The notes under the pieces were generated by a model, which saw only the letters and a program-made list of their open reading frames with translations, had not been told where the DNA came from and ran no database searches. This document shows positions 1 through 64,000 of a DNA stretch of 64,000 bases, piece after piece. A program made the position numbers and the translations under genes. The stretch spans positions 1 through 64,000 of the forward strand of contig NZ_CABHOL010000025.1 of NCBI RefSeq assembly GCF_902168135.1. Reading direction: 5' to 3'. Numbering within the stretch: the first letter of the stretch is position 1; the number at the start of each line of letters is the position of its first letter. Source of the DNA: an uncultured Fluviicola sp. Lineage in GTDB: Bacteria; Bacteroidota; Bacteroidia; Flavobacteriales_D; Crocinitomicaceae.

Positions 1-75
1 TTTTTTTTTCAAGCAGAAGACGGCATACGAGATGCTCAGGAGTCTCGTGGGCTCGGAGATGTGTATAAGAGACAG
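1..75. other. Illumina Nextera i7 adapter (sequencing artefact)
   Basis: Nine T residues are followed by the P7 flow-cell sequence (10-33), the 8-base index GCTCAGGA (34-41) and the Nextera read-2 transposon end, which finishes in the mosaic end AGATGTGTATAAGAGACAG at 75. This is untrimmed library sequence at the contig edge, not genomic DNA. GCTCAGGA is the adapter-strand form of Nextera index N704. Genomic sequence starts at 76. Confidence 0.98.
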
Positions 76-1079
76 ATGTACATACGCTTGTACATCGGAT
101 CCGCGATCATTTTTTTGATTAACGGGTGATCCGCAGATGTACTGTTTGAAAAGGGATCAAGTGTGGCAGCTGTATAAGACTGCCCCTGAGCAGGACCTCC
201 GGGAAAACCGGCAAAACTCATATTCAGATCCCAAACTGTCGGAACAAACCGATCATTCAAATCCCGGTACAGGTAATAGTTTTGTCGAAAAGCCCCTGAG
301 TATGAATCCAGGTTAACCAACACATTGTTATATGCAAGCATCCATAAGGCCCGGTCCACATCCAATTTCGTTTCAATGTCCGAAAAGTTATTGTTCAATG
401 TATTAGTCAGATCAACCAGGTCGCTCCATCCGTAATCCGATTTCAATTCATACCCGTTGGAATAAAGTGAACTGTCGGAACCCAAATACTTCAAATCGGG
501 GTTTACTCCCGCTCCGGGGCCAGCTCCTCCGATAGGATTGCATTTAAAGAATGTTCCATCGGAAGTGTAATAATGGTCACCGTTAAATTTCTTGTTGATA
601 CTTTCTGCGTTTGAGTATAAACCACGCAAGCTTCCATTGATATAAACGTTTGCAAAATTGGCCTTCGGACAATCCATGTACTGCTCCAGTATTGCATACG
701 AAAGCACCTCACGGATCATGGACGGGTCCTGGTAACCGTTCTGTAATTTGATATCCGTATATCCTTCATAATCATAACTTCCATGTATGTAATCCAGCTC
801 AATATGTATCGGATTTTTATTGTTGTTTGCATTGTAGGAGCTGTTTCCCTTATATTTTACACCGACGCTGTCGAAAACAATTCCATTGATACGGACAGAA
901 TCTGCGAGCAAATAATCTTCCGTTGTGGAAGCAAGCGCATCCAGTTGGGAATCCCAATTCGAAAAGCCAAAGAAAATTTCAATTTTCTGAACGGCAGATC
1001 GGTCGTATAATCCTTGTGAATAGGCTGATCCGGTGATAAAGCTGCATGCAAGTGCGGCCAGTAAGATAGTTTGTTTCAT
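76..1079 (-). CDS. CotH-family secreted protein, 3' truncated
   Basis: The visible part is about 334 codons. It opens with a signal peptide (MKQTILLAALACSFITGSAYSQ). The start at 1079 is preferred over an in-frame ATG at 1115 because it puts the signal peptide at the terminus. Seen: a strand with YKGNSSY, matching the G-x-[RK]-x-[RK]-G-N-S-[ST] element of CotH proteins, and VPTVWDLNMSFAG near the end, matching the W-D-x-[DN] metal/ATP site of the CotH kinase fold. Bacillus CotH is an atypical kinase; secreted Bacteroidota members are mostly uncharacterised. The reading frame continues into the adapter and stops artificially at 36-38, so the last 12 predicted residues (CLLYTSPSPRDS) are not biological and the true C-terminus is missing. 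Confidence 0.8.
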
Positions 1080-1151
1080 GTTGTAGTTTTCACCTATGAT
1101 ATGATTTATTATCAATGGTTTAATAAATCATTAAATAAACAGGAAGAAAAT

Positions 1152-2093
1152 TTAGTTCGTGAAACCTGAATCGGGATCCACAAAGAATATATTCCGTTTC
1201 AATCCCGCGAATTTCGTGCGTTTCACAGCACTTCCCTTGAAGATATTTTGAAATGCAAGTTCATCCAATTCCAGCCACTCCTTCGGAGAAAAAGACAAAA
1301 TCTCTTGCTTCGCTTCAAATTCGGGTTCACTGTGAGGCTTCGAAAACCGGTTCCATGGACAAACATCCTGGCAGATATCGCAGCCATAAACCCAGTTATT
1401 CATATTTCCGCGAAACAATTCCGGTAAATCTGCGTCTTTCAATTCAATAGTGGCATAGGAAATGCATTTGGACCCGTTCACAATATAAGGCGCTTCGATC
1501 GCATCTGTGGGGCAGGCATCTATACATTTCGTACAGGTACCGCAGTAATCACGCATTGGTCCGTCGGGTTCGATTTCCAAATCACAAATGATTTCGGCAA
1601 GGAAGAAAAACGAACCGGTCTTCGGCTGGATTAAATTCCCGTTCTTACCTACCCAGCCCACACCGCTTTTTTCTGCCCATGCTTTCTCGAGAATCGGTGC
1701 ACTATCGACAAAAACCCGGCCTTCTATTTCCCCGATTTCCTGCTGCAGTTCAGAAACCAATTGTCTCAATTTAGCTCTGACAACGTCGTGATAATCTTTG
1801 CCGTAAGCGTATTTGGAAATTTGGAATGTGTCTGCCCGTTGCGTTTCCGCAGGAAAATAATTGTACGCCAGGGAGATCACTGTTTTAGCACCGGGAACCA
1901 AAATACGCGGGTCCAGTCTCATATCGAAGTGATTTTCCATGTATCCCATTTTCCCGTGCTTTTCCGCTTTCAGCCAATTAACCAATCGCGGTTCTTCAGA
2001 GGCTAAAAAATCAGCCTTGGAAAAACCCACGTGCAGGAAGCCGATGTCTTCAGCTTTCGTTCGAATGCGTTTTTTTAACTGATCCTGCTGCAT
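1152..2093 (-). CDS. queG: Epoxyqueuosine reductase QueG
   Basis: A protein of 313 residues. QueG reduces epoxyqueuosine to queuosine in tRNA, the last step of Q synthesis, using cobalamin and two [4Fe-4S] clusters. Seen: a ferredoxin-like cysteine set [12 protein letters not shown] around residues 184-195, a second set KCISY...[11 protein letters not shown] downstream, and an N-terminal cobalamin-binding region of typical length. The family usually runs 310-380 residues, so this one is short but complete; members lacking the C-terminal HEAT repeats are common in Bacteroidota. The ATG start at 2093 gives a cytosolic N-terminus with no signal peptide. It lies 72 bases upstream of the CotH-like gene on the same strand, and the gene to its other side is divergent. 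Confidence 0.93.
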
Positions 2094-2224
2094 GATTTAA
2101 AACAAAGTCTTCTCCGGAATACAGAAGCTAAATTAGTAATACCAGCCGAGTTTTGAAAACCAGTGAACCCGATGTTCCATTTCGTTCCCGGGTTTACCGG
2201 GAATACAAAAAATGAATTAATCCG

Positions 2225-2252
2225 TTGACACTAAATTGTTTCGGTATCTTTG
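2225..2252 (+). promoter_or_regulatory. Bacteroidota-type promoter
   Basis: TTG at 2225-2227, 17 bases, then TATCTTTG at 2245-2252. This fits the Bacteroidota -33/-7 consensus (TTTG, about 19 bases, TAnnTTTG). It implies a transcription start near 2256 and a 5' leader of about 48 bases for the gene starting at 2304. Confidence 0.6.
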
Positions 2253-2303
2253 TTGAACACTTTAAACGGTTAAGTGTAAATATTCCAAACAAAAATCACT
2301 TAT

Positions 2304-3091
2304 ATGAAGAAACTCTTTCTTTTAATGCTTCCTTTATTCGGAGCATTTTCTTTACTAGCTCAAAAATCCGAGTACACTTATGTAGACGGTCTTTTAACAA
2401 TTGACGGCGTGGACGTAGCCCGGATTACTAAAATCAAAGATTCCGAGAACATGGGTTTAACCAGCACGTTTGAAGTGAGTTCCATGGACGGGGAAAAATT
2501 AATTATCGGGGCTTATGCCGGAGAATTCGAACAAGATCCCAATAACAACATGGACCACTTCTACCGTCTTACGTTTTTAACGGCTAATCAAATCGGTATT
2601 TTCACCGTGTCCAAAATGGGAACGGAGAAGTCTTTTGCCAAATTGTTAGGGAAAGCGGAATTTTTGCCGATGGAAAACTGGATGATAAAAAAGTCCAGGA
2701 ATTCATTGCCAAAAAAGGGAAAGCACCTAAGATCGCTATGGATTACACTTTGGTAAACCGCAACAAAAGCTGGCCTCTTAATCTAAAAGAGGATAAAACC
2801 ATTGAACAGGATTCCAAAACAATCGGAAGCTTTAAGGATATCAGCGTTAAAAGTACCGGAAACGATACCTATGAGTTCAAGCTGCCTTCCGGGGTGACTA
2901 TTGCCAAAGCGACATTCACAGGAGGCAACAACGCAAAAAATTGCGAGATGCAGACTATGAAAGACAATTTGAAGCGTGTAGTACCGATGGCTTCGGCAGA
3001 TAATATTACGTTCAGTGCGTCTGCTATTGACCGCAATCAATGGGTATTGGAGCGCATTGTGAAATGGCTGGTTGCCAATCAGTATTTATAA
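2304..3091 (+). pseudogene. Secreted protein of unknown function, frameshifted
   Basis: Two overlapping open frames (2304-2756 and 2738-3091) together make one protein of about 262 residues. The first begins with a signal peptide (MKKLFLLMLPLFGAFSLLAQ). Both frames read sensibly only if one base is restored in the T-run at 2661-2665. The sequence would then continue AEFFADGKLDDKKVQEFIAK into the second frame. After the T-run, the first frame reads a basic, low-complexity tail to a stop at 2756, as expected for out-of-frame sequence. No named domain was recognised. Either a single-base deletion broke the gene or a base was lost in sequencing or assembly; the second frame looks undamaged, which favours a recent or technical cause. 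Confidence 0.7.
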
Positions 3092-3099
3092 GATCATAC

Positions 3100-3137
3100 A
3101 AACAGTAGGGGCGAATAATTATTCGCCCCTACTGTTT
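3100..3137. repeat. Perfect 38-bp palindrome, arm type A (likely bidirectional terminator)
   Basis: A perfect palindrome between two converging genes. Each arm is AAACAGTAGGGGCG and the core is the palindrome AATAATTATT. The same arms recur at 24884-24923 around a different core. It can form a 19-bp stem in either strand's RNA. Confidence 0.85.
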
Positions 3138-3184
3138 AAAACATGATATCCTATTTTTAGGATTTCGTTATATAACTAAGAGTA

Positions 3185-4207
3185 TTAGAATAATCCACCT
3201 TGCTGCCACCCCATATCGAAGCCCAGGTGTTTGAATGCTTTTTCAGTTGCTTTTCTTCCGCGCGGGGTCCGCATCAAAAATCCTTCCTGGATCAAAAAGG
3301 GTTCATACACTTCTTCCAGAGTTCCGGCATTTTCACCGATTGCTGTAGCAATAGTGGTTAATCCCACAGGTCCGCCTTTAAACTTATCGATCAGTGTTTT
3401 CAAAATTCGGTTATCCATTTCGTCCAAACCGTATTTGTCAACGTTCAATGCATCCAGTGCATGTTGTGTGATAGCCAAAGTAATCGTTCCGTCTCCCTTT
3501 ACTTGTGCAAAGTCACGAACCCGACGTAAAATTGCATTGGCAATTCGTGGTGTTCCCCGGCTTCTTCTTGAAATTTCAAAAGCCGCCTGTTCCTGAATTG
3601 GAATGTCCAGTAATTCTGCCGAGCGTTCCACAATGGAAGCCAGCGTTTCAACGTTGTAATACTCCAAACGGGAATTAATACCAAAACGGGCCCTAAGAGG
3701 CGCTGTAAGCAAGCCTGAACGCGTTGTAGCACCAATAAGGGTAAAAGGGTTCAGACTGATCTGAACCGTTCTGGCATTCGCTCCTGAATCAATTAGAATA
3801 TCAATGCAATAATCCTCCATGGCAGAATAAAGGTACTCTTCCACAACCGGGCTCAAACGATGGATTTCATCAATGAAAAGTACATCGCCTTTACTGAGAT
3901 TGGTTAAAAGTCCCGCAAGATCGCCTGGCTTATCCAAAACAGGCCCGCTGGTGACTTTAAATCCAACATTCAACTCATTCGCAATGATATTTGCCAAAGT
4001 GGTCTTTCCAAGTCCCGGAGGTCCATGCAGCAAAACATGATCCAATGGTTCGTTGCGCTTAACAGCAGCTTGAACAAAGATCTCCAAATTCTCCACGACC
4101 TGAGGCTGACCTGCGAAATCGTTCAATAATTTCGGGCGTAATACTTTGTCGTATTCCTTCTCAGGATTCGATGTCTCAGATCTATAGTCGAATGATTCTT
4201 CTTCCAT
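3185..4207 (-). CDS. ruvB: Holliday junction branch migration helicase RuvB
   Basis: A protein of 340 residues from the ATG at 4207 ([10 protein letters not shown]). An upstream in-frame ATG at 4279 would add 24 residues not typical of the family and would reach into the terminator of the preceding operon. RuvB is the hexameric AAA+ motor that drives branch migration with RuvA and supports RuvC cleavage. Seen: the N-terminal [12 protein letters not shown] region, Walker [13 protein letters not shown], Walker [13 protein letters not shown], sensor region [10 protein letters not shown], arginine-finger region LRARFG, and a C-terminal winged-helix domain ending [17 protein letters not shown]. 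No ruvA or ruvC is present nearby. It is probably transcribed separately from the cox operon, because a hairpin with a U-tract lies between them. Confidence 0.96.
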
Positions 4208-4267
4208 TGTTAAGTACAAAAATACAAAATCAGATTTCATTAAACCACATAGATTCCGTGTTAACAC

Positions 4268-4299
4268 AAAAATCCCCACTCGTTTCCAAGCAGGGATTT
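4268..4299 (-). terminator. Intrinsic terminator downstream of coxA
   Basis: On the minus strand, AAATCCC and GGGATTT flank a 16-base loop region and are followed by TTTT. It sits just past the coxA stop and before ruvB, so it probably ends the actA-coxA transcript. Confidence 0.55.
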
Positions 4300-4317
4300 C
4301 AATTTTATATCAAGATT

Positions 4318-6126
4318 CTAGTGATCTCCTTCTTCGCCTTCAGCCAAAGGAACAATTTGAGGAATAAAATCCTCCTCTGCTCCCGGTTTCGAGTAATCGT
4401 AAGGCCAACGGTGAACTTCAGGAATTGCCCCAGGCCAGTTTCCGTGTACATGAACAACCGGTGTAGTCCACTCAAGTGTATTTGACTTCCAAGGGTTTTG
4501 AACCGCTCTCGGACCTCTGTAAATACTATAGAAGAAATTGAACAAGAAAATCAACTGACCGAATGCTGCGATAATCGCAAACACCGTGATGATGATATTC
4601 AGGTCCATAATCATGTCTTGTGTTGGTTTATCAAAATCACCGTAAACCGAATAATCGTAATAACGACGAGGTGCTCCCGCTAATCCAACGAAGTGCATCG
4701 GGAAGAATACCCCGTAAGCTCCAACGATAGTTACCCAGAAGTGAGCGTATCCTAAACGAGTGTTCAACATACGTCCGTACATTTTAGGGAACCAGTGGTA
4801 AACACCTGCGAACATTCCGAATACAGCCGACATCCCCATTACAATGTGGAAGTGAGCGACAACGAAATACGTATCGTGAACAGCAATATCCAAAGCAGAG
4901 TCAGCAAGGATAATCCCCGTAACACCACCGGTGATGAACGTGGAAACCAATCCAACTGAGAACAACATGGCAGGAGTATAGATGTTGGATCCTCTCCAGA
5001 TTGTAGTAATGTAGTTAAACACTTTTACAGCTGAAGGAATTGCAATCAACAAAGTTGTAAATACGAATACCGATCCGATGAACGGGTTCATACCTGTAAT
5101 GAACATGTGGTGACCCCATACAATGAACGATAAGAAACCGATCGCAAGGATTGAACCGATCATCGCACGGTAACCGAAGATCGGCTTACGTGAGTTCGTA
5201 GAGATAATTTCTGAAGTCAGACCCAATGCAGGTAATAATACGATATATACTTCCGGGTGACCAAGGAACCAGAATAAGTGTTGGTACAATAACGGAGAAC
5301 CACCATGGTTTTCCAACATTTCAGAACCAACAATGATATCGGAAAGGTAGAAAGAAGTTCCTGCCAAACGGTCCATCATCAATAACAAAGCAGCAGATAA
5401 TAAGACCGGGAAAGATAATACCCCTAAGATTGCAGTAATGAAGAATGCCCAGATTGTCAATGGCAAACGAGTCATTTTCATTCCTTTTGTACGCAAGTTA
5501 AAGATTGTAACGATGTAGTTCAATGAACCCAACAAAGACGAAGCAATGAAAATAGTCATGGAAACCAACCATAAAGTCATACCCAAACCGGAACCTTCGA
5601 TTGCTTGCGGTAAAGCAGACAAAGGAGGGTAGATCGTCCAACCTGAAGATGCCGGTCCTGTTTCAATAAACAAAGAAAACAACATGATCAATGAAGAGAT
5701 CAGGAACATCCAGTATGACAACATATTCAGGAAACCGGAAGCCATATCACGCGCACCAATTTGCAACGGAATAAGTAAGTTCGAGAAAGTACCGGACAAA
5801 CCACCTGTCAGCAAGAAGAATACCATGATCGTACCGTGGATCGTAACCAAACCTAAGTACATACTTTCCTTCATTACTCCTCCCGGAGCCCAGGTTTCAC
5901 CCAAGAAAAAGGATAAGAAATCTGATTCCTCTCCCGGCCAAGCCAATTGGATACGGAACAAAATAGATAGCAACATTGCTACTACCCCCATAAATACAGC
6001 AGTCATCAAGAACTGCTTTCCAATCATTTTATGGTCTTGACTAAAAATATATTTAGAAATAAAACCTTCTTCATGGTGGTGATGTCCATGAGCGTCCTGA
6101 TGTGCGTGTGCTTCGTGAGCTGCCAT
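4318..6126 (-). CDS. coxA: Cytochrome c oxidase subunit I (A1-type heme-copper oxidase)
   Basis: A protein of 602 residues and about twelve membrane segments; the catalytic subunit that reduces O2 to water while pumping protons. Seen: the FLGHPEVYIVLLPALG motif with the histidine-tyrosine pair and the glutamate of the A1-type D channel, the CuB ligands in VWGHHMFITG, and the heme ligands in HDTYFVVAHFHIVMG. The N-terminus is histidine-rich (MAAHEAHAHQDAHGHHHHEE), a common feature of Bacteroidota subunit I. It is the last gene of the actABCDEF-coxBA cluster, 51 bases after coxB. In Flavobacterium johnsoniae these two complexes form a physical supercomplex. Subunits III and IV are not encoded next to it. 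Confidence 0.97.
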   Translation of the reverse strand: MAAHEAHAHQDAHGHHHHEEGFISKYIFSQDHKMIGKQFLMTAVFMGVVAMLLSILFRIQLAWPGEESDFLSFFLGETWAPGGVMKESMYLGLVTIHGTIMVFFLLTGGLSGTFSNLLIPLQIGARDMASGFLNMLSYWMFLISSLIMLFSLFIETGPASSGWTIYPPLSALPQAIEGSGLGMTLWLVSMTIFIASSLLGSLNYIVTIFNLRTKGMKMTRLPLTIWAFFITAILGVLSFPVLLSAALLLMMDRLAGTSFYLSDIIVGSEMLENHGGSPLLYQHLFWFLGHPEVYIVLLPALGLTSEIISTNSRKPIFGYRAMIGSILAIGFLSFIVWGHHMFITGMNPFIGSVFVFTTLLIAIPSAVKVFNYITTIWRGSNIYTPAMLFSVGLVSTFITGGVTGIILADSALDIAVHDTYFVVAHFHIVMGMSAVFGMFAGVYHWFPKMYGRMLNTRLGYAHFWVTIVGAYGVFFPMHFVGLAGAPRRYYDYSVYGDFDKPTQDMIMDLNIIITVFAIIAAFGQLIFLFNFFYSIYRGPRAVQNPWKSNTLEWTTPVVHVHGNWPGAIPEVHRWPYDYSKPGAEEDFIPQIVPLAEGEEGDH

Positions 6127-6177
6127 GATTTTATTTTTTTACTTTATTGTTTACTTAATTAATTACTTTCCGATTGA

Positions 6178-7458
6178 TTACATTGCTGCCGGAACAGAGT
6201 CCTTTGCTGCTACAGCAGTTGAATCAGCCGGAGCCGCTGCCTTTGGTTTACCAACTGCATAAATGTTTCTGAAGGTCTTGCAAGCATCAGCTGCCTTAGG
6301 ATCCAATTTAGAAACTTTCTTATACCACTTGTTGTAAGCAGGTTTATCCAATACAACAACCATTAACTTCATTTTGTAGTGCGAAGAACCACAGATCTTG
6401 TTACACATCAACACGTAGTTAAACTGCGGGTTATGCATTTTGTCACGCATTTCAGATGTTGTGATGGACGGTGTAAACTTGAAACGTGTCGTTTGTCCCG
6501 GAACCGTGTTCATTTGCGCACGGAAATGAGGGAAGTATGCAGAGTGAATCACATCTTTCGAACGGAAGTTGAATTCATACTCCTGTCCTTTACACAAGAA
6601 TAATGTATCATTTGCGTTGAATACGATATCGTCCATTGCTCGTGCATCCAATGCGCTGTTGTGACGTGCTTTCAATTGGTAAAGCAAACGAATCATGCGC
6701 TCTTTTCTAGCCAAATCCTTCACCATTAAGTCATGGTCTTCAGGAACAAAAATCAATTTAGGATCGTTCAATTTAGCCTCCAATGCACGAATTCCTGTTG
6801 AACTGTTTTCCATACTGTCGATTGCATCCTGGATTGTCTTTGTAGTTAACAAAGCCATTGGGTTGTTTTCGTTTGTCAATTTGTAATCGAAATACCCCAG
6901 TGTATTGTCATCACCTGACATACGAACTGTCCAGTCAAACTGCTTGGAGAACAACTCGATTCTGATTGCTTCTTTGGAAGCATTATCAGTCTGCTCATTC
7001 CATGATCTCAAACCTAAGATGATGATCACTGCAAGAACAATTGCCGGAACCACTGTCCAAACCAACTCCAAACGGTTGTCATGCGGGAACCAGTATGCTT
7101 TCACTCCCGGTTTGCGTACGTACTTAAATGCGAATCCGAACAGTAAAGCATTCGTTAAGAAGAATACTGCAATAATGATCCACAAGTTCAAATCCATCAA
7201 CCAGTCAGTTCCTTTTCCATGAACGGAAGCAGCTTCTCCACGACCAGTAAATCCATATTCAGCGAATAAGTACAATACGGACGCGAAAAACGCGAACATA
7301 AACACCAATAATAAGGTTGCGTTTAAACGGTTATCGCGATTCGGAATATCTTCCTCACGACGGTTTCTTAATTTAGAAGAAAGCTCGTACATACGCACCA
7401 ACTGTGCGATGGCAATAACTCCTAAAATGATAACTATTAATACGATTAGCTTTGTCAT
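6178..7458 (-). CDS. coxB: Cytochrome c oxidase subunit II
   Basis: A protein of 426 residues carrying the CuA centre that accepts electrons from cytochrome c. Seen: the CuA ligand set CNKICGSSHYKM near residue 355, and the upstream histidine in VIHSAYFPHF. The N-terminus has two hydrophobic segments (residues 1-20 and about 48-68) before the usual two-helix hairpin, so about four membrane spans in total. An insertion of roughly 70 residues rich in charged helices precedes the cupredoxin core. The C-terminus is a short alanine-rich tail with no fused cytochrome c domain, so electrons must arrive from ActA, ActE or a soluble cytochrome. It lies 33 bases after actF and 51 before coxA. Confidence 0.95.
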   Translation of the reverse strand: MTKLIVLIVIILGVIAIAQLVRMYELSSKLRNRREEDIPNRDNRLNATLLLVFMFAFFASVLYLFAEYGFTGRGEAASVHGKGTDWLMDLNLWIIIAVFFLTNALLFGFAFKYVRKPGVKAYWFPHDNRLELVWTVVPAIVLAVIIILGLRSWNEQTDNASKEAIRIELFSKQFDWTVRMSGDDNTLGYFDYKLTNENNPMALLTTKTIQDAIDSMENSSTGIRALEAKLNDPKLIFVPEDHDLMVKDLARKERMIRLLYQLKARHNSALDARAMDDIVFNANDTLFLCKGQEYEFNFRSKDVIHSAYFPHFRAQMNTVPGQTTRFKFTPSITTSEMRDKMHNPQFNYVLMCNKICGSSHYKMKLMVVVLDKPAYNKWYKKVSKLDPKAADACKTFRNIYAVGKPKAAAPADSTAVAAKDSVPAAM

Positions 7459-7491
7459 GTTTTTTATTTTATCGTAACAACAAGTGCCTTA

Positions 7492-8688
7492 TTAAATTTC
7501 GTGGTGAATACTTTCGTCCAGGAACGGGTGATTTACCGGCATCAATGGAGCTTTTGTCAGGTTCGTTAAGATCACTCTGATGAAGAATCCTAAGAACAAT
7601 AACGCCATTCCAATTTCCATTGCCCCGATGTAAGCATGTTTACCCATTGAACCTCCCATTACCATTAAGTAAGCATCTACCCAGTGACCTGCGAAAATGA
7701 TTACCCCTACTGCAGTCAATACACCAGCGTGTCTTTTCGCATCACGGGACATTAACAACAACATTGGGAATGCGAAGTTGATGAAGAACATACCGAAGTA
7801 TAATAATTTGAAGTCTTCAATACGAGTCAAGTGGTAAGTTACCTCTTCAGGAATGTTGGCATACCAAATCAACATGAATTGAGAGAACCACAAGTAAGAC
7901 CACAGGAAAGAAGTAGCGAATGTCCATTTTCCTAAATCGTGGATGTGGTTTTCGTTTACTTTAGAAAGGTATCCTTGTTTTTTCAGGTACAATGTCAATG
8001 TTACCAAAACAACCATTGTAGAACACCACATTCCAGCAAATACGTACCATCCGAACAATGTTGAGAACCAGTGCGCATCAATTGACATGATCCAGTCCCA
8101 GGCAGAAGTTGAGGAGAATACCGCAAAGAATACTAAGAACAATGCTCCTTTTTTATAGTTCGTGAAGTGAATAGCTGATCCACCCACACGATCCTCTTCC
8201 AATGAACGCATTTTGAAACCTCTCCAGAAGATGAAGTAAACTCCCATGTAAGCCAATGTTCTGATCCAGAAGAAAACCTGGTTCAAATAAGCTGACTTCT
8301 TTACTAAGATCGGGTCGTGCTGTACGTGCTCAGAGTCCATCCACATATAGATACCTCCGCCTTTCATCAAAGAAAGTGTCAACAAAGTGATCAACATTAA
8401 TCCGATACCGTAAGGTAGGTAACCTGCTACTCCTTCAATAATGCGCTTTACAGATGCATACCAACCTGTTTCAGTGGCGTACTGCAAAGCCAAGAAGTAC
8501 AATGCTCCCAAACCGATTGCAAAGAAGAAGAAGCTATCTACCAACAGGTTTCCTAAGAAACGTGTTTTAAAATGCTCACCTCCATGGCAGCTAAATTCTA
8601 CCCAAATACCTAAACACAGGCCGATAACTCCTAACAACATCAGGACTACCGTAAGGGATTTTGCTTTTGATGAAATCTTGAATTCCAT
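7492..8688 (-). CDS. actF: Alternative complex III subunit ActF
   Basis: A polytopic membrane protein of 398 residues with about ten predicted helices. ActF is a paralogue of ActC that lacks the quinol-oxidation role and is thought to help in proton movement. Seen: alternating hydrophobic stretches from residue 12 onwards, a charged loop IYMWMDSEHVQHDP after the third helix, and tryptophan-rich segments (SSTSAWDWIMSIDAHWF) usual in this family. The assignment rests on the fold and on its place in the strict order actA-B-C-D-E-F, 28 bases downstream of actE and 33 upstream of coxB. Confidence 0.92.
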   Translation of the reverse strand: MEFKISSKAKSLTVVLMLLGVIGLCLGIWVEFSCHGGEHFKTRFLGNLLVDSFFFFAIGLGALYFLALQYATETGWYASVKRIIEGVAGYLPYGIGLMLITLLTLSLMKGGGIYMWMDSEHVQHDPILVKKSAYLNQVFFWIRTLAYMGVYFIFWRGFKMRSLEEDRVGGSAIHFTNYKKGALFLVFFAVFSSTSAWDWIMSIDAHWFSTLFGWYVFAGMWCSTMVVLVTLTLYLKKQGYLSKVNENHIHDLGKWTFATSFLWSYLWFSQFMLIWYANIPEEVTYHLTRIEDFKLLYFGMFFINFAFPMLLLMSRDAKRHAGVLTAVGVIIFAGHWVDAYLMVMGGSMGKHAYIGAMEIGMALLFLGFFIRVILTNLTKAPLMPVNHPFLDESIHHEI

Positions 8689-8716
8689 TTCTATTCGTTT
8701 TCTATCTTAGTAAATA

Positions 8717-9466
8717 TTACTTTTTTGCAGTTGTATCTACTGCTACTGCCATAGTTCCCCATGCTTGAGCACCGTTAGCATCGAACGTTCCATACTTTTG
8801 GTCCTGGAATTTTCTTACGTAGTGAACCAAAGTCCAGATCTCTTTCTTGTTCAACAAAGATGCATGAGCCCCCATCATTCCTTTACCGTAGTAAATAGAA
8901 TAGAACATTTGACCTTCAGCAATCGTTAAGCCACTCAACACAGCCGCACCGGTATAAGCTCCGGATTTAACCATTGGACCTTCTCCGTCACCTTTCTCAC
9001 CATGACAGTGATTACAGTTTACCTGGTACAATGCCTTTCCTTCAGCGAAAATTTTATCAGCAACTTCCTGAGAAGTCAACTTCAATGGATTCACATCAGC
9101 AGCAGCCATTTTGTATTCGTAATCCGCATCTTCATTCGAAGACAAATCATATTGGTACAAACCGTGAGTTTCTGCAAACAATCTACCCGGCATACGGTGG
9201 TATGGAAGTAAGGTATGAACAGTTGCCGAATCAGTACCCCAATAAGGAATTGCATAACGAGGCGGAACCATTGCGGAACGGCGCATTTTGAATTCGTCAT
9301 TGATTTGTCCGCGAACTTCACCATAATCAACATATGGTTCAACCGCAGGAGAACGATACATATCAGGCATGTATTCTAAACCTGCACTATCAGGATCCGA
9401 AGTACACGCTGCCGCTAGCAACGCTACTACTGAAAACTGTGCAAATGCCTTGAATTTTACTTTCAT
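8717..9466 (-). CDS. actE: Alternative complex III monoheme cytochrome c ActE
   Basis: A protein of 249 residues. The N-terminus is a lipoprotein signal with lipobox LLAAACTSDP, so the mature protein is anchored by a lipidated cysteine facing the periplasm. A single CNHCHGEKGDG heme c motif sits around residue 151, followed by the class I cytochrome c region with a GKGMMGAH methionine ligand area. In the complex it relays electrons from the ActA/ActB wire to the oxidase or to soluble cytochrome c. It is fifth in the act operon, 45 bases after actD. Confidence 0.93.
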   Translation of the reverse strand: MKVKFKAFAQFSVVALLAAACTSDPDSAGLEYMPDMYRSPAVEPYVDYGEVRGQINDEFKMRRSAMVPPRYAIPYWGTDSATVHTLLPYHRMPGRLFAETHGLYQYDLSSNEDADYEYKMAAADVNPLKLTSQEVADKIFAEGKALYQVNCNHCHGEKGDGEGPMVKSGAYTGAAVLSGLTIAEGQMFYSIYYGKGMMGAHASLLNKKEIWTLVHYVRKFQDQKYGTFDANGAQAWGTMAVAVDTTAKK

Positions 9467-9511
9467 CTGTATTGGTCTTTAAACGCTGTAAGACTTAAGA
9501 TCTACAGTTAA

Positions 9512-10048
9512 TTAATGAATATCTTTTTGATCTATTTCTATCACTCCTGTCTCATTCAACATCGTCATCAATTCCCCTTCCGAGAACTGACCGTTGTCTG
9601 ACAAACGCAATTCCATTACGAATTTATCATCTGTCGTACGAGGATCAGGGTTTGTTGCCGGCATTCCTGGCAATGTCTTATTCAATAATAAATAAGTGAT
9701 CGCCATTCCGTGAGCAGCACACAATACTGTAAACTCAAATGTAATCGGAATGAAAGCCAAAACGTTATCCAAATAGGTCATGCTTGGTTTACCACCGATG
9801 TTCATCGGCCAGTCATGAATCATGAAATAATTCATTCCCAAAGTTGCCAGTGCAGTACCTGTCAAACCGTATAAGAATGCCATAATACCCAAACGTGTAT
9901 GCTTAACACCGATGATCGGATCAATACCGTGAATCGGGAACGGAGAAAACACGTCAGCTACTTTAACTCCTTTAGCGACTAACTTCTTTGCACCATCTTT
10001 TAGTACATCGTCGTCGTCATACATTGCATAAATTACTTTCTCTGCCAT
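9512..10048 (-). CDS. actD: Alternative complex III subunit ActD (DUF3341)
   Basis: A protein of 178 residues of the DUF3341 family. Seen: a cytoplasmic N-terminal domain opening MAEKVIYAMYDDDDVL, the family HGIDPIIGVKHTRLG segment, and two hydrophobic helices around residues 53-76 and 92-120. In the known complex ActD is a two-helix structural subunit without cofactors. It starts 9 bases after the actC stop, consistent with coupled translation in the operon. Confidence 0.93.
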   Translation of the reverse strand: MAEKVIYAMYDDDDVLKDGAKKLVAKGVKVADVFSPFPIHGIDPIIGVKHTRLGIMAFLYGLTGTALATLGMNYFMIHDWPMNIGGKPSMTYLDNVLAFIPITFEFTVLCAAHGMAITYLLLNKTLPGMPATNPDPRTTDDKFVMELRLSDNGQFSEGELMTMLNETGVIEIDQKDIH

Positions 10049-10057
10049 GTTTCTCTA

Positions 10058-11503
10058 TTAATGATTATGAGTATCGTGATCATCGTGTCCGTGACTACCA
10101 TGACCGTTTTTTGCAAAATAAGGGTGAACCGGAGCGGTATCGTTCTTATAAGATTCACCGGATGATTTCAAGATTGTTTTCAATTCGTTCAACGCCAATA
10201 CCGGGAAGAAACGAGCGAACAACAAGAAGAATACGAAGAATAAACCGATCGTTCCTACATATACACCTAAGTCGATGTGACTCGGGTAGTGCATAGACCA
10301 GGAAGAAGGTAAGTAATCGCGGTGGATGGAAGTAACGATAATTACGTAACGCTCAAACCACATACCGATGTTTACAACAATCGAGATGATGAATGTAAAC
10401 AATAAACTTCTGCGTAATTTTTTGAACCACATCAACTGTGGAGAAACCACGTTACATGTCATCATCGCCCAGTAAGCCCACCAGTATGGTCCCGTTGCTC
10501 TGTTGAAGAATGCGTATGCTTCGTATTCAACACCTGAGTACCAGGAAATAAATAACTCGGTGATATATGCCGTACCTACGATCGAACCTGTAACCATGAT
10601 TACGATGTTCATATACTCTACGTGCTTCGTGTGGATGTAAGCTTCCAATTTCATCGCCTTACGCATCACCAAAAGAAGCGTTTGTACCATCGCGAATCCG
10701 GAGAATACCGCTCCCGCAACGAAGTACGGAGGGAAGATAGTGGTATGCCATCCCGGAATAACCGATGTAGCAAAGTCAAAGGATACAATCGAGTGAACCG
10801 AGAATACAAGTGGTGTAGCAACACCTGCAAGTACCAGGGAAACCAATTCGAAACGGTTCCAGTGCTTAGCACGTCCTGACCAACCGAAAGAAAGGATTGA
10901 ATACATTTTCTTTGGAATCGGCTTCTTAACACGGTCACGGATCGTAGCGAAATCAGGTATCAAACCGATATACCAGAAAACCAGTGATACGGAAAGATAC
11001 GTAGAGATCGCAAATACGTCCCATAATAGCGGTGAGTTGAAGTTAACCCATAATGAACCGAAATGGTTTGGCAATGGAAGAGTCCAGTAACCTACCCATA
11101 AACGACCCATGTGGATCAGCGGGAACAAACCTGCCATGAATACCGCGAAGATTGTCATCGCCTCAGCAGAACGGTTAATCGCCATTCTCCATTTTTGACG
11201 GAACAATAACAATACGGCTGAGATCAGGGTTCCGGCGTGACCGATACCTACCCACCAAACGAAGTTGGTAATATCCCAAGCCCAACCAATGGTCTTGTTA
11301 AGACCCCAAACTCCGATACCTGTTCCTAACAAGTAAAAGATACATCCTACTCCGTATAATCCGATAACTAAAGCGATACCGAATAAAATGTACCACATGC
11401 GCGGTGCTTTATCCTCAATCGGTTTACATACGTCCTCGGTAATCTCGTGATACGTTTTGTGACCTAATATGAGGGGTTCACGAATTGCAGCTTCCTTATG
11501 CAT
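10058..11503 (-). CDS. actC: Alternative complex III quinol-oxidising subunit ActC (NrfD-like)
   Basis: A membrane protein of 481 residues in the NrfD/PsrC family with about ten helices; it holds the quinol site next to the iron-sulfur chain of ActB. Seen: GHAGTLISAVLLLFRQKWR and FPLIHMGRLWVGYW, which carry conserved histidines of the quinol region, plus a histidine-rich C-terminal tail (GHGSHGHDDHDTHNH). Paralogous to ActF. It lies 20 bases after actB and 9 before actD. Confidence 0.95.
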   Translation of the reverse strand: MHKEAAIREPLILGHKTYHEITEDVCKPIEDKAPRMWYILFGIALVIGLYGVGCIFYLLGTGIGVWGLNKTIGWAWDITNFVWWVGIGHAGTLISAVLLLFRQKWRMAINRSAEAMTIFAVFMAGLFPLIHMGRLWVGYWTLPLPNHFGSLWVNFNSPLLWDVFAISTYLSVSLVFWYIGLIPDFATIRDRVKKPIPKKMYSILSFGWSGRAKHWNRFELVSLVLAGVATPLVFSVHSIVSFDFATSVIPGWHTTIFPPYFVAGAVFSGFAMVQTLLLVMRKAMKLEAYIHTKHVEYMNIVIMVTGSIVGTAYITELFISWYSGVEYEAYAFFNRATGPYWWAYWAMMTCNVVSPQLMWFKKLRRSLLFTFIISIVVNIGMWFERYVIIVTSIHRDYLPSSWSMHYPSHIDLGVYVGTIGLFFVFFLLFARFFPVLALNELKTILKSSGESYKNDTAPVHPYFAKNGHGSHGHDDHDTHNH

Positions 11504-11523
11504 TAGACTTTAATTTTAAGCAA

Positions 11524-14500
11524 TTAATGATTTGACTTACTTTCATGTTTTCCAGCGTGGTGTCCACCATGGTGAGCAGCAGCTTCTTCTTTCTTAGCTT
11601 CTGCAACCAATCTGTCCAATTCCGTATTGTCGTTGTTACGAACTTTAACCTGGTACCAAACATTCGGCTTCACTCCTACTTCTTCCAAAGCCTGGTATGA
11701 ACGCTTATCTCCCGATACTTTGCGGATCTTAGAGTTGACATCATTCCAGTCACCGAATACGATTGCTCCTGCAGGACACGCATCTGAACAAGCAGATTCG
11801 AAGTCGCTGTCCTGAACCGTACGGTTTTGAACTTTAGCTTCTAGTTTTACAGATTGGATCTTCTGAACACAGAATGAACACTTCTCCATCACACCACGTG
11901 TACGAACTGTAACGTCAGGGTTCAATACCATACGTCCTAAATCGTCCTGAGCAGGGTTGATCTCTGTAAATTTCTTATAAGATGGGTAGTTAAACCAGTT
12001 GAAACGACGAACCTTGTAAGGACAGTTGTTAGCACAGTAACGAGTACCGATACAACGGTTATAAGTCATTTGGTTTAATCCTTCATTTGAGTGTGTTGTT
12101 GCAGCAACCGGACAAACCGTTTCACACGGAGCGTGGTTACACTGCTGACACATCATCGGCATGTGAACTACAGCCGGGTTTGCAGTAGGGATTTCAGATT
12201 CTACGTAATCCAAATGTCCAAGAACAGGATCTTTACGTGTTCCTACTGCTGCTTCTTCGCTGGATGCAAAGTAACGATCGATACGCAACCAGTGCATTTC
12301 ACGACCTCTGCGTACTTCGTCTTTTCCAACTACAGGAATATTGTTTTCAGCCTGGCAAGCAATGATACAAACACCACAACCAAAACACTGGTTCAAGTCG
12401 ATTGTCATTCCCCAACGGTGACCGATATTTTCTACCGGATGTGCATCCCATAAATCGAATTCAGAGATCGGAACTTCACCTTCATGCGTATGTAACACGT
12501 GCTTGTGGTTGTAAGCTCCCGGCTCTTCATTTTGGTAAATATCCAAAGTTGTTTCTCTAACGATAGAGTTACGGGACATTACCGTATGGTGAATTTGCGT
12601 TGCTGCGATCGGATAAAGGTCGTTTCCTGCTTTTGCAATGGAACCAACTACGTTGTTTTGGTAAGTTCCATTCTCCCATGTAAGGAAACGGAATGCATTT
12701 TTACCAACTGATACGCGGTTACCTTTAGCATCTGTTTCGAAACCTCCGTATTGCTTTGTTACGAATGCCGCGTTACCGATGTTTTCGTTTCCTTCTCCAC
12801 GTCCGTATCCAAGAGCGATACCGATAGTACCCGCAGCTTGCCCCGGTGAAGGATAAACAGGAAGTGTGATTGATTCACCACCAACTTTTACAGTTGCCAT
12901 GTTCAATCCGTTCTCCTGGTCGAAAGTTGTTGCGTAACCTTCTTTTCTCATTGTCTCAGGCGACATGGTGATGTAGTTATCCCAAGTCACTTTGGAAATC
13001 GGGTCCGGCATCTCTTGCAACCATGGGTTACCAGCCATATCTCCGTTTCCGATACCTGCTTTTTGGTACAATACAACTTCAAGAGAACCAGATTTAGGTA
13101 ATTTACCTGCCACTTTACCCATAGCAGCGTCATTGAACGCTACAGGAGCACCCGGCATTACGAAATCTTCGTTACAGCTATTGTGAATAGCCATTTCCCA
13201 GTACGTATTGAAATCCGTGTATTTTGTCTGCATTGGGAAACCATACATTTCCCAATTCTTTTGAATGTATTCGTATGCTACACGTGAATCTTTTCCTCCA
13301 CGATTTTTCTTTCCTGCCCAAACCAATAGAGACTCCATCGCTGAAGCTGTATCGAATAACGGACGGATTGTAGGCTGTGCGATTGCATAATGACCTGCTT
13401 TCGGATTGTAATCCATCCATGACTCTAATGCATGGTGGTCAGGAGCAATGTATGTACATTTTGTAGCTGTTTCATCTCCGTATCCGGATAATGAAAGGCT
13501 TAGTTTTACATTTTCAAGTGCCGCTGCAAACGCTTTACCATTCGGTAAGTTGTAAACAGGGTTTGTTCCTAAGAAGAATACCGCATCCGGTCCTTTTCCT
13601 GCGATAACATCAGAAACCAATTTCTGCATTTTCGCATCTTCTGATTGGAACATTTGTAATTGTTTATCGAAAAGGATTGTTTTTCCGTAAGCTCCCAATA
13701 CGCTGTTCAGTTTGTTAGTCAAGATCTGAATCGCTTTGTTATTGGAACCGGAAACAACCACTGACATACCTTTGGATGCCTTCAATGCTTTTACAGCCTG
13801 ATCAGCAACCGCTTGTGCTTCTTTCGGAAGAGCAGAAGAAACTCCTGCATTCACCCCGAATTTACCAAGGATATAAGCCAATACATTTGCCTGCTCACTA
13901 GGCTTGATCATTCCGCGGTAATCTGCGTTTGAACCTGTGATAGACATTGTTGATTCGAACTGGAAGTGTTTGCTCATCCATTCTCCATCCGGGTTACGGC
14001 GTTTTCCGTAATCAGCAGAGAAAGCATTTCCAAGCAACCAGGTTGACAAGAAGTCTGCACCAATACTAACGATTGTTTTAGCCTGTGTGAAATCATAATC
14101 AGGAATAGCACGCATTCCGAATGACTCCAGGTTAGCCTCACGCATTCCGGCGTAAGAAATTGCGTCGTATTGGATAAAGTTAAAGTTCGGGTGAACAGTT
14201 GCCATTCCATTTGCATCTTTCACTTCTCCGTAGATGCTTGTAGACAAGTCTACGATTGCACCTTGCATAGAAGGAGAAATTACCGAATTTGCAACGAAAG
14301 CAACTTTACCGTTTGATTTCTTGATATCAGCCAATGCAGCTTTTACAGCTCCATCCAACTTATCCCATGAAATATCTTTTCCACCTTTAGCCTGTGCTGT
14401 TTTTAAACGAGCATTATCGTAAAGAGAAAGAACGGATGAAACGATCTGAGGAGTCAGAGCTCCCTGCGTAAATCCGAAATCACGGTTTCCTTTAATATAA

Positions 14501-14850
14501 ATAGGTCGACCTTCACGTGTTTTAACAACAATACTTGCGTAAGCATTTCCATCGTAATACGTGGAAGCATACCAGGTTGCAACACCCGGTGTTACGTTTT
14601 CCGGTTTAACAACGTAAGGAATAGCTTTTGTAACCGGCGCTTCACATGCAGCAACTGTAGCAGCTGCGACACTGAATCCTAAGAATTTCAAGAAGTCACG
14701 ACGTGCCGTAGATGTTTCAGCAAGTTGATCATCACCTAAGAATTCGTCAACAGAAACAGACGGAGAAAACTCCTGGTCTCTTGACTCAATGAATGCTGGC
14801 GTTTCATGCAATTCATCAAGACCTTTCCAATATTTTTTTGACATAGCCAT
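11524..14850 (-). CDS. actB: Alternative complex III iron-sulfur subunit ActB
   Basis: A fusion protein of 1,108 residues. The N-terminal part is related to molybdopterin oxidoreductases but is not expected to bind the cofactor; the C-terminal part is a four-cluster ferredoxin domain. Seen: a twin-arginine-like motif RRDFLKFLGF near residue 50, followed by a lipobox-like VAACEAP. Cluster ligands appear in CFGCGVCIIACQAENN, CQQCNHAPCETVCPVAA, CIGTRYCANNCPY and CSFCVQK...CSDACPAGAIVFGD. Export by Tat as a lipidated protein is inferred. The N-terminal half carries no obvious Mo-ligating Cys, SeCys or Ser motif. It lies 27 bases after actA, and the C-terminus is His-rich. Confidence 0.95.
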   Translation of the reverse strand: MAMSKKYWKGLDELHETPAFIESRDQEFSPSVSVDEFLGDDQLAETSTARRDFLKFLGFSVAAATVAACEAPVTKAIPYVVKPENVTPGVATWYASTYYDGNAYASIVVKTREGRPIYIKGNRDFGFTQGALTPQIVSSVLSLYDNARLKTAQAKGGKDISWDKLDGAVKAALADIKKSNGKVAFVANSVISPSMQGAIVDLSTSIYGEVKDANGMATVHPNFNFIQYDAISYAGMREANLESFGMRAIPDYDFTQAKTIVSIGADFLSTWLLGNAFSADYGKRRNPDGEWMSKHFQFESTMSITGSNADYRGMIKPSEQANVLAYILGKFGVNAGVSSALPKEAQAVADQAVKALKASKGMSVVVSGSNNKAIQILTNKLNSVLGAYGKTILFDKQLQMFQSEDAKMQKLVSDVIAGKGPDAVFFLGTNPVYNLPNGKAFAAALENVKLSLSLSGYGDETATKCTYIAPDHHALESWMDYNPKAGHYAIAQPTIRPLFDTASAMESLLVWAGKKNRGGKDSRVAYEYIQKNWEMYGFPMQTKYTDFNTYWEMAIHNSCNEDFVMPGAPVAFNDAAMGKVAGKLPKSGSLEVVLYQKAGIGNGDMAGNPWLQEMPDPISKVTWDNYITMSPETMRKEGYATTFDQENGLNMATVKVGGESITLPVYPSPGQAAGTIGIALGYGRGEGNENIGNAAFVTKQYGGFETDAKGNRVSVGKNAFRFLTWENGTYQNNVVGSIAKAGNDLYPIAATQIHHTVMSRNSIVRETTLDIYQNEEPGAYNHKHVLHTHEGEVPISEFDLWDAHPVENIGHRWGMTIDLNQCFGCGVCIIACQAENNIPVVGKDEVRRGREMHWLRIDRYFASSEEAAVGTRKDPVLGHLDYVESEIPTANPAVVHMPMMCQQCNHAPCETVCPVAATTHSNEGLNQMTYNRCIGTRYCANNCPYKVRRFNWFNYPSYKKFTEINPAQDDLGRMVLNPDVTVRTRGVMEKCSFCVQKIQSVKLEAKVQNRTVQDSDFESACSDACPAGAIVFGDWNDVNSKIRKVSGDKRSYQALEEVGVKPNVWYQVKVRNNDNTELDRLVAEAKKEEAAAHHGGHHAGKHESKSNH

Positions 14851-14877
14851 AATCTTTGTTCTACTGTTCTGGATTGA

Positions 14878-16215
14878 TTAATAGTGACATTTAGCACATT
14901 CCCAACCACCTAATTCTTTAACCGTTATTTTCTTGTCCTCAAGGAACTTGTTGTATAATTTTCTGTCTTTTAACAAACGGTTATGTATTTCATTGTAATA
15001 ATTGCTTCCTTTTGAATCCAATGACCCTGAAGAAATTTCTTTCTCAGCGTGACATTCGATACACCATCCCATTGTCAAAGTTGCTTTTGTCAACGGAACG
15101 TTACCTTCGATCTTGTTCAATTCGGAAACCGGCTGAACTTTAGCAGTTTCATTCATTTTTGTCATATCACCGTGACACTGCTTACAATCTACCTGTCCTG
15201 CAACTACGTGCTGCTGGTGGTTGAAGTAAACGTGATCAGGTAAAACGTGAACTTTGTTCCAGATAATCTCTTTTGTTTTCCCGGAGTACTTCTGAGTTGC
15301 AGGATCGTAACCGGCAGCAGCATAAATCTTAGCGATTTTCTCTTGTTGTTCCGGAGTATTTCCATTGATCTGCTTGTGACAGTTCATACAAACGTTCACC
15401 GTTGGAATACCTGCCGTTTTTCCGTTATCAGCAGAGTTGTGACAATACTTACAATCAATCCCGTTCTTTCCTGCGTGGATATCATGCGGGAATTCGATCG
15501 GCTGTGATGGCTGATAATCCTCCAATACTCCAATTGAATAAAGGGAAAGGAATAATGAAACAATCAAAGACATTACGATCACTAATCCTCCAAGACCAAC
15601 ATAACGCTTGTATTTCCAAGCCCACGCCTTGAACTCCTGTCCGAATGAAAGCTCATCGTTCACAGCGTGACCTTCATGTTCTCTTGTTGCATTTCTCAAC
15701 TGACGACGAACACCGCCAACAGCCATAATAATTACAGCAAAGACAACACCCATCAGGATCCAAACCCATGAAAGTCCGTCCTCTTCTACTTCTCCGACAG
15801 CACCTGCACCCGCACCAGCATCTCCTGTCGCAACAGCAGCAGCCGGATCAGGCTGTTCGTCAACCCAATTAAAGATTGCATCAATTTCTTCGGTTTTTCC
15901 AGCCAAATCCGGGAATGTGTTCATTGCCGTTGACTTTAAACCAGAAACTTTTTTCGCATACGGATCCGCAGCAGCAGCAGCATTCCAGTTCGCCACCCAC
16001 AAATAGATAGATCCTTCTTTCGCACCTTCTGAAGCCCATTTTTCACGGACTTTAAAAAGTTTCGGACCTGTACCATCTTTGTGTGGAGAGTGACATGTAG
16101 CGCACTTCGCCTTAAATAACGCTCCGCCATCAACCTGAGCGAAACTATCAAATGCACCAACAACAAATACTGTCGAAAGCGCACCGATACACCATTGTTT
16201 TATACTTCTAAACAT
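14878..16215 (-). CDS. actA: Alternative complex III multiheme cytochrome c ActA
   Basis: A protein of 445 residues opening the respiratory operon. Six CxxCH heme motifs are visible: CATCH near residue 38 in an N-terminal cytochrome-c-like domain, then CKYCH, CMNCH, CKQCH, CIECH and CAKCH in the C-terminal part. A signal peptide (residues 1-26) and two hydrophobic helices (about 150-167 and 195-216) separate the single-heme domain from the five-heme domain. The five-heme part matches the described ActA of Rhodothermus marinus; the extra domain makes this a six-heme protein. It forms the periplasmic electron wire with ActB and ActE. Confidence 0.94.
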   Translation of the reverse strand: MFRSIKQWCIGALSTVFVVGAFDSFAQVDGGALFKAKCATCHSPHKDGTGPKLFKVREKWASEGAKEGSIYLWVANWNAAAAADPYAKKVSGLKSTAMNTFPDLAGKTEEIDAIFNWVDEQPDPAAAVATGDAGAGAGAVGEVEEDGLSWVWILMGVVFAVIIMAVGGVRRQLRNATREHEGHAVNDELSFGQEFKAWAWKYKRYVGLGGLVIVMSLIVSLFLSLYSIGVLEDYQPSQPIEFPHDIHAGKNGIDCKYCHNSADNGKTAGIPTVNVCMNCHKQINGNTPEQQEKIAKIYAAAGYDPATQKYSGKTKEIIWNKVHVLPDHVYFNHQQHVVAGQVDCKQCHGDMTKMNETAKVQPVSELNKIEGNVPLTKATLTMGWCIECHAEKEISSGSLDSKGSNYYNEIHNRLLKDRKLYNKFLEDKKITVKELGGWECAKCHY

Positions 16216-16538
16216 CTGATTATTAGATATTTTTGTTTCTAAAATAAGTTGTCAACCCTATGTTAACACAGCAATTGACGATGGCAAATTTAGAAGAATA
16301 AGGGGTTTCTGTGACAGTTTTATGACAATTTCTGCACCCGTTTTTTTAATTTAAAATGATTCTAAATAACTCGATTCTTTCACATTTCTTAACAATCCCC
16401 TAATTTGCTACAACTTACGTTCTTTTATGGGGTTTCAGACCCGGTTTTTTGGCATGATTTTTTTCAATGAAATCAGCAAATACAGAATGAATCGAGTACC
16501 TAAAAAAAATCGGTTAACTTTGTCAAAAGCTCCCGGAT
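16216..16538. promoter_or_regulatory. Divergent intergenic region between actA and the SPOR-like gene
   Basis: This 323-base AT-rich region has no gene. On the minus strand TAAATTTG (16285-16292) is a candidate -7 box for actA, giving a leader of about 65 bases, but no clear -33 box lies at the right distance. On the plus strand TAACTTTG (16515-16522) is a candidate -7 box 16 bases before the ATG at 16539. Confidence 0.4.
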
Positions 16539-16919
16539 ATGAAAAAATTGATTTTGGTAACAGCTCTTACTGGTATTTCTTACTTTGGAAATGCACAGGT
16601 AACTATTGTAAAGGACAGTAGAATCGATGATTTGGTGCATGCTCAAAGTCAGGGATCTTCCTCTGAAATCATCGGATACCGTTTGCAATTGACATTTGAT
16701 TCCAGCAAGTCGGTTATTGATGATTCCCGATCACGTTTTTCAGCACAATTTCCCAAAGTGGACACTTATGTAGAATTCGTTGCTCCGCATTATTTTTTAA
16801 AAGTAGGTGATTTCAGAACGCAGCTGGAAGCCGAGAAGGTTAAAACTGCTACTGCCGCACAATTTCCTACCGGCTTTATCGTGAAAGAGAAGATTAATTT
16901 GCCCAGAATCGATCAATAA
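16539..16919 (+). CDS. Secreted SPOR-domain-like protein
   Basis: A protein of 126 residues with a signal peptide (MKKLILVTALTGISYFGNAQ). The rest resembles a single SPOR repeat: GYRLQLTFDS at the start and HYFLKVGDFRTQLEAEKVK at the end match the two beta-strand/helix signatures of that fold, which usually binds glycan strands stripped of stem peptides at division sites. Unlike classical SPOR proteins it has no membrane anchor, so it would be free in the periplasm. Small SPOR-only proteins are common in Flavobacteriales. Stand-alone gene; its 3' end converges with the flavoprotein gene. Confidence 0.72.
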   Translation: MKKLILVTALTGISYFGNAQVTIVKDSRIDDLVHAQSQGSSSEIIGYRLQLTFDSSKSVIDDSRSRFSAQFPKVDTYVEFVAPHYFLKVGDFRTQLEAEKVKTATAAQFPTGFIVKEKINLPRIDQ

Positions 16920-16939
16920 TTATCAATTATGAATTAGAT

Positions 16940-16968
16940 AATTATCAAGAAGAACAACCTTGATAATT
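16940..16968. terminator. AT-rich hairpin between convergent genes
   Basis: AATTATCAAG and CTTGATAATT form a perfect 10-bp stem around a 9-base loop, between the SPOR-like gene and the flavoprotein gene. Several further copies of ATTATCAA/TTGATAAT flank it. There is no strong U-tract. Confidence 0.4.
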
Positions 16969-16997
16969 GATCATTCAAAAATTGATAATTTCCCAAA

Positions 16998-18167
16998 TCA
17001 TTCTGCGAGCAGGCGATTTCGTATAGTTTTACCAGAAATGCATCCGCTCGAAACGCATCCCTGGATTAAATAACCGCCTGTAGGTGCATCCCAATCAATC
17101 ATCTCACCTGCAACAAATACATTTGGAAATTTATTCAACTCACCCGATTCCGAGATTTCAGCATCCGAAACACCTCCGGCACAGGAAATGACTTCTTCAA
17201 TGGGGCGAAAACCCTTAATTCCTATAGAAAACTCTTTGATTGCCTTCGCCAGTTCTTTAGGATCCAAAAACCGCTGTTTTGAAACAAAATTCCTGATCCA
17301 AAAAATGGCTACTTCGCCTAATTTCAGTTCTTTCAGCCCTTGTGACGGATTTTTTGCCTTTTTCAGCACCTCAAACACCTTTTGCTGTGTCATCTGAGGT
17401 TTCAGATCTACATTGAAAAACGGTTTTTCCATTTTTCGCAATGCTCCATTGATCGCATAAGCCGGTTTTCCTTCCAAACCATAGCTTGTGCAGACCAAAT
17501 CTCCGGAACAACTTTGGTCTCCTGCAGAAACCCGGATATTTTTCAGGATTTTCCCTTCCAAATCTCCCAACCAGTTCTCATAAAGAACCAATCCTGAATT
17601 GCTTGATTGAAAAGGATTCAACACAATTCCTTTCTGTTCAAAAACAGCTGTCCAAAATCCGTCAGAACCGGTAACCGGCCAGGATTTCCCTCCCAGTGCC
17701 AATACCAGGTAATCGAAATCGATTTTTTCCAGCTTTCCGTCCCGTTCTACCTCCACTTGCTTTTCATCGAAGTCAACAAAGCGGGTGTTTAGTATAAACT
17801 GAATTCTCGGTTCCAAAAGCTGTTTCCAGGCATTCAGCACCTGTATCGGTTTAATGGCATCCTCCGGAAAGATTTTCCCGGAAGAACCAACCTTGGTCTC
17901 AATGCCGATCTGTTTCAGGAACTTGATCCAATCCTTATTCGAAAACTGTTTGACAGCCTGCTTAATCCAATCGGAATCATACTTTTCCCGGAATTCACTT
18001 TGCGTTTCAGAATGTGTGAGATTAAACCCACCATCTCCGGCAACCAGGAATTTACGTCCTACACTTGCTTTTTGGTCCAACAGCAAGATTTCACAATCAC
18101 TTTTCAGTAATTGCGTTGCAGCCATTAATCCGGCGGGACCTCCGCCAATGATTATTACGCGTTTCAA
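16998..18167 (-). CDS. FAD-dependent oxidoreductase, HI0933/YhiN-like family
   Basis: A protein of 389 residues. Seen: a Rossmann dinucleotide motif VIIIGGGPAGLMAA at residues 4-17, the VGRKFLVAGDGGFNLTHSE segment typical of the HI0933/BaiN flavoproteins (around residues 37-55), LALGGKSWPVTGSDGF, and the C-terminal FAD signature FVAGEMIDWDAPTGGYLIQG. It resembles the PP_4765-like subgroup rather than characterised BaiN; the substrate is unknown. The start codon follows the purT stop by one base, so the two are co-transcribed, but a functional link to purine synthesis is not established. Confidence 0.85.
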   Translation of the reverse strand: MKRVIIIGGGPAGLMAATQLLKSDCEILLLDQKASVGRKFLVAGDGGFNLTHSETQSEFREKYDSDWIKQAVKQFSNKDWIKFLKQIGIETKVGSSGKIFPEDAIKPIQVLNAWKQLLEPRIQFILNTRFVDFDEKQVEVERDGKLEKIDFDYLVLALGGKSWPVTGSDGFWTAVFEQKGIVLNPFQSSNSGLVLYENWLGDLEGKILKNIRVSAGDQSCSGDLVCTSYGLEGKPAYAINGALRKMEKPFFNVDLKPQMTQQKVFEVLKKAKNPSQGLKELKLGEVAIFWIRNFVSKQRFLDPKELAKAIKEFSIGIKGFRPIEEVISCAGGVSDAEISESGELNKFPNVFVAGEMIDWDAPTGGYLIQGCVSSGCISGKTIRNRLLAE

Positions 18168-18168
18168 A

Positions 18169-19335
18169 TCAGCGGTAGTTAATCGTAATTTTCTTAGCCA
18201 ATTCCTTTGCTTTATCCGTAATTTTACTCACTTCCTCATCACCGGAATACAATACCACCGCCATTCTTCGGTAAGGTCTCGTTGTTGGTTTTCCGAAAAT
18301 GCGCACATCAGAACCTTCCACTTTCAACACTTCTTCCAAACCGGAAAAAGCGGGTGCATAATCGGATTCTCTATCTGCCAGAACCACAGCACTTGCTCCG
18401 TTTTTCAAAGAAACAACCGATGGAATAGGCAAACCAAGTATAGCACGGGCATGCAGTTCAAATTCGCTGAAATTCTGAGTTCCTGCAAGCGTTACCATAC
18501 CCGTATCATGCGGACGCGGGGATAATTCGGAGAAATAGGCACCGTCTTTTGTAATAAAGAACTCTACTCCCCACAAACCTGAACCGCCAAGTGCTTTCGT
18601 TACTTTTGCGGCCATTTCCTGTGCTTCTTTCAGATGTTCCGTATGCATGGGCATTGGCTGCCAGCTTTCCTGGTAATCTCCGCGTTCCTGTCTGTGACCG
18701 ATCGGCGCGCAAAATAAAGTTTCGCCGTTATTTTGTGTTACTGTTAAAAGCGTTATCTCGTAATCAAAAGGAATAAATTCTTCCACGATTACTTCTTTCA
18801 AATCCCCCCGGGAACCTTCAATAGCATAAGTCCATGCTTTGGAGATCTCTTCTTTCGAACGGATAACAGACTGGCCTTTCCCGGAACTCGACATGAGTGG
18901 CTTTACCACACAAGGGATACCGATCTCCAAAACTGCCTGCTCGAATTCTTCACCCGTTTTGGCATACAGGTAATTAGCTGTTTTTACTCCCAGGTCTTTA
19001 GCTGCCAGATCACGGATCGCCTTGCGGTTCATCGTAAAATTAGCTGCTTTTGCAGAAGGAATCACCTGGATTCCCATTTTCTCGTATTCGTAGAAACGCT
19101 CCGTACGGATTGCTTCGATTTCCGGAACGATTAAATCGGGATTGTGCTTTGCAACAATTGCATCCAATGAAACGGCATCCAGCATATTGATCACTTCAAA
19201 GGAATCCGCCACCTGCATGGCAGGTGCGTTCTCATAGCTGTCAACAGCAATTACTGTTTGTCCCAAACGCTGCAGTGCGATTACCAGTTCTTTTCCAAGT
19301 TCACCGGAACCAAGGAGTAAAATTTTCTTTTGCAT
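18169..19335 (-). CDS. purT: Formate-dependent GAR transformylase PurT
   Basis: A protein of 388 residues from the ATG at 19335; a TTG two codons further upstream is possible but less likely. PurT is an ATP-grasp enzyme that formylates glycinamide ribonucleotide using formate and ATP, the folate-free alternative to PurN in purine synthesis. Seen: N-terminal [37 protein letters not shown], the ATP-grasp core [17 protein letters not shown], and the catalytic region [31 protein letters not shown], with the glutamate and asparagine-like metal positions. The length is normal for the family. Confidence 0.95.
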
Positions 19336-19517
19336 ATCCAAAAGTAGTATAAAGAGTTCAAAAGTTCCACCGGGTTCAATTGATTTTGAACTTTTAACCC
19401 ATTCAACTTTTGAACCTTTCGCTAAATAGAAACCAGTCTACACCACTTTTTTTTAACCATTTACTGCAAAAATTAAACAACTTCATCCGTAAAAATCACG
19501 TCATTTAGATTATTAAC

Positions 19518-19525
19518 TATATTTG
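19518..19525 (+). promoter_or_regulatory. Candidate -7 box directly before the VTC gene
   Basis: TATATTTG matches TAnnTTTG and ends 8 bases before the ATG at 19534, so the transcript would be almost leaderless. No good -33 TTTG is seen. Confidence 0.4.
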
Positions 19526-19533
19526 AATTAATC

Positions 19534-20334
19534 ATGAAGGAAAGATTAACTGACTTGTTACACACTTATGACGGAATTTCATTGGATGAATTATCCCGTG
19601 CTCCCTTAATGAACCGTGTAGATGAGAAGTTTGCCTTTCCGATCAGTAAACTGGAAGCTTTCCTTGATGAGATGCGTCCATATTACGATGTTTTGAATAT
19701 AGACGGAAAAGTAATCTTTGATTACACCAGTCAGTATTTCGACAATCCTTCCTATTCTTTTTTCCAGGACCATCACAAATCGATCCCAAACCGTTTTAAG
19801 GTACGTATCCGTACTTATCTGGACAGTAACAAATCTTACCTGGAGGTAAAAGAAAAGATCAAGGGAAGAACAGACAAGAACCGAATCAATATTGATGGCT
19901 TTACCTCTGACTTTTCACAGGAGCAGCGTTCCTTCCTGCTTGGCAGGCTGCGCAAACACATAGACCTAAAACCGGTAATGGTGAATAGTTATCGGCGCAT
20001 TACGCTGGTAAACAAACTGGTTGAGGAACGTCTCACGATCGATTTTGATATTGTAAACGGAACATTGGACTCTCCTGAGTCCAAAAACCAAACACTTTCG
20101 GCAATTGTTATTGCAGAATTGAAACAGCCCAAACTCGATAGAACTTCTCCCTTCTATCAATTAATGAAACGCGAATTAATTCGTCCGTTTCGCATATCTA
20201 AATTTTGCTTCGGAATGATTGACCTTTACGAGGAAACCCAATTAAAGGCAAACCGATTCAAAGCAAAAAAGCTACTTATACAAAAACTAATAAACAATTC
20301 ATCACATGCTTCTCGCCCATCAGCCGGCTTTTAA
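19534..20334 (+). CDS. VTC-domain protein (polyphosphate polymerase-like)
   Basis: A protein of 266 residues resembling the VTC domain, the catalytic fold of eukaryotic Vtc4 polyphosphate polymerase, within the CYTH/triphosphate tunnel superfamily. Seen: basic and acidic strands expected of a tunnel fold, such as MNRVDEKFAFPISKLEAFLDE, RFKVRIRTYLDS, YLEVKEKIKGRTDKNRI and, near the end, IAELKQPK. No signal peptide or membrane helix, so it is probably cytoplasmic and held at the membrane by its partner. It overlaps the next gene by 29 bases. VTC and DUF4956 genes commonly occur together, sometimes with CotH genes. The activity of bacterial members is largely inferred. Confidence 0.82.
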   Translation: MKERLTDLLHTYDGISLDELSRAPLMNRVDEKFAFPISKLEAFLDEMRPYYDVLNIDGKVIFDYTSQYFDNPSYSFFQDHHKSIPNRFKVRIRTYLDSNKSYLEVKEKIKGRTDKNRINIDGFTSDFSQEQRSFLLGRLRKHIDLKPVMVNSYRRITLVNKLVEERLTIDFDIVNGTLDSPESKNQTLSAIVIAELKQPKLDRTSPFYQLMKRELIRPFRISKFCFGMIDLYEETQLKANRFKAKKLLIQKLINNSSHASRPSAGF

Positions 20335-20971
20335 ACTGTTCGGCATCTCCTTTTTCAACGAAGATCTTTATGCGCTTTTATTCAGAATGTGCATCAACTT
20401 AGCGGTTCTTGTCATCCTGATCCGCTTCATGTATTACACCAAAGCAAGACGAAAAGACTACCTCTTTACCTACTTTTTGATCGGAATGATCACTTTTTTC
20501 CTGTGTTTCGGACTGAAAAAGCTTGATATCGATACCGGAATGGGACTCGGGCTTTTCGCTATCTTCGGAATTTTAAGGTATCGCACGGAAGGAATAGAGA
20601 TCAAGGAAATGACTTACCTGTTCCTGGTTATTGGTCTTTCGGTAATCAATGCATTGGCATCCAATAAAATCTCACTGGCCGAAATGGCTTTGATGAACGG
20701 ATGTTTGATTCTGCTGACTGCCGGTTTGGAATATTTATGGCTGCTAAAGCACGAAACCAGGAAGATTATTGTTTACGACCGCATTGACCTGATCCAACCT
20801 GAGAAATACGACGAAATGTTGACTGATGTTCAAAAAAGAACCGGCTTGAAAATTAATCGTATTGAGATCGGAAAAATAGATTTCCTGCGGGATGTTGCCC
20901 AAATCATGATTTTTTACGATGGAGATATTCAATCATTTGGCACCGGTACCGGGCCAAATGACTCGGAGTAA
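20306..20971 (+). CDS. DUF4956 membrane protein
   Basis: A protein of 221 residues. About four hydrophobic helices occupy residues 25-150 (LAVLVILIRFMYY, FLIGMITFFLCFGL, YLFLVIGLSVINALA, GCLILLTAGLEYLWLL), with the family segment GMGLGLFAIFGILRYRTE between the second and third. A soluble C-terminal domain of about 70 residues follows. It starts inside the VTC gene, so translation is coupled. The function is unknown; the pairing suggests it anchors the VTC protein or uses its product. Confidence 0.83.
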   Translation: MLLAHQPAFKLFGISFFNEDLYALLFRMCINLAVLVILIRFMYYTKARRKDYLFTYFLIGMITFFLCFGLKKLDIDTGMGLGLFAIFGILRYRTEGIEIKEMTYLFLVIGLSVINALASNKISLAEMALMNGCLILLTAGLEYLWLLKHETRKIIVYDRIDLIQPEKYDEMLTDVQKRTGLKINRIEIGKIDFLRDVAQIMIFYDGDIQSFGTGTGPNDSE

Positions 20972-20989
20972 TGAATATTACATATTAAA

Positions 20990-21028
20990 AAAACGTAGGG
21001 CCGGAAAATTTTCCAGCCCTATTCGTTT
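20990..21028. repeat. Near-perfect palindrome (likely bidirectional terminator)
   Basis: TAGGGCCGGAAAA and TTTTCCAGCCCTA (20996-21021) pair with one mismatch, flanked by AAACG and CGTTT. It lies between converging genes and is related in style to the palindromes at 3100 and 24884, but its arms start TAGGGC rather than TAGGGGCG. Confidence 0.7.
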
Positions 21029-21044
21029 ATGATTATAATTTTCC

Positions 21045-23954
21045 TTACTTCACAGCATCTGCCTTTTCCTGGGCTTTATTCATAATATTATCAGCCTTAG
21101 TCTGTGCTTCCTGTTCCAATTTGTTTGCACTGTTGTCTGCCTTCTTCTTGCCTTCTTTACAAGCAATCTCAGCAGCCTTTTTCTTAAGTGGATTTGACCC
21201 TGCAGCAGTCATTGCGTCGTTACACTGTTTATCTGCTTCCGTGCGGATCTGATCACCGGCTTTCTTTGCTTCAGCTTTTACTTTGTCAGCTTCTTTCTGC
21301 GCATCGGCCATGATTTTGTTTTTCTCCGCGATCAGGTCTTTTTTCACTTCATCGACCTTGTCTTTGACGATCGTTTTAACGGAATCCTTCGCTTTATCGA
21401 GCATTTCCTTGCCTTTTTCTTTCAGGTTATCCTTCAGGTTCCCCGTTGCTTTCAGCAAGGCCTCTTTGAAGTCTGTTTTGATTACCGGCTTGGTCACTGT
21501 TCCACCAACCAACGCATTTACAGGAATAACATCCGGAATAGATGCTAAACTCAATTTCGGAGCGATCCCGTTTACTTTTGCAATTCCCTGTTCGGCTGCC
21601 TTGATAATTCCTCCCGGGATCATTTCTTTCGGGATCTGCATCGCCATTTTATAATCGATATCCTGCGTAAACGAGGTAGAACCGGTAACTTCGGTATCAA
21701 TTCCGCTCATTTTGATCTTCAATGGCTTTTTCAGGCTCATTTTCCCATCCTTAAAGCTGAAGAATGCTTTCACATCCTTAAACGTCTGATTCGAAATCTT
21801 ATCCATACTCAATGCGTCTCCGAGTTTTTTCAATGGTTCAAAACCACTCACCGTAACAGTATTGGTAAAAAAGTCACCATCCCCGGTCAATGTATTGTAA
21901 ACAGGCTCCAGGGCTTTTGTCAAATCACCTTTCATGTTTAGATTGGAACTAAACTTCCCGGTTGCGTATTTGGCAACCGGCGCCAATTTCCCGATCGTTA
22001 AGAAGTGGGATGTGATTTCCTTGATATCGATCTCTTTCAGGTTGTAGCCCAAATCGATTGCCGGTTTGTTGTGATCTTTCGAACTGTAGCTTCCACGAAG
22101 ACCAACTGTTCCACCCATCGTGTTCATGGTCAACCCGTTCAAAGAAGCAACTTCTTCTTTCACGTTTACATTTCCTTTGATATTGTTCACATCAATTCCG
22201 TTGTAATGCAGTTTCTGAACATTGGTATTCAGGTTGAAATCCACATTCTCAGGAATCAGTAAAGGTTCTGCATTTGGATCTACAGGAGCCGGTTGAGCAG
22301 ATTCCGGGTTTGCTGCCGGAGCACTTGTTCCTGAAACTCCCATCAGCTGATCCAGATCCAGGTTGTTACTGTTGAAATTGAATGCTCCCTTCAACAACTG
22401 GTCTTTCTCGTTATTTCCGAATAAATACCCCAAATAGTTATCGATCTTTCCATCCATCGCGAAATCGGATTTACCCATGCTCGCGTGCATTTTCTCCAAT
22501 GACAGGTTCTGCGGACTGAAACGGAAAGTCAAATCTTTCACGTTTACATCCTCGTTCAGGTCTTTGGATTTGTATAGGAAATCGAATAGTTCGATCAGCC
22601 CCTTGGCATCAAATTTCTCGTATTGTTCTGTCTCGATGGCGCTCATACGTCCGTTTAAAGCTACATCGGCATTCAGTTTTCCTTTGTAAGATTCACCTTC
22701 GGCCAGAGGCATCACTTTCCCGATCGTAGCCATATTTACACGTGCTTTGATATTGGAATTGATCAACGGATCTGTGATAGGATTGCGTAATTTCAGGTTT
22801 GCATCGATCAGGTTCCCCACAAACTCGGAGTGGAATTTCGTGACATCCAAAGTCATTTTGTCCAGGTTAGACCCCCCCGCAAACTTTGAACCTGCATCCA
22901 CATTAATATTGCTGATAGATCCTAAGCCTGCGTATTGAATCATCGCTTTATTGACATTCAACCCGAAATCCCATCCCGGAAGGTTTTTCTCGTCCAAACG
23001 GCCTTTTACTTCCCCATTCATTTTCAGGTTCCCTTTCGCGATCATGCTTTCGTATCCACTTTGATAGAAGCTTGGAACGAGTGATAAAAGATCCTTGAAG
23101 CTGATTTCTTTCGTATTCAATTTCAAATCGATCTGGTCGTAGTCTTTCAGCATTTGGTAAAACCCGTCCAAAGACATGTTGAAGTTGTTCAGTGTAAAAT
23201 GGTTCTCTTTCAGAGTAAATTTGGAATCATCTTCCTTGAATTCCATCAATAGGTTCACATCCGCATTGGTTTTTACTTTCGACAAATAGCTCAGGCCCTC
23301 CATTTCGAAGGTCAGCTCGTCCATTTGAGTGCTCGTTGCAAAATCAATCACATCCGCCGTCAAATCTCCTTCACCGGTATGATTCAGGTTCTTGATATTG
23401 GCATACATGTCAGAAGCCTGGTCGTCATAAACAATCTCGATGTTCTTCAACGAATATTCTTTCAAAGACATTTTGAACTTCGAAGGTTCCTGATCTGCTT
23501 CGGGTAGTGAATCAGTTGGAATGACGATATCATAGTTCGCTTTTCCTTCCGGATCCACGCGTACATCAAATTTGGCGTCTGAGATATGTACCTCATCAAT
23601 TTCGATCTCATCTCCACCGATTACATCCCATAAACCTACATGTGCCTCAATATTTTTGACACTTGCCAACTCTACGCCCTTAAATTCCGTTCTACCTGTT
23701 ACCTTCGTGTCATATAATTGGATAGTGACATTTGGGAATGTGGATAGAAAAGTCAGGTCAAAGTCTTTGATGGTTACATCGGCCTTCAATGATTTACTCA
23801 CCTCTTTCAATACCATTTCCTTAATTTCATCCTTGAAAATTATAGGAATAAGGATGATTGCTATTAACAAGAATAACAGGGTAAGTCCTGTCCATTTAAA
23901 AAGTCTGCGAATGAAACTTTTCTTCTTTTTAGGCAATTTTTCTTTTCTAGCCAT
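21045..23954 (-). CDS. AsmA-family protein
   Basis: A protein of 969 residues. One N-terminal membrane helix (LTLLFLLIAIILIPIIF, about residues 23-40) is followed by an AsmA N-terminal domain (KADVTIKDFDLTFLSTFPNV) and a long beta-rich body with an AsmA-like C-terminal region. AsmA/TamB relatives bridge inner and outer membranes and are linked to phospholipid transport. Odd feature: the last ~150 residues form a lysine/alanine/glutamate-rich heptad stretch (EKGKEMLDKAKDSVKTIVKD onward, to KAQEKADAVK), likely a long coiled coil. A proline-rich spacer occurs near residue 560. Stand-alone gene, converging with the DUF4956 gene. Confidence 0.88.
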   Translation of the reverse strand: MARKEKLPKKKKSFIRRLFKWTGLTLLFLLIAIILIPIIFKDEIKEMVLKEVSKSLKADVTIKDFDLTFLSTFPNVTIQLYDTKVTGRTEFKGVELASVKNIEAHVGLWDVIGGDEIEIDEVHISDAKFDVRVDPEGKANYDIVIPTDSLPEADQEPSKFKMSLKEYSLKNIEIVYDDQASDMYANIKNLNHTGEGDLTADVIDFATSTQMDELTFEMEGLSYLSKVKTNADVNLLMEFKEDDSKFTLKENHFTLNNFNMSLDGFYQMLKDYDQIDLKLNTKEISFKDLLSLVPSFYQSGYESMIAKGNLKMNGEVKGRLDEKNLPGWDFGLNVNKAMIQYAGLGSISNINVDAGSKFAGGSNLDKMTLDVTKFHSEFVGNLIDANLKLRNPITDPLINSNIKARVNMATIGKVMPLAEGESYKGKLNADVALNGRMSAIETEQYEKFDAKGLIELFDFLYKSKDLNEDVNVKDLTFRFSPQNLSLEKMHASMGKSDFAMDGKIDNYLGYLFGNNEKDQLLKGAFNFNSNNLDLDQLMGVSGTSAPAANPESAQPAPVDPNAEPLLIPENVDFNLNTNVQKLHYNGIDVNNIKGNVNVKEEVASLNGLTMNTMGGTVGLRGSYSSKDHNKPAIDLGYNLKEIDIKEITSHFLTIGKLAPVAKYATGKFSSNLNMKGDLTKALEPVYNTLTGDGDFFTNTVTVSGFEPLKKLGDALSMDKISNQTFKDVKAFFSFKDGKMSLKKPLKIKMSGIDTEVTGSTSFTQDIDYKMAMQIPKEMIPGGIIKAAEQGIAKVNGIAPKLSLASIPDVIPVNALVGGTVTKPVIKTDFKEALLKATGNLKDNLKEKGKEMLDKAKDSVKTIVKDKVDEVKKDLIAEKNKIMADAQKEADKVKAEAKKAGDQIRTEADKQCNDAMTAAGSNPLKKKAAEIACKEGKKKADNSANKLEQEAQTKADNIMNKAQEKADAVK

Positions 23955-24020
23955 TGATAGGTATTTTTAAGTATTAACCAAAGATTGTATCTTTACAATT
24001 CTACCAAAAATAAGCTTTTC

Positions 24021-24866
24021 ATGAAACAATTAGCAGTCCTAACGTTATTAATTTTTAGTCCTTTTGTGAATCAGGCACAAATTTCTACCGGAAAGGTAGA
24101 AGACGCTAAAAAGAAAACTACTTCCGAGGCAGGTAAAGAAGCAAAAGACCCTTCAACGAAGTATAATCCGGAAACGGGAATGATGGATTTCACGGTATTT
24201 ATCGGAGCCGGGTACAGCATCGGGTCTCACAGACTGGAAGAAAACGGCGATTTATTCGGGAGACCACTTGGTATCCGGGCAGATGAAAAAATGGTAAACC
24301 GCTGGACCTACCAGGCAGGTGTAAGAAACCGAATCAATAAGTTCCTGAGCTTCGAAGCCGGATTGTCTATTGACCGTTACGGTGAATCTTACAAGTACGA
24401 ATCTACAACTACAGACAGTGCTTATTCTTATGACCGCACATACAATATGCTCGCTCTTCCGGTTATCCTGTATTTCACGTACGGAAAACGCGTACAGGTT
24501 CTGGCAGGCGCAGGATTTCAGCCTTATATCCCAATGGGTATGAGAACAAAATACTCGATCATTGATTCATTGGGTTCAGACGTTAGCCCGGACGAGTCAA
24601 AGACTATTGAAGGGTTGAACAGCGCAGGAATTAATTTATTGTTTTCTGCTGGTGTTCAGTATCGCTTTTCCAAGTATGTTTCCGCTTACGTCATCCCGGC
24701 TTATTCTTTGGGATTGACCAACATCTACTCCAAGCAGGAACCGCATAGAGAATGGTTGAATGCTTTAAATATCCGCTTCGGGGCGGCATTCCATTTCCCG
24801 GAATCCACAAAGACCCGCACCAAAAAGGTAAAAGACCCGAACGCGAAGAAAGTGTTTGAGTGGTAA
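24021..24866 (+). CDS. Outer-membrane beta-barrel protein
   Basis: A protein of 281 residues from the ATG at 24021, which places the signal peptide (MKQLAVLTLLIFSPFVNQAQ) at the start. After a lysine-rich linker the sequence alternates aromatic and small residues in strand-like stretches (TVFIGAGYSIGSHRL, FLSFEAGLSIDRYGES, AGVQYRFSKYVSAYVIPAY, LNIRFGAAFHF), the pattern of an eight-strand-type porin-like barrel. The C-terminus carries a basic tail after the last strand. The ligand or role is not evident. It is divergent from the AsmA gene 66 bases upstream. Confidence 0.78.
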   Translation: MKQLAVLTLLIFSPFVNQAQISTGKVEDAKKKTTSEAGKEAKDPSTKYNPETGMMDFTVFIGAGYSIGSHRLEENGDLFGRPLGIRADEKMVNRWTYQAGVRNRINKFLSFEAGLSIDRYGESYKYESTTTDSAYSYDRTYNMLALPVILYFTYGKRVQVLAGAGFQPYIPMGMRTKYSIIDSLGSDVSPDESKTIEGLNSAGINLLFSAGVQYRFSKYVSAYVIPAYSLGLTNIYSKQEPHREWLNALNIRFGAAFHFPESTKTRTKKVKDPNAKKVFEW

Positions 24867-24883
24867 CATCTATTTTTTATTAT

Positions 24884-24923
24884 AAAACAGTAGGGGCGCG
24901 ATTAATCGCGCCCCTACTGTTTT
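24884..24923. repeat. Perfect 40-bp palindrome, arm type A (likely bidirectional terminator)
   Basis: The arms AAACAGTAGGGGCG are identical to those of the palindrome at 3100-3137, but the centre is CGATTAATCG instead of AATAATTATT. It is extended by one A-T pair at each end. It again sits between converging genes. Confidence 0.85.
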
Positions 24924-24934
24924 CACACATCCGG

Positions 24935-25282
24935 TTAGAAATGAATTTTTCTGCTGTAATTCTCATTCCGCATTTTCAGCAATCCTTCCAGGATTTCCAC
25001 AGCTAAGTCCGAAAGCGCTTGTTCATCGGATGTGACTTCTATGCCATTCACCCGCTGGGTCTGCTCAAAATACCAGTCTTCCAGCTTTTCGGTTATATCG
25101 GATTCCTTAAAACCCGCTAGTATAAAGATGCCACGATAAAGATCTAGCTGTAAAGTGGTGTGAAGCCCGCCCAGGCTTAAATGGTACAAATGCTTCTGTA
25201 CTTTCAGATCATCGACAATAAGCCCAAGGGTGAGTTTAAACAAATCCTCGAAGGCAATATTCAGTAAATTAGTGTTATTCAT
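24935..25282 (-). CDS. Hypothetical protein at the end of the RiPP operon
   Basis: Not recognised. 115 residues from the ATG at 25282 (MNNTNLLNIAFEDLFKL); an upstream start at 25309 would add nine residues. It is acidic with two amphipathic helical stretches, no signal peptide and no membrane segment. It contains FEDLFKLTLGLIVDDLKVQ and the bulky C-terminal part LAVEILEGLLKMRNENY. It lies 47 bases (20 from the alternative start) after the tolC-like gene on the same strand and before a terminator palindrome, so it is probably the last gene of the operon. It could be an immunity or accessory protein, but nothing in the sequence shows this. Confidence 0.55.
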   Translation of the reverse strand: MNNTNLLNIAFEDLFKLTLGLIVDDLKVQKHLYHLSLGGLHTTLQLDLYRGIFILAGFKESDITEKLEDWYFEQTQRVNGIEVTSDEQALSDLAVEILEGLLKMRNENYSRKIHF

Positions 25283-25329
25283 TTTTAAATGGTTTATTGT
25301 TTTATGCATTAACAGGAGCGAAATCCACT

Positions 25330-26619
25330 TTAGCGGAAGTCCGGCTCAAATAGTTCCAGTAATAAAAGGTCAAACTGCAGTGTTTCGTATGTTATTAATT
25401 TTTGCTGCCACTCCATAAAAACCGCTTCTATTTCAGGGTAAGTTAAGCGGCCCTCTTTGTAAAGCAGCAGACTCTTTTCATAGATTATTTCCAGGTTATC
25501 GTTTATTTGTTTGCACTGTTCCAGCTTTACTTTCAGATTCAATCGTTTTTGTTTCAATTCCAGCGTTTGTTTTTCCAATTGCAAATCGATCAGCTCTTTC
25601 CGGCTCTCCAATTCTTCCCGCTTAACGGCATTGATCCGTTTGGTTTTGAGCCATTCCCCGCGGTTGAACAAGGGCACATTCAGATAAATCCCAATTCCTT
25701 CATATAAATTCTCGTTGATTTGCCTGGAATAAGATTTTGTTGGATTTCCGGCAAGGAGATAATCTTTATTGTTGGTTGAAAATCCCGTTCCCAAAAGTCC
25801 GTTCAATGAAACAACCGGAAGAATTTTCGCCCGCTCGGTCTTCCATTCATTTCGCAATGATTCGGATTCCAACTCTATCAATTCTAATTGAAACACCTCG
25901 TCCAAGCGAATGTTTTCCCTCACCACTGCAATGGATGACAAATCAACTCTGTAAAGCGATTTCAGTGGCTGTCCCATTTGAAAGTTAAGATCCATCCATT
26001 TCAATTTGGATTCGTTATCCAGGTTTCTCCATAAATCTTCTTCCTCCAACAGGATATTATGGCTCCTAAGCGTATCAATCACATGAATCCTGCCTTCCTT
26101 TATCAGCAATCTTTGAACGGTTTGGATCTGACGGTACTTCTCCCCGCGTGATTCCGCCAACCGGACCTGAACTGAAAGTTTACATAAATCCAGGTAGGTT
26201 TCGACCGCCCGGACCTTTAATTCGTTTCTTTTCCTCTCCAAACCAGCCTGATCCCTTTCAATCGCTGTCCGGAATAACTGTTGTTTGTGGAAATAAGAAA
26301 AGCCATTAAACAACTGAAGGCTCGAATTCAATCCAAAAGACTGGGAATTAACAGAATTCGTTGCAAACGTATTCGTAAAAGCATCCAATCTTCTTCCAAA
26401 AGAAGTGTTCAATCCCGCATTTGCAGAGATATTGGGAAGCAATGTCCACCAATGGAATTGTTTATTAATCCCGGAAACATTGAGTACTCCTGACTCAGCG
26501 GCTGTTTGGAGTGAGTTATTCCCTACTTTATCCAGGCAAGACTGCAACGTGAGTATTTCCTGACCTAAAGCAGGCGGCGAAAAACATCCAAACAAAATAA
26601 AAAATACCGGATAATTCAT
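25330..26619 (-). CDS. TolC-family outer-membrane efflux protein
   Basis: A protein of 429 residues with a signal peptide (MNYPVFFILFGCFSPPALGQ). The two-fold repeat of TolC is visible: LQSCLDKVGNNSLQ at the start, long charged helices (ERKRNELKVRAVETYLDLCK; REELESRKELIDLQLEKQTL), and GIYLNVPLFNRGEWLK marking a beta-hairpin. It provides the outer-membrane channel for the exporter encoded just upstream. The ATG overlaps the stop of the HlyD gene as ATGA, so translation is coupled. Confidence 0.9.
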   Translation of the reverse strand: MNYPVFFILFGCFSPPALGQEILTLQSCLDKVGNNSLQTAAESGVLNVSGINKQFHWWTLLPNISANAGLNTSFGRRLDAFTNTFATNSVNSQSFGLNSSLQLFNGFSYFHKQQLFRTAIERDQAGLERKRNELKVRAVETYLDLCKLSVQVRLAESRGEKYRQIQTVQRLLIKEGRIHVIDTLRSHNILLEEEDLWRNLDNESKLKWMDLNFQMGQPLKSLYRVDLSSIAVVRENIRLDEVFQLELIELESESLRNEWKTERAKILPVVSLNGLLGTGFSTNNKDYLLAGNPTKSYSRQINENLYEGIGIYLNVPLFNRGEWLKTKRINAVKREELESRKELIDLQLEKQTLELKQKRLNLKVKLEQCKQINDNLEIIYEKSLLLYKEGRLTYPEIEAVFMEWQQKLITYETLQFDLLLLELFEPDFR

Positions 26620-27905
26620 TTGATCAGTGCTGTAAATTGTTCAAAAAACCGCATCAACAAACGCTTATCTTTCGTAATAACGATTGCTTTCCCTTTCAGC
26701 TGTGCCCTGGGTGGAATCTGCAGGTTGTAAGTTGTTTTCAGCTGATTCGGAAGTTCAATACGCAGTTCATATTTTCCATTCTTGTCCATTTGAGTAATCG
26801 CGCTCACTCTTCCCTCCAGCATTCCGAATTCCGTTTTCGGATAATCCGTCAATTCAATAAATGTCCTTTGTCCTTTTTTAATTTTCCCAGATCCGGAACT
26901 TATTACAGAAGCCACGGCCTGATAACCATTCCCATCAGGAACAATAATAAGGGAAGCTTCCTCGGCTTTGTAGTATCTGTTGACCTGAAGCATCTTGTTA
27001 AAAATTACTTTGCCTGAACATGGAGCTGTCCAGGCAGCATCTTTCTTCCAGTTTAGGAGCTCATTGGTCAATCCCGTAAGCATCTGCCGAATTTCAGCTG
27101 ATCGTTGAAGTCGCTCCGAACGGGTATCGTGTTCGAGCTTCAGGATCTCTTTACGCAAACTGTTCAATGTAATCAAATTCTGAATGGCTTGTTCTTTTTG
27201 TCCTTCAACTGCCTGCATGGACTGATTCCTGGAATGTTTTTCCTGGGTGAGGGATTGCCTGGAAATGGCATTTTGCGCAGCCAAACGTTCCCCGCCGGCC
27301 AATTGTTCTTCCATCAAAGCATATTCGCTCTCCGAAAGTTTCATTTTCTTACCTGAAATAACCTGCAGCTGTTCCCGAAAAGCAATTTCCCTGCGGATCA
27401 GTTTGAGTTCTTCCTGTTCCGGGCTTAAAGCGTATTCCAGGTTCCATTCCCGGATCTTTGAAAGCAGGTTTGTCCATCGCTCCCCAAAACTCCCAAGTTG
27501 CAGCTGCTGATCGAAAACGGGAATTTCCGATGGAAACTCATCAGCCAACTTTTCCAGTTCCTGCAAATAAGCCAGTGCTTTTTCAAAGTCATGCGAATTG
27601 ACCCTAAAGTCAAACTGGGCAAGCAGATCCCCGGCTCTTACCTCTTGGTTTTCAACGACATTTAAAGCCTTCAGCTGGACATAACTCTGGTTCGAGAGTT
27701 CGATTGGCGCCTTAGAAGTGGTTACAATTACTTCACCGGGAATCTCATCCGGATAACGGACAAGCCAGGCCAAACTTACCAAAAGAGACAAGGCCAGCAA
27801 CAACACACCGCCTCCCGAATTGACGATCCATTTCGGCGGAGTTGTGAGCAGTTCATTCATTTCCTCACTTCTTAACCCGGTGAATTCCTCGTGTTCCTTT
27901 TTCAT
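26616..27905 (-). CDS. HlyD-family membrane fusion protein
   Basis: A protein of 429 residues from the ATG at 27905. A longer frame reaching back into the ABC transporter gene gives an N-terminus unlike the family. Seen: a cytoplasmic start (MKKEHEEFTGLRSEEMNELL), one transmembrane helix (VLLLALSLLVSLAWLV, about residues 31-47), a lipoyl-like half motif (NQEVRAGDLLAQFD), a long coiled-coil hairpin, the second half (GKVIFNKMLQVNRYY) and a beta-barrel end. It bridges the ABC exporter to TolC. It starts 10 bases after the transporter stop. Confidence 0.9.
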   Translation of the reverse strand: MKKEHEEFTGLRSEEMNELLTTPPKWIVNSGGGVLLLALSLLVSLAWLVRYPDEIPGEVIVTTSKAPIELSNQSYVQLKALNVVENQEVRAGDLLAQFDFRVNSHDFEKALAYLQELEKLADEFPSEIPVFDQQLQLGSFGERWTNLLSKIREWNLEYALSPEQEELKLIRREIAFREQLQVISGKKMKLSESEYALMEEQLAGGERLAAQNAISRQSLTQEKHSRNQSMQAVEGQKEQAIQNLITLNSLRKEILKLEHDTRSERLQRSAEIRQMLTGLTNELLNWKKDAAWTAPCSGKVIFNKMLQVNRYYKAEEASLIIVPDGNGYQAVASVISSGSGKIKKGQRTFIELTDYPKTEFGMLEGRVSAITQMDKNGKYELRIELPNQLKTTYNLQIPPRAQLKGKAIVITKDKRLLMRFFEQFTALIK

Positions 27906-27915
27906 TGGTTCCAAT

Positions 27916-30117
27916 TTATCCGACCGCTTTTTCCAGTTCCAATTGACTCCGCACCAGGGAATAATAAGATCCCCTGAGGGCCAACAGCTCATGATGTGTT
28001 CCTTTTTCAACCAGCGAACCGTTGTCCAATACCACAATTTGATCTGCATGCTTTACGGTACTCAGTCTATGTGCAATGACAACTGCTGTTCGACCGCCAA
28101 AAAATGCATTCAGGTTATCCATAATGATCCGTTCATTTTTCGAATCCAGGGAACTGGTTGCTTCGTCAAAGAATAAAAATCCGGGATTCTTGTAAACGGC
28201 TCTGGCAATCAATATGCGTTGTTTTTGTCCGCCACTGATCCCCATTCCTTCATTCCCTATTTTCGTATTGTAGTTTAACGGAAGCCCTTCAATAAATTCA
28301 CGGATATTTGCTGTTTCAGCGGCATTTCTCAATTTCTGCCGGTCAATAATTTCCTCCCCGAGCGCAATATTATTAGCTATCGTATCATTAAAAATGTATC
28401 CGTCCTGCATAACCGAACCACAATGAGCCCGCCAAACCTGCTGCGTAAAGTTTTCCAGATCCATAGAATCAATCCTTATTTTTCCGCTCGTAGGCTCGTA
28501 AAACCGCAGAAGCAGTTTCATCAAAGTTGTTTTACCACTGCCACTTGCCCCCACGATTGCAGTCAAGCTACCGGATCGGATAGTGAGGTCAATGTTTTCC
28601 AGCACATCTTTTTCGGCTCCTTTGTATCGAAAACTGATTCCTTCCAGGACGAGGTCTTTCTCCCTGGGAAGTTCATTGAACCTATGCGAATCCTCCGGCT
28701 CTTCGTCTTCCTTGTTGTGAATCTCATTCAGGCGTTCCAGGGAAATTTTAGCATCCTGTACCGAATAAATGAATCCCAAAAACTGGGAAATCGGGGCATT
28801 TAACTGACCTATGATATACGAAACCGATAACATCATGCCCAGGGTCAGCTGTCCGTCTATTACTAACTTGGCGGTATAAAAACTGACAAGGATATTCTTC
28901 AGTTCGTTGATGAATGTTGCACCGTTACTTTGGAACTGCTCCAATCGCAGGGTTTTGATGCTTAGTTTGAACAACTTCACCTGTATCCGCTCCCAATCCC
29001 AGCGCTTTTGCCTTTCTGCATTGTGGAGTTTGATTTCCTGTATCCCGTGGATCAACTCAACTATTTTCGACTTGTCTTCTCCACCCCGTGAAAAACGCTC
29101 CTGGTCCAGGTCCTTTCTCTTCCTTAGAAAAAGCTGAACCCACCCGAAATACACCATGCTTCCTGCCAGGAAAATGAAGAAAACAGGCAGACTGTAAACC
29201 ATCAACACAATACTGAATATCAAGAAATTGAAAAACGAAAACAATACGCTCAGTGTCTGATTCGTAAGCAGGGTTTCTATCCTCGAATGATCGTCAATCC
29301 GCAGCATCAAGTCGCCCATTTTCTTAATATCAAAAAATGAAATGGGCAGTTTCATTAGTTTGACCAGGAAATCCGACACGAGCGAAATATTGATCCGTGC
29401 GCTCAAATGCAGCAAGATCCAGCTCCTGACAATATCGACGCTCATCCTGCCCAGGAAAACAAATAACTGTCCGAAAAGGATTAAGTACAGGAAGTGATAA
29501 TCCTTATTTTGTATCCCGATGTCCACCACACTTTGCGTTAAAAAGGGAACGATCAACTGCAGGATACTTGATGCCAGCAATCCGAAACTCAACTGAACCA
29601 GGAATCTGCGATACTTTTTCAGGTATTGGAATAAAAACCGGAATCCGTTTCCTCCCGTTATTTCTCCCGCTTCCTTTTCCATGAACGAAGGCGTAGTTTC
29701 GAGCAGCAGGCAGATTCCTTCTTCGGTATTTTCATCGGCATGAGTGCCAATCCAATTGGTTAAGAATTCCTTTTTGGAATAGATTCGCTTTCCTTTTGCC
29801 GGATCGACCACATAAAACCGGCTTCCCCTGATCTTGTACAAAACAACGTAATGACGCTCGTTCCAAAAACAAATACAAGGCAAGGGAGCATCTTGTTTGA
29901 GACTCTGTAAGTTAATTTTCACAGCCAGTGTGCGCAACCCGATTCTTTCAGCCGCATTGCTGAGTGTCTGCAGACTGCTCCCCAAACGGGTTGTTTCCGA
30001 AAGGTCCCGCAGTTTCTCCAGGCTGATGGAACGACCATAATACTTTGCAATCATGCGAATGCAAGTCGGGCCGCAATCCATAGAATCTGGCTGTTTGTAT
30101 ACCGGGAAAGGCTTCAC
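27916..30117 (-). CDS. Peptidase-containing ABC exporter (C39, double-glycine leader)
   Basis: A protein of 733 residues. Residues 1-130 are a C39 cysteine protease: oxyanion Gln9, catalytic Cys15 in DSMDCGPTC, His in NERHYVVLYKI and Asp in VVDPAKG are all present, so it should be active. A six-helix ABC transmembrane domain spans about 155-440. The nucleotide-binding domain has Walker A GASGSGKTT (near 525), signature GISGGQKQR, Walker B FLFFDEATSSLDS and H-loop VIAHRLST. Such proteins cut the leader after Gly-Gly and export the peptide; the precursor at 34065-34271 has such a site. It lies 5 bases after the OmpA-like gene. Confidence 0.95.
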   Translation of the reverse strand: MKPFPVYKQPDSMDCGPTCIRMIAKYYGRSISLEKLRDLSETTRLGSSLQTLSNAAERIGLRTLAVKINLQSLKQDAPLPCICFWNERHYVVLYKIRGSRFYVVDPAKGKRIYSKKEFLTNWIGTHADENTEEGICLLLETTPSFMEKEAGEITGGNGFRFLFQYLKKYRRFLVQLSFGLLASSILQLIVPFLTQSVVDIGIQNKDYHFLYLILFGQLFVFLGRMSVDIVRSWILLHLSARINISLVSDFLVKLMKLPISFFDIKKMGDLMLRIDDHSRIETLLTNQTLSVLFSFFNFLIFSIVLMVYSLPVFFIFLAGSMVYFGWVQLFLRKRKDLDQERFSRGGEDKSKIVELIHGIQEIKLHNAERQKRWDWERIQVKLFKLSIKTLRLEQFQSNGATFINELKNILVSFYTAKLVIDGQLTLGMMLSVSYIIGQLNAPISQFLGFIYSVQDAKISLERLNEIHNKEDEEPEDSHRFNELPREKDLVLEGISFRYKGAEKDVLENIDLTIRSGSLTAIVGASGSGKTTLMKLLLRFYEPTSGKIRIDSMDLENFTQQVWRAHCGSVMQDGYIFNDTIANNIALGEEIIDRQKLRNAAETANIREFIEGLPLNYNTKIGNEGMGISGGQKQRILIARAVYKNPGFLFFDEATSSLDSKNERIIMDNLNAFFGGRTAVVIAHRLSTVKHADQIVVLDNGSLVEKGTHHELLALRGSYYSLVRSQLELEKAVG

Positions 30118-30122
30118 GATTT

Positions 30123-30860
30123 CTAAGGTTTAAGAAAGACAACTTCTACACGCATGTTCCTGTTTTCGTCTTTATCTGTTTTTTCGGGTACTAACGGAAC
30201 TGTATTGGAATAGCCATAACAAGTGATTCGTTTTCCATTTATACCGTGGTTCATGAGATATGCCTTTACCTTCTCTGCTCGGTTAAGAGATAATATCAAA
30301 TCGGGTTGACAGCAAACATGTCCGTTTAATTTGACCTGGACAGTGGTATCATTTTGCAAAATCATCTCAAGCATTTTTAAATTCTCTATAGAATTCTTTA
30401 TGATAGTGGTCGTTCCCGAATTGAAATTGATCTTAAGGTTCACGGGAGTATTGTACTTAATAGCCGGCTTTACGCTGTACACAAACACATCGACCCTGCG
30501 GAAAGTTTCTTCGTTATTCCTTCCCTTTTTGCGCTCTTCATTCTTGTTCAGCGTATCAATCACAAATGCTTTTATGTTCGATGACCCAATAAGCTTTAAG
30601 ACCGAAGTCATTCTTTTTGAAGCGAGGTTTTTATTGTATGCTGCAGTTCCCACCGTATCCGTATAAGCAATGACTTTTATTTTTCCGTAAGCCAGCTTTA
30701 ATTGATTGATCCTGCTTAAAAATGCTGCCGGATTTTTAACGGTCGAACTGCCCACATCAAATGAGATGGAAAGGGAATCAGCCAATTTCACTTCAGCAAA
30801 ATCCTGTGCCTTTAATCCGCAATAGGCAAACAGCCCAATTATCAATAGATATAATTTCAT
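30123..30860 (-). CDS. Secreted protein with two OmpA-like domains
   Basis: A protein of 245 residues with a signal peptide (MKLYLLIIGLFAYCGLKAQ). The ATG at 30860 forms an ATGA overlap with the SPASM gene stop, which favours it over the ATG at 30866. Two OmpA/MotB-like folds are seen. The first (about 25-125) has IKVIAYTDTVGTAAYNKNLASKRM; the second (about 135-245) has VQVKLNGHVCCQPD...LSLNRAEKVKAYL and ends with the NMRVEVVFL signature. OmpA domains bind peptidoglycan. An OmpA-type protein inside a peptide-export operon is unusual; it may tether the export channel to the cell wall. Confidence 0.83.
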   Translation of the reverse strand: MKLYLLIIGLFAYCGLKAQDFAEVKLADSLSISFDVGSSTVKNPAAFLSRINQLKLAYGKIKVIAYTDTVGTAAYNKNLASKRMTSVLKLIGSSNIKAFVIDTLNKNEERKKGRNNEETFRRVDVFVYSVKPAIKYNTPVNLKINFNSGTTTIIKNSIENLKMLEMILQNDTTVQVKLNGHVCCQPDLILSLNRAEKVKAYLMNHGINGKRITCYGYSNTVPLVPEKTDKDENRNMRVEVVFLKP

Positions 30861-31939
30861 CCCCATATTCTTGTATTTATCTCATTCACTTTTTCTTCCG
30901 GAATGATCATGTTTCCGTTTTCAATGCGTATTCCGCAATCTTCTTCCGACAGGTAATTTTCGTCGCCTTTCCACAGACTGATGAATGGATTGTAACCGCA
31001 TTTGGAAGGCTTGCCATTCTCCCTATTGTCCATGGTAAAAGCCCTGCAGTCGCTGCAGATAGTCCGGAACTCGCAGACAGAACAAATACTGATTTTGTCT
31101 TTTGTCCATTTCCATTTCTTTTGAAATTCGTTCTCCAAAACTACTTCAGCACAGGAAGTATCGTCAACATGACCGAATGCACTATTTATAGATGGACAAT
31201 TTCCTATCCATCCATTCCGGTCAACACTTATCTTGTGGGCCAAACAGCTGTTATAATTCATGTTCCGAACATAGGCTTGCGTATTTTGTCGAAACTGAGC
31301 CATTGAAATATTTCCGCAATGGTCGTGTGAAACCGCTTCCTGCCGGGTAAATACCAATTTGTAAAAATTCACATCCAATTCGAAACCTTCCGAGGCATTG
31401 TAAATCAGGATCGTACTCAAGCGAAAAAAACGCTCTTTCAAAGCTGAATCCAAAAAGGCTTTCAGATCTTTGTGAAAAGGAACCAATATTTGGATCGACT
31501 CGATAGTTGTTTCATTGCTATAAACCTGCAAAATCCGAAGATTCTTCACTACCGAATAAAAATCCAAAAACCGCACTTCCAGGAATTGTGCTCCCAGTTC
31601 ATCCAACTGATTCAGAACAGAAGGAATGCTCCAGGATGAATTCTCATCCAGTTCAAGGATGGCGTTATTGATGGCTGATCCCGGGTAATAATCCGTCGGG
31701 AGCGGTGTTAAACATGCTCCGATCTCTTCGTCAATCAGCAAACCCAATTCGTTTTCAAGAATAAACGTTTCATATTCTTTCACTAACGTCCTGTCCAGTT
31801 CCAGGCAATCCACCAGATCATTCGGGACCAAATGCGATTTTGCCTTTTGCAGGTCAACCAGCAAAGAACGATTGTATCCCTTCACCGGAATTACATTCGG
31901 ATATAATTTCAGTACCTGCCTGCTTTCAACCGTATTCAT
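30857..31939 (-). CDS. SPASM-domain peptide maturase (grasp-with-spasm type)
   Basis: A protein of 360 residues from the ATG at 31939, chosen because it overlaps the preceding stop as ATGA. The C-terminal third carries the SPASM cysteines: CLAHKISVDRNGWIGNC (C-x10-G-x4-C), then CSVCEFRTICSDC and a final CGYN, the layout that binds auxiliary [4Fe-4S] clusters in peptide-modifying radical-SAM enzymes. The N-terminal part has no CxxxCxxC, so the radical-SAM cluster site is absent. The partner ATP-grasp enzyme and the double-glycine precursor identify a grasp-with-spasm system. The chemistry of this protein is not known to me; it may be a scaffold or redox partner. Confidence 0.82.
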   Translation of the reverse strand: MNTVESRQVLKLYPNVIPVKGYNRSLLVDLQKAKSHLVPNDLVDCLELDRTLVKEYETFILENELGLLIDEEIGACLTPLPTDYYPGSAINNAILELDENSSWSIPSVLNQLDELGAQFLEVRFLDFYSVVKNLRILQVYSNETTIESIQILVPFHKDLKAFLDSALKERFFRLSTILIYNASEGFELDVNFYKLVFTRQEAVSHDHCGNISMAQFRQNTQAYVRNMNYNSCLAHKISVDRNGWIGNCPSINSAFGHVDDTSCAEVVLENEFQKKWKWTKDKISICSVCEFRTICSDCRAFTMDNRENGKPSKCGYNPFISLWKGDENYLSEEDCGIRIENGNMIIPEEKVNEINTRIWG

Positions 31940-32127
31940 AGCTTTTGGGAATAATCGATCATTAATGAAATGGGCAGCATTGGTTCGTACAAACATTCCA
32001 GCCTATCCATCTTTAATTTTTGGATGGTAATCCGTGCTCGTTCTTCCCTTTGCTTTCTTTTTTGATCCAAGTCCGCACCGGGAAATTTTTTAGCTAAAAT
32101 CGCATCTGCTGTTTCAATTCCTTCCAT
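31936..32127 (-). CDS. Small charged protein between the two maturase genes
   Basis: Not recognised. 63 residues, starting MEGIETADAILAKKFPG; a TTG three codons upstream is an alternative start that would overlap the ATP-grasp stop. The middle is strongly charged and helical (DLDQKRKQREERARITIQK) and the C-terminus is hydrophobic with several methionines (LYEPMLPISLMIDYSQKL). The ATG is 5 bases past the ATP-grasp stop, and its TGA overlaps the SPASM start as ATGA. That coupling is the main evidence that it is real. Possible roles are leader binding or joining the two maturases; both are inference. Confidence 0.65.
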   Translation of the reverse strand: MEGIETADAILAKKFPGADLDQKRKQREERARITIQKLKMDRLECLYEPMLPISLMIDYSQKL

Positions 32128-32132
32128 AGCGT

Positions 32133-33107
32133 TCAATTCATTAAAAATTTGGCCACCTCGTAATCCACATTCGAGTTTGTTGTCTGGGAAACCGCTCCGT
32201 ACTGACCGTTCGGATTGACTTCCAGGAACACGTATTTTTTATCTTTCGTAACCACGATGTCCAGCGATCCGAAATTCAGATCCAATTTTCTCATCAGTTC
32301 ACCAACCTGTTTTTCAATTGCTTCCGGCAGGGTGTAGTTGCACATCCGCATCCCGGAATCATATCCCAACCGATAATCCAATGCCGCAACCTCCCGGCTT
32401 TGAGAGAAAATGGCTTGCGAATAAACCTTGCCGTCCAGGTAAATCGTACGGATCTCAAACAGCTTGTCGAGTTTTTCCTGGAACATACTCAGATCAAAAA
32501 AATCCGGCAGTAACTCCAATTCTACTTCACCCACCGGAACAGTGTACCCCATCCGGTAACTGTCTGCTTCTCCCGATTTGGTATAATGGACACATTCAAA
32601 AGGGAATGCGAGTGATTTCGTAATAATTGCTTCTTTGTTGTTCTTCCAAAAATCCAGCAGGTGTTGTTTGGACCTTGTGATCAGGGTCTTTGGAACCTCG
32701 ATATTCAGCGAAGTACATATTTCCAGGAATTCAATTTTATTGTAGTTTCCATGCCCGAATTTCCCCAAACACCTTTTTGCGTGAAAACACCGGCGGATTT
32801 GTTCGGTCCTTGTTTTTAGGTGTTCATCCGAATAAACTTTTAATCCTTCCTGGGAAAATTCACCGGTTCCGAAACGATAAACCTGGATATCTGTTCTGCG
32901 GTACCAAACCGATTTCACATCACCGGAATTGCATACAAACCGATCATTTTTATAAATCCGGTAATCAAATTGATTCCGATCAATCAGGTATTCCAATTCA
33001 ATCGCATCATCTTCCAGGAATACTTCAAACGGTTCCCGGTGATTGTTCAAATAAGCAAGAACACTCCGTGAATTCAAATCAGCCCGTTCCGTAAAAACCA
33101 GTATCAT
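32133..33107 (-). CDS. ATP-grasp peptide maturase (grasp-with-spasm type)
   Basis: A protein of 324 residues from the ATG at 33107, which overlaps the preceding stop as ATGA. Relatives (MvdC/MvdD, PsnB) form ester or amide links between acidic and Thr/Ser/Lys side chains of a precursor. Seen: N-terminal MILVFTERADLNSRSVLAYL, SVWYRRTDIQVYRF (usual in this family), an ATP-binding lysine in EAIITKSLAFPFE, and the metal-binding end FLEVNPNGQYGAVSQ, close to the family NPNGQ motif. It is predicted to act on the peptide encoded at 34065-34271. Confidence 0.9.
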   Translation of the reverse strand: MILVFTERADLNSRSVLAYLNNHREPFEVFLEDDAIELEYLIDRNQFDYRIYKNDRFVCNSGDVKSVWYRRTDIQVYRFGTGEFSQEGLKVYSDEHLKTRTEQIRRCFHAKRCLGKFGHGNYNKIEFLEICTSLNIEVPKTLITRSKQHLLDFWKNNKEAIITKSLAFPFECVHYTKSGEADSYRMGYTVPVGEVELELLPDFFDLSMFQEKLDKLFEIRTIYLDGKVYSQAIFSQSREVAALDYRLGYDSGMRMCNYTLPEAIEKQVGELMRKLDLNFGSLDIVVTKDKKYVFLEVNPNGQYGAVSQTTNSNVDYEVAKFLMN

Positions 33108-34003
33108 TCGAACATCAATAATTGAGTGGGTATCGGGCAATTCTTGATCAAACCGATCTTTAAGCGTTCCGTGGTGATCTCCTGTTTTTGTTTTTCCGAA
33201 AGATTAAGGTTCTCAGGAACAGCCAGCATTCCATAAGATTGGGGTAAATCCGTCACGGAATAATGCCTGTCGAGCCAGATTGCATAATGACTTGGCGGCA
33301 TGCGGCCGGCAATCACTTCTTTAAGCAAAACATCTTTCATTTCATCAAAGAATGCCTGGTTGTAGGAAGAATGAACGAGCAATACAAATACCTGTGAAGA
33401 ATTGCCCGGAAGTATCCATTCACCGGGATAACCCAGTTTGTAAATAATATTTTTAAATGCGATTAAATTGATGGAGTCGGTTAGCGCCATTTCCCGGTTA
33501 ACAGCAATGGTATCAATTGGCGTATCCGAATAGAACTTCATTCTCGGTACCTGGTCGGCTTCCAGCATAGTCTGTAAAACAAGCATCAGGGAATCAGTGT
33601 TGCTTCGTTTCAGTTTGGCAAAATTGTCAAAACCCTGCTGTACCAATTTTTGTTGTTTAGCTGTATAGTCTTTATTAATTTCACCAAGGTCGATCTGCTT
33701 TACCTGACCAAAGCAAGCCATATCAAAACCATAATTGGACCAGGCACTTCTCAAACATTTGGCACTTTTAGTTTCCTTCCCTTGTTTTTTGTAGCAATGA
33801 GCCATGAGGATATATTCCTCGGAATAGAGCTTTCCATATTGTTTTTTCACTTTCGACAACTGGTTCAAACTTTTTGAATAATTTGAATCATCAATGGCTA
33901 AGCGGTAAGCTACATCGCAATCCTTTTTGTATTGGATGTGGTTGAATTGTCCGTAAGAACAGATGCTGACAAGCATGCCAAGCAGGAAGAGTGCCTTTTT
34001 CAT
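33104..34003 (-). CDS. Secreted TPR-like protein in the RiPP operon
   Basis: Not recognised by name. 299 residues with a clear signal peptide (MKKALFLLGMLVSICSYGQ). Residues 25-110 look helical and repeat-like (AYRLAIDDSNYSKSLNQLSK, EEYILMAHCYKKQGKETKSA), as in tetratricopeptide repeats. The C-terminal part (RMPPSHYAIWLDRHYSV) resembles short segments of Bacteroidota hypothetical proteins found beside grasp-with-spasm genes; this is a weak impression. The stop overlaps the ATP-grasp start as ATGA. Being periplasmic while the maturases are cytosolic, it is more likely to serve export, sensing or self-protection than modification. Confidence 0.75.
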   Translation of the reverse strand: MKKALFLLGMLVSICSYGQFNHIQYKKDCDVAYRLAIDDSNYSKSLNQLSKVKKQYGKLYSEEYILMAHCYKKQGKETKSAKCLRSAWSNYGFDMACFGQVKQIDLGEINKDYTAKQQKLVQQGFDNFAKLKRSNTDSLMLVLQTMLEADQVPRMKFYSDTPIDTIAVNREMALTDSINLIAFKNIIYKLGYPGEWILPGNSSQVFVLLVHSSYNQAFFDEMKDVLLKEVIAGRMPPSHYAIWLDRHYSVTDLPQSYGMLAVPENLNLSEKQKQEITTERLKIGLIKNCPIPTQLLMFE

Positions 34004-34023
34004 TTTGCTGGTTTATTTTTGGA

Positions 34024-34052
34024 ATCCCCCGCTTCATTGCAAAGCAGGGGAT
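34024..34052 (-). other. Stem-loop between precursor and maturase genes
   Basis: On the minus strand, ATCCCC(T)GCTT pairs with AAGCGGGG(G)AT around a 7-base loop, in the 61-base gap after the precursor stop. No U-tract follows, so it is more likely an RNA-stabilising or partially attenuating hairpin than a full terminator. Confidence 0.5.
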
Positions 34053-34064
34053 AATGGTGACTTT

Positions 34065-34271
34065 TTATCGTTTGATGTAATCCAAACCTTGGGTTCCTGA
34101 CGGATAGTTTGGCGGATTGTAAGTCATCGCGGCAGTATCTCCGTCTTGTCCTCCAAATCCATCATGACGAGTTTCGCGTGCCGGTCCGTAGGTAGTTTCA
34201 CCTCCTGATATTCCCATCAGGTTCTTTGAATCAAACTTCTTTGATTGTAAAGATTCAAGTGTTTTATTCAT
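34065..34271 (-). CDS. RiPP precursor peptide with double-glycine leader
   Basis: A peptide of 68 residues. The leader (1-24) ends LMGISGG, a classic double-glycine site for C39 exporters, preceded by LESLQSKKFDSKNL, similar to leaders of Bacteroidota GG-type natural product precursors. The core would be residues 25-68, starting ETTYGPARETRHDG and ending GTQGLDYIKR. It has six acidic residues (E, E, D, D, D, D) and seven Thr/Ser, the side chains that ATP-grasp maturases join; one Lys near the end could form an amide. There is no Cys, so lanthionine or disulfide chemistry is excluded. First gene of the operon. Confidence 0.88.
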   Translation of the reverse strand: MNKTLESLQSKKFDSKNLMGISGGETTYGPARETRHDGFGGQDGDTAAMTYNPPNYPSGTQGLDYIKR

Positions 34272-34286
34272 AATTGAATGTGTTAT

Positions 34287-34318
34287 TTTGTTTTGCCTAC
34301 TCTATTTCTTTAACTTTA
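34287..34318 (+). promoter_or_regulatory. Candidate promoter for the small RNA
   Basis: TTTG (34287-34290), 20 bases, TAACTTTA (34311-34318; the last base differs from the TAnnTTTG consensus). The predicted start is near 34322. The box lies only 16 bases upstream of the precursor start codon, on the opposite strand. Confidence 0.45.
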
Positions 34319-34321
34319 CCC

Positions 34322-34420
34322 TAGCATTTTCGGCTGCACTGCTAAGGCAGAGTGTTTGCATTGTCAGGAGCCGGTAAACTGCCGAAATGCAGGGAGGTGT
34401 TACCGCACCTCCATTTTTTT
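34322..34420 (+). ncRNA. Candidate structured small RNA, about 99 bases
   Basis: The stretch opens with GCATTTTCGGC (34324-34334), which pairs with GCCGAAATGC (34381-34390) apart from one bulged T, closing a domain. Inside is a CTGC-TAAG-GCAG hairpin framed by TGCA and TGCA, and a second arm around GTCAGGAGCCGG. It ends with a terminator hairpin plus seven Ts, and a promoter-like pair of boxes lies upstream. No reading frame of useful length is present. It does not match any RNA family I can recall. Alternatively the element works on the minus strand as the 5' leader of the RiPP operon; the U-tract argues for the plus strand. Confidence 0.5.
34393..34420 (+). terminator. Intrinsic terminator of the candidate small RNA
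   Basis: GGAGGTG pairs perfectly with CACCTCC around a 6-base loop and is followed by A and seven Ts. The nearest plus-strand gene starts 214 bases later, and the gene before it is on the minus strand, so the terminator implies a separate plus-strand transcript here. Confidence 0.75.
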
Positions 34421-34634
34421 AAAACTATTTTCAAGGATTTCGCCCCGACTTTAAATCAGGTATTGGTAAGAATGTCTTTTCCGGAATAGGTTCTTTTCAT
34501 ATAGAATAGGGTATTTATCTAGAATATTTAGTAGTTATAAGTGAACAAAATGTTGGTTATTTCTAATTTTTCAGGTCTTTCCTGTTTGATCAAAAATAAT
34601 CAAAAACCCCAAAATAACCCATATATGGGCTTTT
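34421..34634. other. AT-rich spacer before the XRE regulator
   Basis: No gene. On the minus strand TATTTTTG (34591-34598) is a possible -7 box for the RiPP operon, which would give a leader of about 315 bases, but no -33 box lies at the right distance. CCCATATATGGG (34618-34629) is a short perfect palindrome just before the regulator start and could be its operator. Confidence 0.3.
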
Positions 34635-34898
34635 ATGGTTTTTACGAAACCTCCACTCTTGTATGTGCAAAATGTGGTTGACAAAAACTTCCTGAATGCC
34701 CTTGGAAACAGGGTGCGCGAGCTGAGACTGGCCAGGAATATGACCCAGGAGGACCTGGGATTTCTTGTTGGAAACTCCGGCAAACAAATCGGACGTATCG
34801 AAAGGGGAGAAAATAATGTCTCTACCTGCATGATCTATCAGATTTCCAAGGCTTTGGAGATTCCGTTGAATGAACTTTTCCATTTTCCGATCGAATAA
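34635..34898 (+). CDS. XRE-family transcriptional regulator
   Basis: A protein of 87 residues. The helix-turn-helix spans about residues 22-80: LGNRVRELRLARNMTQEDLG, then GNSGKQIGRIERGENN and a third helix MIYQISKALEIPLNELF, the usual XRE/Cro layout of a single DNA-binding domain without a sensor. It is divergent from the RiPP operon, whose first gene begins 364 bases away, so local control of that operon or autoregulation is plausible but unproven. A CCCATATATGGG palindrome lies 6 bases before its start. Confidence 0.85.
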   Translation: MVFTKPPLLYVQNVVDKNFLNALGNRVRELRLARNMTQEDLGFLVGNSGKQIGRIERGENNVSTCMIYQISKALEIPLNELFHFPIE

Positions 34899-35183
34899 AA
34901 AGGAATGGCATGGGAATCGCGATCCCCACACCATTCGGTCACTTCCACCCGACCAATAATCCGCATGTTCTTTTTCAAGGCTCATGTTTTAATTATTTTA
35001 AAATCAAACAGTTATATCGAAATTACCGGGTGCCCGGATTCTTTTTGAACTTACATTTTTCTCTTTTGAGAATCATTTTTCGTCCTTCAGTTCACAAGCA
35101 CGAAACAAATCTATAAAATATTTCTCATTATTGTATACTTTTTGGTAATTAATTTACTCAAAATAGTAAACAATTTTGTCACT
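34899..35183. other. Spacer with two inverted repeats
   Basis: No gene. GAATGG...CCATTC encloses GGGAATCGCGATCCC just after the XRE gene (about 34903-34937), a stem that may end its transcript. CCGGGTGCCCGG near 35029-35040 is a compact inverted repeat ahead of the tandem regulators. Confidence 0.35.
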
Positions 35184-35522
35184 ATGCAGCATCGTGGCGA
35201 AATAGTGGAAAGAGCAATTCGGAAAAGTGGGTATCCCATCAGCCAGATTGCGCGAAAATTGGGAAAAAGCAGGAGGTGGATGTACCTCATGTTCGATAAT
35301 TCCCAGGTGGATATCGAATCAATTATTTCGATCGGCAAGATCATACACCATGATTTCTCTGATGAAATCAAGGAACTCAGCGTCGTAAATCCAGATTCCT
35401 TTTCCGAACAAGAATCCAAGTACAATAAACAGAACAAAGATTACTGGAAGAATAAGTACCTGAAAGTATTAGAAAGCTACAACGCATTACTTAAGAAAAC
35501 CAATCCGGATAAAACGGACTGA
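35184..35522 (+). CDS. Helix-turn-helix regulator, tandem copy 1
   Basis: A protein of 112 residues from the ATG at 35184. A TTG 14 codons upstream is open but would place the promoter-like TTTTGTCACT inside the gene. Residues 1-66 form a DNA-binding domain: EIVERAIRKSGYPISQIARK, then KSRRWMYLMFDNSQVD as recognition region. The tail (KYNKQNKDYWKNKYLKVLES) is a likely coiled coil for dimerisation. About 80% identical to copy 2 over the first 66 residues, and the upstream 14 bases are also conserved. The target is unknown. Confidence 0.75.
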   Translation: MQHRGEIVERAIRKSGYPISQIARKLGKSRRWMYLMFDNSQVDIESIISIGKIIHHDFSDEIKELSVVNPDSFSEQESKYNKQNKDYWKNKYLKVLESYNALLKKTNPDKTD

Positions 35523-35681
35523 AAAGGGCGAAAATAAAGCCAAAAATTCATTCTCACTTATAGCTCACATCTGCGTAATTACACTATTTTTACCCGAAAT
35601 TCCCGCATATGACTACAAATTCCCGTAAACGAGTATTTTGTGTTTAACATTATACTCGGTCAAGTGAAGATTTTTGTCACT

Positions 35682-36011
35682 ATGCAACACCGTGGTGAAA
35701 TAGTAGAAAGAGCAATCCGGCAAAGTGGGTATCCCATCAGTTCAATTGCCAAAAAATTGGGTAGAAGCCGCAGATGGATGTACCTGATGTTTGATAATAC
35801 GCAAGTGGACCTGGAAACAGTTATGTCCATCGGAAATATTATTCACCACGATTTCTCGGATGAGATCAAGGAATTGAGTTCCATGAACAATCATTCTTTC
35901 GAAGATCCTGAAAATCCTTACTCCAACCAATCCAAAGAATACTGGAAAAACAAGTATTTGAAGCTCCTGGAGGACTATAACGAATTATTGAAACGTACAA
36001 ACGAGAAATAA
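35682..36011 (+). CDS. Helix-turn-helix regulator, tandem copy 2
   Basis: A protein of 109 residues from the ATG at 35682, paralogous to the gene 159 bases upstream. Domain order is the same: MQHRGEIVERAIRQSGYPIS and GRSRRWMYLMFDNTQVD in the DNA-binding part, IIHHDFSDEIKELS joining, then a coiled-coil tail ending NELLKRTNEK. The N-terminal half and the TTTTGTCACTATGCA context at the start are nearly the same in both copies, while the middle linker (SSMNNHSFEDPENPYSN versus SVVNPDSFSEQESKYN) has diverged. This is the pattern expected after a duplication that kept promoter and DNA-binding domain. Confidence 0.75.
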   Translation: MQHRGEIVERAIRQSGYPISSIAKKLGRSRRWMYLMFDNTQVDLETVMSIGNIIHHDFSDEIKELSSMNNHSFEDPENPYSNQSKEYWKNKYLKLLEDYNELLKRTNEK

Positions 36012-36014
36012 TGC

Positions 36015-36084
36015 CTCGACTACGCTCGGCATCCCTCGTCGTAGTTTTTTGTAAGTTATAATTGGTGACTGAGCGGAGTCGAAG
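36015..36084. repeat. Inverted pair of a dispersed 16-bp repeat
   Basis: CTCGACTACGCTCGGC (36015-36030, a variant) and CTGAGCGGAGTCGAAG (36069-36084) are inverted relative to each other between converging genes. The exact 16-mer and its complement also occur at 51036-51110. Confidence 0.7.
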
Positions 36085-36097
36085 TCCCAATTTTCAA

Positions 36098-36955
36098 TTA
36101 ATGCGTGGAAAGCATCGTTTCATTCACCACCACAATAAAATCAGCGCGATTCAAATGTTCTTTCCGGAGTTTGCGCACCTCTTTTTGTGAAACCGTTGTA
36201 ATTGTTCCCACACTGGTTCCCGGAGCATATTGCTGCACGTACCACATAATTCCCTGGTGGAAATCCGAATGGAAAGCACCGTTTAGGAAATACACGTTCT
36301 TTCCGGCTTTTACATGCTGTGTAATGGAATAACCCATTGTAGCATCTTTGATTGCCTGTGCATATGCAAAATTGATCCCCGAAGCATGCATCTCTTTCCC
36401 CATTTCGATTAATTCCACATATTGTGTCAGTGTAGAATCAAATGGAAAAGGCAGCGGGGCCATCCATCTTTTCTGGTCTTCCGGAAGTGTATCCAAAGCC
36501 GCTAATCCCTTTTTAAAGACTAAACTGGCATATTTACGGGTCACATTTGCCGCAAACGGAATATTCCCTTGTGCAATGGCAGAATCCAGCACCGGTTTGT
36601 AATCTGTTTTGAAATTGACCCACAATTCCGTTGAATCTTTCAAAGCCTTGTAAGATTTGTTCCTGATGTAATCATTCAGTGCCTTTGCCTGGTGCAGCTC
36701 AAACATTTCAAAGCCTACTGCCAGCTTAGGGCCTTTGGCATGTTTATTCAATTCCATCAGCACGTTCAGCTCCAACCAGTGTGAAATCGGGTTATCGTGA
36801 AATTCTCCGAACAAGACCACCTGGTTCTGAGAAACGTTATCCATCATTTTCCCGAAAGACACTTCTTTTCCTTTAGCATCAAAAATGCGGAACGCCTCCA
36901 GGTCCTGCGCATGCGAGCCAAAACCTATCAATAAACAGATTACAAGATATTTCAT
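36098..36955 (-). CDS. ChaN-family protein
   Basis: A protein of 285 residues with a signal peptide (MKYLVICLLIGFGSHAQ). Seen: the family motif VVLFGEFHDNPISHWLEL near residue 46, GFEMFELHQAKALNDYI, and NGAFHSDFHQGIMWYVQQ toward the end, all typical of ChaN/DUF399 proteins. Campylobacter ChaN binds heme between two subunits at the outer membrane, and a heme-linked role in iron uptake is suggested for the family. There is no lipobox cysteine here, so it is probably soluble in the periplasm. No heme transport genes lie nearby. Confidence 0.85.
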   Translation of the reverse strand: MKYLVICLLIGFGSHAQDLEAFRIFDAKGKEVSFGKMMDNVSQNQVVLFGEFHDNPISHWLELNVLMELNKHAKGPKLAVGFEMFELHQAKALNDYIRNKSYKALKDSTELWVNFKTDYKPVLDSAIAQGNIPFAANVTRKYASLVFKKGLAALDTLPEDQKRWMAPLPFPFDSTLTQYVELIEMGKEMHASGINFAYAQAIKDATMGYSITQHVKAGKNVYFLNGAFHSDFHQGIMWYVQQYAPGTSVGTITTVSQKEVRKLRKEHLNRADFIVVVNETMLSTH

Positions 36956-37124
36956 CCGCCAAAGATAGGAACTTTGAAAAAAGTCATTCCTAACCGTTTT
37001 AAGTAAGATGGATCAACTTAACTACCTTTCACCAAGTAGATGATCTGTTAAATTGTGGGAAAAACGGTAAAATTACCGTTAGCTTTCGGTAAAAATAACT
37101 ACATTTATTCTCAAGATTAAAATT

Positions 37125-37553
37125 ATGGGAGCAGCAGAAAAAATATACAATACCATTCCTTCTAGAATTGATCAAAATGAAATGCTCAGTATCATATACT
37201 ATATTTCCAATGAAGGACAGAGTAAACAATACTTCAACGCCCTAAAATCTATCAGTGAGGAGGACGATAAGGAAATATCAGACTGGCTCGGCATGACAGA
37301 AAAAACTTATAGAAACTATCGAAACGAGGACCGGGCGGTTAAATCCAACCTGATGGAACATCTCGTTATGTTAATTTCTTTATTTAAACATGGCATTGAA
37401 GTCTTTGGTACTCCCCACCAGTTTAAAAAATGGCTGACAACTTCAAACTTCTATTTTGGCAACAAAGAACCGGAACACTATATCGACACGGTAAGCGGAA
37501 TTAAATTTATTGATGACCGGTTAACCGGGATTGAATTCGGAGACAACGCTTGA
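37125..37553 (+). CDS. Antitoxin of Xre/ParS type
   Basis: A protein of 142 residues. The N-terminal half is helical and holds an Xre-like fold (EEDDKEISDWLGMTEKTYRNYR). The C-terminal half has the DUF2384 (MbcA/ParS/Xre) pattern: a helix SNLMEHLVMLISLFKHGIEVFG, the HQFKKWLTTSNFYFGNKEP segment matching the conserved W-L-x-x-x-n-x-x-f-g-g-x-x-P, and a final toxin-binding stretch GIEFGDNA. Its stop is followed after one base by the toxin ATG. Antitoxins of this type repress their own promoter. Confidence 0.85.
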   Translation: MGAAEKIYNTIPSRIDQNEMLSIIYYISNEGQSKQYFNALKSISEEDDKEISDWLGMTEKTYRNYRNEDRAVKSNLMEHLVMLISLFKHGIEVFGTPHQFKKWLTTSNFYFGNKEPEHYIDTVSGIKFIDDRLTGIEFGDNA

Positions 37554-37554
37554 T

Positions 37555-38004
37555 ATGGAGGTTTTCAGGGTATCAAGCACAAAATATTCCAAAGAACTAA
37601 CCGCATCAGGGAAAGCAGCCAGATGGAATAAAGATGGTGAGTTTGTTATTTATACCGGAGAAACCAGGTCCTTAGCGATGTTGGAAAACATCGTCCATAA
37701 GTCCATTCAAACGGGATTGGATTATGAGACTATGATCCTATCAATTACAGATTCAGAAGGTATTTTTTCCAGGAAGAGAATAAGTGATTTACCTTCCAAC
37801 TGGAGAGATATTTCAGCGTATTCAAAATTGCAGGACATAGGAAGTAAGTGGTATCATAGTAAAGAATCACTGGTCTTACAGGTGCCTTCGGTAATTGTTC
37901 CCCAGGAATTTAACTACATTATAAATGCCAACCATCCCGAATTCAAAAACCACATAACGTTGGTTCGTCAGGAAGAATTTGTATTGGATAACAGACTACA
38001 TTAA
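37555..38004 (+). CDS. RES-domain toxin
   Basis: A protein of 149 residues from the ATG at 37555, one base after the antitoxin stop; a TTG at 37531 would overlap. RES toxins degrade NAD+ and stop growth when not bound by the antitoxin. Seen: MEVFRVSSTKYS at the start, ASGKAARWNKDGEFVIYTGE carrying the conserved Arg and Tyr of the family, SLAMLENIVH and, near the end, VPSVIVPQEFNYIINANHPEF (family P-S-x-x-x-p-x-e-x-N-x-l-x-N-p-x-H). The pair forms a complete type II system and looks intact. Confidence 0.87.
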   Translation: MEVFRVSSTKYSKELTASGKAARWNKDGEFVIYTGETRSLAMLENIVHKSIQTGLDYETMILSITDSEGIFSRKRISDLPSNWRDISAYSKLQDIGSKWYHSKESLVLQVPSVIVPQEFNYIINANHPEFKNHITLVRQEEFVLDNRLH

Positions 38005-38113
38005 TTGTTCGTCATCACGCAAAAAACTGTGTGATTCGCACGAAAATTTTGGAACACGAATTCTATCTATTTTTAAGTAACACAAAGACAACACCTACCT
38101 CAAAAAGGTTCAT

Positions 38114-38121
38114 TATTTTTG
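38114..38121 (+). promoter_or_regulatory. Candidate -7 box directly before the LtaS-like gene
   Basis: TATTTTTG matches TAnnTTTG and ends 4 bases before the ATG at 38126, predicting a leaderless transcript. No good -33 box is seen. Confidence 0.4.
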
Positions 38122-38125
38122 CACT

Positions 38126-40024
38126 ATGTTGAAAAAACTGCGTCATGCTCTTCCGATAACCCTGCATAGCTTGTTGCTCCGGATTGGAATCCTTTTGTTA
38201 TTGATGACCGTAACCCGACTGGTATTCTATTTTTTCAACCTGGATTCCTTTGCCCATGTAAATTTCACAGATTGGCTGGCCGGAATTTGGTTCGACCTTT
38301 CCACCATAGGGTTGCTGCTCATGCCTTTCATCGTTTTCAGTTTACTGCCTGAAAAATGGCAGCAAAATTGGATTATCCGGGCATTGCAGGCAGTAACGTT
38401 CTTTATTCCAACTTTATTAATTGTTGCCCTGAACCTCATGGACACGGCCTATTACAATTTCACATTGAAACGATCCACAGCGGATCTCTTTGTGATTGTT
38501 TCCGCCGGAAATGATGTGGGACAGTTACTCGGAAGTTTCTTTGCCGACTATTGGATGCTCATCCTCATCTTCATTATCGGCACATGGCTCCTGGTAAGAT
38601 TTTACAGAAGAACCAGTATCCGGAAATTGAAAAATGTTTCGAAGAGCACACTGCGAAAAGAACTTGCTGTCTTCTTCCTGGTTGTTCCCTTGTTTTTCCT
38701 GATAGGAAGAGGTGGATTTGGTCTGCGGCCCATTTCATCCATTGATGCCACCTTATATACACAACCTGAAAATTCTGCGTTGGTACTCAATTCAGCATTC
38801 ACTTTGTTGAAGTCCATCGGAAAAGATGATTTAACGGAACAGCACTATTATTCGGGAAAAGAGTTGGACAAACTTTTCAACCCGAGAAGGACCAGTCATC
38901 CGCAGCACATTCTCCCTGACGGTACCAACGTAATGATCATTATGCTGGAAAGCTTCGGGAATGAATGGGTAGGACAATTCAACAACAGTGTTTCCTACAC
39001 TCCCTATCTGGACTCACTGCTCGATGAATGCTGGTATTTCGAATACGGGATCTCTAACGGAAAGAAATCCATTGAAGCTGTACCGACCATTTCCGCATCG
39101 ATACCGACATTAATGGACAATCCGTACATCTCGTCAGCTTATTGCAACAACCAGTTACAAAGTCTTCCGAATATTCTTACAAAACACGGTTACAGTACGG
39201 CATTTTATCATGGAGCAACCAATGGCTCTATGCGCTTTAACAGCTTTGCCTCTCAAATGGGCTACGAGGAATACATCGGGCGTTTTGAGTATAACAACGA
39301 CAAACATTTTGATAAAACCTGGGGAATCCTGGATGAATATTTCAATCCATGGACCGCCAGACAGTTAACCAAACTAAAAGCGCCTTTCATGGCGAACCTG
39401 TTTACACTTTCTTCACACCACCCTTATTTTGTACCGGAAGAATGGCGCTCAGTAGTCAAAAAAGGACCTCACCCTATCTGTAAAAGCATTCACTACGGAG
39501 ATATCAGCTTGCGCAAATTCTTCGAACAGGCAGCCAAAGAACCCTGGTTTAAGAAAACACTTTTTGTAATTGTTGCAGACCACACTCCTTCCAGCAACAG
39601 TGAAATTTACAACCAGCGCACGGAAATGTACCGCATCCCTATCGCATTCTATGATCCAAGCGGAAAACTTCCACGCAGACGTGAGAAAGTAATCTTCCAG
39701 CAAATAGACATTATGCCTACCGTGCTGGATTTGGTAAATATCAAAACCGATTACTACAGTTTCGGGAACAGTTACTTCTCCAAAGAACCGCGTGAAGCAG
39801 TTACTTACCTGGAAGGATCTTATTACTACTTCCGGAACAATAAATTATTGGTATATTCGAATGATAAGATTGCCGGATTATTTGACTTTACCATTCGTAC
39901 CAGGAACCCAAAAAACCTGCTGTCAGCCAAAAAAGCCGAAGCAGAAAGGATGGCAAGACGATTGAAGGCCATCATTCAAAGATATAATCATGATTTAATC
40001 CACAATCAGACGATTGTTCGATGA
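38126..40024 (+). CDS. LtaS-like sulfatase-fold membrane protein
   Basis: A protein of 632 residues. Five membrane helices occupy about residues 12-190, then a periplasmic alkaline-phosphatase-fold domain. Seen: IIMLESFGNEWVG with the metal-binding glutamate, NGKKSIEAVPTIS where LtaS has its threonine nucleophile (here a serine would serve), FYHGATNGSMRF, and VADHTPSSNS with a metal-binding Asp-His. LtaS moves glycerol phosphate from phosphatidylglycerol and releases diacylglycerol. Gram-negative cells lack lipoteichoic acid, so the acceptor here is unknown. The stop overlaps the lipid kinase start as ATGA. Confidence 0.88.
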   Translation: MLKKLRHALPITLHSLLLRIGILLLLMTVTRLVFYFFNLDSFAHVNFTDWLAGIWFDLSTIGLLLMPFIVFSLLPEKWQQNWIIRALQAVTFFIPTLLIVALNLMDTAYYNFTLKRSTADLFVIVSAGNDVGQLLGSFFADYWMLILIFIIGTWLLVRFYRRTSIRKLKNVSKSTLRKELAVFFLVVPLFFLIGRGGFGLRPISSIDATLYTQPENSALVLNSAFTLLKSIGKDDLTEQHYYSGKELDKLFNPRRTSHPQHILPDGTNVMIIMLESFGNEWVGQFNNSVSYTPYLDSLLDECWYFEYGISNGKKSIEAVPTISASIPTLMDNPYISSAYCNNQLQSLPNILTKHGYSTAFYHGATNGSMRFNSFASQMGYEEYIGRFEYNNDKHFDKTWGILDEYFNPWTARQLTKLKAPFMANLFTLSSHHPYFVPEEWRSVVKKGPHPICKSIHYGDISLRKFFEQAAKEPWFKKTLFVIVADHTPSSNSEIYNQRTEMYRIPIAFYDPSGKLPRRREKVIFQQIDIMPTVLDLVNIKTDYYSFGNSYFSKEPREAVTYLEGSYYYFRNNKLLVYSNDKIAGLFDFTIRTRNPKNLLSAKKAEAERMARRLKAIIQRYNHDLIHNQTIVR

Positions 40025-40935
40025 AAAAAAGAATTCGATTCATAATCAATCCCATTTCGGGCGGGGTCAAAAAGGCCAGGGTTCCTCAGATGATCGAGGA
40101 GCACCTGAACCATGACCTGTTTGACTATGATATCGCAATTACGCAATATAAACAGCACGCCAAATCCATTGCAGAAGAATCCGCACAGGAAGGAATTGAT
40201 ATCGTTTGTGCAGTAGGCGGCGACGGATCCGTTCACGAAGTAGGAACCGCATTGATCGGAACAAAATGTCACTTAGCAATTATTCCCACAGGTTCCGGAA
40301 ACGGGCTCGCAAGGCATTTAAAAATCCCGCTGAAAACACCACAGGCCATTCAAAATATCAATGAACTGAATAGTATCCGCATGGACACAGGTCTGGCAAA
40401 CGACAAACCTTTTTTGGGTGTGGGAGGTTACGGCTTTGATGCCTATATTGCCAAACGTTTCGATGAGTACCACATTCGAGGTTTTTGGGGGTATACTCAA
40501 CTGGTTTATGAAGAATATTTCTCTTACAAACCACCAAGAATGAAGATCACTCTTCCGGATGAGCAGATCAAGGGAAACTTCCTCTTGTGTTCAATAGCAA
40601 ATTCTTCCGAGTTTGGAAATGGATTTTGTATTTCTCCCAAGTCCAACGTTATTGACGGACAAATGGAATTGGTGCTTTTGAGCAAGTTTTCCTGGTGGAG
40701 GACCATGGGGGTAATCAGCCGTTTTTTCTTTAAAAAGATTGAAGGTTCCCGGTATATTCGTATTATTCCCTTCCAAAAAGCGCGGATTATCCTGGAAGTT
40801 CCGTTGGCCCATTATGACGGTGAACCTTTTGAAGTCAGAAAAGAAATTAATTTAGAGATAGTTCCTTCCAGTCTTTCCGTACTTTGCGGAAAAGCTTACC
40901 TGGATTTCGTCCATTTGAAACTTAAAACAGAATAA
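40021..40935 (+). CDS. Diacylglycerol-kinase-family lipid kinase
   Basis: A protein of 304 residues in the YegS/DgkB family. Seen: the N-terminal RIRFIINPISGGVKKA, the nucleotide site AVGGDGSVHEVGTALIGT near residue 63, IPTGSGNGLARHL near 90, and LGVGGYGFDAYIAKRF. No membrane helix; members work at the inner face of the membrane. Translation is coupled to the LtaS-like gene, which would produce diacylglycerol, so recycling that product to phosphatidic acid is the likely role. Sphingoid-base phosphorylation is an alternative, because Bacteroidota can make sphingolipids. Confidence 0.88.
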   Translation: MKKRIRFIINPISGGVKKARVPQMIEEHLNHDLFDYDIAITQYKQHAKSIAEESAQEGIDIVCAVGGDGSVHEVGTALIGTKCHLAIIPTGSGNGLARHLKIPLKTPQAIQNINELNSIRMDTGLANDKPFLGVGGYGFDAYIAKRFDEYHIRGFWGYTQLVYEEYFSYKPPRMKITLPDEQIKGNFLLCSIANSSEFGNGFCISPKSNVIDGQMELVLLSKFSWWRTMGVISRFFFKKIEGSRYIRIIPFQKARIILEVPLAHYDGEPFEVRKEINLEIVPSSLSVLCGKAYLDFVHLKLKTE

Positions 40936-40936
40936 G

Positions 40937-41386
40937 ATGTTTATTGAAACTGATTTGGAAACCGTATTGTCACATTTGAATAAATTGACAGCTGATAAAA
41001 AGCCGGCTTGGGGGAAAATGTCTGCCCAGCGAATGGTGGAACATTTAACAGACACCCTCCGCATTGCGACAGGAGAAAACCCGCAGCAATTACTCATTCC
41101 GGAAGACAAGGTGGAACGCATGGTTGCTTTCCTGTATACCGATAAACCAATGGCACAGGATATGCAGGTTCCTTTCGCGAAAGAAGACACTCCGCTTCGT
41201 CATGAAGAACTGGAATTGGCAATAGATGAATTTGTGGAAGTATACCTGGATTTCCAGGAACTTTTTGCTGAAAATCCCGAGCTGAAAACGATCCATGCTT
41301 ATTACGGTCCTTTGAATTACGAACAATGGGATTTGCTGCATAAGAAACACCTGACGCATCATTTTACCCAATTCGGGATTATTTAA
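40937..41386 (+). CDS. DUF1569/DinB-like protein
   Basis: A protein of 149 residues, probably a four-helix DinB-type fold. Seen: MSAQRMVEHLTDTLRIATGE and the C-terminal GPLNYEQWDLLHKKHLTHHFTQFGI, whose histidines resemble the metal site of DinB/DUF1569 proteins (W-x-x-L-x-x-K-H-x-x-H-H). Proteins with this C-terminus in Bacteroidota are often annotated as DUF1569 and occur as single-domain proteins. The substrate is unknown. It begins one base after the lipid kinase stop, so it belongs to the same three-gene transcript. Confidence 0.75.
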   Translation: MFIETDLETVLSHLNKLTADKKPAWGKMSAQRMVEHLTDTLRIATGENPQQLLIPEDKVERMVAFLYTDKPMAQDMQVPFAKEDTPLRHEELELAIDEFVEVYLDFQELFAENPELKTIHAYYGPLNYEQWDLLHKKHLTHHFTQFGII

Positions 41387-41416
41387 ATAGTCCGGAAACC
41401 AAATTAAAAAGGCACT

Positions 41417-41448
41417 AAAAAACCCTGATGATCGATCAGGGTTTTTTT
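41417..41448. terminator. Bidirectional intrinsic terminator
   Basis: AAAAAACCCTGAT and ATCAGGGTTTTTT form a perfect 13-bp stem around the loop GATCG, with A and T tracts at the stem foot giving a U-tract on both strands. It lies between converging genes. Confidence 0.9.
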
Positions 41449-41449
41449 A

Positions 41450-41623
41450 TTATTTCTTTAATTTTTCTGCGGGAACCTCTTTTTTCTTCTCAACAGAAAT
41501 TTGTTTCTTAGCAGGTGTTCTGCGCTCTGTTTTTTTGGGCTCTTGTTTCTTTGTTCCATCTTGTGCAAAAACTGCAACAGAAGTTCCAAGAACTGCAATG
41601 ATAATAATCGCTAAATTTTTCAT
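41450..41623 (-). CDS. Small lysine-rich secreted protein
   Basis: A protein of 57 residues. The ATG at 41623 starts MKNLAIIIIAVLGTSVAVFAQ, a clear signal peptide ending before Asp-Gly. The mature part of about 36 residues is nearly all Lys, Glu, Pro, Thr and Arg (KKQEPKKTERRTPAKKQ...), so it is probably disordered. It stops at TAA just inside a strong terminator, which supports a real transcript. No family was recognised; similar short basic secreted proteins are frequent in Flavobacteriales. Confidence 0.7.
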   Translation of the reverse strand: MKNLAIIIIAVLGTSVAVFAQDGTKKQEPKKTERRTPAKKQISVEKKKEVPAEKLKK

Positions 41624-41765
41624 GTTCTTAATTTTTTACGAAGGATTTACAATTTATATGCCAATATACATAAAGTTCAAATGGGTTCAAACGGTAAAAA
41701 GGTTCAAAATCTTTCGGTAGTCAAAGAATTGAGCATTTGAACGGTTTAAACCTTTTAACTTTCAC

Positions 41766-41773
41766 TATATTTG
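41766..41773 (+). promoter_or_regulatory. Candidate -7 box for the EI24-like gene
   Basis: TATATTTG matches TAnnTTTG and lies 19 bases before the ATG at 41793. Several TTTGAAC/GTTCAAA copies lie just upstream (41677-41739), but none at the ideal -33 spacing. Confidence 0.4.
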
Positions 41774-41792
41774 AAAGCGAAACAACAAAGAC

Positions 41793-42557
41793 ATGGTTCA
41801 AGCCTTTAAAAATCATTGGACAGGAATAGAACAAGTTGCAAAAGCGTTACTGAAAGGGAAGTTTTTGTGGTTTTTTGTTCCCGGACTAATCGTTGGATTG
41901 ATTTATCTCTACTATAAATGGCAGGCTGAAAAAGTTCTGGCTGTTGCTCACGTTGCTGATGATGTTCCGTTAGTTGGATCTGCAATAGGATGGCTGGCAG
42001 ATGGTATCTTCAGCATCTTCGACCTGATTGTTTCGGAATTCTACAAATTTGTCATTTTAGTGGTTCTCTCTCCGGTAAACTGTATTCTTTCCGAAAAATT
42101 CGATAGTTACCTGACCGGAAATGAGTATAAATTCGATTTCATTCGATTATTTAACGACTTCCTGAGAATGATCCTGATTGTGATCAGCGCCTTATTTTTG
42201 GAGTATGTTTTCCTTGGGATCTGGTGGCTTTTCTCCTGGGTTATACCTGACTTCATCGGAGAAACAGTCTTCTTCTTAATCGCCTCTTTCTTCGTAGGAT
42301 TTTCTTTCTACGATTACAGCATGGAACGCTATGGTTTGAACTTCTTCAAAAGCTGGGGAATGGGATTCTCCAGAATGAGCTACATGCTGATCACAGGAGG
42401 AATTTTTACCCTGATGATCAAAATACCGGTAATCGGGATTATTGTGGCGCCGGTTCTAACAGCAATGCTTTCAACAGCTGTTTACATCCTGATGAATAAA
42501 AAACCGGAAACACAGCCTGCTCCTGCCATTAAAGATCAAGATCTATTAGATAAATAA
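41793..42557 (+). CDS. EI24/CysZ-like membrane protein
   Basis: A protein of 254 residues with about five to six membrane helices. Seen: FLWFFVPGLIVGLIYLYY, KFVILVVLSPVNCILSEKFD (an SP-x-x-x-x-L/I-S-E-K/E element shared with EI24-family proteins), and later helices LRMILIVISALFLEYVFLG, FVGFSFYDYSMERYGLNF and the closing IPVIGIIVAPVLTAMLSTA. The EI24 family includes CysZ sulfate importers, but no sulfur genes are nearby. It is followed after 12 bases by the methylmalonyl-CoA mutase genes and is probably transcribed with them. Confidence 0.75.
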   Translation: MVQAFKNHWTGIEQVAKALLKGKFLWFFVPGLIVGLIYLYYKWQAEKVLAVAHVADDVPLVGSAIGWLADGIFSIFDLIVSEFYKFVILVVLSPVNCILSEKFDSYLTGNEYKFDFIRLFNDFLRMILIVISALFLEYVFLGIWWLFSWVIPDFIGETVFFLIASFFVGFSFYDYSMERYGLNFFKSWGMGFSRMSYMLITGGIFTLMIKIPVIGIIVAPVLTAMLSTAVYILMNKKPETQPAPAIKDQDLLDK

Positions 42558-42569
42558 AAGAATAAACAC

Positions 42570-43894
42570 ATGAATGAATTATTCTCATCCTTCCGGGCAA
42601 GTTCTAAAGAAGAATGGATCGCCATCCTGAAAAAGGAATTGAAGGGTGAATCGATCGATACATTAAACAAGATCAATCGCGTAGAAGAAATTGCTTTCCC
42701 GGCCTATTTCCACCGCGAAGATCAAAAAAGTCATTTCTCCGATCCGGGCTTAGCTCCTTACACCCGTGGTATCCAATCCAAAAACAACGACTGGACCATC
42801 GCAACGACTTTCCGTATCGGTGATTTAAAAGAAACAAACCGGGAAATTATTGCTGCGCTGATGGCAGGTACGGATCATTTGGTACTGGAAGCAACAAGTT
42901 CAGAGCCCATTGATTTTCAAATGCTTTTGCACGAAGTTGGTTTGTCCTTTATCCATACCACCCTTAAAGCGAAAAGTATTGATCAGGTAAATCAATTCTT
43001 AATCTTCGCCAAAGAAGCTCCTGTTTTGATCGAATACGCCGACAATGACGAATTACTTAAGACCAATCTTCAACTTTGCCAGGATAAAAATCCAAATCTG
43101 AAGTTATACCATATAGACGCATTTCTGGTACAGCAAGCCGGTGGAACAACCTGGCAGGAATTGAGCATCGCTTTAGCGGAAGGTCATGAATTACTCCTCA
43201 AACAACTGGAAAAAGGCATCGATTGTGATACAGCCGCAGCAGCCATTCATTTCACACTTGGTATCGGAAGCAAATACTTCTTCGAATTGGCAAAAATCCG
43301 CGCATTCAGAACTTGCTGGGCGCAGATTGTTTCGGCTTATTCTCCGAAACACACTTGCTCATTAGCTGCTACAATTACAGCCCGCACCGGCTTTTTGAAC
43401 ACAAGTCTCAAAGATCCGTACACCAATTTGCTGCGCCAGACTACCGAAGCAATGTCTGCAGTTTTGGGTGGAATTCAACACCTGAACATTCAGCCATATG
43501 ATTGGTACTCCACAAATTCCAATACGGTGTTTACACGCCGCATGGCAACCAATATTTCCCTGCTTCTGAAAGAAGAATCCTATTTACAGATCGTACTTGA
43601 TCCGGCAGGTGGTTCTTATGCTTTGGATGCTTTAACCGAAACTATTGCCGAACGTGCATGGAGTTCGTTCCAATGGATAGAACGAAACGGAAGTATTTCC
43701 AATTCCGAAGTGCGAAAAACACTTGCTTCGGAAATCGAAGAAAAAGCGGCTATGCGCACGGCAGAGATCAAAGACAAAACGGAAAAAAGGATAGGAATCA
43801 ATATTTTCCCTAATCCGGAACAGGTTGAGAACAGCTGGACAGAACTCCCTGCATGCTGGAATAATCTGAAACCTTTAATTTTAGAACAAACCCT

Positions 43895-43898
<4 letters not shown>
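42570..43898 (+). CDS. mutA: Methylmalonyl-CoA mutase small subunit
   Basis: A protein of 442 residues. The non-catalytic partner of MutB, with the same TIM-barrel fold but no cobalamin-binding domain. Seen: [18 protein letters not shown], the barrel segment [17 protein letters not shown] and [19 protein letters not shown], followed by the end of the barrel [19 protein letters not shown]. It is about 180 residues shorter than the small subunit of Propionibacterium, as is usual in Bacteroidota. The stop overlaps the mutB start as ATGA. Confidence 0.93.
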
Positions 43899-46027
<2,129 letters not shown>

Positions 46028-46150
46028 TTAAAGCTTCAAAAACGTTCCAAAGGTTCAAAGGGTTCAAATCTTCTTTCACTGACGACCTTCGGTGTCAGGA
46101 TTTGAAAACGCTCTTAGAGCTTCGAAGGTTCAAGCTTTTAAAAAATTCAA

Positions 46151-46214
46151 TTTGAACATTTGAACATTTGAACATTTGAACATTTGAACATTTGAACATT
46201 TGAACATTTGAACA
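46151..46214 (+). repeat. 8-bp tandem repeat, eight copies
   Basis: TTTGAACA is repeated exactly eight times without a mismatch. Such short perfect arrays are prone to slipped-strand copy-number change. Each unit contains TTTG, the -33 promoter element. Confidence 0.95.
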
Positions 46215-46224
46215 TTTTTTAAAG

Positions 46225-46232
46225 TAAGTTTG
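46225..46232 (+). promoter_or_regulatory. Candidate -7 box fed by the tandem repeat
   Basis: TAAGTTTG matches TAnnTTTG. The seventh repeat unit puts a TTTG at 46199-46202, 22 bases upstream, close to the expected -33 distance. The predicted start is near 46236, with a leader of about 108 bases to the ATG at 46344. Confidence 0.5.
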
Positions 46233-46343
46233 GTAACATTCCGGTAATTGAGTTGTTTTTAAAACAACAACGAAACTTTTATTTAAAGTTTTCGTACATT
46301 CGGCATAGTTATTGGTTTTACCCATTCAACGAAATTAAATATT

Positions 46344-47066
46344 ATGAAAAAGCTTGTTCTGATTGGTGCTCTTCTTACTACCAAATTACTGGTTGCACAA
46401 GCACCGGAATACAACGATTTGCGCATTCTTTTTGCGGACGGTGACTATGAAAAACTGGTTCGTGCGTCTGAAAAATATACCATGAATGACAAAACAAAGA
46501 GCGATCCCCTGCCGCACATGTGGATGGGAAGAGGTCTTTACAAAGTTTCTTTAAGCGGTTCCGATGACGAAAAGTATAAAAATGCTTACAAAGAAGCGAT
46601 CGGAGAAGTTGGGAAAAGTATCAAGTACGATAAAGACGGAAGCGTTCAGGCTGAATACGCTGAATTTTATGATGAATTCAAGAATAGCCTGGTGGAAATG
46701 ATTAGAAATGAAATTGATGTAAAAGATTACAGGAAAGCTTCCACTTGGATTATCAAATTCTATAAAATCAATATGTCGAGTATCGGTGCAAAATACCTGG
46801 ACGGTGTTTGTAAATACCGAAATTCAGACAAAGGTGGTGCAAACACTGCATGGAAAGGAGCTGAAACAATGCTGAAAAACGTTACGGATATTTCCGGCTG
46901 GGATCAGGCTGAAAAAGACCTCTTGATGATGGGAGTGATCCAAACTGCAGAATGTTACCTGAGCGCTAAGCAGACGGATAAAGCGAAAGCTGTGATGGGT
47001 AAAGTTGCTCAGTGGTATGAAAACAACGAAGACTTTAAAGCAAAATACGATCAGATTGTCAATTGA
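46344..47066 (+). CDS. Secreted TPR-like protein of unknown function
   Basis: Not recognised by name. 240 residues with a signal peptide (MKKLVLIGALLTTKLLVAQ). The remainder is helical with repeat-like spacing: YNDLRILFADGDYEKLVRAS, HMWMGRGLYKVSLSGSDDEK, DYRKASTWIIKFYKI and AECYLSAKQTDKAKAVMGKV, suggesting tetratricopeptide-type helices. It is probably periplasmic. It is a single-gene unit, bounded upstream by the tandem-repeat promoter region and downstream by a terminator. Confidence 0.72.
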   Translation: MKKLVLIGALLTTKLLVAQAPEYNDLRILFADGDYEKLVRASEKYTMNDKTKSDPLPHMWMGRGLYKVSLSGSDDEKYKNAYKEAIGEVGKSIKYDKDGSVQAEYAEFYDEFKNSLVEMIRNEIDVKDYRKASTWIIKFYKINMSSIGAKYLDGVCKYRNSDKGGANTAWKGAETMLKNVTDISGWDQAEKDLLMMGVIQTAECYLSAKQTDKAKAVMGKVAQWYENNEDFKAKYDQIVN

Positions 47067-47086
47067 TTTGAACCAAATTGAATAAC

Positions 47087-47110
47087 CGGGCCGTGATGAA
47101 TCACGGCCCG
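47087..47110 (+). terminator. GC-rich intrinsic terminator
   Basis: CGGGCCGTGAT and ATCACGGCCCG form a perfect 11-bp stem with a two-base centre, followed by a weakly T-rich stretch (ATTTGTTT). It lies 20 bases after the stop of the TPR-like gene. Confidence 0.75.
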
Positions 47111-47181
47111 ATTTGTTTCTATTAACATTGACCGGAGGATATCTCCTAAATTTCTTTAGCCGGAAACGCAGTAATAAGCCC

Positions 47182-47189
47182 TAACTTTG
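47182..47189 (+). promoter_or_regulatory. Candidate -7 box directly before divIC
   Basis: TAACTTTG matches TAnnTTTG and ends 4 bases before the ATG at 47194, which predicts a leaderless transcript. No clear -33 box. Confidence 0.4.
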
Positions 47190-47193
47190 GAAT

Positions 47194-47478
47194 ATGAAGA
47201 AGTATCTTACACCTTTCAGAAACAAATACATCCTTGCTTTGTGCCTTTTCACGGTGTACAATTTGTTTTTGGACGAGGTGGATATCTTTACCATCATCAA
47301 TCAAAATAAAAAGCTCTCGGAGCTTCGTTCAGCGCAATCTGAAATGAACCTGAAACTGAGGGATACGAAATACATCCTTTCACAGATCAAGGACCCTTCT
47401 TACCTCGAAAAACTAGCACGAGAAGACAAATACTTCAAGAAAGACAACGAAGATATTTTTGTGATCACGTATAAATGA
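47194..47478 (+). CDS. Septum formation initiator DivIC/FtsB-like
   Basis: A protein of 94 residues. A short basic cytoplasmic start, one membrane helix (ILALCLFTVYNLFL, about residues 12-25), and a coiled coil (INQNKKLSELRSAQSEMNLK) leading to the family end motif PSYLEKLAREDKYFKKDNED. This layout is typical of FtsB/DivIC proteins, which link FtsL and FtsQ in the divisome. The location near mutAB is common in Flavobacteriales, although one secreted-protein gene intervenes here. Confidence 0.87.
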   Translation: MKKYLTPFRNKYILALCLFTVYNLFLDEVDIFTIINQNKKLSELRSAQSEMNLKLRDTKYILSQIKDPSYLEKLAREDKYFKKDNEDIFVITYK

Positions 47479-47545
47479 TGTTCAAAAGGTTAAAGCGTTC
47501 AAAACAATTACATAGTTTAAAGCAACATTTGAACATTTCTGACAA

Positions 47546-48727
47546 TTAATCCAATTCCACGATCTTCGGCTGTTGATTAAAATACTGCTGTTCCTGGTAA
47601 TTCACCACCTTCACCCCGGGAAAATAATACAAAGCTATTTGCACATAATTGAACCCGAATTTAGCCATTTTCATAGCTCCTTCCTGGCATAGACCTACTC
47701 CATGCCCATAACCACGGCCGCGCAAAACCACCTCCGTTCCTTCCGGATAACAATTGAAAAACGTGGATTTCAATTTAAAATGTTCCCGGATATCTCTCAA
47801 AGGAATTCCAAGCCAGGGATACTGGTAAAAAGCGCATCGATCGGTTTGATTGAAGGTGTAGATCATTGGCCCCAGCACGGAATCATTGACAGGATAATGA
47901 AAAGCCGTTACCAGGTACTCCATCCAGTCTGTCTGCGGAATCCGTTTTTCCCAGGTAGCCTGCTTGGTATAAATGCAAAACGTATCTTTAAAAGTACTCA
48001 GGTAGGGAATTTTGTTGTTCCATACATAATCCGGTTCAGAGGTCTGACCACCGCAGTTGGCATGAAAATAAGCATCTACCAAATGTCCCTGCTGGTCAAC
48101 CATCACCATTCCTTCTGTTTTTAGAACTGCTGAGTCAATGATCGGATTCAGTCTCAACTGGTGGTGATAAGCCTGACAGTGAGTTCGGTCGCACAGATCA
48201 AATCCTTCTTTTTGATGCCTTGTTTTGTACTTTAAGGCATAGGTACGACTCATCAAAGCCTGAACTTTATAATATTCGATCCCTTTTCCTCCACCTCCTT
48301 CCGATTCTACAACACCGCTCAGATAATTATTAATATCCACCAGGTTGACGATTGTCAAAGCTCCGTTCAGAACGGTAATTTCAACATCGTCCTTGTATTT
48401 GCGTTCTTTAACCGCAGGTGTTTTTGTGGAATATACCAAGGAATTATTCAGTTTCGTGGCAACCAGAAGCACTTTGGAAACGACAGCTACTTCATTTACC
48501 CCCACTTTCAGCGAGATCAGATTATTAGCTGTAACGGAAAGCTCCACGAATTCACTGGGTAAAAGCGTTGTGAACTGCGTCGTGTCACCAAACACATTGT
48601 AACTTCCTTCTGAATAAGCAAAGACAATCCGTTGTACGGAATAATCACGCAAAACGCCTATCCGCATTTGCTGAGAAAATACGAAACACGGAAAAATGAA
48701 CCCTATGAGCACGAATAAGCGCAACAT
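47546..48727 (-). CDS. SpoIID/LytB-domain protein
   Basis: A protein of 393 residues with a signal peptide (MLRLFVLIGFIFPCFVFSQ). Seen: the SpoIID core VVESEGGGGKGIEYYKVQAL leading into MSRTYALKYK, CDRTHCQAYHH, and the C-terminal GRGYGHGVGLCQEGAMKMAK. Bacillus SpoIID is a lytic transglycosylase cutting glycan strands stripped of stem peptides. In non-spore-formers the family is thought to act in peptidoglycan remodelling. The catalytic glutamate of the family (VESE) is present. It lies 42 bases after lpxB on the same strand and may share its transcript. Confidence 0.87.
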   Translation of the reverse strand: MLRLFVLIGFIFPCFVFSQQMRIGVLRDYSVQRIVFAYSEGSYNVFGDTTQFTTLLPSEFVELSVTANNLISLKVGVNEVAVVSKVLLVATKLNNSLVYSTKTPAVKERKYKDDVEITVLNGALTIVNLVDINNYLSGVVESEGGGGKGIEYYKVQALMSRTYALKYKTRHQKEGFDLCDRTHCQAYHHQLRLNPIIDSAVLKTEGMVMVDQQGHLVDAYFHANCGGQTSEPDYVWNNKIPYLSTFKDTFCIYTKQATWEKRIPQTDWMEYLVTAFHYPVNDSVLGPMIYTFNQTDRCAFYQYPWLGIPLRDIREHFKLKSTFFNCYPEGTEVVLRGRGYGHGVGLCQEGAMKMAKFGFNYVQIALYYFPGVKVVNYQEQQYFNQQPKIVELD

Positions 48728-48769
48728 CCTACAAAATTAGTTCTGTACCAAACTGAAATGGGCTCGAAC

Positions 48770-49879
48770 TCAAATAGTTTTCAACACTGATTGTGCAACT
48801 TTCTTCGATGCACCACCCTTACCTAACATATTCTTTAGTTCGGTATAGTCTTTTAGTACCTGTTCACGCTTGCTTCCGCCTTTAATTACCAGTGACAGCT
48901 CTTTCGCCAAACGTTCTGTTGTACATTCATTCTGGATCAATTCCGTAACTGATTCCTTGTCCAGGATCAGGTTTACCAATGAAATATATTTCACGTTCAC
49001 TAATCTTTTGGCTATTTGATATGAAATTGCATTTCCAATGTAACAAACCACTTCGGGAATCTCGAACAGACCGGTTTCAAGTGTAGCAGTTCCGGAAGTC
49101 ACCACAGCTGCTTCGGATTGCTGCAGCAAGGGGTAAGTCTGGCCATACACGACATCCACAGCCTTATCGCCGATCAACTCTTTGTAAATGGCAATATCCA
49201 TGTTAGGTGCCCCGGCAATCACGAATTGATACTGCGGGAACAAGTCCACCAAAGGAAGCATGACAGGCAATTTCGTACGAAGTTCCTGTTTCCTGGAGCC
49301 CGGAAGCATCGCAATAATCGGTTTATACGTTGGAGTAATTTGCAGTTCCTGTTTCGGGAGCTGCTGGTATTGTTCTATTTCATCCAATAGAGGGTGACCA
49401 ACGTACTCCACATCATAATTGTACCTTTTGTAAAAGTCCGCTTCAAACGGAAGAATGCAGAATAGTTTGAAAACATCTCTTTTAATCTTGTGCACGCGAT
49501 TTTCCTTCCATGCCCACACTGTCGGAGAAATGTAATAGTAAACCTTGATATTATTTTTCTTTGCCCACTCAGCGATTCTCATGTTGAAGCCCGGGTAATC
49601 AATCAACAGCAAGGCATCCGGTTTGAATGTGAGAATATCTTCTTTGCAGAACCGTATATTTCGAAGAATCGTCGGCAGGTTCATCAACACCTCCACAAAC
49701 CCCATAAACGCCAGTTCACGAATGTGCTTTGCCATGGTTCCACCGACCGCCTGCATCTTATCTCCACCCCAAAAACGAATATCGAGATCAGGCTGCTCCA
49801 CATACAACTCCTTCATCACATTTGCTCCATGCAAATCCCCGGATGCTTCCCCCGAAATGATATACAGTTTTTTACTCAT
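48770..49879 (-). CDS. lpxB: Lipid-A-disaccharide synthase LpxB
   Basis: A protein of 369 residues. It joins UDP-diacylglucosamine and lipid X to form the lipid A disaccharide, at the inner face of the inner membrane. Seen: N-terminal LYIISGEASGDLHGANVMKE, FWGGDKMQAVGGTM, LIDYPGFNMRIAEWAKK, YYISPTVWAWKENRVHKIK and PGSRKQELRTKLPVML, and the sugar-nucleotide site VVTSGTATLETGLFEIPEVV. Full length for the family. The start overlaps the preceding stop as TAATG. Confidence 0.96.
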   Translation of the reverse strand: MSKKLYIISGEASGDLHGANVMKELYVEQPDLDIRFWGGDKMQAVGGTMAKHIRELAFMGFVEVLMNLPTILRNIRFCKEDILTFKPDALLLIDYPGFNMRIAEWAKKNNIKVYYYISPTVWAWKENRVHKIKRDVFKLFCILPFEADFYKRYNYDVEYVGHPLLDEIEQYQQLPKQELQITPTYKPIIAMLPGSRKQELRTKLPVMLPLVDLFPQYQFVIAGAPNMDIAIYKELIGDKAVDVVYGQTYPLLQQSEAAVVTSGTATLETGLFEIPEVVCYIGNAISYQIAKRLVNVKYISLVNLILDKESVTELIQNECTTERLAKELSLVIKGGSKREQVLKDYTELKNMLGKGGASKKVAQSVLKTI

Positions 49880-50190
49880 TATCGAATTAAGTTGACATAA
49901 ATAATAAACGGCAGGAACAAAGCAGATCCGACAATAATCCCACGTGCCAGGTCATAACGTTCCTTATTCAGGAACACATAAAACCAAACCAGATTCGGGA
50001 TTATCGAAAGCGAAAGGAATTTGCTCATAACATTCAGATCGATGAAAAAGCGGTCCCAAAACAGCGAAAACGGATAATGCTGTGCCCAGGAAATGATCCA
50101 TATAGTCAGCGGAACACAGATAAACGGAGAAAGGATGCCGATGAGCATTCCTACTGTTGTACGTGCATTCCAGTTAAATCTTTTTTTCAT
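49879..50190 (-). CDS. Small membrane protein between surE and lpxB
   Basis: Not recognised by name. 103 residues with three hydrophobic helices (MLIGILSPFICVPLTIWIIS, about 14-33; FLSLSIIPNLVWFYVFL, about 53-69; GIIVGSALFLPFIIYVNLI, about 84-102) and a basic start MKKRFNWNART. Both ends overlap their neighbours as TAATG, so it is translated together with surE and lpxB. Its place in an lpxB operon suggests an envelope role, which is inference. Confidence 0.78.
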   Translation of the reverse strand: MKKRFNWNARTTVGMLIGILSPFICVPLTIWIISWAQHYPFSLFWDRFFIDLNVMSKFLSLSIIPNLVWFYVFLNKERYDLARGIIVGSALFLPFIIYVNLIR

Positions 50191-50960
50191 TAGAATATCT
50201 TTTTCAAATCAGCAATCGTTTGGTGAGCTGTCAGATCAAATTGAGTCGGTACAATAGTCGCATACCCCTGATCTAAAAAATGTAAATCCGTATCCGTAGC
50301 ATCTTCGCGGGAATCAAATGTACCGGTCAGCCAATAGTAAGGTCTTCCGAACTGATCCATGCGTTTATCGAAACGGTCTTCCCAAAAAGCATAAGCTTGT
50401 CTGCAGACTTCAATTCCCTTCAAGGCTTCCACGGGCCCTTTCGGAATATTTACATTCAGGCAAACCCCCTGCGGTAATCCATGTGCAAGGATTTGAGGAA
50501 TAACTTGTCTTGCCACATACATGGAAGCAGAAAAATCCGCATCGGGGTCAAAATCACCGTACGAAAAACCGATGCTTGGAATGTGTTCCATAGCAGCCTC
50601 AACCGCAGCCGACATCGTTCCGGAATACAAAACATTCGTAGAAGAATTTAATCCATGATTGATTCCCGAAAGGATTAAATCCGGTTTGCGGTGCAATACT
50701 TCATAAACTCCAAGCTTTACACAGTCAACAGGTGTACCGCTGCAGGAATACGCTTCAATTCCTTCAAAAATATCTGAACGGAATAATCTCAACGGATGTG
50801 AAATAGTGATGGCATGGCCCATTCCTGATTGCGGTTTGTCGGGCGCTATTACCACTACATCTCCAAACTCCTGAGCAACAGTAACTAAAGAAGCTATTCC
50901 TTTTGCATGCAGACTGTCATCGTTGGTTACGAAAATGAGCGGGCGATTCGAATTTTTCAT
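50190..50960 (-). CDS. surE: 5'/3'-nucleotidase SurE
   Basis: A protein of 256 residues from the ATG at 50960; a TTG three codons upstream is less likely. SurE is a metal-dependent nucleoside monophosphatase linked to stationary-phase survival. Seen: the metal site IFVTNDDSLHAKGI at the start, VVIAPDKPQSGMGHAITI, YSCSGTPVDCVKLG and the family signature LILSGINHGLNSSTNVLYSG. The length and motif order are normal. First gene of the surE-orf-lpxB unit. Confidence 0.95.
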   Translation of the reverse strand: MKNSNRPLIFVTNDDSLHAKGIASLVTVAQEFGDVVVIAPDKPQSGMGHAITISHPLRLFRSDIFEGIEAYSCSGTPVDCVKLGVYEVLHRKPDLILSGINHGLNSSTNVLYSGTMSAAVEAAMEHIPSIGFSYGDFDPDADFSASMYVARQVIPQILAHGLPQGVCLNVNIPKGPVEALKGIEVCRQAYAFWEDRFDKRMDQFGRPYYWLTGTFDSREDATDTDLHFLDQGYATIVPTQFDLTAHQTIADLKKIF

Positions 50961-51035
50961 TGAAAACAAAGATACATTTTTAGTTTCTCACTGGTTTAAC
51001 CTGAAATGCTAAAGTTTTGAAAAGTAACAACGGGG

Positions 51036-51110
51036 CTTCGACTCCGCTCAGCCACCGTTAATGAATTTCATTCAAAACGGACCGAACAAGGTAACTGAGC
51101 GGAGTCGAAG
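51036..51110. repeat. Perfect inverted pair of a dispersed 16-bp repeat
   Basis: CTTCGACTCCGCTCAG (51036-51051) and CTGAGCGGAGTCGAAG (51095-51110) are exact complements with a 43-base spacer. One arm is identical to 36069-36084. The element lies upstream of surE and directly after the PQQ-propeller stop. Confidence 0.85.
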
Positions 51111-51115
51111 GCACC

Positions 51116-52729
51116 TTATTCTATTACAAAGCTAACGATCTTCTTTCCACGGCTTCCAACCACAATCCGATTTCCCCAGGCAACCGGGGAGGATTCCCAA
51201 ACACAGTCGGTTTTTCGCTTCACAATGATCTTGCCGCTCAATCCGTCCACCAGGTAAATCGTTCCATAGACATCTGTGAAGAAAATATAGCAGTTTCCTG
51301 CTTTGTCGTAAAGATCTATCGGGGAAGCCCAGCTGTAATAATCCATCGGAATGGAAAACTTTTCCTTTCCTGTAGTTTTATCGATAGCTACGAATTCTCC
51401 TGCCAAAGTACCGTTCACACGAGAGAAAATCCCGTAAACCAGTTTGCCTGCCTTTTTCTTTCCGGGTAAAACAGAAGCCAGGACACCTCCTGAATTGACG
51501 CGTCCGTTGAGCCTGGTATTGGTTGATTTCCGGGAAACGTCCCAAATCTCTTTACCGGTCAGTCCGTCAATCTTGCGAATATGTGCCGTACCGGCCTCAC
51601 CTTGCTTATCTACTTCGTTCCCGGTATACAAATACGGATGATTGTCTTCCTGCAGATCGATTACCATAGAAGCATCCGTATCATCGTAATTATCCAGGTA
51701 CCAGACAGGTTTCATGGTCATCAGGTTCATACAGAATACATTTCCGCCGTTATCCCCGAACCAGCCCAGGTTATTCCAGGCACCAAAACTCGATTCAATC
51801 CCCAAATCCGGGTGTTTTTGAATCTGGTAATTGAAAATAAATGGTTTCGGGATTTCTTTCCCTTTCGCAATTTTGGTCTTGTAGATCTGGCCGTTCTCAG
51901 AAGGATGGAACCAATATCCCGTTTTTGCATCTACCAGGGAGTTGCTGTCAAATGCACCCCAGGCTCTTCGTGCTTTCGGATCCAAACCATTCCGGAAGAA
52001 GATTTCCTTACCGGTAAACAGGTTGAAAATGTAAGAACCGAAACGTTCCCCGTTCTTAATTCCTTGTCCTACATAGAGCAAACCATTCATTCTAGGATCT
52101 ACGGATACAGTTCCCTTGATCGGATTTTCAATCGTCACATGCGGACGAGTTGCTTTCCCGGTCTTCCAATCGATGAAATAAATATCCCCGCACAAACTTC
52201 CTACAATTACTTCCCGGAAATTCTTCTGGTTCACATATTTCGGGTTTATTCCGTAAAGACGTTTTGCAATATTCTTCGGCCACTTAACCACCAACGGTTG
52301 GCCGGTCCAGCCCGAACCGCCACCCCAGGAACCGTATTCGGTCGTTCTTCCGTCGTAACCCGTCGTAAATTCCCAATCCAGGCGAATGTCTTTTGGCCTT
52401 CCCTTCAGTATTCCGCGTGTCGGGGCATTGCGTTGGGCATTTCCCCTGAAACAAAAAATTCCGTTCTCCGAATTGTAATCATCCGTGAAAAGAATTTCTT
52501 CTTCCGGATCGTGTGCTTCCGGATTATACGTTCGCACGTCAAACATCGAAACATCCGATTCTTCGGGGTATTGGACCTTCCAGGTCGCACCTCCGTCCAA
52601 CATATTCTCTACGAATTCAGGAAGTATGCGCATTTCCGGTTTTACGTAATGTAAGGTAATCCCGGTTCCCAGGTAACCAACCAGGAAAACAATTCCGTAA
52701 GCAACAACTAATTTAAAGGCTTTGATCAC
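51116..52729 (-). CDS. PQQ-like beta-propeller protein
   Basis: A protein of 537 residues. An N-terminal helix (LVVAYGIVFLVGYLGTGIT, about 7-25) acts as anchor or uncleaved signal. The rest is a beta-propeller with PQQ-like blades: KTGKATRPHVTIEN, DGLTGKEIWDVSR, IDKTTGKEKFSIPMDYYSW and VDGLSGKIIVKRKTD repeat the D-x-x-T/S-G-K-x pattern. The C-terminal blade ends NRIVVGSRGKKIVSFVIE. BamB shares this fold, but the size and anchor differ and no bam genes are near, so the role is unknown. Probably periplasmic. Confidence 0.8.
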   Translation of the reverse strand: MIKAFKLVVAYGIVFLVGYLGTGITLHYVKPEMRILPEFVENMLDGGATWKVQYPEESDVSMFDVRTYNPEAHDPEEEILFTDDYNSENGIFCFRGNAQRNAPTRGILKGRPKDIRLDWEFTTGYDGRTTEYGSWGGGSGWTGQPLVVKWPKNIAKRLYGINPKYVNQKNFREVIVGSLCGDIYFIDWKTGKATRPHVTIENPIKGTVSVDPRMNGLLYVGQGIKNGERFGSYIFNLFTGKEIFFRNGLDPKARRAWGAFDSNSLVDAKTGYWFHPSENGQIYKTKIAKGKEIPKPFIFNYQIQKHPDLGIESSFGAWNNLGWFGDNGGNVFCMNLMTMKPVWYLDNYDDTDASMVIDLQEDNHPYLYTGNEVDKQGEAGTAHIRKIDGLTGKEIWDVSRKSTNTRLNGRVNSGGVLASVLPGKKKAGKLVYGIFSRVNGTLAGEFVAIDKTTGKEKFSIPMDYYSWASPIDLYDKAGNCYIFFTDVYGTIYLVDGLSGKIIVKRKTDCVWESSPVAWGNRIVVGSRGKKIVSFVIE

Positions 52730-52834
52730 TTTACAAATTTCGTTGAAATCAGGAGCTGAAAGTTCAGTAATTTGGAATAGTTATAAAGTTTCAGCTGTTA
52801 ATTCGCAAACAGAATCACGAATCATTGGAAAAGT

Positions 52835-52872
52835 AAAAAAGCCATCCCTCTCAGAAGAGAGGAACGGCTTTT
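52835..52872 (-). terminator. Intrinsic terminator of the repeat adhesin gene
   Basis: AAAAGCC-AT-CCCTCTC and GAGAGG-AAC-GGCTTTT form a two-part stem around AGAA. On the minus strand it is followed by Ts, 29 bases after the stop at 52901. Confidence 0.75.
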
Positions 52873-52900
52873 CAAATGTGTTATTTGCTGTGATTTAAAA

Positions 52901-55750
52901 TCAGTGCTTTACAACACTTACTTTGCGGATAGTTGTTTCACCGTCCATAGTGATCTCAACCAAAATCATTTCATCTGAAACCATTGGCGGAATAGGCATT
53001 TTAAGCCGTTGTTGTCCCGCTTGGGCGTCGATCGATTGATTTAGGAATACTTTACCATCTATTGTTTTGAAGGTAATGTTTACGGTTCCCGCGTCTTTCG
53101 TTGTGAAATCGATATTGAGCTCCGTACTGGCCGGATTTGGATAAAGCTTTAACGACTCTTCCATTGTTGGACTTGGCTGAGAAATTGTCTGTGGATTGGG
53201 TGGCGTTGAATTACAATTGCTTACAACGATATCCTTACAGATCATTTTTTCACACTTCTGTCCGTTTGGCTTCGTAACAACGATCAGTACACAAACATGG
53301 TAAGTACCATTTCCTCCGGCTGTATAGTTAATTACAGGACCTGAACCCGCATACGAACCATTCACTGTCCAACTATAGCTTGTTGGAACCGATGAATTCA
53401 TCATACACTGCGGAATCTGCGGTTGTGCAACAAGGTTGATATTACATTTGTCAACCTGGAAATTAATTATTCCATTCAATAGACTGCAAGGGCATCCACA
53501 ACCAACTACATCAATCGTTTTGCATGATTCGGTCTGGCATACTTGTCCATTGGTAAGAACAGTAGTAAGCACCATACAAACTGTGTGAGTACCATTTCCT
53601 GCTACCGGCATAGAGAATGGTGTTCCGGAACCAACGTACAGACCATCTACATACCAGTCAATCGAGTAGCTTTGTATACATGGAGTCTGATTAAAAAATC
53701 CGTTGAAGTAAGCGGTGCATTGAGCAATCTGCCAATTAAATCCTGCTACTATGTCACTGCAATTGCATTGATCACAATCCGTTATCACAATGTCTTTGCA
53801 CAGTTCTTTGTGACACAGGGTCCCATCAGGTAAAGTTACCGTAACAAATAGACAGATTGTGTAAGTTCCATTAGCCGGAGCAGTCCAAACGAAATTTTGT
53901 CCGCTTCCTACAGGTGAACCATTTACATACCATTCGTATTGGTAATTGGACATACAATTAGGACCATAAGCGTCTCCTAGTAGTTCCACATTACACTGGT
54001 TTATCAGGTATTCGAAATTGGTCTGTAACTGTTGACAGTTGCATTCATCACAATCTTTCACGTCAACCAGCTTACATACTTCTTTCAAACATTTCTGTCC
54101 ATTTGGCATAATTGTAGTTACTGTCAGGCAAACATTGTAGACACCATTCGCTGGGAAAGTATAATTAAATACCGGACCCGAACCAACGTAAACACCATTT
54201 ACCGACCAATTCCATCCAGTAATCTGCATACAGGCAGGAAGTCCTACGAGGCCAGTGAAATTCCCGACGCAATTATCTAAGAAGTGATCAAAACCTATCT
54301 CAAGCTGATCACAATTACAAGGATCACAGTCTTTCACCTTAACGATTTTACAGAATTCCTTCGTACAAGGACTTCCATCCGGCATAATGGTAGTTACCTG
54401 CAGACAAATGTTATATGGTCCGTTAGCAGGGAAAGTATAAATCAGATTTGGTCCTGTTCCCGAAGGAAGTCCATTGACATACCATTGATACGTAAATTGT
54501 GTCATACATGGTGGAGCCAGAACTGCGGCATCGAAATGACCTTCGCAGTTTACGATGTTGAAGTTGAATGACGGTTGAAGTTGATTACAATTACATTCTT
54601 CACAATCATTTATTTCGACCAACTGACATATTTCTTTGTAACATACTGTTCCATCATTTAAAGTCGCTGTAATAAACAAACAGACATTATAGAATCCATT
54701 CGAAGTGAACGTGTGACTAAAGTTTTGTCCGGTTCCCACAGGTAAGCCATCCACATACCATTCATAATTGATATCTTTAATACAACAAGGTAACGAAGGA
54801 TCTGCTACGAATTGGGCGATGCACTTATCAACCGTAAAAGTAAAATGAGGTATGACCAGATCACAACTGCAAGGGTTGCAATCAATGTTTACCGTACGAC
54901 AGGATTCCCTTATGCAAGTCGTTCCATCAGCTAAAGTTACGGTTACAACCATGCAGACAGTATGCGGACCGTTGGTTAAGAATGCATAATTGAATGTCGA
55001 TCCAAATCCAGCTGAAACTCCATCGATAATCCATTCAATCTGAGTCGAAGTGTTAGCACAGTTAGGGTTAATCATCCCAGTGAATGTAGTAATACAATCA
55101 GCAGATGTTGTGTACGTAAATTCAGGATGAATGTTTTCACATGTGCAAGGATTATCGTTGCAATCTACGTCGATTGAACCTGACAGAATAAAAGCTCCAA
55201 CATTGTCTACAAAATTAACAACGCATTCAATGGTCCATGTTCCGGCGGCTGGCGACGCAACCGTATAACCAATCGGCGGACTTACCATGTAAGGCGCGGA
55301 TGGGGGAACAGTAAGCGGAATAGGAGTTCCGGCACCCGGCGGAACTAGCTGGATTGAAACCAAAACGTCATCCCAGGCGATACCAAAATTTGTGGTAAAA
55401 CTGGTGGTTCCGGCTGCAATGTTAAAGGTCCGTGAGAACGTATAATTTCCAGCTGCATTGTTAAAAATCGTGCCTGAACCATTGATCCAGCAAGCATTTG
55501 TTACCGCTACAGGCGTTACTTGCCAATAAGGAAGGTAGCTTTGTACACGTTTTGCAGCCGGCCCAACCGGACCCGAACTGATTGTCCAGAAAGGATCGGT
55601 TGCACCGATGGCAATTGCATTTCCCGCAGCATCAATTCCAGTACTGACATTGATATCCGGGCAAGGTCCCCCAGCACTGGTCTGAGCGGTTAAATTGTTT
55701 CCTGCACAATAAAGCAGCACGAAACAGACTAATTTTAGAAATTGTTTCAT
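52901..55750 (-). CDS. Large secreted protein with seven Cys-rich PKD-like repeats and T9SS tail
   Basis: A protein of 949 residues. A signal peptide (MKQFLKLVCFVLLYCAGNNL) leads into a ~180-residue non-repetitive domain. Then come seven repeats of about 92 residues (200-845), each starting with C-x-C, e.g. CDECNCQQLQTNFEYLINQC, containing YEWYVNG and NGTYTICLFVTV, and ending with KELCKDIVI-like text. Each repeat has about eight cysteines. The W-Y-V-(N/D)-G and strand pattern resemble PKD domains. The C-terminus (866-949) is a type A T9SS sorting domain, starting LKLYPNPASTELNI. Surface attachment or adhesion is inferred. Confidence 0.87.
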   Translation of the reverse strand: MKQFLKLVCFVLLYCAGNNLTAQTSAGGPCPDINVSTGIDAAGNAIAIGATDPFWTISSGPVGPAAKRVQSYLPYWQVTPVAVTNACWINGSGTIFNNAAGNYTFSRTFNIAAGTTSFTTNFGIAWDDVLVSIQLVPPGAGTPIPLTVPPSAPYMVSPPIGYTVASPAAGTWTIECVVNFVDNVGAFILSGSIDVDCNDNPCTCENIHPEFTYTTSADCITTFTGMINPNCANTSTQIEWIIDGVSAGFGSTFNYAFLTNGPHTVCMVVTVTLADGTTCIRESCRTVNIDCNPCSCDLVIPHFTFTVDKCIAQFVADPSLPCCIKDINYEWYVDGLPVGTGQNFSHTFTSNGFYNVCLFITATLNDGTVCYKEICQLVEINDCEECNCNQLQPSFNFNIVNCEGHFDAAVLAPPCMTQFTYQWYVNGLPSGTGPNLIYTFPANGPYNICLQVTTIMPDGSPCTKEFCKIVKVKDCDPCNCDQLEIGFDHFLDNCVGNFTGLVGLPACMQITGWNWSVNGVYVGSGPVFNYTFPANGVYNVCLTVTTIMPNGQKCLKEVCKLVDVKDCDECNCQQLQTNFEYLINQCNVELLGDAYGPNCMSNYQYEWYVNGSPVGSGQNFVWTAPANGTYTICLFVTVTLPDGTLCHKELCKDIVITDCDQCNCSDIVAGFNWQIAQCTAYFNGFFNQTPCIQSYSIDWYVDGLYVGSGTPFSMPVAGNGTHTVCMVLTTVLTNGQVCQTESCKTIDVVGCGCPCSLLNGIINFQVDKCNINLVAQPQIPQCMMNSSVPTSYSWTVNGSYAGSGPVINYTAGGNGTYHVCVLIVVTKPNGQKCEKMICKDIVVSNCNSTPPNPQTISQPSPTMEESLKLYPNPASTELNIDFTTKDAGTVNITFKTIDGKVFLNQSIDAQAGQQRLKMPIPPMVSDEMILVEITMDGETTIRKVSVVKH
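53216..55153 (-). repeat. Seven in-gene repeats of about 276 bases
   Basis: The coding repeats of the secreted protein above. They are diverged at the DNA level but keep the cysteine positions and the length of about 92 codons. Confidence 0.8.
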
Positions 55751-56195
55751 AAGATGTAAAAGTAAATAGTGTGTAATAAAACTGTTAGTAGTTATTTTTT
55801 TAACATTGAAATGTTCAAGACGAGTCGATGTGGATTCTTTCCATGGCGTGAATAGTTATTCGTGAGAAGGCTAATATACAGCATGTTAGAAGTGTTTTCA
55901 TCACTGTTCAAAAGTTTAACATTTAAGAAAGCTTCGTACTTGATACGTTTTTCATTTACTAAGTAGATTCCACGCCACAAAATGAATACTCCATGTCCAC
56001 GATCCCTTCATACCAACAGTGTTTTAAATAACATATTTAGTGATTTTGGCAAATTTATTTCACAAAACACTCCCGTTTAAGTCACATAAATGCTTTGCCC
56101 TCGTCTTAAATTCTGTTTGAACAAAAATTCAAAAACCGCGTGGGAAATTATTGCTGAATTTGCCTTAAACTTGTACTTCACAATTCTTAAAGATT
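55751..56195. other. Intergenic region upstream of polA
   Basis: This 445-base AT-rich divergent region has no gene I can support. A 62-codon frame on the minus strand (55792-55980) lacks a ribosome-binding context and family resemblance. TAAACTTG at 56166-56173 is a weak -7 candidate for polA, about 22 bases before its ATG at 56196. Confidence 0.5.
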
Positions 56196-59000
56196 ATGCT
56201 TACTCCGGAATCCGATAAAAAATTGTTCCTCTTAGATGCTTTTGCTTTGATTTACAGGGCATATTTTGCTTTTGCCAAAAATCCAAGAGTTAATTCAAAA
56301 GGACAAAACACATCCGCCGCTTTTGGGTTCACCAATGTGTTGATCGATATCCTGAACAAGGAGAAACCATCACACATCGCAGTTGTTTTTGATCCTCCAG
56401 GAGGTGCAACCAACCGAAACGTGGATTTCGCAGACTACAAAGCGCACAGAGAAGAAATGCCCGAAGACATCCGCAGCATGATCGAACCCATCAAACGCAT
56501 TATTGAAGCTTTCCGCATCCCGATGTATGTCGTGGAAGGTTACGAAGCGGATGATTTGATCGGAACATTAGCCAAAAAAGCGGAAAAAGAAGGGTTCATT
56601 ACTTACATGATGACACCGGACAAGGATTTCGGTCAGTTGGTAAGCGAAAATATTTTCATTTACAAACCAGGCCGTGGTGGAGATCCGGCTACGGTGATGG
56701 GCGTAAAAGAAGTTTGTGAAAAGTTTGAAGTGAAAGATCCGTTGCAGGTTATAGATATTCTTGGACTATGGGGTGATGCAGCCGACAATATTCCGGGAAT
56801 TCCGGGAGTTGGTGAGAAAACAGCCAAAAAATTGATCGCTGATTATGGTTCCATGGAGGGGGTTTTTGAGAACGTAGAATCCCTCAAAGGGAAAATGAAG
56901 GAAAACATGATCAATTTCAAGGAACAGGGAATCATTTCCAAACTCCTTGCAACAATTATCCTGGACTCACCGGTGGAATTCAATCCTGAAGAATTGAAGT
57001 ACCAGGAACCGGATAAAAACCTCATCCTGGATATTTTTACAGACCTGGAATTCCGCAACCTGGCAAAACGTGTAACCGGAGAAGAGATTGTCGTTACTTC
57101 TGCAGGGGTGGATGAAAATGGTCAACTCGACCTTTTCGGTACTCAAAGTTTGGTAGAAGTACAACAGGCACAGCCTACAAGCGGTGTGAAAACAATTGCA
57201 ACTGAAAAAGCAGCATACCATCTGGTTACTTTGCCAGAAGAACGTAAAGCTTTACTAACTAAATTGCTCAAGCAGACATCCGTTTGTTTCGACACGGAAA
57301 CAACCGACGTAAATGCCCTGCATGCGGATTTGGTCGGAATGTCTTTTTCATTCCAGGCACGTGAGGCTTATTACGTTGCCGTTCCGAAAGACAGGGCTGA
57401 AGCACAGGCAATTGTAGACGAATTCAAACCCTTCTTCGAAAGTGAGAAAATCGAAAAGATCGCTCACAACATGAAATACGACATGCAGGTACTGCATCGT
57501 TATGGAGTAGCTTTCGCAGGACCGTTATTCGACACCATGATTGCTCATTACCTGATCCAACCGGAATCCAAACAAGGAATGGACTTCCTGGCGGAATATT
57601 ACCTGAACTACACACCTATCAGCATCGAAACCCTGATCGGGAAGAAAGGAAAAGGCCAGGGAAATATGGGCGATCTTCCTCCGGAGGCAATCTGTGATTA
57701 TGCGTGCGAAGATGCGGATATAACCTTCCAGTTAAAACAATTATTCGGGCCGCAGATCGAAAAGGAACATTTGAAAAAATTGTTCTACGAAATGGAGATG
57801 CCGCTGGTTTCTGTCCTTGCAAAAATGGAAGAAGAAGGAGTTGCCATAGACATTCCTCACCTGGAAGCATATTCCAAACAACTGGCAGATGAAACCGCAG
57901 CTTTGGAAATCCGTATCAAGGAATTGGCCGGAATGGATTTCAATGTGGATTCCCCGAAACAATTGGGAGACGTTTTGTTCGAACACATGAAGATTTCCTC
58001 GAAAGCTAAAAAGACGAAAACCGGTCAATATGCCACATCCGAAGATATTTTGCAGCAGCATAAGAACGACCATGAGATCATTCCATGCATTTTGGATTAT
58101 CGCCAGATGAAAAAACTGAAATCTACCTACGTGGATCCGCTTCCGACTATGAAAGATCCGGTTGACGGAAGAGTTCACACCAGCTACATGCAGACAGTTA
58201 CTGCAACGGGGCGTTTAAGTTCCAACAATCCGAACTTACAGAACATTCCGATCCGCAGTGAACGTGGAAAAGAGATCCGCAAAGCATTTATTGCCCGTTC
58301 GGAAGATTACCAGTTAATGTCGGCCGATTATTCCCAGATCGAATTGCGCATCATCGCAGCTTTGGCAAACGATGAGAACATGATCCGGGCATTTAAGGAC
58401 AAAGTGGACATTCACCGGGCAACAGCTGCAAAAGTATTCCATGTGGAGCTGGATGAAGTGACAAAAGACCAGCGCAGCGCGGCAAAAGCAGTGAACTTCG
58501 GAATCATTTACGGACAGTCGGCATTTGGTCTTTCCCAAAATCTTGGAATCAGCCGAACAGAAGCAAAACAGATCATTGATTCGTACTTTGCGCAATATTC
58601 AACGATCAAAACGTACATGGACAAAGCGGTAAAAGATGCCCGGGAGAACGGATATGTGGAAACGATCATGCAGCGCCGCCGTTATTTACCGGATATCAAT
58701 TCGGCAAATGCGGTTGTAAGAGGTTTTGCAGAACGAAATGCCGTTAACGCGCCGATACAGGGATCTGCAGCTGATATCGTGAAATTGGCAATGGTTGCGG
58801 TTGACAAAGCCATGACCAAAGCAAACGTTCAATCCAAAATGATTCTGCAGGTACACGATGAATTGGTTTTTGATGTACATAAAGACGAGCAGGAACTCAT
58901 TAAAGCACTGGTAAAAGAAGCCATGGAAACAGCAGTTTCATTAGCAGTCCCGATGGAAGTAGAAATGGAATTAGCAAACAATTGGCTGGATGCGCATTAA
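56196..59000 (+). CDS. polA: DNA polymerase I
   Basis: A protein of 934 residues with all three domains. The 5' nuclease (1-290) has LFLLDAFALIYRAYFAF and the H3TH region AADNIPGIPGVGEKTAKKL. The 3'-5' exonuclease looks active: VCFDTETTDVNAL (Exo I), NMKYDMQVLHRY (Exo II) and DYACEDADITFQL (Exo III) keep the catalytic acids and tyrosine. The polymerase has motif A SADYSQIELRIIAALA, motif B RSAAKAVNFGIIYGQSAFG and motif C LQVHDELVFDV. It joins Okazaki fragments and fills repair gaps. Its last 11 bases overlap the next gene. Confidence 0.98.
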   Translation: MLTPESDKKLFLLDAFALIYRAYFAFAKNPRVNSKGQNTSAAFGFTNVLIDILNKEKPSHIAVVFDPPGGATNRNVDFADYKAHREEMPEDIRSMIEPIKRIIEAFRIPMYVVEGYEADDLIGTLAKKAEKEGFITYMMTPDKDFGQLVSENIFIYKPGRGGDPATVMGVKEVCEKFEVKDPLQVIDILGLWGDAADNIPGIPGVGEKTAKKLIADYGSMEGVFENVESLKGKMKENMINFKEQGIISKLLATIILDSPVEFNPEELKYQEPDKNLILDIFTDLEFRNLAKRVTGEEIVVTSAGVDENGQLDLFGTQSLVEVQQAQPTSGVKTIATEKAAYHLVTLPEERKALLTKLLKQTSVCFDTETTDVNALHADLVGMSFSFQAREAYYVAVPKDRAEAQAIVDEFKPFFESEKIEKIAHNMKYDMQVLHRYGVAFAGPLFDTMIAHYLIQPESKQGMDFLAEYYLNYTPISIETLIGKKGKGQGNMGDLPPEAICDYACEDADITFQLKQLFGPQIEKEHLKKLFYEMEMPLVSVLAKMEEEGVAIDIPHLEAYSKQLADETAALEIRIKELAGMDFNVDSPKQLGDVLFEHMKISSKAKKTKTGQYATSEDILQQHKNDHEIIPCILDYRQMKKLKSTYVDPLPTMKDPVDGRVHTSYMQTVTATGRLSSNNPNLQNIPIRSERGKEIRKAFIARSEDYQLMSADYSQIELRIIAALANDENMIRAFKDKVDIHRATAAKVFHVELDEVTKDQRSAAKAVNFGIIYGQSAFGLSQNLGISRTEAKQIIDSYFAQYSTIKTYMDKAVKDARENGYVETIMQRRRYLPDINSANAVVRGFAERNAVNAPIQGSAADIVKLAMVAVDKAMTKANVQSKMILQVHDELVFDVHKDEQELIKALVKEAMETAVSLAVPMEVEMELANNWLDAH

Positions 59001-59490
59001 AAACATTCTTTTTCTTGAGGTCATCTTTTGCATGATCCTGGTATCCGGAAATGCCTTCTCACAGCAAAATTTCGGTCTCAGCTGTGCGGGGAACTGGAAA
59101 GGAACCATGCATATTTACAGTGAAGGTCTTTTGACAGATAGTGTTCCTGTTATTTTAGAAGTCAGGCAACAGGATGATTCCGTGTTCCGCTGGAAAATGG
59201 AATATGTATCGAAAAAAAATCCAATGGTAAAGGACTATCATTTGGTTTATAAAGGAGGAAACTATTACCAAATTGATGAGGGTTATGGAATTAAACTCGA
59301 CTCATATCTATTCGGTAACCGGCTCGTTTCAGTCTTCGAAACAGAAGGAATCCTGTTGACTTCGGTCTATGAACGGAACAAAGACGAATTGTACTTTGAA
59401 GTAACCTCAGGCACCAAAGAAAAATCCGATGCAGAAGTTCAATCTTACCATGTAAGATTCTTGCAAAACGTTCGGTTTAAAAGGGATTAA
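58990..59490 (+). CDS. Small secreted protein overlapping polA
   Basis: Not recognised by name. 166 residues with a signal peptide (MRIKNILFLEVIFCMILVSG). The body is strand-rich: GNWKGTMHIYSEGLLTDSVP, FRWKMEYVSKKNPMVKDYHL, YGIKLDSYLFGNRLVSVFET, a pattern like small lipocalin- or THAP4-type barrels, but no signature confirms this. It starts inside the polA stop region, so it is translated from the polA transcript. It ends before a strong hairpin. Confidence 0.7.
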   Translation: MRIKNILFLEVIFCMILVSGNAFSQQNFGLSCAGNWKGTMHIYSEGLLTDSVPVILEVRQQDDSVFRWKMEYVSKKNPMVKDYHLVYKGGNYYQIDEGYGIKLDSYLFGNRLVSVFETEGILLTSVYERNKDELYFEVTSGTKEKSDAEVQSYHVRFLQNVRFKRD

Positions 59491-59493
59491 AAC

Positions 59494-59548
59494 CAAAAAA
59501 GGAGCTGACAAGAACGTTTTTCATAGGAAACAGTTTGTCAGCTCCTTT
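59494..59548 (-). terminator. Hairpin terminator between convergent genes
   Basis: AAAGGAGCTGACAAG (59498-59512) and TTTGTCAGCTCCTTT (59534-59548) pair over 14 of 15 bases around a 21-base loop. A run of six As at the left foot gives a U-tract for the minus-strand M36 gene; the plus strand lacks a good one. Confidence 0.75.
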
Positions 59549-59567
59549 AACAATTATCGTGCTAAGA

Positions 59568-62108
59568 TCAGAATTTCTCCACCCGAACAGTTTCAGTTCC
59601 GTTTTGAGTTTGGACTTTCATCACATACAATCCTTTATTCAGACTGCTGATATCCAAATCGACCTCGTTCTTGTTTTCCAATGATTTCGTGTAAACCACC
59701 TTGCCGCTTAAATCAACTAGTTCGATGCGCTGAATTCCTGAATTTGCATGCTTAACCGTCAATGCTCCTTTACTTGGATTCGGGTAAACCTGCACGTGAA
59801 CTCCGGCTTTATTTTCAGCCAATCCGAGTGTACACTCAAAAGGAATATTGAATGCTTCCACCTGATCATTACGATCATTCGGATCTCCCTGGTCTGCAGA
59901 AAGCCCTACTCCTCTTCTGGCAAACACTTCCCAGATCAGGCATTTGTTCGCACCGCCATAAAGCACCTGGTCTGCCGCAAGAATTCCGTCACGGCCATCC
60001 ACAAAGCCTGGTCCGCAATTCGTCATTTTCAGTCCTTCGATGACCAAATGCATCGCTCTGTTATTTCCTCCCGTTCCTGTTTTTAGATTCGGGTCAAAAC
60101 CATACTCATCGATCAATGCCCAGTTCAAATCCCAAAGAATGCTCGCCCAAACAAACCCGATTCCATGAGGCATGGATAAAGAGTTGCTGTTTGTATTCCC
60201 GTAAGTATAATCGTTAATCGCGAAATCAGTTGAATAGCGTGCCGGACGAATTCCGCCACCGTTATTCGGTTCGTTTGTTACATAAGTTCCCACTCCTCTT
60301 CCATCTGTTCCCAGATCAGAAGCGGTCTGAGTAATCATCAATCCGAACCAATCGGACCAGCCCTCTCCCATTTGCTCATCATTCCACAAACAATCCGTCA
60401 TATCTGCTCCTCCGACCAAACGGGTAGAAATTCCATGTCCGTATTCGTGGGCAATGATCATATTGTCAAAATCAGAATCTGTTGCTGTCAGGTCGCCCGG
60501 ATTTACAATTGTTCCGTTCAATGTATTGCCCAGGTTAATCTGGTTCACAAATGCATCTCCGTTCGGTTTGGAAACCATGATAGCAGGAATTGTTTCAATT
60601 CCCGTACCGCCACCCATTGCCTGGGTACCTGTTCCGGTATTGTTCATCACAATTACTGCAACTGCTCCAAAGTCCTGGCAGGCAACTACTTTATCAGCGA
60701 AATTACAATTTCCCCTGCGCACCAGGGCAATCTTTCCTGCAAGAGCTGCTCCGTTTGTGATCACATCACATCCGTCTGTAGTATCGGTTCCGCCATCTTC
60801 CACCAAAACAATATCTTCCGTAATCGGAGTCATTGGAACCGGTGGACCAAATCCGGCTGTTGAACAGGTATAAGATCCTGAAATTCCTGCCGGTGCATTG
60901 ATTGTCAGCAGATCCGGAACATTGCTTTCCGTCCACAAATACATTTGCATCCAGGGACTTGAGCCTTCCGGTGGTGTTGCGAAATTCGCATTATTCGTTC
61001 CGCTTCCATCCTGGGCTTCCCCCATGACCGGGTCTAATCCAAGCCCAGAACCGGAATAGTTTGTTTCCTGGAAATTCCCGCTTTCTTCGTCAAAACCATA
61101 ATGCGCCCAAATATCGTGCATCATGTTGTTCATGTAGAACAGGTTTGTGATCGCCGCATCCAGGTTCCCCTGAACACCTACCAGTGAATCATACGGGAAA
61201 ACGAAATCCAGCGCAGATCCGCCATCCGGTGAATAACCCGGCATATCGTCGTTATCAACATCATCGTAAGCATATACGTTGTTCCCTCTTGTGATCGTAT
61301 ACTCATCACCTGCTATTCCGTCTGTATCGTGCCATCCGAACGGAGAATAAGTCGCATCCGAAGGATTGGTAACGATTACGCGATCCCCGTGTGCCGGACT
61401 GATATTCGGTAAAGCATATACCTGGTACTGATCTGCACCCGGAGGCGGGGGCGGAACCATCATGGATGGAGCCGCGTGGTGATTTTCAGCAGAACAATGT
61501 TCTACCGAGCAATGTGTAACCCAGTCATTTTGGAAAAGTACTTCACCTGTTTCCGCATTGATTCTCATTGACCACCAATGCTGCGAATTCAAGGGAGAAA
61601 TACTCAGGTCCCAAATGTAAAGCAATTGTCCGTTGTAATTTCCGAGAAACAATTTCACAGGGATGTCCACCTTCGAAATCCCGGCTTTTGCGAAAAGGAA
61701 ACTGTTACCGGTACTCTGAAGCTGTTTTAGGTCATTTTTCGGCAGGTCCAGATGTTTCATAGCTGCTGTTACTGCTTCTGCCGCACTCAATGCAGTATGA
61801 TTAACAGGATCCGAAACAGCAACAAAATCAGATGTGACGTGGATCACTTCATTGTTGCGCATCGTAACGATCCCAAATCCGTCGATAATGGAAACACCAT
61901 TTTTCGTTTGGCGCACTTTTACGTGTTTGGTATTCGAAGCTTTTGAAGAAGCGCTGGAAACAATTTCCAGGTTAGCAAGGTCCGTAGATTTTAAGTTCCA
62001 GCTGTCTGCATGTTCCTGCAAATAACGCTGAATAGAGGCTGTTTCATTTTGTCCGAGACCAACATTCAGGATTGCCAGGAACAAAAAAGAGGAGAGTAGC
62101 TTTTTCAT
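59568..62108 (-). CDS. M36 metallopeptidase (fungalysin-like) with PA domain and T9SS tail
   Basis: A protein of 846 residues from the ATG at 62108 (MKKLLSSFLFLAILNVGLGQ is the signal peptide). The order is: an FTP/M36 propeptide (30-190), a catalytic domain with the zinc site NMIIAHEYGHGISTRLVGGA (HExxH), an inserted protease-associated domain (GKIALVRRGNCNFADKVV), the downstream GEGWSDWFGLM glutamate, and a C-terminal type A T9SS sorting domain starting VYPNPSKGALTV. Exported to the outer surface as a zymogen, it would digest external protein. Proline-rich linker near residue 225. Confidence 0.93.
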   Translation of the reverse strand: MKKLLSSFLFLAILNVGLGQNETASIQRYLQEHADSWNLKSTDLANLEIVSSASSKASNTKHVKVRQTKNGVSIIDGFGIVTMRNNEVIHVTSDFVAVSDPVNHTALSAAEAVTAAMKHLDLPKNDLKQLQSTGNSFLFAKAGISKVDIPVKLFLGNYNGQLLYIWDLSISPLNSQHWWSMRINAETGEVLFQNDWVTHCSVEHCSAENHHAAPSMMVPPPPPGADQYQVYALPNISPAHGDRVIVTNPSDATYSPFGWHDTDGIAGDEYTITRGNNVYAYDDVDNDDMPGYSPDGGSALDFVFPYDSLVGVQGNLDAAITNLFYMNNMMHDIWAHYGFDEESGNFQETNYSGSGLGLDPVMGEAQDGSGTNNANFATPPEGSSPWMQMYLWTESNVPDLLTINAPAGISGSYTCSTAGFGPPVPMTPITEDIVLVEDGGTDTTDGCDVITNGAALAGKIALVRRGNCNFADKVVACQDFGAVAVIVMNNTGTGTQAMGGGTGIETIPAIMVSKPNGDAFVNQINLGNTLNGTIVNPGDLTATDSDFDNMIIAHEYGHGISTRLVGGADMTDCLWNDEQMGEGWSDWFGLMITQTASDLGTDGRGVGTYVTNEPNNGGGIRPARYSTDFAINDYTYGNTNSNSLSMPHGIGFVWASILWDLNWALIDEYGFDPNLKTGTGGNNRAMHLVIEGLKMTNCGPGFVDGRDGILAADQVLYGGANKCLIWEVFARRGVGLSADQGDPNDRNDQVEAFNIPFECTLGLAENKAGVHVQVYPNPSKGALTVKHANSGIQRIELVDLSGKVVYTKSLENKNEVDLDISSLNKGLYVMKVQTQNGTETVRVEKF

Positions 62109-62266
62109 TTTCAGTTTTTTAAGTAGCCCAATGTACAAAAAATGACCAGAAAAACGAAGCTTTGAAAAAAAGACGAACGGTAAGCAGCTAAAATCAGGGA
62201 AATAATTCTTGTTTATTGAGTGAACTGCTTTTGTTATTGAGTGAGTGAAATCATAACCATCAGTTT

Positions 62267-64000
62267 CTAATACCCCAACTTCCAGCCTCTTTGCTGCATC
62301 ACCCGGTGAAAAGTCACCAGGTCTTGTCCATCAGGGATTTGGGAATAGCTGTTCCTGAAATGCACATTCGGGCCCTCAATGGTTTCCGTTTCCAGATTGT
62401 GGGGGAAAATAAATTCCTGCCGGGAAACCTGCATTTCTTCCAGTTCCTGCAAAAATCTTCTGAGCAGGTTTACCGATTCGTTTTCGGATAGTTCGAAATC
62501 TGCTGCTTTCACCGAGGAAAAAAAGTGCATTTCCTGTTTGGCACGGGTCAAAAGTACATTCAGACGTTTGTGGCCGTTGGTCTGGTTCAGCGGACCAAAA
62601 CGCATTTGGAAGGAACCTTGTACCATCGCTGAAGCTGTTGGCGACATGCGATCCGGGTTTCGGGCATAACCCAAACTGATGATCAGGCAGTCGGCTTCAT
62701 CTCCCTGCACATTTTCCAAAGCTTTGAAAAAACCGGTGTTTTCTTCCTGTTTGAGGGTAATCTGTTCCTGCACACGTGCCGAACAAGCTCTCCAAATCGT
62801 TTTCAGCTGTTCTTCCGAAAAAGCCACAATTCCGACGGATTGTTTGTCCCAGTTACCGAATGTTTCCAGGTAGCCGGCTACTTCTTCTGCTTCCTGCAGG
62901 TTCCTGCGCTCTTCAAAAATCCCGTTTTCAACGTAGTGGTGAAAAAGCACCTGTTTTTGTTCCGGTGACGGATAAGCGATCAACTCATCCCTGTAAAAAT
63001 GGGTGTTTGAAAAACGGATCAGCTCCGGGTATTCCGAGCGGTAATGATGTCTCAGCGGCACGCGTTCAAAATAGTAAGAGGCCTGGTGCAACAAATCGTG
63101 GAAGCCAAAATTCTTCCCGAAATAGGACGAAGGCGCCATCTGCTGTTCATCACCGGCAACCAGTGCCCGTTTTGAGCGGAATAAAGAACCCAGTGCTCCC
63201 GGCAAAGGAAGCTGACTGGCTTCATCAAAAAGGACGAGGTCAAACAACTCTGTTTCAAGCGGAAAATGGTCCGCCACCTGGTTGGGAGTTGCCAGCCAGA
63301 CCGGAATCAGCAACTGCACCCACTCTTTGGCGTCACTGGCAAGTAATTTCCGGATGGTGATCGTATTCCTGGTTTTTCCGAATTCTTTGACCAGTAGTGA
63401 TTTTCCTTTTTTTAAACGCGCCTTGAGTTCCTTCTGACCGGCAGAAAGCTTCTGTCCCGGAGTTCTCAATAGTTCTTCGTAATCCGCAAATTGTTTTTGT
63501 ACCTGAACCCGCAATGAATGGGCAAAGTCTGCAAATTCTTTGTTTTCGGTTTCGATCAGTGTATCCAACCGTTCCTTTAATGCTTCTCCGGAAAACCTGA
63601 CAATCTCCGGGTTCAAAGATTCTATTTTTCGAAGAGAACTAAACAGGATCAAGGACTGAAGAGCTTCCCATGAACCGACATCGTCCACCAACTGAAAGAA
63701 AAAGCGCGGAAGTAGTTTGAGGCTTTCATATATGGCGCTCAAAGCAACAAAGTCTGTTTGTTTCCGGTTTAAAAAGTCAGACAAAACGACCTCATCTTTT
63801 AGTTCGAAATAACGCACCAGGTCCGATCTCAATTGAGTAAGATCCGAAGCAGATTCGAGGATAGCAAGGCGTTTTTCCCTGCTCCAGGAAGCAATTTCAC
63901 TCAATAACGAACCGCTTTCTTTCTCCAGGCCGGAAGCATACAAGATCCCCATTTCGAGGGCATGCAAACTTGCATCAAGACCCAATTCATGAAAATACGA
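62267..64000 (-). CDS. Superfamily 1 helicase, C-terminal part (runs off the window)
   Basis: About 577 codons are visible; the N-terminus with Walker A lies beyond 64000, as the frame has no stop at the edge. Seen: Walker B/motif II FDLVLFDEASQLPLPGALG, motif III RALVAGDEQQMAPSSYFG, and the second RecA domain with PLRHHYRSEYPELIRFSN (motif IV), QSVGIVAFSEEQ, NVQGDEADCLIISLGYARN (motif V) and RLNVLLTRAKQEMHFFSS (motif VI). The order is that of UPF1-like helicases of the AAA_11/AAA_12 type, and large Bacteroidota members often carry a DUF4011 region up front. The role is not evident; DNA repair or defence are both possible. Confidence 0.85.
   Translation of the reverse strand, partial: SYFHELGLDASLHALEMGILYASGLEKESGSLLSEIASWSREKRLAILESASDLTQLRSDLVRYFELKDEVVLSDFLNRKQTDFVALSAIYESLKLLPRFFFQLVDDVGSWEALQSLILFSSLRKIESLNPEIVRFSGEALKERLDTLIETENKEFADFAHSLRVQVQKQFADYEELLRTPGQKLSAGQKELKARLKKGKSLLVKEFGKTRNTITIRKLLASDAKEWVQLLIPVWLATPNQVADHFPLETELFDLVLFDEASQLPLPGALGSLFRSKRALVAGDEQQMAPSSYFGKNFGFHDLLHQASYYFERVPLRHHYRSEYPELIRFSNTHFYRDELIAYPSPEQKQVLFHHYVENGIFEERRNLQEAEEVAGYLETFGNWDKQSVGIVAFSEEQLKTIWRACSARVQEQITLKQEENTGFFKALENVQGDEADCLIISLGYARNPDRMSPTASAMVQGSFQMRFGPLNQTNGHKRLNVLLTRAKQEMHFFSSVKAADFELSENESVNLLRRFLQELEEMQVSRQEFIFPHNLETETIEGPNVHFRNSYSQIPDGQDLVTFHRVMQQRGWKLGY

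Follow-up and report, generated by a model that had tools for sequence, protein, structure and literature searches.

Nine open reading frames on the minus strand occupy positions 25330-34271 of the window, the 64,000-nt stretch of Flavobacteriales DNA analysed here, and encode, in this order, a precursor peptide, a probably secreted 299-aa protein, an ATP-grasp protein (GwsG), a protein of 63-66 aa, a SPASM-domain protein (GwsS), an OmpA-like protein, a C39 peptidase-ABC exporter, an HlyD-type adaptor and a TolC-type channel, in agreement with the initial annotation of this DNA (Table 1). The four ATGA overlaps that it named are found at 33104-33107, 31936-31939, 30857-30860 and 26616-26619, and comparison of relatives gives 33107, 32127, 31939 and 27905 as the probable starts of the ATP-grasp, small-protein, SPASM and HlyD genes. 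A tenth gene directly after tolC, orf124, belongs to the unit: its homologue lies directly 3' of tolC in L033, L035, L036 and L038 and was not found in L034 or L037, and L002 stops short of this position. The gene order recurs in seven related loci and the precursor differs from its nearest relative by one synonymous change only, so the operon is not a chance arrangement. A sigma-70 scan was uninformative (19 matches, 22.7 expected). The palindrome between convergent genes is absent from the output of the hairpin scanner, whose loops start at 3.

Table 1. Features of the locus, in window coordinates
Feature	Position	Strand	Evidence or remark
Near-perfect 40-nt palindrome, terminator-like, between convergent genes	24884..24923	.	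read from sequence
Tenth gene, 124 aa (orf124)	24935..25309	-	homologues after tolC in relatives
TolC-type outer-membrane channel	25330..26619	-	OEP 7.2e-15
HlyD-type adaptor	26616..27905	-	HlyD_3 1.3e-6
C39 peptidase-ABC exporter	27916..30117	-	Peptidase_C39 1.5e-35, ABC_tran 2.1e-30, ABC_membrane 4.1e-29 (Pfam)
OmpA-family protein	30123..30860	-	PF00691 8e-19
SPASM-domain protein (GwsS) without CxxxCxxC	30857..31939	-	TIGR04193 238 bits; model mean pLDDT 92.8
63-aa protein, LPL position	31936..32127	-	alternative TTG start 32136
ATP-grasp graspetide synthetase (GwsG)	32133..33107	-	TIGR04192 199 bits; PDB relatives 5ig9, 7m4s, 5ig8, 7mgv
Probably secreted 299-aa helical protein, 'cluster 23' position, DUF6624-like	33104..34003	-	homologue domain matches
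Precursor peptide, 68 aa	34065..34271	-	GG at residues 23-24 ends leader; 44-residue core
Structured leader RNA, long form, ~122 nt	34294..34415	-	R1 model, covariation, sequence
Leader P1 helix	34412-34406/34399-34393	-	R1 model
Leader pseudoknot 1	loop 34405-34400 with 34377-34372	-	R1 model
Leader P3 helix	34352-34340/34326-34314	-	R1 model
Leader pseudoknot 2	loop GCC 34334-34332 with tail GGC 34297-34295	-	R1 model
Leader tail AGAGTAGGC	34303-34295	-	23 nt before precursor ATG

Family matches bear out the proposed grasp-with-spasm assignment. GwsS scores 238.4 bits against TIGR04193, over the cut-off of 175, and TIGR04192 is the best-scoring family for the ATP-grasp protein even though its 199.1 bits stay under the cut-off of 230; among six relatives scanned singly, L033, L034, L035, L038 and L043 likewise fall under 230 and L056 (325.8) lies above it. 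Membership of GwsG among the graspetide synthetases is indicated by phmmer matches to 5ig9 (4e-22), 7m4s (2.3e-20), 5ig8 (1.3e-18) and 7mgv (3.4e-12), of which we take 5ig9 and 5ig8 to be MdnC and MdnB. As far as the accessible text of PMC8939145 extends, the nine-gene unit is a grasp-with-spasm graspetide operon, a class that is listed in genome catalogues (TIGR04192/04193; PMC8939145, branch 5) and has received little study. The statement that no product is described for this arrangement stands for the literature searched, but the arrangement itself has been published. The operon is of interest for being compact, intact and Cys-free within a large graspetide group; for that group, the same literature yielded no made product.

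The precursor has homologues in seven further operons, no match in NCBIfam and a sub-threshold one to Pfam PF14406 (E 0.016, 15.9 bits versus 25). As expected of a graspetide precursor, it combines a leader, here ending in GG, with a core containing Ser/Thr/Lys and Asp/Glu. Across eight precursors (seven distinct sequences, four of them close) the hydroxyl and acid core residues T34, T50, D45 and D64 are invariant together with two Tyr, from which two esters are predicted (-36 Da); four Gly, one Ala and one Asn share this invariance, and since these and the Tyr are equally constant, invariance is no proof of linkage. GwsG would bind the leader peptide and close two side-chain esters in the core, most likely pairing T34 with D45 and T50 with D64. 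The ester cross-links suggested at the outset are thus supported as a prediction by the homology of GwsG to solved graspetide synthetases, whereas the suggested amide through Lys is weakened, as the core has one Lys, K67, and related precursors do not conserve it. The two-ester prediction is testable by one co-expression.

Export through a complete three-part machinery, with C39 cleavage at GG, agrees with the family matches. The HlyD adaptor also matches TIGR01843 at 1.9e-22, below the cut-off of that family. The C39-ABC protein would cleave behind Gly24 and, jointly with HlyD and TolC, carry the core through both membranes; a periplasmic role is presumed for the 299-aa and OmpA-like proteins. 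The OmpA-like gene is present in seven of eight near operons. DUF6624 was detected in two of eight homologues of the 299-aa protein (best 1.3e-4) and no family in the window protein itself; 'cluster 23' may correspond to DUF6624. The model of the 299-aa protein has a mean pLDDT of 72, and its fold found no counterpart in the PDB at E<=0.001. The LPL position, immediately 5' of the SPASM gene, is taken by the small protein. An ORF of 45-90 aa follows the ATP-grasp gene in 37 of 39 cases, a raw count without chance control that includes at least one fragment of the ATP-grasp gene itself (L048). Against 30 distant LPL-position proteins, hhalign gave probabilities of 0.5 for the window type and 4.3 for a second type, and the two near types reached 83.6 against each other.

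Upstream of the precursor lies a leader RNA whose long form was found 15 times in a survey of 399 genomes of the order, with no copy outside the family. In 23 of 30 matches, the long form stands before a short GG peptide. Its core is similar to Rfam DUF805b, a generic leader in this family. Helices P1 and P3 also appear in a single-sequence fold (z -2.5). RNAalifold on a MAFFT alignment missed the main stem, and a model carrying the window's stem was used instead. At the start of the mRNA the pseudoknotted leader may control precursor expression. Two broader generalisations were discarded: the short form is neither operon- nor RiPP-specific, since 149 of the 200 genomes of the family contain it, 99 of them over the cut-off, and 30 copies from among the best, inspected by eye, are followed by rhodopsin-like proteins in 11 cases and by a GG peptide in one. 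Nor is the leader universal for these precursors, as six of 19 further candidates carry AGAGTAGG with one mismatch and 13 with at least two within 60 nt upstream.

The near-constant short distance of AGAGTAGG from the ATG would also fit a DNA promoter or regulator site, but compensatory changes make this reading of the conserved block highly improbable: the four leader helices, of which two are pseudoknots, have 91.2% of cells paired and 18 of 29 pairs with changes on either side (0/500 shuffles), and the pseudoknots alone, which were outside the fitting, are 95.8% paired (covariation score 0/500, both-side changes 10/500). The possibility of a relic or silent cluster finds some footing in relatives, since L199 keeps only the OmpA-like and orf124 homologues at this site and in L037 the ABC gene is split and the ATP-grasp ORF short, yet for the window operon the chance of this is very slight. 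All ten window ORFs are open, dN/dS is 0.05-0.19 against L033 (seven genes with unsaturated dS), and the precursor has no nonsynonymous change against L002; judged from its coding sequence, the operon is intact and under purifying selection.

A more substantial alternative concerns GwsS, counted initially as one of two maturases. CxxxCxxC is the defining motif of radical SAM enzymes; it occurs in 0 of 44 members of the GwsS family (the window included, one contig counted twice), and the Pfam matches of 42 members (E<=0.1) include no radical-SAM family, which speaks against radical-SAM catalysis and weakens the two-maturase claim. GwsS might still be catalytic, as a second maturase of an unconventional Fe-S type that introduces a modification beyond the esters. 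All 42 members compared have G243, C286, C289, E290, R292, C295, C314, Y316 and P318 (Cys 232, 248 and 298 are kept in 26 only), a scaffold might need fewer such residues, and GwsS accompanies GwsG in nearly all compared loci. In view of the motif and Pfam results, and because three of the 42 also match TIGR04150, named pseudo-rSAM protein by NCBI, we hold catalysis by GwsS to be unlikely. Lacking CxxxCxxC, the SPASM protein is probably a partner and not a second cross-linking enzyme; with its Fe-S-type cysteines, it and the 63-aa protein could form a substrate-positioning or partner subunit. Its model has 5why, presumably CteB, as the sole PDB match in Foldseek at E<=0.001 (E 2.2e-5, prob 1.00), a loose one (TM 0.39); the SPASM profile gave five short matches to PDB sequences, the best 7uek at 1.4e-4, which were taken as unrelated. 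Apparent stop codons in the SPASM genes of L004 and L005 were an artefact of an over-long 379-aa query start, absent with the 360-aa query. In the accessible text of PMC8939145 the GwsS-type family is termed a radical SAM enzyme, a designation whose defining motif is missing from the 44 members checked.

In one relative, modification genes of a different type stand at the same chromosomal site and follow a chimeric leader, which suggests cassette exchange; from this one locus, precursor-modification genes may be exchangeable for another type at a fixed site. Sites were compared in six other genomes and G104 (G088, G046, G124 and G129 being left out): G010 (L199) and G104 (L205) share the site, and in the other five the 19.9 kb taken contain nothing of it but the downstream-flank gene. 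The exporter genes lend little to the idea of cassette exchange, as their grouping does not follow the two operon types: L036, of the other type and at another site, is 58-77% identical to the window.

Taken together, these observations are, in our judgement, reasonably well explained by a secreted-graspetide operon in which the leader RNA would exert control, GwsG would form two esters, GwsS would serve as partner, C39-ABC/HlyD/TolC would provide export and the modification genes would be exchangeable. A bolder combination appears rather improbable, in which the long leader is a distinct two-pseudoknot RNA mainly gating graspetide precursor synthesis, its core is the cassette crossover point at a fixed slot, and the SPASM protein, as a radical-free Fe-S partner, lets one ATP-grasp kind accept diverse precursors.

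Among known systems, the graspetide synthetases 5ig9, 5ig8, 7m4s (AMdnB) and 7mgv (CdnC) have an ATP-grasp ligase homologous to GwsG; their core pattern differs from that of the precursor here and, unlike this operon, their systems have, to our knowledge, no SPASM partner. Radical SAM/SPASM maturases such as 5why share with GwsS the overall fold and the C-terminal SPASM-type cysteines, whereas GwsS lacks the SAM-binding CxxxCxxC. Closest are the branch 5 loci of Bacteroidetes, which, in the accessible text of PMC8939145, combine an ATP-grasp protein, a SPASM protein, a small protein just upstream of it, a 'cluster 23' protein and GG precursors, all found in the window operon; C39-ABC and HlyD also rank there with the families that show the strongest linkage to ATP-grasp loci. 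Compared with these loci as so described, and with TIGR04192 and TIGR04193, the window operon differs in an ATP-grasp protein under the TIGR04192 cut-off, a core without Cys, the OmpA-like protein and orf124 within the unit, and the long leader RNA. This leader shares with Rfam RF02914 (DUF805b) the loop NNN-GAAAA, the tail AGAGTA-N'N'N' with its complementary triplet and a similar distance to the ATG, but has a longer main stem and, on the 5' side, an additional hairpin that contributes its loop to a second pseudoknot; it scores 15.4 against a gathering score of 35.6, which no part of the window reaches. The present analysis adds to DUF805b a covariation-supported loop-tail pseudoknot, absent from the structure line printed by cmscan, and ties a leader of unclear function to peptide natural-product genes.

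The operon is intact, under selection and equipped with an exporter, and it belongs to a graspetide type that is already known, with variant features and an unexpected leader RNA. All nine minus-strand genes proposed in the initial annotation are found in the window, and its four ATGA overlaps can be read directly (Table). Locus comparison found no homologue of the tenth gene, orf124, after tolC in L034 or L037. In HMM scans the SPASM protein matches TIGR04193 at 238 bits, above the cut-off of 175; the best family of the ATP-grasp protein is TIGR04192 at 199 bits, below the cut-off of 230, and this protein also matches solved graspetide synthetases, including entries named AMdnB and CdnC. Scans of other operon proteins gave Peptidase_C39 with ABC, HlyD, OEP and OmpA. 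The divergent genes adjoining the precursor are possible regulators; the products of the second and third are paralogues, present at the site in L033, L034, L038 and L199, and the first has a counterpart at the site only in L033.

Features of the operon and related loci (window positions unless a locus from a related genome is named)
Feature	Position	Remarks
Leader RNA	34294-34415 (-)	before precursor ATG
ATGA overlaps	33104-33107; 31936-31939; 30857-30860; 26616-26619	read from sequence
Likely starts	ATP-grasp 33107; small protein 32127; SPASM protein 31939	by comparison with relatives
orf124 (tenth gene)	24935-25309	after tolC; homologues in same place in L033, L035, L036, L038
Palindrome	24884-24923	between orf124 and convergent neighbour gene; read from sequence
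Divergent genes 1, 2, 3	34635-34898; 35142-35522; 35640-36011 (+)	helix-turn-helix regulator-like by eye
Inverted flank gene pair	L034 12895-16722; L038 15389-19217	downstream of operon
L199 site	7046-18635	without synthetase or exporter; remainder occupied by secreted-looking proteins
L205 (genome G104)	1387-7862	about 7 kb between orf124 and conserved flank, coding for large proteins that look secreted
DUF805b copies (L117, L120-L123, L134, L136, L137, L139, L141, L143)		just before rhodopsin-like genes (by eye)

Genes for the precursor and the 299-aa-type, ATP-grasp, SPASM, ABC, HlyD and TolC proteins are present in all eight near operons compared (the window, L002 and L033 to L038), the L002 sequence, one and the same 9038-base contig as L032, stopping within tolC and L037 having a split ABC gene and a short ATP-grasp ORF. 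The OmpA-like gene occurs in seven of them, and the small protein is recognisable by sequence in four and by position in eight. The precursor differs from that of L002 by one synonymous and no nonsynonymous change; against L033 its dN/dS is 0.19 and those of the six genes after it are, in order, 0.10, 0.08, 0.08, 0.07, 0.16 and 0.05, values that are rough because dS ranges from 0.47 to 2.1; for hlyD, tolC and orf124 dS has reached saturation. The SPASM-protein search gave matches in 30 of the 200 Crocinitomicaceae genomes and, within the genus, in 8 of 14, both counts including the window's own genome, which holds a single copy; among 399 Flavobacteriales_D genomes, 32 matched the TIGR04193 model at E<=0.001, 19 of them above its cut-off.

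The SPASM family is called a radical SAM enzyme in a passage of PMC8939145, and the sole PDB match at E<=0.001 of the confident structure model (mean pLDDT 92.8) is a radical SAM/SPASM thioether enzyme, 5why (E 2.2e-5, probability 1.00, but TM 0.39). CxxxCxxC occurs nowhere in the 44 SPASM-family proteins longer than 300 aa, which include the window's and one contig twice and therefore represent 43 distinct loci or copies, and radical-SAM Pfam families match none of the 42 aligned members at E<=0.1. All 42 match TIGR04193 and share Cys 286, 289, 295 and 314; Pfam SPASM is matched by 9, and Cys 232, 248 and 298 are kept in 26. The protein is probably not a radical enzyme, and we infer that it is a non-radical partner; synthesis in another graspetide group is reported to depend on a partner (PMC13097080).

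The precursor has 68 aa with GG at residues 23-24, and cleavage after residue 24, leaving a 44-residue core, is predicted because of this site and the C39 domain. Invariant core residues among eight aligned precursors (seven distinct, since two are identical) are Y28, G29, T34, G40, D45, A47, T50, Y51, N52, G62 and D64; K67, the sole core Lys, is not conserved. In graspetides, side chains of Asp or Glu are linked to Ser, Thr or Lys (PMC9576775), so the simplest prediction is two Thr-Asp esters, and the pairing T34-D45 with T50-D64 is a guess. That 2022 paper puts the number of graspetide groups with characterised members at 11 of 24, and in its available part group 14 is not named as one of the paper's own; 'grasp-with-spasm' was not found in the literature searched, a weak absence as most subscription papers lay outside the search.

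The leader block precedes the precursor in all eight near operons (nhmmer, profile from four of them, E 1e-53 to 9e-15). Searched against 41 sources, covariance model R1, made from seven near-operon leaders, matched 20 times: 18 of the matches have E<=1.2e-5 and two are weak. A short GG peptide follows 17 of the 18, the exception by the test used being the L045 copy. When all 20 are aligned by fitting to R1, 91.2% of cells are paired and two-sided changes are seen in 18 of the 29 pairs, neither value being reached in 500 shuffles. The two pseudoknots, which are not part of R1, have 95.8% of cells paired, against 19-45% with slid partners; shuffles reached the observed covariation score in 0/500, further pair types in 2/500 and two-sided pair changes in 10/500. 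Because the sequences are related, neither these shuffle counts nor those for R1 are probabilities. A survey of loop/tail triplets, with a loose pattern picked after the sites had been seen, gave 199 rows in the 41 sources. The triplets were fully complementary in 34 of 43 rows with a short GG or GA ORF within 60 nt (of the other nine, eight repeat a tail that had been counted before, while one, L063, is complementary at 2/3) and in 7 of 124 rows without an ORF. They co-vary (GCC/GGC, GTC/GAC, TCC/GGA, ACC/GGT, ACT/AGT, GCT/AGC), and among 30 copies found with Rfam the share of triplet cells that pair is 95.6%, versus a shuffle mean of 84.6% (0/5000 as high). AGAGTAGG was mismatched at at least two positions in 13 of 19 further precursor candidates, so the element is not universal for precursors.

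Across the 200 family genomes R1 found 30 long-form matches in 17 genomes, seven being sequences used to build it; 23 lie directly upstream of a short GG peptide, three before other ORFs, and for four none was found. Fourteen of the 17 genomes also have a SPASM match (exceptions G010, G069 and G116). Among the 399 order genomes the long form occurs in 15, with no match outside the family. Short long-leader matches in L165 (G010) and L167 (G080) had no downstream ORF found, the visible part of L165 being the 5' hairpin/pseudoknot only.

Flanking genes common to the window, L033, L034 and L038 are 67-96% identical. Two of the downstream ones keep their place in L034 and L038 but have the opposite orientation there to that in the window, L199 and L205. 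Identity to the window for the precursor, 299-aa, ATP-grasp and SPASM proteins is 29-43% in L038 versus 79-87% in L033; for HlyD, TolC and orf124 it is similar (62-71% and 60-71%), and in L036, of the other type and at a different site, ABC, HlyD and TolC are 58-77% identical to the window's. The exporter genes do not sort by operon type. Stronger evidence for a putative cassette exchange is the L038 leader, which switches resemblance around the conserved core: its 5' end is 97% identical to the window versus 60-76% to L035-L037, its 3' end 80-85% to L035-L037 versus 55-70% to the window, L033 and L034. The L034 leader is intermediate at the 3' end. G096 and G104 each carry both operon types at separate places, and exchange between copies within one genome is therefore possible. 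At L199, flanks as at the window site enclose the OmpA-like gene and orf124, with none of the other operon genes tested found between them. The site would thus be old, its contents being exchanged or lost.

No description of the DUF805 RNA motif was found, a weak absence as most subscription papers lay outside the search; DUF805 matches in the literature look unrelated, judged by how they are listed, for AGAGUAGG none among the matches listed concerns the leader element by title, and the accessible text of PMC9723704, which treats flavobacterial leaders, does not name DUF805. The leader core is the core of Rfam DUF805b, whose gathering score is reached by three of seven sources having the short form and by none of seven others, long-form ones among them (window leader 15.4 against 35.6). 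At E<=0.001 DUF805b matches 149 of the 200 family genomes, 99 of them above cut-off, and the window's own genome has five weak copies, none above cut-off and the window's not among them, with downstream ORFs of 134-425 aa. Many kinds of gene follow the 30 copies fetched, 11 being rhodopsin-like by eye. DUF805b is a generic leader, and the long form is the rarer one.
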